From positions 1-27,747 of the IMG/VR virus record IMGVR_UViG_3300013111_000020: a DNA stretch of 27,747 nucleotides, one strand, 5' to 3'. This stretch comes from a virus. Position numbers and translations under genes: made by a program. This document shows positions 1 through 27,747 of this stretch, piece after piece; the first letter of the stretch is position 1, and every line of letters starts with the position of its first letter. Under the pieces are notes generated by a model. It made no database searches, was not told where the DNA came from, and worked only from the letters and a program-made list of their open reading frames with translations.

Positions 1-1043
1 AACACACTACCTGCATAAATCAATGCCATCATAGCACCGACAACCCAGTACGGAGTAAATCTTGTTAGAAATACAATGATAAGTCCTACTAATACTGAGA
101 TCGCCAACTCTATGATTAGACTTATATCATATCGTTTTGGTGCTGTGCCATTGATAACTGTTTGTAAGGCCGATGCTGATAGTGCCCAATCATATTGTTC
201 CCCCACTGGTGTAGCAATAATACTTCCCAGTCCTTCGGCAGTGATACCCACCACTACCGTCTTACCTTTCAATGTTGAATAGTCTTTTGCTGCAGCAGAG
301 ACAGACTGAAACATATTGTTCCACCGTAACCATATTCTTGCGTGTTGGTCTGTATTGATGATTGGATAACCTGGTACACGAACTGCAATGATACCAGCAG
401 GACCTGCCTTGATTTGATAACTTGGATTACCTGTGGCGACACGAATAGTCTCGACTGCCATTGCAGGATATGTTTCTTCACCTATTCTCATTATCAGTGG
501 CAAGCGTCTGACCACGCCATCTATCTCTGGTGCTGTATTGATAACACCAACACCGTCTGCAGCACCACCGAGTTCTGGTATCGGACCTAGCATACCGTTC
601 CATTCATACAACCAAGGCAATGGGTCACCTATCTTAGCAACACCTCTTGGTACAGCATTCTTATGTGTTTGGTTTGTTCCGACTTGTGCAATCACTACAC
701 CCATCTCATGTAGTGATATCATAAACAGCTCATCACCACCTAGTCGGTCTGGTTCGGAGAATAGTATTGGCATCACAATGATACCAACCTCGGCCTCTCT
801 GAGCCTGTAGATAATATCGGCAAGAACTTCACGGTTCCAGGGATACTGTCCGTATTTCTCTATTGATGCCTCGTCTATTGTGAGTATGCCAATGTCTGGT
901 GACAACTCTTTTTCTTCATACTGAGCAAGTAGGTCAAAACTTTTTAGTCGTAATGTTTCTTTTACAAACGGGTCTTGTAGTCCTATAAATGTAATCACGG
1001 CAAGTGTCACAAATCCCATCATCCAATTTGATAATATTTTCAT
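1..1043 (-). CDS. CHASE2-domain membrane protein (3' end beyond window)
   Basis: The frame is open from an ATG at 1043 to the window edge, giving 347 visible residues with no stop. An N-terminal hydrophobic segment is followed by a CHASE2-type extracytoplasmic sensor region. Recognisable landmarks are an ILTIDEASIEKYGQYPWNR segment near residues 48-67, a FSEPDRLGGDE segment, DGVVRRLPL, and a late GKTVVVGITAEGLGSIIATPVG block. Two hydrophobic helices follow before the edge. In bacteria CHASE2 usually senses for an attached output such as a nucleotide cyclase, histidine kinase or serine/threonine kinase; here any output domain lies outside the window. The start overlaps the stop of the curlin-like gene upstream (TAATG). 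Its position as last visible gene of the curli cluster, two genes after a FecR-domain gene, recalls bacterial FecR/CHASE2 cyclase loci. Domain identity is firm from motifs; the signal sensed is unknown. Confidence 0.85.
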   Translation of the reverse strand, partial: MKILSNWMMGFVTLAVITFIGLQDPFVKETLRLKSFDLLAQYEEKELSPDIGILTIDEASIEKYGQYPWNREVLADIIYRLREAEVGIIVMPILFSEPDRLGGDELFMISLHEMGVVIAQVGTNQTHKNAVPRGVAKIGDPLPWLYEWNGMLGPIPELGGAADGVGVINTAPEIDGVVRRLPLIMRIGEETYPAMAVETIRVATGNPSYQIKAGPAGIIAVRVPGYPIINTDQHARIWLRWNNMFQSVSAAAKDYSTLKGKTVVVGITAEGLGSIIATPVGEQYDWALSASALQTVINGTAPKRYDISLIIELAISVLVGLIIVFLTRFTPYWVVGAMMALIYAGSV

Positions 1044-1828
1044 TAGTTTTGTGTCACATTAACTGTACACCCTCCTGAAGTTTGGCAATTCTGTGATAAT
1101 GAATATGATTGTGCTGTACCAGTTTTCTGTAATAGAGTTAGGTCTGTACCATAAGAACCATTCAAGGTTACAGTAGCAGTATGACCAGCATTATCCCGTT
1201 GTGTTATATCAACTTCGTTATCGTCATTATTAATTGTTAAAGTGATTGTCTTATCAGTGTTTCCCTTTTGTCTAGTAAAAACTGTATTATCATCACCATA
1301 AATGTATGTTGTATTTGTATGGTCACTACCAGAAGCATTTGACCGCTGACTACCCTTAAAACTGTTTCGGTCTCCGTGTATATCTAATCTTACAAAGTGA
1401 CCACCTTCTTCATAAGAATCTGTTTGAAAACTTGTTGAGTTTGCTCCTGGAATTTCATATCCCTGTCCAAATATAACACTGTTATTATCACCGTAAATAT
1501 GAAATTGAAAATCATCACGGGAACAACTTGACTGATTGCACCACTGTCTTATATCTAAACTGTTATTACTACCATCTAGGTCACCACCCCAAGCAAGTCC
1601 TGAGCCCCATAATGTAGTGTAACCGATATATGAATTATCTGTTTCTTGTCGAATCTTTACTGAGTTCCCTGCATGATTTCCAACAGAGAAATTAACAGTA
1701 TTATTTTCTCCATCTTGCTCAATATCAAGCGTTAGAGTATTCCCTGTGCCTGTTTGCGTCACATAGATATCATTGGCAAATGCCATTGAACAAAACAAAC
1801 TAATTAGACTGAACAATATCAATCGCAT
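1043..1828 (-). CDS. Secreted curlin-repeat (CsgA/CsgB-like) protein, copy 2
   Basis: This 261-residue protein starts with a Sec signal peptide ending near AFA-ND (residues 17-20). The mature part opens with DIYVTQTGTGN, the same opening as the other curlin-like protein at 2921-3604. The body is built of short beta-strand repeats of the form I/V-x-Q-x-G-x-x-N, for example LDIEQDGENN, VDITQRDN and a terminal VNVTQN. These match the Gln/Asn-spaced pattern of curli subunits, which are exported unfolded through CsgG and polymerise as amyloid outside the cell. Four cysteines (WCNQSSC and NCQTSGGC) are unusual for curlins. The start at 1828 is set by a strong Shine-Dalgarno (1837-1842), so the gene overlaps the FecR gene by 29 bases. 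Whether it is a major subunit or a nucleator cannot be told. Confidence 0.75.
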   Translation of the reverse strand: MRLILFSLISLFCSMAFANDIYVTQTGTGNTLTLDIEQDGENNTVNFSVGNHAGNSVKIRQETDNSYIGYTTLWGSGLAWGGDLDGSNNSLDIRQWCNQSSCSRDDFQFHIYGDNNSVIFGQGYEIPGANSTSFQTDSYEEGGHFVRLDIHGDRNSFKGSQRSNASGSDHTNTTYIYGDDNTVFTRQKGNTDKTITLTINNDDNEVDITQRDNAGHTATVTLNGSYGTDLTLLQKTGTAQSYSLSQNCQTSGGCTVNVTQN

Positions 1829-2921
1829 TTTCTGATCCTCCTAGTTCGTAATCCATTATTTCAAAATCACCCTGTAATATATTCATAATATAACCATACT
1901 CTTTATCCAATATAAGTTGGATTTTATTGCCTGATGCAGCTTCTCTTTCCCATATCCACATAGGGTCATCGTCTACTACTAGAATACCTGTCACTGGGTC
2001 TTTACCTGTTCTGACTTTAGATGGATCACCTGAACCCAGTCTTGCAGTTTCTTTCTCGGATATTTTATCAGAAAGCTTTTTAGCAAGTTCTTTGTTGATA
2101 ACTTTGAGCAGATCAACCAAAAAGTTCTGTTCTAGAAAATCTATATCTAGTCCTGTTGCCCATGCGGATTCATCTTCTTCTAGATGGTCAACTTCCAAAT
2201 CATCAAACTGTAAAAAGTCCACATCTAGCATATCGGCAACAGCTTCAAAGTGTTCTGCCTCTTGAGCCTCTGCAATCTCTTTTGGTTTAGATACTATGAG
2301 TAGATTACCAATCAATTCTTCATCTAGATTTAGTATCACAGGTTTCATAGGTGTAGACGCAGCAGTAGCCACTACTGTCGCCTGAAAGGCCTGATTCAAT
2401 ATGACCTGACCTGCATCAGATGTTACATCAATCTCACCGACGAAACAGTTTCCATTTGTATCGCAAGAAGGTAATAGAATGATTGTAGACCCACCGAGTT
2501 CATCTACTGTCATTGAGAAATCTGTACCACGAACACCAATCGTTGCTGTTGGTGTCTGTATCTTTACATTCTGTTTAGAGTTCTTGGCAATCAGACCAGA
2601 GGCATATCGTATTGTGCCTAACGAGGCCTTTAGACCAAGTGTGCCTTCTTGTGTTGAGGCGTCATAAACAAAACTGTCTATCACCAACTTACTATGCTCG
2701 GTGATGTCTACCCGTGTGTCATCCAAGAACTGAATAGCAGTCTTGCCCTTGCCGGTCATAACGATATCATCAGAAAAAATATCTAACTCTTTTTCAGTGA
2801 CAACTTCTGAACCATCAGCGGAACGCTCAACCTGCCCAGTACCTTCATGGAGAATAACATCTCCAATACTGGCCTGAGCAGGCAAACTAAACAATAACAG
2901 AAGTAATAATAAAATTTTCAT
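1800..2921 (-). CDS. Secreted FecR-domain protein with curlin-like C-terminus
   Basis: This 373-residue protein has a signal peptide (cleavage near AQA-SIGD, residues 17-18). A FecR-type domain covers about residues 20-165, with a DDIVMTGKGKTAIQFLDDT strand pair and the hallmark TPTATIGVRGTDF at 123-135. FecR domains are periplasmic sensor/adaptor modules, often linked to signalling or adhesins. The middle (about 215-290) is acidic and helical. The C-terminus is odd: NILQGD and a final AIDIVQSN look like curlin half-repeats and resemble the ends of both flanking curlin-like proteins. I infer that it may contact or cap the fibre, or be recognised by the same CsgG export machinery. It begins at the TAATG junction with the curlin-like gene at 2921-3604, between two curlin genes. 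Confidence 0.8.
   Translation of the reverse strand: MKILLLLLLLFSLPAQASIGDVILHEGTGQVERSADGSEVVTEKELDIFSDDIVMTGKGKTAIQFLDDTRVDITEHSKLVIDSFVYDASTQEGTLGLKASLGTIRYASGLIAKNSKQNVKIQTPTATIGVRGTDFSMTVDELGGSTIILLPSCDTNGNCFVGEIDVTSDAGQVILNQAFQATVVATAASTPMKPVILNLDEELIGNLLIVSKPKEIAEAQEAEHFEAVADMLDVDFLQFDDLEVDHLEEDESAWATGLDIDFLEQNFLVDLLKVINKELAKKLSDKISEKETARLGSGDPSKVRTGKDPVTGILVVDDDPMWIWEREAASGNKIQLILDKEYGYIMNILQGDFEIMDYELGGSENAIDIVQSN
1837..1842 (-). promoter_or_regulatory. Shine-Dalgarno AGGAGG of curlin-like copy 2
   Basis: A perfect AGGAGG lies 8 bases upstream of the ATG at 1828 and inside the FecR coding region. It decides the start of the curlin-like gene and suggests strong, independent translation of the subunit. 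Confidence 0.7.
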
Positions 2922-3604
2922 TAGTCGTCTTGTATAATATCAATATCGTGATTGTCTCCCGATGTTGTCAATGTTATCATGTTATCATATAGTCCAGACT
3001 GTGTAATATCAACATCAGCAATACTGCCTGTGTGTGTATGAATCAATGTGTGTCCATTTACATCACCGTCGTCGTTTATATCAATCAGATAGTTATTGGT
3101 ATCGCCATTGACTGTTAGTGTTAGAATGGCTGAAGTACCATCTATTGTAGCAGCAACTACGTTACTATCACTACCAGTTTGGCCAGTAATTGTTACAGTG
3201 GCACTAGCAGCATCAGCACTTTCACCAATATCAATGTCTAAATCGTTTGAGCTACCTGCCCATGTTATTGAGGCGGTAGCAGTAGCACAAGATGAACCTG
3301 TACCTGCACTATCGCAATTGAAATCAATATCGTTACTGTTACCAGTTACATCAAATGTACCTGTAAATGTTGCACCGTTGACATCAAATGTCAATATGTT
3401 TGTGTTACCAACTTGGTCAATATCAATAGTAGATGTTGCACCAATCACCGATGATGATGTGGTACTGTTACCCACCTTGTTGTCTTGACCGTCTTGAGTA
3501 ATATCAAGATCCAATGTTGCACCTGATTGTGTTACATAAATATCATTTGCATGAGCAAATGACATCATCAATAGCATAATTATTCCGTGGAATAATTGTT
3601 TCAT
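2921..3604 (-). CDS. Secreted curlin-repeat (CsgA/CsgB-like) protein, copy 1
   Basis: About 227 residues: a Sec signal peptide ending SFAHA-ND, then DIYVTQSGATLDLDITQDGQ and repeated strands such as STIDIDQVGN, DVDITQSG and a terminal IDIIQDD. The I-D-I-x-Q-x-G/N spacing is that of curli amyloid repeats, but the protein is unusually rich in Asp, Thr and Ser. I chose the ATG at 3604 because GGAGG lies just upstream and because the signal peptide then begins MKQLFHG; a longer frame to 3628 would add eight charged residues before it. The start forms an ATGA overlap with the end of csgG, so secretion pore and substrate are translationally coupled. It is the likely main substrate of the pore, but no fibre can be proven from sequence. 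Confidence 0.75.
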   Translation of the reverse strand: MKQLFHGIIMLLMMSFAHANDIYVTQSGATLDLDITQDGQDNKVGNSTTSSSVIGATSTIDIDQVGNTNILTFDVNGATFTGTFDVTGNSNDIDFNCDSAGTGSSCATATASITWAGSSNDLDIDIGESADAASATVTITGQTGSDSNVVAATIDGTSAILTLTVNGDTNNYLIDINDDGDVNGHTLIHTHTGSIADVDITQSGLYDNMITLTTSGDNHDIDIIQDD

Positions 3605-4398
3605 TCTTCCTCCCTTTTGTATTTCCATAAACCCTTCGCTTCACCTTTCTCTACCATTTGTAATACACTATATTCTATTGCTGTTCTGATAGCGTAGTTA
3701 GTGGGTTCGTTTCTAGCTACACCAAGTTCTACCTCCAACGCCTTTGTTCCTAAATCTAGAAACTTAAAGGCATCGCCGCCTATCTTCTGACTGGCGATTG
3801 TCTTTGTTGAAGATACCGATAAAAGTATCTCCCCTGTCTGAACAGCTACTAAACGCAATGATACTGTTACCTGGTCTGTCCTATATTTGTGATGGGCGCC
3901 AATGCCAAAGTATCTTGCACCTTCCCCACCACTCATTACATTAGAATCATAACTTACAATTCCACCCTCTACTAGAAGGCCTGCAAAGAGTAATGGCTTT
4001 AATGAGTTTGTTGTATCTCCGTCGTATGCTTCTCTTGTTGATCTTATTAGTTGTCTTTCTTTTATTAAACTGTCTAGTCCTTGTCTCTCTACCACAGTAA
4101 ACCAGTTTCCACCACCGACAGATTTCAACGCATCTATCAGATATGTTTCTGGTGCCTGTGATACGGCAGTCGATAATTGAGAAAACTTTGTTGATGGTTT
4201 TCTCTGTCCTGACCTATCTGGAAAGTTATATACTGCGATTGTTATCACTGGTTGGTCTAACTCTGGAACTGCCATCAGCAACTCAGTAGTAGGAGTTCCT
4301 TCTGCATAGGGTAATGACCCATGTAGGATAAACTTTTTACTACCTGCACATCCGGTTAGTACAAGCACAATGCCAAGAACTAATAATATCTTTTTCAA
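3601..4398 (-). CDS. csgG: CsgG-like curli secretion channel lipoprotein
   Basis: This 265-residue protein is close to the length of E. coli CsgG. It has a lipoprotein signal with lipobox LTGC (Cys17). Conserved CsgG blocks follow in order: IAVYNFPDRSGQRKP (54-68), LSTAVSQAPE (75-84), FTVVERQGLDSLIKERQLIR (100-119) and YDSNVMSGGEGARYFGIG (150-167), the last nearly identical to E. coli. CsgG forms the nonameric outer-membrane pore for curli subunits. At the constriction, the E. coli Asn55-Phe56 pair aligns with Gln-Leu here, with a one-residue insertion, so gating may differ. The start is TTG in a TTGA overlap with the csgF-like stop, chosen because it gives a perfect lipoprotein signal and has AGGAG upstream. 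No CsgE, CsgC or CsgD homologue is seen. This is one of the clearest assignments in the window. Confidence 0.95.
   Translation of the reverse strand: MKKILLVLGIVLVLTGCAGSKKFILHGSLPYAEGTPTTELLMAVPELDQPVITIAVYNFPDRSGQRKPSTKFSQLSTAVSQAPETYLIDALKSVGGGNWFTVVERQGLDSLIKERQLIRSTREAYDGDTTNSLKPLLFAGLLVEGGIVSYDSNVMSGGEGARYFGIGAHHKYRTDQVTVSLRLVAVQTGEILLSVSSTKTIASQKIGGDAFKFLDLGTKALEVELGVARNEPTNYAIRTAIEYSVLQMVEKGEAKGLWKYKREEE
3609..3613 (-). promoter_or_regulatory. Shine-Dalgarno GGAGG of curlin-like copy 1
   Basis: GGAGG, within GGGAGG, sits 4 bases upstream of the ATG at 3604 and inside the last codons of csgG (the Glu-rich REEE tail). It supports the shorter start of the curlin-like gene. Confidence 0.65.
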
Positions 4399-4997
4399 AA
4401 TCCAAAGTCTCCTACAGGTATAACCATCTCTGTTGTTGTACCATCTTCACCTATAATTGTTAATGAGATTGTTCCTAAATCTGGGTCCTTTACCCAATAC
4501 AAAGTAGACCCTTCAATCTTTGCTTCACCAGTTAATGGTGCATCACACTCGTCACCTTCGCAATCTTCACCTGGTGTCTTAAACATATTATCCACTAACT
4601 GTTTTGATAAGTTAGCATAGATACGGCTCTCTACGTTCTTGATAAACTTATTGATGGTCGTGTTGTTTTCTTCACGTTCATCCTGTCGTTCTTGTGCTTC
4701 TGCCCGTTCTCGCATATCTTCTTTTCTATTGTGTTGTAGTTGTTCAATAGAAAGCATATGGGTACTCCATCCATGCCCGCTGAATGATGGACTATGAAAC
4801 TCATGCACAAGTTCTGAAGCAAGAGATTTAGTCATAGCAAAAAACATCAAGCCAAAAAAGATAGCCATAATGCCGGCACCAAAGGTGAAAGACATTACCA
4901 TCTCTTTAAAGGAATAGTTTCCCCAATCAACAGGACCTTTAGCCTTTCTTGCTAGGTCGAATTGTTTTCTGTGTAGTTTCTCCATGTTTGTAATCAT
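4395..4997 (-). CDS. csgF: CsgF-like curli assembly factor with N-terminal membrane anchor
   Basis: The C-terminal two thirds match CsgF, the factor that docks in CsgG and guides fibre nucleation. It has a mature-like start ELVHEFHSPSFSG (E. coli: TFQFRNPNFGG), a helix-forming LSIEQLQHN stretch, a TTINKFIKNVESRIYANLS segment, and paired strands ending TISLTIIGEDGTTTEMVIPV. Unlike E. coli CsgF, which has a plain signal peptide, there are about 33 hydrophilic residues (including KGPVDWGNYSFKEM) before the hydrophobic segment, so the signal may be an uncleaved anchor. I chose the ATG at 4997 because GAGAGG precedes it. An ATG at 5030 would lengthen the overlap with the upstream gene; one at 4901 would leave a simple signal peptide and is a real alternative. 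The insert CEGDECD is unusual. Confidence 0.75.
   Translation of the reverse strand: MITNMEKLHRKQFDLARKAKGPVDWGNYSFKEMVMSFTFGAGIMAIFFGLMFFAMTKSLASELVHEFHSPSFSGHGWSTHMLSIEQLQHNRKEDMRERAEAQERQDEREENNTTINKFIKNVESRIYANLSKQLVDNMFKTPGEDCEGDECDAPLTGEAKIEGSTLYWVKDPDLGTISLTIIGEDGTTTEMVIPVGDFGF
4409..4413 (-). promoter_or_regulatory. Shine-Dalgarno AGGAG supporting a TTG start of csgG
   Basis: AGGAG lies 10 bases upstream of the TTG at 4398, inside the 3' end of the csgF-like gene. No ATG is available at this position in the frame, so the site supports a non-ATG start. Confidence 0.5.
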
Positions 4998-5250
4998 GGT
5001 CCTCTCTTTTTCTTTTTTGTATTTCTTCATCCATTTCGATGAAGATGTTTAGTTTTTGGTCTAAACGAATTAAATCGTTATCTAACATTCTGATACGGTC
5101 TATCAATGCAATCAAAACTGTAGCTGTTTGACCCAGTTTTGGTTTTATTTCCGTTGTTACATACTTCCATATAAAATATATAAAGTACCCCATACCTCCT
5201 GCTACCACAATAGGTAACCCATACTGATTTACTAGTTCTATAACATCCAT
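4939..5250 (-). CDS. Small membrane protein with coiled-coil tail (holin-like architecture)
   Basis: This 103-residue protein has one hydrophobic segment (about residues 12-30, LPIVVAGGMGYFIYFIW). A predicted amphipathic coil follows, with Leu/Ile heptad spacing (LIDRIRMLDNDLIRLDQKL), and then a highly charged end (KRKRED, SKKG). The layout resembles two other proteins in this window, at 5614-5904 and 16753-16998. Such short one-helix plus coil proteins are common among phage holin-like and membrane-associated proteins, but nothing here proves a holin. The start follows a TAATG junction with the SWIM-type gene, and the 3' end overlaps the csgF-like gene by about 59 bases. Its place immediately before csgF makes a role in the curli cluster possible. 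Confidence 0.65.
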   Translation of the reverse strand: MDVIELVNQYGLPIVVAGGMGYFIYFIWKYVTTEIKPKLGQTATVLIALIDRIRMLDNDLIRLDQKLNIFIEMDEEIQKRKREDHDYKHGETTQKTIRPSKKG

Positions 5251-5438
5251 TACTCTACCTGTACTATATGTCCATACTTGCGTTGTTTAACAGACACCTG
5301 GCCGCCATTGACAGACCAGATATGTTTACAGTATCCCAACCCTCTTTCAAACTGTGGGCAAGTACAGTGGTATTGTCCGTTATATGTTACTGTATGATAT
5401 CCTTGTTTCTCTTTGTCGGTTTGTATCAACCATTTCAC
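5250..5438 (-). CDS. SWIM-type zinc-finger miniprotein
   Basis: The 62 residues are almost entirely one SWIM-like motif, CxCx(n)CxH, visible as YHCTCPQFERGLGYCKHIW (residues 23-41). SWIM fingers bind zinc and usually mediate DNA or protein contacts in larger proteins; a free-standing SWIM of this size is unusual. The start is GTG at 5438, forming a GTGA overlap with the gene upstream. The protein has no signal peptide, so it should stay in the cytoplasm even though its neighbours are membrane or exported proteins. Function is unknown; a regulator or adaptor is possible. Confidence 0.65.
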   Translation of the reverse strand: MKWLIQTDKEKQGYHTVTYNGQYHCTCPQFERGLGYCKHIWSVNGGQVSVKQRKYGHIVQVE

Positions 5439-5614
5439 AATACCACAGTCTCCGGTTCAACCTTTATAAGCCAACCACTTTCGTTGACAACAAAAATATC
5501 TCCGGGTCTGTATAAGGAATGCTCTCCCTTATCCATTACCTCCGTAGGTGTATCACCCACGACCTTAAAACTACCATTTGGTGCCTGGTCTATGTTGTAA
5601 TCAATCCACATCAT
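5435..5614 (-). CDS. Hypothetical 59-residue protein
   Basis: A short frame starting MMWIDYNIDQAPNG and ending IKVEPETVVL, coupled on both sides: TAATG with the upstream gene and GTGA with the SWIM gene. A segment YRPGDIFVVNESGWLIKV suggests a small beta barrel (SH3- or cupin-like strand pattern), but this is only an impression. I accept it as a gene because it fills exactly the gap between two coupled genes. I do not recognise a family. Confidence 0.55.
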   Translation of the reverse strand: MMWIDYNIDQAPNGSFKVVGDTPTEVMDKGEHSLYRPGDIFVVNESGWLIKVEPETVVL

Positions 5615-5904
5615 TAGTCTTTCCTCGCATCTTTCTGCCCGTCTGCACGAGCGATTCGATCCAAATCTGGTTTGACACCCACGACCGTACTAATCAATGT
5701 GTCGATTCTCACGACCTCATTGTTCATGGTTTTTACCCGCAAGTCTAGTGCGGTAATCATAGCGTGTAACGAATTAGCCTGCCCTACGACAGACTCAAGG
5801 ATGTACTTCAGCAAAAGTACAATAAAGAAGCCACCGGCCAGTGTGCCAGCAGCGGCGAACCCTAACTCAAGAAACTGAGCAAGGGCATCTGTAGTTGGTT
5901 CCAT
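5614..5904 (-). CDS. Small membrane protein with coiled-coil tail (holin-like architecture)
   Basis: This 96-residue protein has an acidic N-terminus, a Gly/Ala-rich transmembrane helix (about residues 13-34, FAAAGTLAGGFFIVLLLKYI) and an amphipathic coil (LDLRVKTMNNEVVRIDTLIS). The charged tail ends DGQKDARKD. Layout and the LD-R-hydrophobic-N-(D/E)-hydrophobic-R-(L/I)-D pattern resemble the protein at 4939-5250 (LIDRIRMLDNDLIRLDQ), which suggests paralogues. An AAGGA precedes the ATG. A membrane or lysis role (holin, antiholin) is possible but unproven; given its place it could instead act with the curli genes. Confidence 0.65.
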   Translation of the reverse strand: MEPTTDALAQFLELGFAAAGTLAGGFFIVLLLKYILESVVGQANSLHAMITALDLRVKTMNNEVVRIDTLISTVVGVKPDLDRIARADGQKDARKD

Positions 5905-5911
5905 GCAATAT

Positions 5912-6118
5912 TCATCCTTTCTTTCTACACTCCATGTCTTTGCTCATTTCACAAACAATGTCGCTAGCTGTTCTTACGAACAGGAAAGGTAATATAGCAT
6001 GAATAAGTACAATAAAAAATAATACTAAAAAAGTGAGAGCAAATCTTGATGCATTAAACATATGCAAAAGATAACTCTCACCGACACTTCTTGGGTGCTC
6101 TGTAAATAAATTTTTCAC
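5912..6118 (-). CDS. DUF6356-like small membrane protein
   Basis: The protein begins KNLFTEHPRSVGESYLLHM and continues FALTFLVLFFIVLIHAILPF. This matches the layout of DUF6356 proteins, known mainly from Alphaproteobacteria: an LFT-(D/E)-HP-x-SVGE(S/T)Y motif, then a hydrophobic helix ending HA-x-LPFLF. Function of the family is unknown. I chose GTG at 6118 because it puts the family motif at the N-terminus; a longer frame reaches a TTG at 6157 that overlaps the upstream stop. Neither start has a convincing Shine-Dalgarno. A TATAAATA box lies just upstream (6124-6131), so the gene may head a late transcript that includes the curli genes. It looks like a gene acquired from an alphaproteobacterial host. 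Confidence 0.75.
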   Translation of the reverse strand: MKNLFTEHPRSVGESYLLHMFNASRFALTFLVLFFIVLIHAILPFLFVRTASDIVCEMSKDMECRKKG

Positions 6119-6123
6119 AGAAC

Positions 6124-6131
6124 TATTTATA
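6124..6131 (-). promoter_or_regulatory. T4-type late promoter box TATAAATA
   Basis: The minus strand reads TATAAATA, the T4 late-promoter consensus, in the short gap between the glycoside-hydrolase-like gene (ends 6154) and the DUF6356-like gene. In T4 the box covers -13 to -6, which puts +1 at 6118, exactly the G of the chosen GTG. It would drive the DUF6356 to CHASE2 block. I saw this exact octamer only here on the minus strand. Confidence 0.45.
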
Positions 6132-6153
6132 TGAAAATAAATCTTGATCCAGA

Positions 6154-7266
6154 TCAAAAAATTACAGAAAAGGTAAATAGTATTCTATTGTTCACTACAT
6201 CTTGCGAGGTATAGTGTGTCATACTTGCATCAAAACTCAGGTGTTCTGTTAGGGAGAAACTTCTACCCATACCATAACTCTGCCAGTCCTCAGTTGCATC
6301 AAAAGTAAAACTAATATCATAATTACTTAAATAGTATGCGGCGATACCAACACCAACCAGACCGAGTATGGCAGCAGTATAATCTTTCTTCTTCTTAGGT
6401 GCATCTTCGTGGCCACAGTATGTTATGTTTCTACCATTGCCTGTGCCGACTGCACCCATAGAACACATCAAGTCACCTAATGCTTTGGCCTGTGCAGACT
6501 CACTGAATAACGAATACTCGGAGACTACTACTGGTTTACCCAGTGTCATTGCCTCGGTCAACATTCTCTTTGCTGTTGCTACATCTGATATGTAATCACC
6601 TGATGTATGGCCACCTATTTGTAAATAGATATAGTCTGCATTAGTATAATATCGTGTATCTTTTTTATGGCCACCAACACCAGGTGCAAGATGTACCGCA
6701 ACAGGTTTGTCTGTCTTTGACTTTATGAAGGCCACATAGTCATTCACTTGTTCTGGTGACCAATACTCATCACATTCTAAACAGGCAACATAAGCAGATG
6801 CTTGGTCATCATAGAGTCGAATAGTTTTTTCCATAAAGGCCTTGTGGTGTGCGGCATTTCCTTTCCAATCTCCATGTTTAGATTCAGGTGTCATCCACAA
6901 TACAGGTTTAAGTCCTGACTGATTCAGCTCTACAAGCCTCTGTCGGAAATCATCGTTGGGGTTGACTACACCACCCGGCAAATGACCTCTAGTGGCACGG
7001 ACATACATATCAATATGTGTGTCACCAGTATTAGTTAATCGTTGTCTAAAGGTTGCTCGTTCTGCATCTGTCCAAGTGTTAGACAAATACATTAGGGTAG
7101 TATTAAACTTCTTTGACTGATCGCCAGTGTGTGGTCCGATCTTACCTAATAGAAACGACGACCTTACACCGTGAAGTGAATGTGTCTTATCGTATGCGGC
7201 ACTAAGGCCAGGTACTAATAGTAAGCTAGAAAGTACCAGAGAAACCAAAAAAGATTCTATTTTCAT
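6154..7266 (-). CDS. Secreted glycoside-hydrolase-like TIM-barrel protein, copy 2
   Basis: About 370 residues. A signal peptide (to about SAA, residue 24) is followed by alternating beta/alpha segments typical of a TIM barrel: THIDMYVR, LKPVLWMTP, AYVACLECDEYWS (158-170), KPVAVHLAPGV, ADYIYLQIGG and KPVVVSEYSLFSES (244-256). Glu or Asp in CLECDEYW and Glu250 of SEY sit where the acid/base and nucleophile of retaining clan A-type enzymes lie; this is inference. A GTGNGR...CG segment, a Lys-rich KKKK, a hydrophobic helix (about 297-313) and a 55-residue beta-rich tail ending FTFSVIF follow. The tail looks like the last strands of an outer-membrane barrel. The ATG at 7266 is preferred over 7275 because GGA is 8 bases upstream and the signal peptide starts cleanly. 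The gene overlaps its upstream paralogue by about 40 bases. Substrate unknown. Confidence 0.65.
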   Translation of the reverse strand: MKIESFLVSLVLSSLLLVPGLSAAYDKTHSLHGVRSSFLLGKIGPHTGDQSKKFNTTLMYLSNTWTDAERATFRQRLTNTGDTHIDMYVRATRGHLPGGVVNPNDDFRQRLVELNQSGLKPVLWMTPESKHGDWKGNAAHHKAFMEKTIRLYDDQASAYVACLECDEYWSPEQVNDYVAFIKSKTDKPVAVHLAPGVGGHKKDTRYYTNADYIYLQIGGHTSGDYISDVATAKRMLTEAMTLGKPVVVSEYSLFSESAQAKALGDLMCSMGAVGTGNGRNITYCGHEDAPKKKKDYTAAILGLVGVGIAAYYLSNYDISFTFDATEDWQSYGMGRSFSLTEHLSFDASMTHYTSQDVVNNRILFTFSVIF

Positions 7267-8290
7267 AAAAGTCATCCGCAGTAGTATGAGAGAAATCTAT
7301 CTCAAAGTTTAGTGAGTTATCATTCTTCTCAAACAGATTGAATGTCTTTTTAGTTCCATAGGTCTGGTAGTTATCTGTCAAATCAAACTTCAACTCAAAA
7401 TCATAATTGGTGTGTAGATAGTAGGCACCAAACGCAATAGCAGCAATACCTATGACAACCATCGCAGTCTCGGTATCTTTGTTTTTCTTCTTGGGTGGTT
7501 CTTCTACACCACAGAATGAGATACTTCTACCGTTACCAGTACCGATTGCCCCTGCCGAACACGCAGCGTCACCAAGAGCACGAGCATTAGCAGACCGACT
7601 TTCTAAATGATACTCGGATGCAACAACTGGTTTGCCTGTAACAGCAATAGCATGAGCAACCATTGCCTTGACTTGTTCTGCTGTCTTATTGAAACCTGTC
7701 TGTAGAAATACATAGTCTGCATTTGCAAAGTATGCCGGCTGAACACCTGGGGTCAGATGAACACCAACAGGTTTGTTTGTTTTACTTTTTAGATGTGCGA
7801 CTAGAGCCTGCACTTGAGCAGCACTCCAATACTCATCACATTCTAAACAAGTAACATACCCTGTGACCTTACTATCAAATCTATTCACCATGTTAGTGAA
7901 GTGTGCCTTCTGGGCATCCATGGATTGATTTGTGATAGAGGGACTATCATCAGGTGTCAACCATAGAACTGGTTTAAGTCCCATGTTGTTGAGTTCATCT
8001 AGTCTTACTTCCCAATCGGGTTGGGGACTGATGGCACTGAGATTGTAACCACCACCATTGTCACCACCATTTCTGGTGTAAAGATAGATGTGGGTATCGC
8101 CATTGGCCTTTGCGGCATTTCTCATACCGACTTTGTTGGCGTTGGGGTGTAGATAGTTAAGTGTCATCCACTTATTATCTAACATCAAAAAACTTGCACT
8201 ATGTCCGTGTAGTGAAAAGTTTGTATCATAGGCAAATGAGCTAAGGCTTATTAGACTTCCTAGGAGCACCGCTACCATTTTCGTTGTCAT
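7226..8290 (-). CDS. Secreted glycoside-hydrolase-like TIM-barrel protein, copy 1
   Basis: This 354-residue paralogue of the next gene has the same order: signal peptide (to SSFA, residue 20), barrel strands THIYLYTR, LKPVLWLTP, CLECDEYWS (148-156), KPVGVHLTPGV and KPVVASEYHLES (220-231), then GTGNGR, KKKNKD, a hydrophobic helix (about 276-292) and a tail (296-354) ending FFGFSGTF. Identical CLECDEYWS in both copies marks the likely active site. The ATG at 8290 was chosen because GGAG lies 7 bases upstream; an upstream start at 8311 would spoil the signal peptide. An export-dependent peptidoglycan or polysaccharide hydrolase is one reading, a surface-anchored glycan-binding protein another. 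I do not recognise a named family. Confidence 0.65.
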   Translation of the reverse strand: MTTKMVAVLLGSLISLSSFAYDTNFSLHGHSASFLMLDNKWMTLNYLHPNANKVGMRNAAKANGDTHIYLYTRNGGDNGGGYNLSAISPQPDWEVRLDELNNMGLKPVLWLTPDDSPSITNQSMDAQKAHFTNMVNRFDSKVTGYVTCLECDEYWSAAQVQALVAHLKSKTNKPVGVHLTPGVQPAYFANADYVFLQTGFNKTAEQVKAMVAHAIAVTGKPVVASEYHLESRSANARALGDAACSAGAIGTGNGRSISFCGVEEPPKKKNKDTETAMVVIGIAAIAFGAYYLHTNYDFELKFDLTDNYQTYGTKKTFNLFEKNDNSLNFEIDFSHTTADDFYENRIFFGFSGTF

Positions 8291-8453
8291 CTTGAATCTC
8301 CAAATGTTCAACTTTACTAGTCACTTTGCTCATAATATTTTCCATTTTATTATCAAACCACTTACCCATTTTAGTTTTTGCAAACCACTTATAGAAACTG
8401 TTGCCCACCGTACTCAATAGTATAGTGAGCAGTAACTTCCATATAATAAACAT
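8241..8453 (-). CDS. Small membrane-anchored protein
   Basis: The 70 residues have an N-terminal hydrophobic helix (FIIWKLLLTILLSTVGNSF) followed by a basic, aromatic stretch (YKWFAKTKMGKWFDNK) and a polar tail. The start shares one base with the DUF1353 stop (TGATG). The stop is TAG, and reading beyond it meets TGA after four codons, so TAG is a genuine terminator in this genome. Close to the spanin-like genes it could be a holin or antiholin, but no family is recognised. Confidence 0.55.
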   Translation of the reverse strand: MFIIWKLLLTILLSTVGNSFYKWFAKTKMGKWFDNKMENIMSKVTSKVEHLEIQDDNENGSGAPRKSNKP

Positions 8454-8938
8454 CAGGTCTGGGTCATGCCTGCTTTACGAATTGCGAACCTGCCGAAGGG
8501 ACGGACAGACCAATAACATGGTTTTGCCTTCCACATCTTAACAGGAGGCTCAACATGATGCATACCTTCCAGGAATACACGGTCTGCTGCCAATCGCATT
8601 TCGTTCACTAACTTCTCATCATGTGTTTTGTTTTTTAGTGCATCTCTTAGAACACCGTAAAGTACATCATGGATGATAGCAGGTCGTGCTACATCCCAAG
8701 GTGCGACTGCCACCCAACCGAAACGGGGAATAGATGCGAGGTCTGTGTCATAACCTTTGGGGGCATACACTTTAGAAAAACCTTCTGGTGATTTGGGTTC
8801 TGTAATCTTTACACCCATCTCTTTCCATGTGTCGTGATGTGTCTTAGCTTCTTTAGATAGAAACCAGATTTCTTTATTCAGCTCCCAATGCATCTTTCCG
8901 TGAAAGGTGCAATCAAGTTTACCAGACCATACTTTCAT
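8453..8938 (-). CDS. DUF1353 family protein
   Basis: The central segment GYDTDLASIPRFGWVAVAPWDVARPAIIHDVLYG, discussed here in pieces, is characteristic of DUF1353: a D-x-ASIPR turn, then an IHD-x-LY motif about 20 residues later. The family is common in phages and prophages, often near lysis genes, but its biochemical role is not established. I chose the ATG at 8938 (MKVWSGKLDC) because AAGGA lies 9 bases upstream; a longer frame to 9001 mostly reads the preceding small gene out of frame. About 161 residues, no signal peptide. It abuts the small membrane gene on each side. Confidence 0.8.
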   Translation of the reverse strand: MKVWSGKLDCTFHGKMHWELNKEIWFLSKEAKTHHDTWKEMGVKITEPKSPEGFSKVYAPKGYDTDLASIPRFGWVAVAPWDVARPAIIHDVLYGVLRDALKNKTHDEKLVNEMRLAADRVFLEGMHHVEPPVKMWKAKPCYWSVRPFGRFAIRKAGMTQT

Positions 8939-8940
8939 TT

Positions 8941-9102
8941 TTATTTTTCCTTTGTTAGTAATGTCCAAGCACCGTAAGCTATTGCGGCCCACGCTGCCCA
9001 TTTAACCAGAGGTGAAAATAACAAACATACTACACCAATACCTATTAATACTGTACCGTCAAGAGAAGTTCTTTCTCCTAAAATTGTTTTTATGTAATTC
9101 AT
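8941..9102 (-). CDS. Small hydrophobic membrane protein (53 residues)
   Basis: The frame runs from an ATG at 9102, overlapping the lipoprotein stop (ATGA), to a TAA two bases before the DUF1353 start. GAGG lies just upstream. The protein starts MNYIKTILGERTSLDGTV and contains one or two hydrophobic helices (VLIGIGVVCLLFSPLVKW and AAWAAIAYGAWTLL). It fills the gap between two coupled genes in the lysis-like cassette, which makes a holin or antiholin role plausible but unproven. Confidence 0.6.
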   Translation of the reverse strand: MNYIKTILGERTSLDGTVLIGIGVVCLLFSPLVKWAAWAAIAYGAWTLLTKEK

Positions 9103-9452
9103 TTTTCTTCCTCGTAATATTCTCTATATTTTTTTAAGACAATCACATACTCACCAATCGTAGCTCGAATGTCTTTTATGTTAAGTGCTAATTTTTCATA
9201 GTCACCATGACGCAATGCAAATAAAGCAACACCTTCGTTCTTATCTCGTAAAAGTTGCCATACTTCTTCAATATTTTCTTCTGTCACAATGATCCACTCA
9301 ACCTCTTGTAACTCTAATGGTTGTGGATCGGGTAAACTTAATGGGAGTTTTTCAACCGCAGTAGTAGTTATATCTATCTCTTTGACTTTAGGAGTCATAG
9401 AACATCCTGTTATAAAAACTGCTGCCACCAATAACAATATCACTTTTTTCAT
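9099..9452 (-). CDS. Small lipoprotein, probable outer-membrane spanin subunit
   Basis: This 117-residue protein has a lipoprotein signal (FITGC, Cys17), a Pro-rich linker (LPLSLPDPQPLEL) and a helical, charged C-terminal half ending in a coil (YVIVLKKYREYYEEEK). It lies directly downstream of a protein with the layout of an inner-membrane spanin, joined by a TAATG junction. Adjacent pairs of this kind act as i-spanin and o-spanin, which fuse inner and outer membranes in the last step of lysis of Gram-negative hosts. The assignment rests on architecture and gene order; o-spanins have little sequence conservation, and this one is longer than the lambda Rz1 type. Confidence 0.55.
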   Translation of the reverse strand: MKKVILLLVAAVFITGCSMTPKVKEIDITTTAVEKLPLSLPDPQPLELQEVEWIIVTEENIEEVWQLLRDKNEGVALFALRHGDYEKLALNIKDIRATIGEYVIVLKKYREYYEEEK

Positions 9453-9922
9453 TACGAATCTTCCTCTTTGCCTAAGTTAGGGTTAGCCAACTCTGGACAT
9501 TCACGGTTACTCTCTGATTTCTTTCTCGCAGCAAGTTCATCATGTGTCAATGGTGAACCTGTTTGGATTTCAAAGCAACGCATCTCATTCTTTGATGCAC
9601 GATTGATTATTCTTACAACAAGACCTGGTTTATTTTCAGCAAGTATATCTAACTCATGCCGTCCCAGTTTATTAGCGAGATTCTTTTTATCTTTTGCAAG
9701 TACTGCCTGCTGTTCTCTCAAGTCTGCATTGGCAGCTTGAATCTGTGCAGCATCAGCCGCCTGTTGTTTAATAGCAGCCTCTTGTTCTGCAACAGCACCT
9801 TCAAGTTTTGCTTGATTAACTTGAAGAATCTTATTATCATTTTGTAGTTTTGTAATCCATGCATAGGCTCCGTATCCACCGGAGCCCATGAGTAATATTA
9901 AAATAATAACCACTTTTATCAT
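9452..9922 (-). CDS. Probable inner-membrane spanin (Rz-like)
   Basis: About 156 residues: an N-terminal transmembrane helix (MIKVVIILILLMGSGGYGAYAW), a long Gln/Ala-rich coiled coil (about 27-85) and a C-terminal region with LGRHELDILAENKPGLV and two cysteines (RCFEI and RECPEL). One helix plus a periplasmic coiled coil is the usual i-spanin layout, and the next gene encodes a lipoprotein. The start is ATG at 9922 with GAGG 7 bases upstream; a TTG at 9928 was rejected. No endolysin with a recognisable catalytic domain is seen next to the pair. Confidence 0.6.
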   Translation of the reverse strand: MIKVVIILILLMGSGGYGAYAWITKLQNDNKILQVNQAKLEGAVAEQEAAIKQQAADAAQIQAANADLREQQAVLAKDKKNLANKLGRHELDILAENKPGLVVRIINRASKNEMRCFEIQTGSPLTHDELAARKKSESNRECPELANPNLGKEEDS

Positions 9923-9944
9923 AACCAATCCTCAATTTATTTTA

Positions 9945-12551
9945 TCATTTCTTCTCTGGTTTTTTTGAAGGATTATTCTTATCGTAAGGCAACCGTTTTA
10001 TTTTGGTCTTACCTGTTACATACTTACCTGTCTTAGGATCAGTAGGAGGCATATTACCAAGCCCAGCCCAACCAGCATGACCTAATACTTCTTTTACAGC
10101 ATCAACCATACTCATATCAACTTCTTCTTTTGATAGTTTATCAACAGCCTTATCAATACCCTTCTGTCGTTTTATCATCTTACCGGCGTGCTTTTGAACA
10201 TCAGCCTGTGTCTGTTTTCCACTAGCGGATGTCTGACCTAAAGTAATACCAGCATTACTCTTATCAACAGATGCCTTCTTCACATAAGAACCCATTGTTT
10301 TTTTAGAAAGTTCATCAATCTCTGTTTCTTCTTTCTTGGCACGCAAATCTTTATTATGTTTTTCCAAGTCACTCAGTTTACCTGGCTTTACTCCACCCGA
10401 CTTAGGACCAAACTTCATCTTTTTAATCTGTTTGCTCTTACCCCAACCAACAGTAGTTTCATCAACTTCTACTTCTTCTTTCTTATCTCTCGTTGGGTTA
10501 TTACTATTTGGTTTAAAATAAGGTTCACCACTCTGAGTCATCTTCCAGCCTTTCTTTAACTTCGCACTGCCTTTCTTTTGACCGGGATGTTGTTCCTTTC
10601 CGGCTTTATTTTTAACCCCCACCATCTTTTCTTTCTTGGGGTCTTTGAGTTGTCTAGGAGACTTATCTCGTATCAAGGCTGAACCAAAAGCTCGTGCCTG
10701 ATGTTTATTTACTTCATCAACCTCTACTTCTTCTTTTTGTTTCTTCTTCTGCCAATCAAAATACTTTTTCTTATTCTTCTTTATCTCAGCAGGAGAATCA
10801 CCGAACTGACTATGTGGTGTTTTCTTTGGACCAGAATCACCTAACTGACTTCCCCATTTAGGTCTATCTTCATCAATCTTTACTTCTTCTTTCTTTGCCT
10901 GACGGAGTTTATGCATCAGCTTACCAGCCTTTGACATACCTTTCAGACTAGGTTTAAGTTTCTGAACTTTAACACCCATATGACTATCAGGTGTTTTGAT
11001 TGTTTTATCACCAGATTTATCAGGTGAACGGTCATAATCATCATCAATTCTTGTTGCCTGATGATTCTGTGCGGTCTTTTCTTTCTTTTGTTTAACTTCC
11101 GTTTTTCGTGCATCTCTATTAACCACATCAGTCTCGGCCTTCTCACCTGGAGTCAAAGTCTTTACATAATTTGCATACTCATCTGAACCCATATCTCTTT
11201 CACCAGCATCAGTTTCTTTAGATTCTTTCCTATTACCTAAACGCTTTTCAGCATCTTTAATACGTTTCATTTTCTCACGATGCTTTTGTGAATCTGATTT
11301 TGGAAATATTCCTTTAGGTGGACTATTTTCTTCTACTTCATCTTGATCTTTATCACCAAATTTAAATTTTTTCAAACCAGAAGAACTAGAAGCACCACGC
11401 TTACGTTCTTTCTGTTTATCAAATCTCTTTTCATCTCTATCATAATCATCATCTTCTGTATCAGAAGTAGATCCTTTTCCAGGTCTACCTTTACCTTTCA
11501 ACCGTAATGATAAATTCTTTTTTTCTTCTTCATCATCTTCTTCATGGTGAATAGTTATATGCTTAACTGGTGTCCTTGCCCTCAGAGCTGCTGCACCTTT
11601 AGCTTTTCCTGCTGCTTCGTGACTTACAGTAATATTTCGCGGTACATTCATAGATGCCATGGAGGCCTTTACTTTAGCTGCATTTTTAATTTTTTGTGCC
11701 ACTGATATTTTTGATGCAGAACTACCCGCTTTGCCGGCGGCCTCATCAACATCTAATTCTACTGATTCATGTTCTGGTGCATTTTTATACTTTGGATCAT
11801 CTCTATCAACTACCTTTGTTCCTGACTTTGTTCCCACCATCTTTTCTTTCTTAGGATCTTTAAGTTGTCTAGGTAATTTATGAGACTTCTTAGGAGGATG
11901 ATTATCATTTTCGGATACCGTTTTCATTATACTCCATTCCAAACTTTCTTCTTTAGTATTGAGATACCTATTTTTTGGTAAAGTTAAAGTTGGTAAATCA
12001 TTATTAGGATTGTAAGGCATTTCTGTACCTACAGAATCAATAGCAGCCTGTTCGATACTGCCTTCTTTTGTTTTTAAATATTTGTTATTGTCCATTTTGT
12101 TTTGTTCCGTTTGGAATGGATTACTTGTAACTCCAAATTGACTTAATTTTTTTACTGCTTCTCGCTCTTGTGTTTTAGCGTTTCTTTCCTTAATTCTTTT
12201 TTGTGTAGCCCGATACTCTCTTGTTCTACCATCTACACCGGATCTTTTTCTTTTCATAAAAACTCTAGTACCTGATGCATTAGGTGCCATATCTACTCCA
12301 CCACCAGCAACAGAATTTGCGGGTACATCCTCATCTTGAGGTTCTATTTCTTCAAACTTTTGAAACCTTCTATTACTCACAAATTTTTTATAATCTCGAT
12401 CTTGTCCTGGTGTTGATAACTTAAACTTTCGTTTTGTTTCCTTAGCATCTTTAGGACCTTGAGTCCATACTTGCCATTTTTGTACAGATTTTGCATCTAC
12501 AGCATCATCTGGCGCTTCTGGTGTATTTATTTTATCTTGATGTTTAGGCAT
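9945..12551 (-). CDS. Large charged repeat protein, possible prohead-processed internal protein
   Basis: The 868 residues are mostly Lys, Glu and Asp with low complexity and no signal peptide. Internal repeats are clear: PRQLKDPKKEKMVG occurs twice, (K/R)YL-x-TKE-x-S occurs twice near the N-terminus, and a KKEE(V/T)-x-(V/I)DE motif recurs in the C-terminal third (KKEEVKIDE, QKEEVEVDE, KKEEVEVDE, KKEETEIDE). One segment, ELSKKTMGSYVKKAS, looks like a motif seen in marine T4-like phage proteins. T4 prohead protease gp21 cuts after (L/I)-x-E, so I-D-E and possibly V-D-E could be processing sites. I therefore suspect an internal head or scaffold-associated protein cut into peptides; this is inference. 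The start overlaps the preceding gene by 8 bases. Confidence 0.6.
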   Translation of the reverse strand: MPKHQDKINTPEAPDDAVDAKSVQKWQVWTQGPKDAKETKRKFKLSTPGQDRDYKKFVSNRRFQKFEEIEPQDEDVPANSVAGGGVDMAPNASGTRVFMKRKRSGVDGRTREYRATQKRIKERNAKTQEREAVKKLSQFGVTSNPFQTEQNKMDNNKYLKTKEGSIEQAAIDSVGTEMPYNPNNDLPTLTLPKNRYLNTKEESLEWSIMKTVSENDNHPPKKSHKLPRQLKDPKKEKMVGTKSGTKVVDRDDPKYKNAPEHESVELDVDEAAGKAGSSASKISVAQKIKNAAKVKASMASMNVPRNITVSHEAAGKAKGAAALRARTPVKHITIHHEEDDEEEKKNLSLRLKGKGRPGKGSTSDTEDDDYDRDEKRFDKQKERKRGASSSSGLKKFKFGDKDQDEVEENSPPKGIFPKSDSQKHREKMKRIKDAEKRLGNRKESKETDAGERDMGSDEYANYVKTLTPGEKAETDVVNRDARKTEVKQKKEKTAQNHQATRIDDDYDRSPDKSGDKTIKTPDSHMGVKVQKLKPSLKGMSKAGKLMHKLRQAKKEEVKIDEDRPKWGSQLGDSGPKKTPHSQFGDSPAEIKKNKKKYFDWQKKKQKEEVEVDEVNKHQARAFGSALIRDKSPRQLKDPKKEKMVGVKNKAGKEQHPGQKKGSAKLKKGWKMTQSGEPYFKPNSNNPTRDKKEEVEVDETTVGWGKSKQIKKMKFGPKSGGVKPGKLSDLEKHNKDLRAKKEETEIDELSKKTMGSYVKKASVDKSNAGITLGQTSASGKQTQADVQKHAGKMIKRQKGIDKAVDKLSKEEVDMSMVDAVKEVLGHAGWAGLGNMPPTDPKTGKYVTGKTKIKRLPYDKNNPSKKPEKK
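10621..10658. repeat. Direct repeat, copy A (within the 868-residue gene)
   Basis: These 38 bases match 11836-11873 with three mismatches and encode the repeated PRQLKDPKKEKMV peptide. The two copies are about 1.2 kb apart inside one gene and could support recombination or repeat-number change. Confidence 0.75.
11836..11873. repeat. Direct repeat, copy B (within the 868-residue gene)
   Basis: Partner of 10621-10658: 35 of 38 bases identical. It encodes the same PRQLKDPKKEKMV peptide near the middle of the charged protein's N-terminal half. Confidence 0.75.
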
Positions 12552-13164
12552 CCTTCAGGTCCTCTAGGGCTACATAAATTTCTTCCTTTGATCTTTGATG
12601 AATTACTTTAAAAATATTTTGTCCCATTATAGCATCAGTAGGTGCAGTATCAGAAAAAGCAACAACAACATCACCTAACTTACCTCTAATCTCTGACTTA
12701 TCTGTAAAAATATCTTGGGTCAGTTTATATTTTCCTTTAGGTAATGTCTCACCTACACCAATAACTTCTTCACCCAATTCTTCCGGTGTTATATATCCGT
12801 TATCTAATAACCAATTCTTAAAAGTTTTTTCTATCATTTCTTCCTCTTCCATTTGACTGCCCAAATGTTGCTTAAGAAGAAATAAAGCAGTTGCATAGGT
12901 ACCTAATTTAGATTTAACTAATGGAACTTTATGCAATATTCTTTTAAGATTAAATACTAGTCGATGAAGAAGTGTAAATGATTTTTTCTCATCTTCACTC
13001 TTTAATGTATTATGTTTTCTTAAAAGCTTACCATCTTTGTCTATAATACCATGCTTAAAAGCATCCTGGTCTTCCCAGGGAGTAGTAAGTATTCGTAAAA
13101 AGCGATAGACCACAAACAAATCTATGGCTCTACCTTCTTCTAAATATTGTTTAATATTTTCCAT
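12544..13164 (-). CDS. Conserved T4-like phage protein with capsid-targeting-like N-terminus
   Basis: This 206-residue protein starts MENIKQYLEE-GR. The first ten residues resemble the T4 capsid-targeting peptide MKTYQEFIAE, with a possible gp21 cut after L-E-E. A helical region with YRFLRILTTPWEDQDAFKHGIID and LLHRLVFNLKRILHKVP (about 20-95), a variable acidic linker, and a C-terminal beta segment follow. I recognise the PWEDQDAFK-GIID block as conserved in marine T4-like phages, but I know no function. It overlaps the upstream gene by 25 bases. A virion or prohead protein is the best guess. Confidence 0.65.
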   Translation of the reverse strand: MENIKQYLEEGRAIDLFVVYRFLRILTTPWEDQDAFKHGIIDKDGKLLRKHNTLKSEDEKKSFTLLHRLVFNLKRILHKVPLVKSKLGTYATALFLLKQHLGSQMEEEEMIEKTFKNWLLDNGYITPEELGEEVIGVGETLPKGKYKLTQDIFTDKSEIRGKLGDVVVAFSDTAPTDAIMGQNIFKVIHQRSKEEIYVALEDLKDA

Positions 13165-13502
13165 ACATACTCATCCATTGGTATCTCTATCATTTCATTC
13201 TCTGGTATCATATTAAGAAAAACCATAAATGTTTTAAGTGTTGACCAATATTCCTGTTCAATCTTAAAGAATAATAAAATTCCAGAAGCCTCTACACCAA
13301 ATACATTAGAAAGTACAATTATATGATTAAGTATAAGTCGTTCTTTTAATTCTCCGCCATCATAATATTTTTTAAGAAGTCTTTTGAGATATTTAAATCT
13401 CTTTAAATCTTCTTGAAACTCTTCCTCACCATCCGCTTGCGGGTTATCATAATTTTTCATAGCGAACATCATCCAGTTCGCCGGAGTTATTTTTTCAAAC
13501 AT
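13140..13502 (-). CDS. Conserved hypothetical T4-like phage protein
   Basis: The 120 residues are mainly helical: KITPANWMMFAMKNYDNPQ, then EEFQEDLKRFKYLKRLLKKY, then LKERLILNHIIVLSNVFGVEA and LKTFMVFLNMIPE. I recognise this block order as a conserved small protein in T4-like marine phages (an AMKNY-(D/E)NP near the start and an ERLILNHI-(I/V)VL core) without a known role. It has no signal peptide or membrane helix, and begins one base after the preceding stop. Its conservation and neighbours suggest a structural or replication-associated phage core protein. Confidence 0.65.
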   Translation of the reverse strand: MFEKITPANWMMFAMKNYDNPQADGEEEFQEDLKRFKYLKRLLKKYYDGGELKERLILNHIIVLSNVFGVEASGILLFFKIEQEYWSTLKTFMVFLNMIPENEMIEIPMDEYVWKILNNI

Positions 13503-13922
13503 TTATACTATCTTAGCATATACTTTCCAAGAACTATTTTGCAAAGACTCAACATCTATTTTTAAACTCTTATCTATACCATCTTCTCTATCAAACTCAT
13601 CAAAAGGTGTGTCTGTACTCTTACCAAAAACACCACCATATCTTGTTAAAGGAATTGTCACACTTCCCGTACCTTCTGGAAGTTCTGGTGTATCAAATGA
13701 TAAACCAATTCTTTCTAGAAACCCTTTAAGTTGATGAATAGCATTTTCTGGAATAAGATACTCTCTATCCGCAATCGAACCTACAAATGCATTTACTCGT
13801 TTCAATACATCAGGATTTTGAATATCATAAGTATCCGAACCACCAGTTTGGTTGACATGAGAAGCTACACCAGGAATTGAACCTGGGGCATCTTCAGAGA
13901 TATAATCATTAAATGATTTCAT
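13503..13922 (-). CDS. Small protein with strong capsid-targeting-like leader
   Basis: The 139-residue protein begins MKSFNDYISE-DAPG, ten residues matching the T4 internal-protein leader MKTYQEFIAE in pattern and length, with a possible gp21 site after I-S-E. The remainder has GSIPGVASHVNQTGG, a helix (DVLKRVNAFVGSIADREYLI), a GFLERIGLSFDTPELPEG segment and a short beta C-terminus. No enzyme motif is seen. The start forms a TAATG junction with the gene upstream. I infer a packaged internal-head or prohead protein; function after packaging is unknown. Confidence 0.65.
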   Translation of the reverse strand: MKSFNDYISEDAPGSIPGVASHVNQTGGSDTYDIQNPDVLKRVNAFVGSIADREYLIPENAIHQLKGFLERIGLSFDTPELPEGTGSVTIPLTRYGGVFGKSTDTPFDEFDREDGIDKSLKIDVESLQNSSWKVYAKIV

Positions 13923-14119
13923 TACGTTTTACCCTTTGTTTTTTTAACAACCTGTTCATCAGAAAGTGGTGTATCATCTTCTACAAATTTCATTTCAAAT
14001 TTAACATCTTCTTCCTTTTCCTCTGTAGAATCTTCGGTTGATGCTTCGGTACTTTTAGGTCCAACAGAACTTTTATAAGGTATACCTCCAGCACCATATC
14101 TAATTACTTCTTCACTCAT
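13922..14119 (-). CDS. Small acidic hypothetical protein
   Basis: The 65 residues have a short IRYGAGGIPYKSSVGPKS opening, then a disordered acidic stretch (TEDSTEEKEEDVKFE) and a basic end (VVKKTKGKT). No domain is recognised. The start overlaps the preceding gene by 8 bases and the stop touches the next ATG. It sits between a coiled-coil miniprotein and a capsid-targeted-like protein, so a virion accessory role is possible. Confidence 0.5.
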   Translation of the reverse strand: MSEEVIRYGAGGIPYKSSVGPKSTEASTEDSTEEKEEDVKFEMKFVEDDTPLSDEQVVKKTKGKT

Positions 14120-14309
14120 TTTTATTCTCCTCTTCCGATTCCTCGCTATTAATAAAGAAATCTATTTGTTGTAAAGCTCCTTGGAGAGCATAGAGATTCG
14201 CCTGTAATGAAACTCTCTGCTCATCCAAGTTTTTTATTGCTTCTTCAACCTTTTTAATATCTTCGTGTACTGTTAATTTTCTTTCATTCAAACTTTCAAC
14301 TGTAATCAT
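14112..14309 (-). CDS. Small coiled-coil hypothetical protein
   Basis: The 65 residues form one long predicted coiled coil with hydrophobic heptads (VEEAIKNLDEQRVSLQANLY) and an acidic tail. GAGG lies about 10 bases upstream of the ATG at 14309. No family is recognised. It overlaps the next gene by 8 bases, so both are probably expressed together. Confidence 0.5.
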   Translation of the reverse strand: MITVESLNERKLTVHEDIKKVEEAIKNLDEQRVSLQANLYALQGALQQIDFFINSEESEEENKNE

Positions 14310-14327
14310 AATATAAAATCCTCAATC

Positions 14328-14774
14328 TTAAGCTAATACACAACCCTGATTAGCAATAACACACCAACCATTAGTTGCATCTGCAAAATACAACACACAA
14401 GAATCACCATCATCATTAAAGGTAATTGTAGTATAACCATTTAATGTTGTTGGTGTTAATGTTGCATCACCACCATCACTAATCATTGTGATGATCTTAA
14501 TCTGACCTGCACCACCATTGGGTAATGTCAATGCAATAGCGGCAGATGATGCGATAGTTGTTACTGCTGTTGTGATGTTTACTGCTGTAGCAGATGTAAT
14601 TGCCTGTGCAGTTGAATCAAATGCCAACCAAGTAGGCATATTGTTCATTAAACTCGCAATTGAAAGCTTTTTATTTACTGGTGTTCCTGCAGGATCATCA
14701 ATAACATGAAGCAAATCTTCTGCGGCTACACTTGTTCCCAAGTCTGTTAATGCTGTAATCTTTTTATCAGCCAT
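14328..14774 (-). CDS. Fibre-like virion structural protein
   Basis: The 148-residue protein starts [20 protein letters not shown] and continues [19 protein letters not shown]. This head-binding or trimerisation-type N-terminus is common in phage fibre and decoration proteins (ITxLTDL...ED...VDDP-(A/S)GTP-x-NKK). The C-terminal half is Thr/Ala/Gly-rich with alternating strands, as in virion surface proteins. AGGAG lies 8-10 bases upstream. A late-promoter-like box and a leader hairpin precede the gene. Its exact place on the virion (head fibre, tail fibre or collar) cannot be told. Confidence 0.65.
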
Positions 14775-14815
14775 TTTTCTTTTCTCCTATATAATCCGAG
14801 TCAACGGTAAATTAC

Positions 14816-14833
14816 TCCGTGCATACACACGGA
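14816..14833 (-). other. Leader hairpin upstream of the fibre-like gene
   Basis: TCCGTG and CACGGA form a perfect 6-base stem around a 6-base loop, between the late-promoter-like box and the Shine-Dalgarno of the 14328-14774 gene. No U-tract follows, so it is not a terminator. It may stabilise the 5' end of the mRNA. Confidence 0.3.
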
Positions 14834-14853
14834 TCAAATACATCTCATTATGA

Positions 14854-14861
14854 TATTTATT
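14854..14861 (-). promoter_or_regulatory. Late-promoter-like box AATAAATA (fibre-like gene)
   Basis: AATAAATA on the minus strand differs from T4 TATAAATA at the first base. It overlaps the TAA stop of the 14860-15444 gene and lies in one of the larger gaps in the window (85 bases). Transcription would start near 14848, leaving a leader of about 70 bases. Confidence 0.4.
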
Positions 14862-15444
14862 ACGCCACTACAGTAATTGTTCCTGCAGCCGTACCTTGTG
14901 CAGATGTAATAGCTACTTCAGCATTACCACCTAAAGAAGTATCTACTAGTCCTCCACCACTTAAAGCGACATTCTGTGCACCAATAGATAGTACATCATC
15001 TGCATTGGTAGCAGCATTCGCTGCGGCAATAGCTAATGTGAACACCAAAGCGTTTGTGGTAGATCCACTAGCATAAGACAATGTGTGTGGACCACGTCCT
15101 GTTCCAGCACCTTCATTACCATTAGTAATTGAAATAGTTGGTGTGCCTGTAACTGTAACTGCTTCATTATATCCAACAGTAACAGATAGTGTACCACCAG
15201 CAGACTTATCAAAGGTAGTAATATTCCAATCTACATATGTAATTGTAGCCTGACCAAGTGATGTACTTAAACCACCAATAGCCACCAACACTTCTGGATC
15301 ACAATCTGTCCTATCATTACCAGTCTCAGCTGATCCTGCCTTTCTTACCCAACCTGCGGTTGTGGCAATTACGTTTTTCTTTTCTGCTGTAGTCAAATGT
15401 TTAGGTTTTGACTCATCAGCATCTGTTGCTCCCCATAAAGACAT
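14860..15444 (-). CDS. Ig-like virion surface/decoration protein
   Basis: The 194-residue protein starts MSLWGATDADESKPKHLTTAEKKN, split here only for description: the MSLWG-x-TDA-(D/E)xSKPK opening is typical of structural proteins in marine T4-like phages. The body carries an SWM/Ig-like repeat: LSVTVGYNEAVTVTGTPTIS, a GxGRGPHTLSYASGSTTN segment and LVFTLAIAAAN. Such domains decorate capsids or fibres and may bind the host surface. GAGAGG lies 8 bases upstream of the ATG. A late-promoter-like box (15510-15517) precedes the 68-base gap. Confidence 0.75.
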   Translation of the reverse strand: MSLWGATDADESKPKHLTTAEKKNVIATTAGWVRKAGSAETGNDRTDCDPEVLVAIGGLSTSLGQATITYVDWNITTFDKSAGGTLSVTVGYNEAVTVTGTPTISITNGNEGAGTGRGPHTLSYASGSTTNALVFTLAIAAANAATNADDVLSIGAQNVALSGGGLVDTSLGGNAEVAITSAQGTAAGTITVVA

Positions 15445-15509
15445 ATTTTTTTCCTCTCGTTTCGGTTTACTTCACCTACTCTGCATAATATATTTGTTAT
15501 TTGTATTAC

Positions 15510-15517
15510 TATTTATC
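15510..15517 (-). promoter_or_regulatory. Late-promoter-like box GATAAATA (Ig-like gene)
   Basis: GATAAATA on the minus strand overlaps the TAA stop of the cytidylyltransferase-fold gene, as the box at 14854 overlaps the previous stop. A start near 15504 would give a leader of about 60 bases for the Ig-like structural gene. Confidence 0.4.
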
Positions 15518-16760
15518 GTTTTAGGAACTGTTGCAGCCCTCTATCTGATACGTGCTTAAAACTACTTGCAGCCTTATGAAGGGCAACTCCAGCTGCATCA
15601 CCACGTTTTCTGAACTGCTGATACATTCTTGCGGCTGCTTGATATTCTCTTTGATAAATTGCCTTTTTAGCAGAATCCAATTCTTTAGAGAAAAAGAAGT
15701 CAAAAAATCCTTCTGCGGTATGTTCTTCTTCATGGCACTTACCTACTGGATCTTTGTTCTGATCTTTTTTATCTTTTTCTTGTGCTTGCTTAAAGGTCAA
15801 TTTCTTTTCATTTAGCCATTCTTCAAAACTCTCAATTCTGGAAGCTTTATCTTTAGGAAGAATCTGATCTGATGGTTTAGTTCCTCTATCTTTCTTTTTC
15901 TTTAAAGGATTAAACACAACCTTAGGTTTTAAATTTAAATTTGGTGCAACGCCTGGACCGTCTTGTGTAAGACCACCTTCATCAATCTCTACTTCTTCTC
16001 TAATAACATGACCAACAGGTTTCTGTGTACGATACCCTCTAAAATCTTTACCAAGTTTTTTACCAGCCTTCTTTAATTTTTTTATTTCTTTATCTTGGTC
16101 ACGACTATTCCCTTTGAATACTATTTTCCAACCCTTTGGGTCCTTCATGGCAACAGCAAAACCAGTACCTGCCATACGGGATTCTTCCATGTATTCTTTT
16201 AGTCCTTTGACACCCATTTGTTTTTGTAAAAGTTTGAATAGTTGTTTACCTTGTTTGTAACTTCTTGGTAAACCTTTCTGAAATGACTTATAATCATTGT
16301 CTTGTACTGCCTTTCTCATCTTTGATGCTGACATACCAGACACACCTTCTGCATCTGGGTCTCTTTCACCAGCACTAACTACACGAATACTTTTAAACTT
16401 ATAAAATCCGTGGGCTGCTTTCTTACCATTATATTTTTGTAGTAAAGTATCAAACTCTCTGACACGATCTGATCCTACTACCATTAGAACGTCTGTGTGT
16501 TTCTCTTTATAAAGTTGAACCATTACATCTATGGCTGTGGTTACTTTATCTCGTTTAATCTTTCGTGCATGAAGGGGAAACATACCTTTCATCACAGAAA
16601 CTTTATTTCTATGGGATAAAGGATTTCGTTTAGAATCTTGTGTCTGACTTGCATAGACACGATAGTTTCTATTGGCTCCCCGAGTTTTATCTATCAACTT
16701 CTCATGGCCAATAGTAGGTGGGTTGAACCTCCCAAACGTAAATGCAACAGATTTAGTCAT
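15513..16760 (-). CDS. Cytidylyltransferase/NMNAT-fold protein with internal prohead-type sites
   Basis: Of 415 residues, the first 150 form a nucleotidyltransferase fold: GRFNPPTIGH (10-19) is the HxGH-type nucleotide-binding motif, VVGSDRV lies at 94-100 and SASKMR (144-149) matches the ISSTxxR region. Family members transfer a nucleotide to nicotinamide mononucleotide, phosphopantetheine or phospho-alcohols; the substrate is not evident. The C-terminal 260 residues are different: a basic region, REEVEIDE-GG (254-263) with the same motif as the 868-residue protein, and an internal IESFEEWLNE (309-318) resembling a capsid-targeting leader. I infer a precursor that may be cut by the prohead protease. 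The start overlaps the membrane-coil gene (16753-16998) by 8 bases. Confidence 0.75.
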   Translation of the reverse strand: MTKSVAFTFGRFNPPTIGHEKLIDKTRGANRNYRVYASQTQDSKRNPLSHRNKVSVMKGMFPLHARKIKRDKVTTAIDVMVQLYKEKHTDVLMVVGSDRVREFDTLLQKYNGKKAAHGFYKFKSIRVVSAGERDPDAEGVSGMSASKMRKAVQDNDYKSFQKGLPRSYKQGKQLFKLLQKQMGVKGLKEYMEESRMAGTGFAVAMKDPKGWKIVFKGNSRDQDKEIKKLKKAGKKLGKDFRGYRTQKPVGHVIREEVEIDEGGLTQDGPGVAPNLNLKPKVVFNPLKKKKDRGTKPSDQILPKDKASRIESFEEWLNEKKLTFKQAQEKDKKDQNKDPVGKCHEEEHTAEGFFDFFFSKELDSAKKAIYQREYQAAARMYQQFRKRGDAAGVALHKAASSFKHVSDRGLQQFLKR

Positions 16761-16998
16761 TCTTATTTAACTTTTCTAAAATCTTTTTAGTATCTTCTTT
16801 GATTTCACCAATATCTTTGACGATCTCTGCCTGTTGAACCTGAATGATAGCAATTTCTTTTTCATTCTTTATCACTTTATGAATAGCGGTAGTGTTGTCT
16901 TTAACCTGTGTATCTGTTCCAGAAGCCCACCATATTGCTGCAACTGCTTGTGTTACTATAAAAATCCCGACTACGGGAACTGTCCAATCGTTGGCCAT
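16753..16998 (-). CDS. Small membrane protein with coiled-coil tail
   Basis: The 81 residues have an N-terminal helix (VPVVGIFIVTQAVAAIWWA) and a coil of about 50 residues (VKDNTTAIHKVIKNEKEI and later IGEIKEDTKKILEKL). This resembles phage XhlA/holin-accessory architecture and the two proteins at 4939-5250 and 5614-5904. No functional assignment is secure. It lies between two genes with capsid-targeting-like peptides, far from the lysis-like cassette. Confidence 0.6.
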   Translation of the reverse strand: MANDWTVPVVGIFIVTQAVAAIWWASGTDTQVKDNTTAIHKVIKNEKEIAIIQVQQAEIVKDIGEIKEDTKKILEKLNKND

Positions 16999-17006
16999 TG
17001 TTATTA

Positions 17007-18230
17007 TTATCCTTTTATCCAGTTCTTATCTACGGTGAAATTAGCTTTACTGAACTCTAGTCTGTCAACCAGTTTTAATGCTCTACCAATACGATCAATG
17101 GCAACAAATCCTTCAGGCGCTGTTACTTTGTAACCATTTGGAGTACGAATAAATGTTCCTATATTCTCTGCTCTTTCTAATTTTCTTATAATCATAGTCT
17201 TAGCAGTTTGCAAAGAAATGTAAGTTGCCACGACAAAATATAATTCTTTTTTATATTTATTATATTCTAATATTCCATCCTTCTTAATTCCTTCCCATCT
17301 GCGTTTTGCAACGTCAGTTTTTACAGATTTTATCTTTTTATCCATTCTTTTAACATAAAATTTTTCAAAAAATGCAACAACATTCTTTGTATTCTGTATT
17401 TTTTCTCCACCTCTTATATAAGAATTAAGAAAAATCTTTAAAATATTAGCAGGAGAATCAGGGTGTCTAGCTCTTGTCATATAATTTAGATATGGTCCGG
17501 CCTTCTTTAAAGATCCGTTTGCCATATTAAGAACACCTTGAAACTGTTTAGATTCTGCTCTGGTAAATTTTACATTACCAGATGTATCTTTAAAAGTAGC
17601 GTCTATTGACCATACACTTCTAGTTTTAGATAGTTTATTAGAGTTTGCACCAAAGTTTGCCTTCAGTGTATCCATAGACTTACCAGAATATGTGGTGTGC
17701 CATACTACACCTATCTTCGATCTTGATACACGACCAGCCATAACGGTGTTATAAGGTACTGCATATGTAATAGTATTGGGTGTAAATATTATAGACCTAT
17801 CACCACCCACCGTATCAGTAGATAGATCGTCAGAAGTGTAGAGTAGATCACCCTGCCAGATGCCAGGGATATTTAATTTTGAAAATTCTTTTAAAGCAAC
17901 CTTGAGCTTATCAGCAAGGCCGCCACTATGATTCTTGTCTATATCCGAATTGGTATAGTTTATCTTTGGTGTTTTATTAAAGATTGACTTCGTGCCCACA
18001 AAGAACTTTCCATTCTCTGGGTTTGTACCAGCAAAAATGGCCGGGGCGCCATCCCACTTGACAGTTATATTAACTCGTCGGCGACTACTACCTGTCATCA
18101 TATCCTTTAATGAATAAAGAAACGTGATGGCATTTTTACCACCTCGAACACCATTATTGATAATGTCATCCTCGAGATGCTCAAGGTGAGTGTTCTTATC
18201 TTCGGTTAAGAATTGATATAAATCTTTCAT
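17007..18230 (-). CDS. DUF6267-like protein with ligase-type KxDG motif and capsid-targeting-like leader
   Basis: About 407 residues starting MKDLYQFLTE-DKN, a ten-residue leader like T4 MKTYQEFIAE with a possible gp21 cut after L-T-E. VKWDGAPAIFAG (57-68) matches motif I of ATP-dependent ligases and related nucleotidyltransferases (KxDG, Lys58), and IWQGDLLYT (124-132) sits where a motif III strand would fall. The arrangement, with GKFFVGTKS (74-82) between, suggests a ligase or RNA-ligase-like fold. I recall similar marine phage proteins under DUF6267, with no known activity. I chose the ATG at 18230 (ATGA overlap with the upstream stop) because it starts the leader exactly; an ATG at 18239 is also possible. 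Confidence 0.65.
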   Translation of the reverse strand: MKDLYQFLTEDKNTHLEHLEDDIINNGVRGGKNAITFLYSLKDMMTGSSRRRVNITVKWDGAPAIFAGTNPENGKFFVGTKSIFNKTPKINYTNSDIDKNHSGGLADKLKVALKEFSKLNIPGIWQGDLLYTSDDLSTDTVGGDRSIIFTPNTITYAVPYNTVMAGRVSRSKIGVVWHTTYSGKSMDTLKANFGANSNKLSKTRSVWSIDATFKDTSGNVKFTRAESKQFQGVLNMANGSLKKAGPYLNYMTRARHPDSPANILKIFLNSYIRGGEKIQNTKNVVAFFEKFYVKRMDKKIKSVKTDVAKRRWEGIKKDGILEYNKYKKELYFVVATYISLQTAKTMIIRKLERAENIGTFIRTPNGYKVTAPEGFVAIDRIGRALKLVDRLEFSKANFTVDKNWIKG

Positions 18231-19240
18231 AGTTTGCATTTTTCGTTTAATAAATCTTCAAAATCCTTATGTAAAAAAGCTTGAAACTGAGGTTGTGCTG
18301 TAAAATCTCCTTTAAATCTAATCTCCAATAATAAAAAAGCAAATTTTGGACGAGCACCCTTAACCCGCAATTCATAAAAAACTTTTGCAGCATCATCATT
18401 ATCTGTTTTTCTTGGATTCCCAACCTTCACCATTGTGTATTTTGTATTTGGACCAGAAACAGCTTTTATACCACACATTACAGTCGTTATATCTTTATAA
18501 TTTCCTAACCCAACAACTACTTGACCTGAAGGTTTAACACTACCTGCAGCTGTAATTAAAGAAAATCCAAACCAATAATCATATTTTAATTTTGGATCTG
18601 CTGTTAAAATTTTCATTAGTTGTGGTTTTAAAACTAAATTTAATAGACCAGTAGCAAACTTTTCAGCATTATCATTTAATATCGTTTCTAATTCATCAAA
18701 GTATCCTTTAGCCACTTCTGAATTTACAAACTTTCTCATTTTCCAATTAGTTCTTGAAAGACTTATTCCTTTGTCATTTATAGCAGCCAAAGAATATGGT
18801 TGGTCTGCTTTCTCTTTATGTGTACTTATTACAGGACCTTTTGTAAGGTCTAACGCACCTTCACCTTTTATATTAATAAGTTTTCTATTTTCGTATTTGG
18901 TAGCTTTGCCTTTAGAATTTATAGTTTTTGGTTCTTTTAAATTATATTTCCATAATTGTTCTGCCTTTAATGAATTTAAATTTGAACCAGCTAAAGGCTT
19001 ACTACTTCTAGTAGCTTTTTTCAAAACTTTAACAAAAAAATTCATTCTATTCCTTTGAACTTCCTCCCAAAGAGATTCATATTGACTACCTTCCAATATA
19101 GAATTAAATACTTTATTAATTAATGTTGGATTATCAGCCCATTCAGTAGGTCTTTTCTTTAAAGATACTCCATAATAATAACCAGTTGTTCCTTGTCTAC
19201 CTGTATAGACTATAAAATCGGATGAATTATAATCTTTCAT
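18227..19240 (-). CDS. Putative PD-(D/E)xK-like nuclease, 3' part of an amber-split gene
   Basis: The ATG at 19240 gives 337 residues. Near its start, SSDFIVYTG...YYYGVSLKKR (Asp8, Ser26-Leu27-Lys28) looks like a PD-(D/E)xK variant of the D...SLKK type seen in phage nuclease-like proteins, followed by DNPTLINKVF. The frame is open upstream of 19240 for 38 more codons, reading DWLSRKHNDGSDPKPKIGY and onward, until a TAG at 19355-19357. That TAG is also the stop of the 86-residue frame above, in the same frame. The upstream codons look like real protein, so the natural gene is probably one unit, 18227-19615. No good Shine-Dalgarno supports an independent start at 19240. Nuclease assignment is tentative. 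Confidence 0.55.
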   Translation of the reverse strand: MKDYNSSDFIVYTGRQGTTGYYYGVSLKKRPTEWADNPTLINKVFNSILEGSQYESLWEEVQRNRMNFFVKVLKKATRSSKPLAGSNLNSLKAEQLWKYNLKEPKTINSKGKATKYENRKLINIKGEGALDLTKGPVISTHKEKADQPYSLAAINDKGISLSRTNWKMRKFVNSEVAKGYFDELETILNDNAEKFATGLLNLVLKPQLMKILTADPKLKYDYWFGFSLITAAGSVKPSGQVVVGLGNYKDITTVMCGIKAVSGPNTKYTMVKVGNPRKTDNDDAAKVFYELRVKGARPKFAFLLLEIRFKGDFTAQPQFQAFLHKDFEDLLNEKCKL

Positions 19241-19354
19241 ACCAGCAGCTTCAACTCTAAATTTCTCTACATCATCTGGCCATTTATCTCCTGTGAGATA
19301 TCCTATTTTTGGTTTTGGATCTGAACCATCATTATGTTTTCTACTAAGCCAATC

Positions 19355-19357
19355 CTA
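19355..19357 (-). other. In-frame amber codon splitting a 463-codon gene
   Basis: TAG separates two parts of one continuous frame that has no other stop from 19615 to 18227. Possible causes are an inactivating mutation, a programmed readthrough, suppression, or a sequence or assembly error. Real TAG terminators at 8241-8243 and 24541-24543 argue against genome-wide reassignment. Confidence 0.8.
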
Positions 19358-19615
19358 AACAGCTAAAGCTCCTGATATACCAACTGCCATTTCTGATAAT
19401 GCTTTAGTATTTTTCTTTGAATCCATAAGCTCTATTGCTTCTACTTTTACAGCTGGAGTTCCAAATTCTATTTTACCTGATTGGGCTACCTCTTTACACT
19501 TCATTAAAAAATCATCAAGAACTGTAATATCACCTATAGCTCCAGACCTAACTCTATTTAATTCTCCTCTAGAAAAAAAACAAGCACTTAAAGTAGTTAG
19601 CTCAGAAAGTTCCAT
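19355..19615 (-). CDS. N-terminal part of amber-split nuclease-like gene
   Basis: The 86 residues begin MELSELTTLSACFFSRGELN and end GISGALAV just before TAG. The region is helical (ITVLDDFLMKCKEVAQSG; NTKALSEMAVGISGAL) and has no leader or enzyme motif. The start lies one base after the stop of the nuclease-like gene upstream. It probably forms the N-terminal domain of the protein continued after the amber codon; alone it may be a truncated product. Confidence 0.6.
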   Translation of the reverse strand: MELSELTTLSACFFSRGELNRVRSGAIGDITVLDDFLMKCKEVAQSGKIEFGTPAVKVEAIELMDSKKNTKALSEMAVGISGALAV

Positions 19616-19616
19616 C

Positions 19617-20684
19617 TTACCACCTCGGATTGTTATTGAAATACACTTGAGGTTCTAATCCTAAAAATTGTAGAAGTCTCTGCCAATTATTTCCTATCCA
19701 TCTCTTGGCTTGTTCCCACACCCGCTTCATATAATTTTTAAACTTACTCCATATCTTTCTAATCTTATCAAATAGTGCTTCAGATAATATTTCACCTTCC
19801 AAACTCTCTAATTGTTCAGTCATATTTTTGATACCTAAACCAACTGCACTATAGATACTATAAAACCCTGTCTTTTTTGTTGCACCAGTTCTTGGATCTC
19901 TTAATCTCTGTGATGTAGACTTAAATCTTGCCTCTGGTACTACTTGACTTGCAATCTTTTTGACATAACCTTTGTCTCTAAAGGCATCGTGTATGTCGGC
20001 AGGGTCACCAGACCAAGGTGTGACTAAAAAATACTGAGCGGCAGCAGGACTTTTACCACCAAACTTCTGCACGCCTGTCATCGCTTCGTAAGTAAATGCA
20101 TATGCAAACTTTGGATTTCTCGCAAAGGTTGTTCTTAAATCTTTCTTAAACCTTTGGTGTATTTCATTAGTTTTATTAATCAGTTCTGACTTCTTATTCT
20201 TTACAAGTTCTGCAGCATTACCCTCTACATCAGGCATTGTAGTAGACATCATTTCTTTAAAATAACCTTCTAAAGTTTTGATTGCACCATCAATAGGAAT
20301 ATTACCAGTACGACACGCTGCATAAAATGTAGCGGTGGCTTCTGATTTACCACCACTCATCAACTGAGCACCTTTGCCAGTCTTTAATGATATTCTTTTG
20401 TTACCGATAATAAAATCGGTCTTGGGAGTCTTGGTGGCACCTGGAGCTTTACCACCTGGGAAGTATGATGCCCAGTCAGATGTAACATCATATGCATTTT
20501 TGGGCATCTGACCTTTGCCGGTCAGTCTTAAATCTTTTACAATTTTTTCACCGGCATCTGGTGAGATTTTCTTATCTCTTGGTTTATATGCTGGGCCGCC
20601 GGCAGCTGCAACAATGAGTTTTTCCATCTCAAAGGCGGCAGATGTTTGTGCTTCTTGTAAAATAAATTCTTCAAAGGATTTCAT
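19617..20684 (-). CDS. Putative PD-(D/E)xK-like nuclease with capsid-targeting-like leader
   Basis: The 355-residue protein starts MKSFEEFILQE-AQ, eleven residues resembling the T4 leader MKTYQEFIAE, with a possible gp21 cut after L-Q-E. TDFIIGNKRISLKTGKGAQL (Asp90 and Ser99-Leu100-Lys101) fits the D...(x)SLK pattern of phage PD-(D/E)xK-like proteins, and SGGKSEA follows. The middle is basic and helical. Residues about 305-345 are strongly amphipathic and rich in Trp, Lys and Arg (IRKIWSKFKNYMKRVWEQ), suggesting DNA or membrane contact; an LSE just before this helix could be a second processing site. If packaged, it could act on host DNA after injection. The start lies 5 bases after an AATAAATA box. 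Confidence 0.65.
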   Translation of the reverse strand: MKSFEEFILQEAQTSAAFEMEKLIVAAAGGPAYKPRDKKISPDAGEKIVKDLRLTGKGQMPKNAYDVTSDWASYFPGGKAPGATKTPKTDFIIGNKRISLKTGKGAQLMSGGKSEATATFYAACRTGNIPIDGAIKTLEGYFKEMMSTTMPDVEGNAAELVKNKKSELINKTNEIHQRFKKDLRTTFARNPKFAYAFTYEAMTGVQKFGGKSPAAAQYFLVTPWSGDPADIHDAFRDKGYVKKIASQVVPEARFKSTSQRLRDPRTGATKKTGFYSIYSAVGLGIKNMTEQLESLEGEILSEALFDKIRKIWSKFKNYMKRVWEQAKRWIGNNWQRLLQFLGLEPQVYFNNNPRW

Positions 20685-20689
20685 CCTAA

Positions 20690-20697
20690 TATTTATT
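20690..20697 (-). promoter_or_regulatory. Late-promoter-like box AATAAATA (nuclease-like gene)
   Basis: AATAAATA overlaps the TAA stop of the gp41-like gene. By T4 spacing, +1 would fall on 20684, the A of the ATG, so the transcript would be leaderless; TAGG next to the ATG might instead be a weak ribosome site on a longer mRNA. Low confidence, as the sequence is AT-rich. Confidence 0.3.
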
Positions 20698-22045
20698 AAA
20701 CTTTGAAGTCTGCAAACCTATCAATTACTTCTTCTTCCTGCCCTGTATCTACTAAATCTTCTTGAGCTGTCTGATTAACGTCATATAATTTCATCTTGGC
20801 TCGATCAACACCAATGATAAATTTCTTATTGGATGTTGGGTCTGCATATCTATTCTTTAATTGTTTAACCAACATCTGATTCAACTCTTGTAATTCGTCT
20901 GTTGATATCAAAGCAAACATTAAATCAGCAGTCGCTGGTAACCCAAATGATTCACTGGTATCTTCCAAACCAATATCTGTTGATACAAACCCACTTCTTG
21001 TCGTTTGCGTTGCGCTCATAATTGGTATATTAAATTCTACTGCAAGACCTCTCATTTCTTCTGCAATGCCTTTGATATATGTGTAAGAGTTTACATTACT
21101 ACCGTACTTAAATCGACTAGATGCACAGATGTTTATATAATCTATGAACACAATGTCTGGTTTAAATTCTTTCTTCAACTGCAACTCATTTAGTAATGCA
21201 CGAAAATGACCACAATGAGCTGAAGCTGTTGGATACTCTTTGACTATCAGATTACCTTGAGTCTTTTTCTGTATTCTACCAAACTTATCATCATACATAT
21301 GTCTAGGAAGATCATGCAAATCATCCATAGTCACATTCATTAAGTTGGCATCAATTCTCTCTGCAATCTTTTCTTCAGCCATCTCTAATGTAATATACAA
21401 TACATTCTTACCCTGCATCAAAGTTGATGCTGCAACATGACACATGAATAATGATTTACCTACACCTGTGCCGGCGAGTGCAATATTCAATGTCTTATTT
21501 GGTAGACCGCCTTTTGTAATACGATTAAAGAAATCTAAATCAAATGGAATCTTATCTTCTGTCGTATGATAGAACTCATATCTATCATCATGCTGTTCCA
21601 TATAATCATGGCCGATATGTTTATCAAAAGAAACAGCCAATGCCTCTGACAAGATACTTGGTAAAGCATCTGGAGACTTATCTTTTTCTTTACCATCTAT
21701 GATATGAATACCATTGAGTATGGCATTATAAATGGCTTTATCTTTACACCACTTTTCAGTTTGATCTACTAACCAATCTAAATCAGTTGGTGTTTCTACT
21801 AAATCAGAAAAATATTCTATTGAGGATTTATACTGCTCCTGATTTAAAGCAATCTTCTCAATTTCTATAGAAAGAATATCTATAGTAGGATTTCTTTTAT
21901 ATTTTTCTACATATTCCCATATGGTTTTAAATATAATTTTTTCTATACCGTCTTGGAAATATTCTTCTTTTAAAAAAGGAATTACTTTTCTACTATATTC
22001 CTCATTATAAATTAAATTATTCAGTATTGTCGTTTCTATTTTCAT
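20696..22045 (-). CDS. 41: T4 gp41-like replicative DNA helicase (DnaB family)
   Basis: The 449-residue protein matches gp41 in size and layout: a helical N-terminal domain (about 1-150), then a RecA-like motor with Walker A AGTGVGKS (191-198), YITLEMAEEKIAERID (217-232), Walker B DIVFIDYIN (297-305), and a late SATQTTRSG motif. gp41 unwinds DNA 5' to 3' at the fork as a hexamer and works with the primase and polymerase. It lies downstream of uvsX, as in T4. Its start overlaps the 109-residue gene by 29 bases, as is common for T4 replication genes. This is a firm assignment. Confidence 0.93.
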   Translation of the reverse strand: MKIETTILNNLIYNEEYSRKVIPFLKEEYFQDGIEKIIFKTIWEYVEKYKRNPTIDILSIEIEKIALNQEQYKSSIEYFSDLVETPTDLDWLVDQTEKWCKDKAIYNAILNGIHIIDGKEKDKSPDALPSILSEALAVSFDKHIGHDYMEQHDDRYEFYHTTEDKIPFDLDFFNRITKGGLPNKTLNIALAGTGVGKSLFMCHVAASTLMQGKNVLYITLEMAEEKIAERIDANLMNVTMDDLHDLPRHMYDDKFGRIQKKTQGNLIVKEYPTASAHCGHFRALLNELQLKKEFKPDIVFIDYINICASSRFKYGSNVNSYTYIKGIAEEMRGLAVEFNIPIMSATQTTRSGFVSTDIGLEDTSESFGLPATADLMFALISTDELQELNQMLVKQLKNRYADPTSNKKFIIGVDRAKMKLYDVNQTAQEDLVDTGQEEEVIDRFADFKV

Positions 22046-22346
22046 CCTCTAGCCTATAACTGTCATGTTGAATACTATCTTGTAATATTTCCATAAAAAT
22101 ATCACCGATTGCGTTTTTAAAATCTAATGTTAATACATCTTTATCATCTGGATTATACAACACTTCATACTTAAAGTCAATAGGTATTGACTCTGCATCT
22201 TCTAGGTCTAAAGGACTACCATCTTCATTTTTTAAAATTACTTTACTTTCCTTAAAAGTAAAAATTATATCTTTATAAGGACCTTCTAATATTACTATGG
22301 CATTTTCGCCAGTTTCTTTATTTACTCGCCAATCATAATTAAGCAT
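22017..22346 (-). CDS. Conserved hypothetical protein between oxygenase and gp41 genes
   Basis: The 109-residue protein has a beta-rich N-terminal half (YDWRVNKETGENAIVILEG, then IIFTFKESKVILKNEDGSPL) and an acidic helical end. It occupies the place of T4 gene 40 (between uvsX and 41, 114 residues), but I see no motif that proves homology, so no symbol is given. It overlaps both neighbours (8 and 29 bases), which suggests translational coupling with gp41. Confidence 0.6.
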   Translation of the reverse strand: MLNYDWRVNKETGENAIVILEGPYKDIIFTFKESKVILKNEDGSPLDLEDAESIPIDFKYEVLYNPDDKDVLTLDFKNAIGDIFMEILQDSIQHDSYRLEDENRNDNTE

Positions 22347-22917
22347 AATGACAATACGAATGTATAATGTATTTTCTACCAGATACAGGTTTCAGGCCTG
22401 CATGATAGTATTGCCACGTTGGTGGAAACATTAACAATCGTCCTCTCTTTGGTTTTATTGTGTAAGGTAAGAATGTTCCTGGTTTGTATATGTTTAGGAA
22501 CTGTGTCTCGCCTCCTTCTTCTACATCGTTAAGGTAAATAAAGAAGGCAAGAAATCTTCGTGCGGATTCATGGTTCATTACATCAACATGAGGATCAAAA
22601 CGGTCATAATTATTTCCTAGATACCGTTTCATTCTCACGGCCTCATAACCATATTTCTCTGGCCACATCTTATCATAGATACTGCAATCTATTCTATAGC
22701 GTACAATATATTCTTGAAACAACTCAAGCAGTCCTTTCTGAACATCATCCCAACCTTGTGTAAACAAGTTTAGTTGTTCAAATGAGATAACATTATTATC
22801 AACATCTTCTTGATGCACGGTCTCATACATCTGGTGTTCATCTTCAAATTTCTTGATAAGTTCTTTACAACTTACCTCATCAATAACATCATTATAAACT
22901 TGTATATACTTATCCAT
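22339..22917 (-). CDS. 2-oxoglutarate/Fe(II)-dependent oxygenase, copy 2
   Basis: The 192-residue protein has the iron ligands HVD (His110, Asp112) and distal His172 in YYHAGLKPVSG, with Arg181 or Lys182 as likely 2-oxoglutarate contact. Conserved [19 protein letters not shown] and MFPPTW surround them, as in prolyl-4-hydroxylase-type enzymes common in marine T4-like phages. Substrate unknown; protein or nucleic acid modification are options. It is a tandem paralogue of the gene at 22962-23540, with the same MDxYI start and the same YGYEA-(V/I)-R-(M/I)-KRYL block. A remnant of the uvsX 3' end directly upstream indicates duplication. Confidence 0.85.
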   Translation of the reverse strand: MDKYIQVYNDVIDEVSCKELIKKFEDEHQMYETVHQEDVDNNVISFEQLNLFTQGWDDVQKGLLELFQEYIVRYRIDCSIYDKMWPEKYGYEAVRMKRYLGNNYDRFDPHVDVMNHESARRFLAFFIYLNDVEEGGETQFLNIYKPGTFLPYTIKPKRGRLLMFPPTWQYYHAGLKPVSGRKYIIHSYCHYA

Positions 22918-22969
22918 AACAAAACTTATCTTTGGTAAATGTTTCTTTGCGTTCTACAAATTCAAACAT
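22904..22969 (-). pseudogene. Relic of the uvsX 3' end between the oxygenase copies
   Basis: The minus strand encodes a short frame (22910-22969) ending FTKDKFCYG-stop, like the UvsX end FAKEKFSYG-stop. Bases 22904-22939 match 23527-23562 at 32 of 36 positions, including the TTATGGATAA junction that starts each oxygenase. I read it as the scar of a tandem duplication whose unit included the uvsX tail. Confidence 0.7.
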
Positions 22970-23540
22970 AATGTAAATACGAATGAACAAAATACTTCGG
23001 GCTCGATACTGGTTTTCTACCAGCGTGTAGCCAAGGCCACATCGGAGGAAATATTACCATCGTTCCTGCTTTTGGGTTTACCGATAACGGCATATGTGTT
23101 CCTGGATTATATATCTGAGGAAATTCTGTCTCCCCACCTTCTTCTACATCGTTAAGATATATAAGAAAATTAAGGAATCTTTTTTCACACCCTGCTGTTG
23201 AATCCACATGGTCATCAAATCTATCATAATCATTAGGAAGATATCTTTTTATTCTTATGGCTTCATAACCATATTCTTTCGGCCACATTAAACCATCAAT
23301 AATATTACACTCTTTTTTGTAAAGTTTAACAAAATGTAACATCGCCTTGATAATTTGTTCTCGTATACCTGCCCAACTATCGTGATTATACATATTGATT
23401 TGTTTGAAACAATATACTAAATTAAAATTTGTTTCGTGAATATCCTCGTATTCATGCTCAGAAGTATCAAACTTCTCAATAAGAAACTGACAAGATTCTT
23501 CATCCAAAACATTACTGTATGTGCGAATATAATTATCCAT
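22962..23540 (-). CDS. 2-oxoglutarate/Fe(II)-dependent oxygenase, copy 1
   Basis: The 192-residue protein has HVD (His111, Asp113), distal His172 in [11 protein letters not shown], and Lys182 for 2-oxoglutarate, with [20 protein letters not shown] between. I chose the ATG at 23540 (MDNYIRTYS) because the paralogue starts the same way; a longer frame to 23570 only adds residues read over the uvsX end. It overlaps uvsX by 8 bases. Sequence between the two copies has diverged well outside the iron and co-substrate sites, so they may act on different substrates. Confidence 0.85.
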
Positions 23541-24537
23541 AACTAAACTTTTCTTTGGCAAACTTATCAAGCTTCTCCATTACTTCATCTGTATAATATT
23601 TTTCTGGATCATTGTTGATAGTCTTGCCAAATGTTTTTGTACCATCAGGCAATTCTATACGAGTCGATACTGATTTGAATATACCTGCTTCTATTGCCAA
23701 TTCTAAAAGACCATAATACTTGTCTAAACCCTTCGTATAAGAGAGCCTAACGTCTACCATTTGATTTTCTTTTGTCAGTCTAGATTTGTATGTCTTACAA
23801 TGGATGATGTTACCTACGACCTCTGAGCCGTCTTTATCTTTCTTCTTTGATAGATAAATGATTGTTGATGCAGCATACTTGAGACCCGATCCACCTCCCA
23901 TCTCTTTCTGTGGGAACATAGAACCAATAACTTCATAAGTGTGGTTCGTCATTATCATAGGCACACCAAGTTTACCAAGTTTCAATGTCAGTACACGAAA
24001 CGCAGCCTTAACAATTTGTGACCGTGTCATGTCTCTGGTTTCTTTGCCGGCCTGGGTATCTTCAATCTCTTTAGTAGTCGATAACATACCCAAACTATCA
24101 AGACACATCAACAATGGTGGTCTATCATCTTCATTTTCATATGCCTCTAGGACCTGTAGTGCCTGATATCGAAACTCTTGTACTGTAGTAATCGGTAGTA
24201 TTGCCATTCGTGATGAATCAATACCACGACTTTCAATCATCTCTTTACTGATTGCAGATTCACTTTCAAAGAACACAACATTACCTGTCGGGTTCGCTTC
24301 AAGAAACGCTTGACATACACCTAGAACAAAGAACGTCTTGCCTGTTGCCGACTCTCCTGCAATCGCTGTAATTTTGTTCTGAGGTATCCCACCGTAAATA
24401 CTACCGCTGCATAAGGCATTAAAAATATAGCTGCCAGTATCCACATAGCCGCTAATATCAGCGGTAGAAAGACCATCAGCAGCAATCGTCCCAAACTCAT
24501 TACCTGTTTCCTTTATTATATTCTTGAGAAAACTCAT
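23533..24537 (-). CDS. uvsX: UvsX-like RecA recombinase
   Basis: The 334-residue protein is a RecA/UvsX-type recombinase: Walker A GESATGKT (61-68), catalytic-type [12 protein letters not shown] (89-100), Walker B LLMCLDS (142-148), and [20 protein letters not shown] for DNA-binding loop and coupling. It drives strand exchange in recombination-dependent replication and repair. It lies between the polymerase block and gp41, as in T4. The ATG follows the methyltransferase TAG with only three bases between, in the same frame. Its 3' end was copied into the duplication downstream. Confidence 0.93.
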
Positions 24538-24540
24538 AAT

Positions 24541-25806
24541 CTAATCTCCAAATAATCCTTCAAGTGTTGCTCGGCGTTTGTGTCTAAAGAAATCAAAGTC
24601 TTTATTCTTACCAAAGCACCACACATTCTCAATATAAATTTTATTCATAAACTCCTCAAGTTCTTCTTTTGTCTTAAAGACATTTTTACCTTGAGGACGT
24701 TGCATGATTCTCATACCAACTTGACCCATCCAATGTTCACTTAAAGAATCTACAAGCTCATCACCTGACCGGTAACGAACTCCTTTAACTTTAGGATCCA
24801 TAATGTTGGTCAATAAAAATCCATTATCACTTAATGAATTAAAGCTATTTAGTGCTACTGGAAGATAAAACTCATCACGCCACTTTTCATATTCATTAAA
24901 CTTCGCCCAAGATTGATCTTCCTCAAATTCTCCACCTTTATTATATTCTTCTGTAGAAAAATATGGTGGGCTGGTAAATGCACAATCAACATCCTTTATC
25001 ATATCCCACGGCAAATCTTCTGCACCACATCTATGAAGTTGTACAGTCTTGCCTGGTGCAAGGTTATCAAACTCTCTTACCATTTCCCAATACACTTTAA
25101 ATGTATTTGGATTTGGATCACAACCAATATAATGTGTTGCGTCTGATGCAAAGAAACCAGCAAGACGGTCACCCCAACCCATAGAAGTATCAAGCACTAC
25201 CTTAGCGTCTGTCATGTTATAGATAGTCTTGGCCACAATAGGTTTAAACTGTGTTGCAATATATGTACCCAAACGAAACGCAGACATATATACAGAAGGT
25301 GTCAGTTCTTCATTAGTATTAATACCTCTCCAGATTGCACCGATAGAACGCCATATCTCTTTTGCAGTTCCTTCTTCCCAAACTTGAGCTGGTGCTTTAA
25401 AACTATATGAACCACAACGCAATCGTAAATGATTCATAAAGTAATCACTACAGGTATTATATACAGATGGTGTATCTATAAGACCTAGACCATGTTCTGC
25501 AAAATTGTATTTGTAGTCATCATATTTTTCAAACACTTCCTTTTCTAATTGATCTGTTGGTGTAATGAACTTTGTATAGTCTGCCTTCTTAAGCTTACGA
25601 AAACTATCTACCATCTCACCAAATGATATTTCTTTAAACGGAAATGGCGGACGTACATCTGCAATATAGGCTGACAATGTTTCACGAAAAACATCCTTAC
25701 CATATTTTTCTGTGCAATACTTAAACTCACCTGTATTTAAAACAGGTAAACCATTAGCGTTACAATGTTCGCCTAAGTATGTATATAATTCTTCATCAAA
25801 TATCAT
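24541..25806 (-). CDS. DNA methyltransferase (N6-adenine or N4-cytosine type) with clamp-tail-like C-terminus
   Basis: The 421-residue protein has SAM-binding motif I LDTSMGWGDRLAGF (205-218), an acidic strand end IGCDPNPNT (227-235) and catalytic motif IV TSPPY (278-282). Motif I comes before motif IV with about 65 residues between, leaving no target-recognition domain there; the long N-terminal region (1-195) may supply it. SPPY-type enzymes methylate exocyclic amino groups of adenine or cytosine. The last residues, ATLEGLFGD, closely match the polymerase end RTLEALFG. It overlaps the polymerase stop (ATGA) and ends in TAG. Likely roles are protection from host restriction or marking of newly made DNA. 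Confidence 0.85.
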   Translation of the reverse strand: MIFDEELYTYLGEHCNANGLPVLNTGEFKYCTEKYGKDVFRETLSAYIADVRPPFPFKEISFGEMVDSFRKLKKADYTKFITPTDQLEKEVFEKYDDYKYNFAEHGLGLIDTPSVYNTCSDYFMNHLRLRCGSYSFKAPAQVWEEGTAKEIWRSIGAIWRGINTNEELTPSVYMSAFRLGTYIATQFKPIVAKTIYNMTDAKVVLDTSMGWGDRLAGFFASDATHYIGCDPNPNTFKVYWEMVREFDNLAPGKTVQLHRCGAEDLPWDMIKDVDCAFTSPPYFSTEEYNKGGEFEEDQSWAKFNEYEKWRDEFYLPVALNSFNSLSDNGFLLTNIMDPKVKGVRYRSGDELVDSLSEHWMGQVGMRIMQRPQGKNVFKTKEELEEFMNKIYIENVWCFGKNKDFDFFRHKRRATLEGLFGD

Positions 25807-27747
25807 CCAAACAACGCCTCCAGCGTTCTCTGTGTGCCATAACTTCTATCTATCGTCCAGTCTATTTCATCCACAATAAACTCCAACGGATCAACAAAAG
25901 ACTTTTCAAACATTGTATCATAATCTATGTAATTTTGCAAGCCAAATTCCTTTGGGAACTCACCAAGAAATGCTATCACATTGGCCTGAATAATATTAGG
26001 TGTTTTGAGTAATAGATACTTAATCTTTTCACCATCTTGAATCAAAGGATATTTTTTAACCAAATTATGTTTTTTCAAAAGATGATTATAAAGTATTGCA
26101 CCTTTGATATGCATAGGTGTACCTTTCTTAAATATACTTGTTTTATCACTCCATTTCTTTATACCATTAACAGACCTTGGGAAAGCAATTTCTTCTGTCT
26201 TTAATTTCATAAAGTTTTTTCTGAATGTTTGAATAAATGTATTTAATGTTTCCTCATCACCATTAACAATACAGGTTAGAGCTGACTTAATCATATCTCT
26301 ACAAGGCTCTGGGGTAGAAGATTTGACTGCCTCTATACCCATGATCTTTAATTGAGGTTCTGCATATCTTACACCTTCACTATCATGGACGTTTAAGATA
26401 TATCGTTTCTTGGCAGTCCAAATACCTTTGTCTGCAATAACCTCTCTGGACATTTCCATCTTCTGAGCATATGCCTTCACATAATCTGCAAGCTCTTCAT
26501 AACATTTAGTAATGTAAGGTTCAATTTTTTCTGTGGCGATTTTGTCCAAGAAATTGACGATTTGTTCATTCGATACTCCAGCTCTATCACTGTAAGATAA
26601 AGCAACCAGTCTATCAAAACTGACGTAAATAGAATCTGTATCGGAAGCCACAATGTAATCTTCATCTTCCGTATGTAATATTTTATTGAGGTAATCATTA
26701 ACTTTATTCTCGATCCATCTTATGCTAAGCTGACCACTGGTCGTAATAGCTGTGGCAAGTTTCTCATCATAATAACGAAAATACTGATTGCCGATTGCAC
26801 CATAAGCACTGTTAAGTGCAATCTTTCTTGCCATCTGAATGTTGTTGTATTTTGAAATATCATTCTGATATTTTGGGTCTTTGGTATCTTCAAATCTTTG
26901 TTTAGCATCTAATGCATATCGTTTAAACTTCACACGATCACCATACATTGTCTCCATCAATTCTGGTAGAAATCCACCAATGTCTTTTCTAAAACAAGCG
27001 GCGTTTGGTGTTACTGTTAGTTTATCTCCTAATACAGATGTATCCACTTCTTTCTTTAAAAGTAAATTGACATCTATAGCCTTTGGGAATCTCTGACCTA
27101 TCATTGTTTCCGGAGATATATTGTACTGCATAATCAAATGTGGATACAAACTGTTTAAATCAAATGACATAATCCAATTGTGTTGACCTGTGATTGGATC
27201 TTTTACATATGCACCTTCATACTTTGAACCTTTGGTTCTATGATCTCGTTGAGGCACTACTATGTTTTTACTTCGGAGATAATTATAGATTGTCACATCC
27301 CACATACGAACTTGTGAGAATACATCTATATAATTCACCTTCGCTTCATATGCCATAGTCAGACACAGCTCAAGTAATTTCATTTTATCTTCTAATGAAT
27401 CAACAAGTTCTACGTCTTTAATATTATAATCTACAAACGATTGATAATCATTTGTATACCAATCTTTATAAGTTTCATATGGATTATCATGTTTCTGTTC
27501 ACCTAACTCTACCTTTGCAATATAGTTTAGTGCATACGATTCTTGATTCTTATATGTAAACTTGCGGTACAAGTCCATATAATCCATATTTGCAACACCC
27601 CAAATATTATACTTAACCTGTTCTCGACCAAAGGTATTGACTCGTTCTTCTGTTACCATATCCCACGGCGACATATTGTTCCGCATCTTATCACCGAACA
27701 ATTTTGTAATACGATTTGCAAGATATGGTATATCAAAAAATGTAGTG
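25803..27747 (-). CDS. 43: T4 gp43-like family B DNA polymerase (5' end beyond window)
   Basis: The frame is open to the window edge, so the first roughly 250 residues are missing; 647 are visible. They begin TTFFDIPYLANRI, the Exo II region of the 3'-5' exonuclease, followed by Exo III YNIKD (107-111 of the visible part). Polymerase motif A DLNSLYP (196-202), motif B K-x3-NSAYG (308-316) and motif C DTDS (369-372) are intact, so proofreading and synthesis should work. A TTG at 27701 is not the real start, because conserved sequence continues upstream. The C-terminus RTLEALFG resembles the RB69 clamp-binding tail SLDFLFG. It is the first gene of the visible transcription unit. Confidence 0.95.
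   Translation of the reverse strand, partial: TTFFDIPYLANRITKLFGDKMRNNMSPWDMVTEERVNTFGREQVKYNIWGVANMDYMDLYRKFTYKNQESYALNYIAKVELGEQKHDNPYETYKDWYTNDYQSFVDYNIKDVELVDSLEDKMKLLELCLTMAYEAKVNYIDVFSQVRMWDVTIYNYLRSKNIVVPQRDHRTKGSKYEGAYVKDPITGQHNWIMSFDLNSLYPHLIMQYNISPETMIGQRFPKAIDVNLLLKKEVDTSVLGDKLTVTPNAACFRKDIGGFLPELMETMYGDRVKFKRYALDAKQRFEDTKDPKYQNDISKYNNIQMARKIALNSAYGAIGNQYFRYYDEKLATAITTSGQLSIRWIENKVNDYLNKILHTEDEDYIVASDTDSIYVSFDRLVALSYSDRAGVSNEQIVNFLDKIATEKIEPYITKCYEELADYVKAYAQKMEMSREVIADKGIWTAKKRYILNVHDSEGVRYAEPQLKIMGIEAVKSSTPEPCRDMIKSALTCIVNGDEETLNTFIQTFRKNFMKLKTEEIAFPRSVNGIKKWSDKTSIFKKGTPMHIKGAILYNHLLKKHNLVKKYPLIQDGEKIKYLLLKTPNIIQANVIAFLGEFPKEFGLQNYIDYDTMFEKSFVDPLEFIVDEIDWTIDRSYGTQRTLEALFG

Follow-up and report, generated by a model that had tools for sequence, protein, structure and literature searches.

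A phage-borne operon predicted to encode a curli-type secretion system with a FecR/CHASE2 sensor

A T4-like marine phage contig, analyzed here over a stretch of 27,747 nucleotides (the window), carries on its minus strand a start-stop coupled operon that we regard, with about an even chance of being right, as a phage-carried type VIII (curli) secretion system of the alphaproteobacterial type, through which infected cells would export an adhesive curli-type fibre accompanied by a FecR/CHASE2 sensor. The genes lie in the order two one-helix membrane proteins, CsgF, CsgG, curlin1, FecR-domain protein, curlin2 and CHASE2 cyclase (Table 1), an arrangement shared by about 94 non-redundant viral loci and by two cultured phages, HTVC008M and Melnitz.

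Phage curli modules as such were published between 2020 and 2022 (PMC7029224; PMC9004378; PMC9599517) and occur at all 65 GOV2.0 stations (PMC9599517). The initial annotation had referred to clusters of this kind in pelagimyophages, correctly (PMC7029224; PMC9599517), and had called their function unknown, although sibling capture, superinfection defence, cofactor uptake and a pinholin have all been proposed in print. Four aspects are new: the linkage of CsgG and curlin in 79/79 loci, together with two curlin genes in Melnitz, undercuts the premise that csgA/B are lacking, on which the pinholin proposal was built; the modularity of curlin2 points to adhesion; the FecR-domain protein has a curlin-like C-terminal motif and pairs with a CHASE2 cyclase as in bacteria; and a published "histidine kinase" is a small one-helix protein. 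The phages that carry these widespread modules infect very abundant marine bacteria, and the known hosts are devoid of curli. If our reading is true, infected plankton cells bearing adhesive amyloid would alter the way in which phages encounter hosts in dilute water, and the curlin2 modules and the FecR tail offer separable, concrete tests of this question.

Gene Content, Phage Context and Recurrence

Table 1. Features of the curli-type module in the window.
Feature	Position	Strand	Evidence or remark
Small one-helix membrane protein, paralogue 1 (phrog_18771)	5614..5904	-	Next to csgF in relatives too
Small one-helix membrane protein, paralogue 2 (phrog_18771)	4939..5250	-	Without kinase domain
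CsgF-like protein, extended N-terminal signal region	4395..5030	-	PF10614, E 4.2e-9; alignment
CsgG, predicted outer-membrane lipoprotein pore, TTG start	3601..4398	-	PF03783, E 1.3e-53; solved CsgG structures
Curlin1 (CsgA/B-like); likely start 3604 within an ORF open from 3628	2921..3604	-	PF07012, E 3e-4; AlphaFold2 beta-solenoid
Predicted exported FecR-domain protein, curlin-like C-terminal strand motif	1800..2921	-	PF04773, E 3.3e-9; tail motif
Curlin2 (second, modular curlin), here in repeat-only form	1043..1828	-	PF07012, E 1.4e-3; position and family in relatives
CHASE2 sensor part of a CHASE2-adenylate/guanylate cyclase, truncated at the contig end	3..1043	-	PF05226, E 2.2e-38

The earlier assignment to a T4-like phage agrees with the DNA polymerase, gp41-type helicase and UvsX encoded on the contig, which are nearest to those of Melnitz and cyanomyophages. 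Profile searches recovered CsgF, CsgG, the FecR-domain protein and curlin1 as first named, while curlin2 of the window stayed below the PF07012 cut-off. The tight coupling noted at the outset is evident at 3604-3601, where the csgG stop and the curlin start share an ATGA; the CsgF stop likewise overlaps the TTG start of CsgG. Some boundaries had to be revised: the ORF of CsgF opens upstream of 4997, at 5030, curlin1 most likely starts at 3604 and not at 3628, and the CHASE2 sensor protein had been left out of the block.

Both one-helix proteins (96 and 103 aa) consist of a single hydrophobic helix and a coiled coil; neither gave a Pfam match to kinase domains (HisKA/HATPase), and PDB matches were weak and of the coiled-coil kind. 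The "histidine kinase" reported before csgF (PMC9599517) is, judging the identity of the gene from its position, rather such a one-helix protein without kinase domain. Further upstream, paralogous secreted proteins and Rz-like spanins (about 4 kb away) precede the module. Matches to the late promoter NATAAATA (7 vs. 12.7 expected) were uninformative, the promoter and terminator scan remained at chance level, and an Rfam search of the window returned no match.

G+C content steps from 0.40-0.41 over the first 9 kb of the window to 0.33-0.37 beyond, as might result from an assembly join of host curli genes onto phage sequence. The chance of such an artefact is nevertheless negligible, as independent contigs (L002, L003, L004, L077 and others) contain the module along with the same flanks (spanins, DUF1353-like and paralogous secreted proteins) and the operon is present in the two cultured phages. 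Across the viral loci, a curlin gene directly follows CsgG in 79/79 cases, a curlin-family gene follows FecR in 63/66 and CHASE2 follows in 46/48. The dN/dS values indicate purifying selection on CsgG (0.06-0.14), curlin1 (0.04-0.11), FecR (0.11-0.14) and CsgF (0.13-0.24). With regard to a bacterial donor, an alignment scan of genome contigs yielded two MAG contigs only; the MAG contig L070 was rejected as donor because it opens on the phage one-helix protein and is apparently a misbinned phage. One viral scan confirmed 337 CsgG relatives, and in the CsgG tree bacterial sequences stand apart from all viral ones, a separation weakened by long branches and by the few bacterial sequences sampled.

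Pore Proteins and Curlins

CsgG is recognized at 181.9 bits, carries a lipoprotein signal/lipobox (PF08139) with Cys17 invariant in 12/12 diverse phage copies, and its profile matches solved CsgG structures (E about 1e-63). Its constriction loop contains one extra residue, and the Tyr and Phe of E. coli are absent at the aligned places. CsgF reaches 37.1 bits at a cut-off of 25.8 bits. In line with the initial statement, CsgE, CsgC and CsgD had no Pfam match among the 10 proteins scanned at this end of a fragmentary contig; csgE is absent from all Alphaproteobacteria (PMC3521004).

Curlin repeats are seen only weakly by Pfam. At a PF07012 cut-off of 20.7 bits, curlin1 lies just above (21.1 bits) and curlin2 of the window below (18.9 bits); among relatives, 27/61 curlin1 (best E 8.4e-6) and 27/62 curlin2 sequences (best E 5.2e-8, up to 33.1 bits) match at E <=0.01. 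The AlphaFold2 model of curlin1 is a confident beta-solenoid (pLDDT 84.5) that resembles beta-helix proteins at Z 17, although these are generic beta-helices and establish the fold class only. Solved curli fibres are absent from this structure-comparison list, and Foldseek found no significant match in PDB (best E 0.03).

Curlin2 is modular. An N-terminal domain of either the PA14-like or the ThuA-like kind, the two being interchangeable, is borne by 27/62 members (the two domain families comprise 12 and 15), Pfam detects PA14 in 8/62, and the window representative is without adhesin domain. PA14-like domains are common in surface-binding proteins, and the adhesin-like, modular character of curlin2 favours adhesion. 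Both curlins carry Sec-type signal peptides. Every one of the 62 curlin2 sequences has two Cys among its last 30 residues and 78/78 curlin1 sequences have at least two, which fits with an oxidising, exported location.

The FecR-Domain Protein and the CHASE2 Cyclase

All 62 members of the FecR family contain the FecR domain, preceded by a hydrophobic segment close to residue 1. A curlin-like C-terminal motif was detected in curlin1 (78/78), FecR (71/74) and curlin2 (43/62) vs. 1/1134 background ORFs, and the C-terminus of E. coli CsgB exhibits the same pattern (AIRVTQR). We describe the "FecR regulator" as a predicted exported protein whose C-terminus bears a curlin-like strand motif. Comparison of the FecR tail with curlin profiles by hhalign was not significant (best E 0.0037, probability 9%, with curlin2 C-termini), and it is the positional motif that carries the claim. 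An origin of the tail as by-product of gene overlap was considered; the tail also occurs in 5/5 loci, a small number, without overlapping next ORF. The whole FecR model is of low confidence (pLDDT 45.8) and good only at residues ~301-373, a C-terminal module of beta-strands; no match in the structure comparison exceeded Z 4.

There is no sign of a cytosolic anti-sigma part in the protein and no sigma factor gene beside it in the window, HTVC008M or Melnitz. These features speak against a role as iron anti-sigma regulator, the known neighbour being a CHASE2 cyclase instead of FecI. The CHASE2 domain scores 132.7 bits, and the cyclase half lies past the contig end. In HTVC008M the full-length gene contains a Guanylate_cyc domain (PF00211), and all three class III cyclase catalytic motifs are intact in 39/44 full-length relatives.

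Possible Functions of the Module

Export of an amyloid-like product by the phage, as proposed initially, is supported by the constant pairing of CsgG with curlin, by purifying selection and by the predicted beta-solenoid subunit. Among the purposes then offered (exclusion of other phages, holding of cells or virions, alteration of the envelope), the modular curlin2 favours adhesion. In the model we favour, host Sec would export CsgF, CsgG, both curlins and the FecR protein during infection, CsgG would form the outer-membrane pore with CsgF as its cap, and the highly conserved curlin1 would provide the body of the fibre. The N-terminal domain of curlin2, swapped between phages (none, PA14-like or ThuA-like), may confer binding specificity. 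The exported FecR protein, ending in a curlin-like strand, might touch fibre or subunits and signal to the CHASE2 domain of the inner-membrane cyclase, such that the export state would tune cAMP in the infected cell. Adhesion appears the most likely benefit: infected or neighbouring cells, or particles, would be kept close, and progeny would meet new hosts. Against this model count the lack of clumping of Melnitz-infected cells in culture (Buchholz et al., PMC9004378), the missing CsgE match (a lack shared with Alphaproteobacteria), the weak Pfam signal of the curlin repeats, the non-significant profile comparison of the FecR tail, the deviating CsgG constriction loop and a window curlin2 without adhesin domain. 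More tentatively, phages may have fused two bacterial devices, curli export and a FecR-CHASE2 sensor, into a self-monitoring fibre system. FecR would have acquired its curlin-like C-terminal module to read or nucleate the fibre and report to the cyclase, and curlin2 would serve as an adhesin cassette, exchanged between phages, that determines what infected cells stick to.

Lytic T4-like phages often carry superinfection exclusion genes, and a curli-type fibre might instead shield the infected cell from competing phages. All evidence for export (CsgG/curlin profiles, gene order, selection, beta-solenoid) applies to this option too, which was put forward on account of biofilm protection against phages (PMC9599517); swapped binding domains on curlin2 are not needed for shielding, however, and we rate it as rather unlikely, though the most serious alternative. 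That curlins become part of the virion or bind to it, decorating or tethering progeny, was one of the initial suggestions and could draw on the PA14-like domains, but proteins with Sec-type signals encoded behind a secretion pore should already be outside the cell by the time virions assemble, which renders this the least probable of the functional readings.

Other proposals dispense with a fibre altogether. For Melnitz, CsgGF alone was suggested to be a gated pore (pinholin/secretin) timing lysis, with csgA/B considered missing (PMC9004378); the curlins would then be unimportant. Spanins upstream and adjoining one-helix membrane proteins in the window are compatible with this idea; its premise fails, however, as the Melnitz GenBank record lists, downstream of csgG, a FecR protein and two proteins with curlin repeats, and curlin follows CsgG, under purifying selection, in 79/79 viral loci, while the HTVC008M module sits beside ssDNA-binding-protein genes with no lysis gene annotated within 8 kb. 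We consider it improbable. The same low probability attaches to an open pore, unplugged by CsgE, that takes up cofactors or iron under FecR as iron regulator (PMC7029224; PMC9599517): a CsgE match is indeed absent from the scanned proteins, yet curlins and CsgF would be superfluous, and FecR has a short N-terminal signal, a beta-rich tail, no sign of the anti-sigma part and a CHASE2 cyclase instead of FecI as neighbour.

Comparison With Known Systems

With the E. coli curli system (CsgBAC/CsgDEFG) the window shares the CsgG and CsgF families and the CsgB-like C-terminal strand, but differs in the CsgG constriction loop and in the missing CsgE, CsgC and CsgD matches. Alphaproteobacterial curli operons (Azospirillum, Sphingomonas, Limimaricola, Sulfitobacter plasmids) also combine a csgF-csgG pair with curlin genes and have no CsgE/CsgC/CsgD listed; their CsgG is at most 47% identical to that of the window, one has CsgH, and no FecR or CHASE2 gene is listed alongside in the stretches covered. 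A FecR-domain protein beside a CHASE2 adenylate cyclase is found in Ruegeria and, clustered, in Campylobacterota (PMC9239204), whereas phage modules have the second curlin inserted between both genes; the Ruegeria stretch is without curli genes and its FecR without curlin-like tail.

Among phages, the Methylophilales phage Melnitz (PMC9004378) possesses the same six genes and, within the phage collection, the polymerase nearest to that of the window (60%), but its CsgG and FecR are only 57% and 51% identical and its curlin2 is a longer repeat-only form. The Pelagibacter phage HTVC008M and other pelagimyophages (PMC7029224; PMC9599517) have the identical order from CsgF to the CHASE2 cyclase, with CsgG 66% and FecR 63% identical in HTVC008M. 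There, curlin2 has the PA14 domain that the window lacks, G+C is lower, and the module follows an ssDNA-binding protein, whereas that of the window follows spanins and paralogous secreted proteins.

Gene Order and Genomic Context

The window carries a further copy of the published phage curli module. CsgF/CsgG clusters in pelagimyophages, mentioned in the initial annotation, have indeed been described, with sibling capture as proposed function (Zaragoza-Solas et al., 2020; PMC7029224), and the arrangement HK-CsgF-CsgG-CsgA/B-FecR-CsgA/B-AC was reported for pelagi-podo- and myophages together with arguments for an alphaproteobacterial origin and its expression in metatranscriptomes (Wittmers et al., 2022; PMC9599517). 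The cultured phages HTVC008M (Pelagibacter) and Melnitz (Methylophilales) share the six-gene order of the window. For Melnitz, csgA/B were said to be missing and a pinholin or secretin role was proposed for csgGF (Buchholz et al., 2022; PMC9004378). This premise of a curlin-free pore fails because two curlin-repeat proteins and FecR follow csgG in the Melnitz record.

All genes under discussion reside on the minus strand of the 27,747-base viral record. Polymerase, UvsX and helicase in its right-hand part have their nearest relatives in Melnitz and cyanomyophages (59-68%), in agreement with the assignment to a T4-like phage. Transcription proceeds from these through other genes, an Rz-like spanin pair, two paralogous secreted proteins and small genes to the module, i.e., two one-helix proteins, CsgF, CsgG, curlin1, FecR, curlin2 and CHASE2, where the contig ends. 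Given the position of the spanins, the module of this lineage comes after lysis genes in the direction of transcription, unlike that of HTVC008M. CsgF and CsgG overlap by TTGA, the csgG stop and curlin1 start, as initially noted, by ATGA with a ribosome-binding-like ggagga; the curlin1 stop codon contains the FecR start, and the curlin2 reading frame begins 29 bases within FecR. The secreted proteins, which end in beta-strand-like segments with a C-terminal Phe and gave no significant Pfam or PHROG match, are also kept near the module in five related loci (L002, L003, L004, L077, L127). G+C content is 0.40-0.41 in positions 1-9000 vs. 0.33-0.37 in the remaining contig.

Further features of the window
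Feature	Position	Strand	Remarks
Rz-like spanin pair	9099-9928	-	overlapping; phrog_812, phrog_739
Two paralogous secreted proteins	6154-7275 and 7226-8311	-	
SWIM zinc-finger protein	5250-5438	-	PF04434; 62 residues; inside operon, between the two one-helix genes
Charged, repetitive protein	9945-12551	-	868 residues; probably disordered; recurring motifs include PRQLKDPKKEKMVG
Two tandem paralogous genes	22339-23570	-	resemble 2OG-Fe(II) oxygenases by eye

Identity and Conservation of the Module

CsgG, CsgF, FecR and CHASE2 scored above the cut-offs of curated Pfam models, which for CsgG, CsgF and FecR substantiates the gene identities put forward initially. The curlin-repeat assignment stood for curlin1, albeit barely, while curlin2 of the window fell just short. 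As 27 of 61 curlin1 and 27 of 62 curlin2 relatives match the curlin-repeat model PF07012 (best 5.2e-8), curlin identity is firmer at family level than from the window copies alone. AlphaFold2 (60 aligned sequences) predicted a beta-solenoid for curlin1 (pLDDT 84.5, pTM 0.78); VIA-align matched this model to the SufB-SufC-SufD beta-helix (Z 17.0, rmsd 3.8, 198 aligned), while Foldseek alone returned no significant match. The one-helix proteins form a single family (phrog_18771). The gene preceding csgF codes for a short protein of about 95 residues that has a single hydrophobic helix and a coiled coil; judged by known domains, a histidine kinase is excluded.

Two CsgG scans and one FecR scan of viral contigs, plus the window and the cultured phages, yielded 94 non-redundant loci. 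Wherever the contig leaves room for the next gene, a curlin gene directly follows CsgG (79/79), a curlin-family gene follows FecR (63/66) and CHASE2 comes next (46/48); the one-helix genes precede CsgF, or one of them sits between CsgF and CsgG. Codon comparison of the window with its relatives shows strong purifying selection on CsgF, CsgG, curlin1 and FecR. An assembly artefact, considered at the outset as a join of host and phage sequence, is ruled out by recurrence of the module in 94 loci and by flanks kept in the close relatives L002, L003, L004 and L077. In one related locus (L013:10579-10938) an unrelated basic reading frame is inserted between FecR and curlin2, and similar gaps occur in other relatives. 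Module copies are also present in two Bacteroidota MAG contigs, L070 and L071, the former of which looks like misbinned phage sequence, with a one-helix gene at its opening.

Curlin2 Is Modular

Mean per-column identity amounts to 67-70% for curlin1 vs. 22% for curlin2. Among 62 complete curlin2 copies, 23 are short (<160 aa), 12 intermediate, including that of the window and repeat-only in the copies read, and 27 long. The latter carry two unrelated N-terminal domain families with 12 and 15 members. One is PA14 (Pfam matches in eight members, best 8.2e-9; HTVC008M, 2.7e-6), which the main texts of PMC7029224 and PMC9599517 do not mention; the other is ThuA-like, as seen in one member (E 4.7e-4). 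An adhesive fibre would be expected to show just this combination, in which the fibre body stays constant and its binding-type partner varies.

The sequences themselves show which genes are present and in what order, as well as selection, the modularity of curlin2 and the terminal motif described below. Judging from the protein families, module proteins would be exported via Sec, CsgG/CsgF would form a pore and curlin a solenoid fibre. No CsgE match was obtained among the ten proteins scanned at this end of the contig, as is usual for curli systems of the alphaproteobacterial type (PMC3521004). More loosely, FecR may contact curlin and signal to CHASE2, and the benefit may lie in adhesion, i.e., capture of siblings or neighbors, which we rank over exclusion of rivals, even though the absence of clumping in Melnitz cultures counts against an aggregation role (PMC9004378). 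Models in which CsgG/CsgF serves as a lysis pore or as a pore for uptake agree least with the fixed CsgG-curlin linkage.

The FecR Protein and Its Pairing With CHASE2

In FecR, an N-terminal signal and the FecR domain are followed by a middle region that is partly helical and by a predicted six-stranded C-terminal beta module (residues about 301-373, pLDDT 76-88 over most), where Gln350 and Gln371 show no variation across 62 relatives. Its very C-terminus reads N-x-I-x-I-x-Q-x(1-2), a pattern found in 78/78 curlin1, 71/74 FecR and 43/62 curlin2 proteins, in 1/1134 other reading frames of the loci, in 0/364 other operon proteins, and in Escherichia coli CsgB. Profile comparison of the FecR tail with curlin was not significant, so the likeness is one of motif rather than demonstrated homology.

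Plasmid searches matched CsgG in 49 records (best 40 of 49 listed) and FecR in 27, the bacterial FecR matches covering the FecR domain only; among the matches listed, a single record contained both genes, about 760 kb apart. In Ruegeria a FecR gene directly precedes a CHASE2 cyclase, and the two are clustered likewise in Campylobacterota (PMC9239204). On this evidence the phage module resembles a combination of curli export and a FecR-CHASE2 sensor pair rather than an iron regulator.
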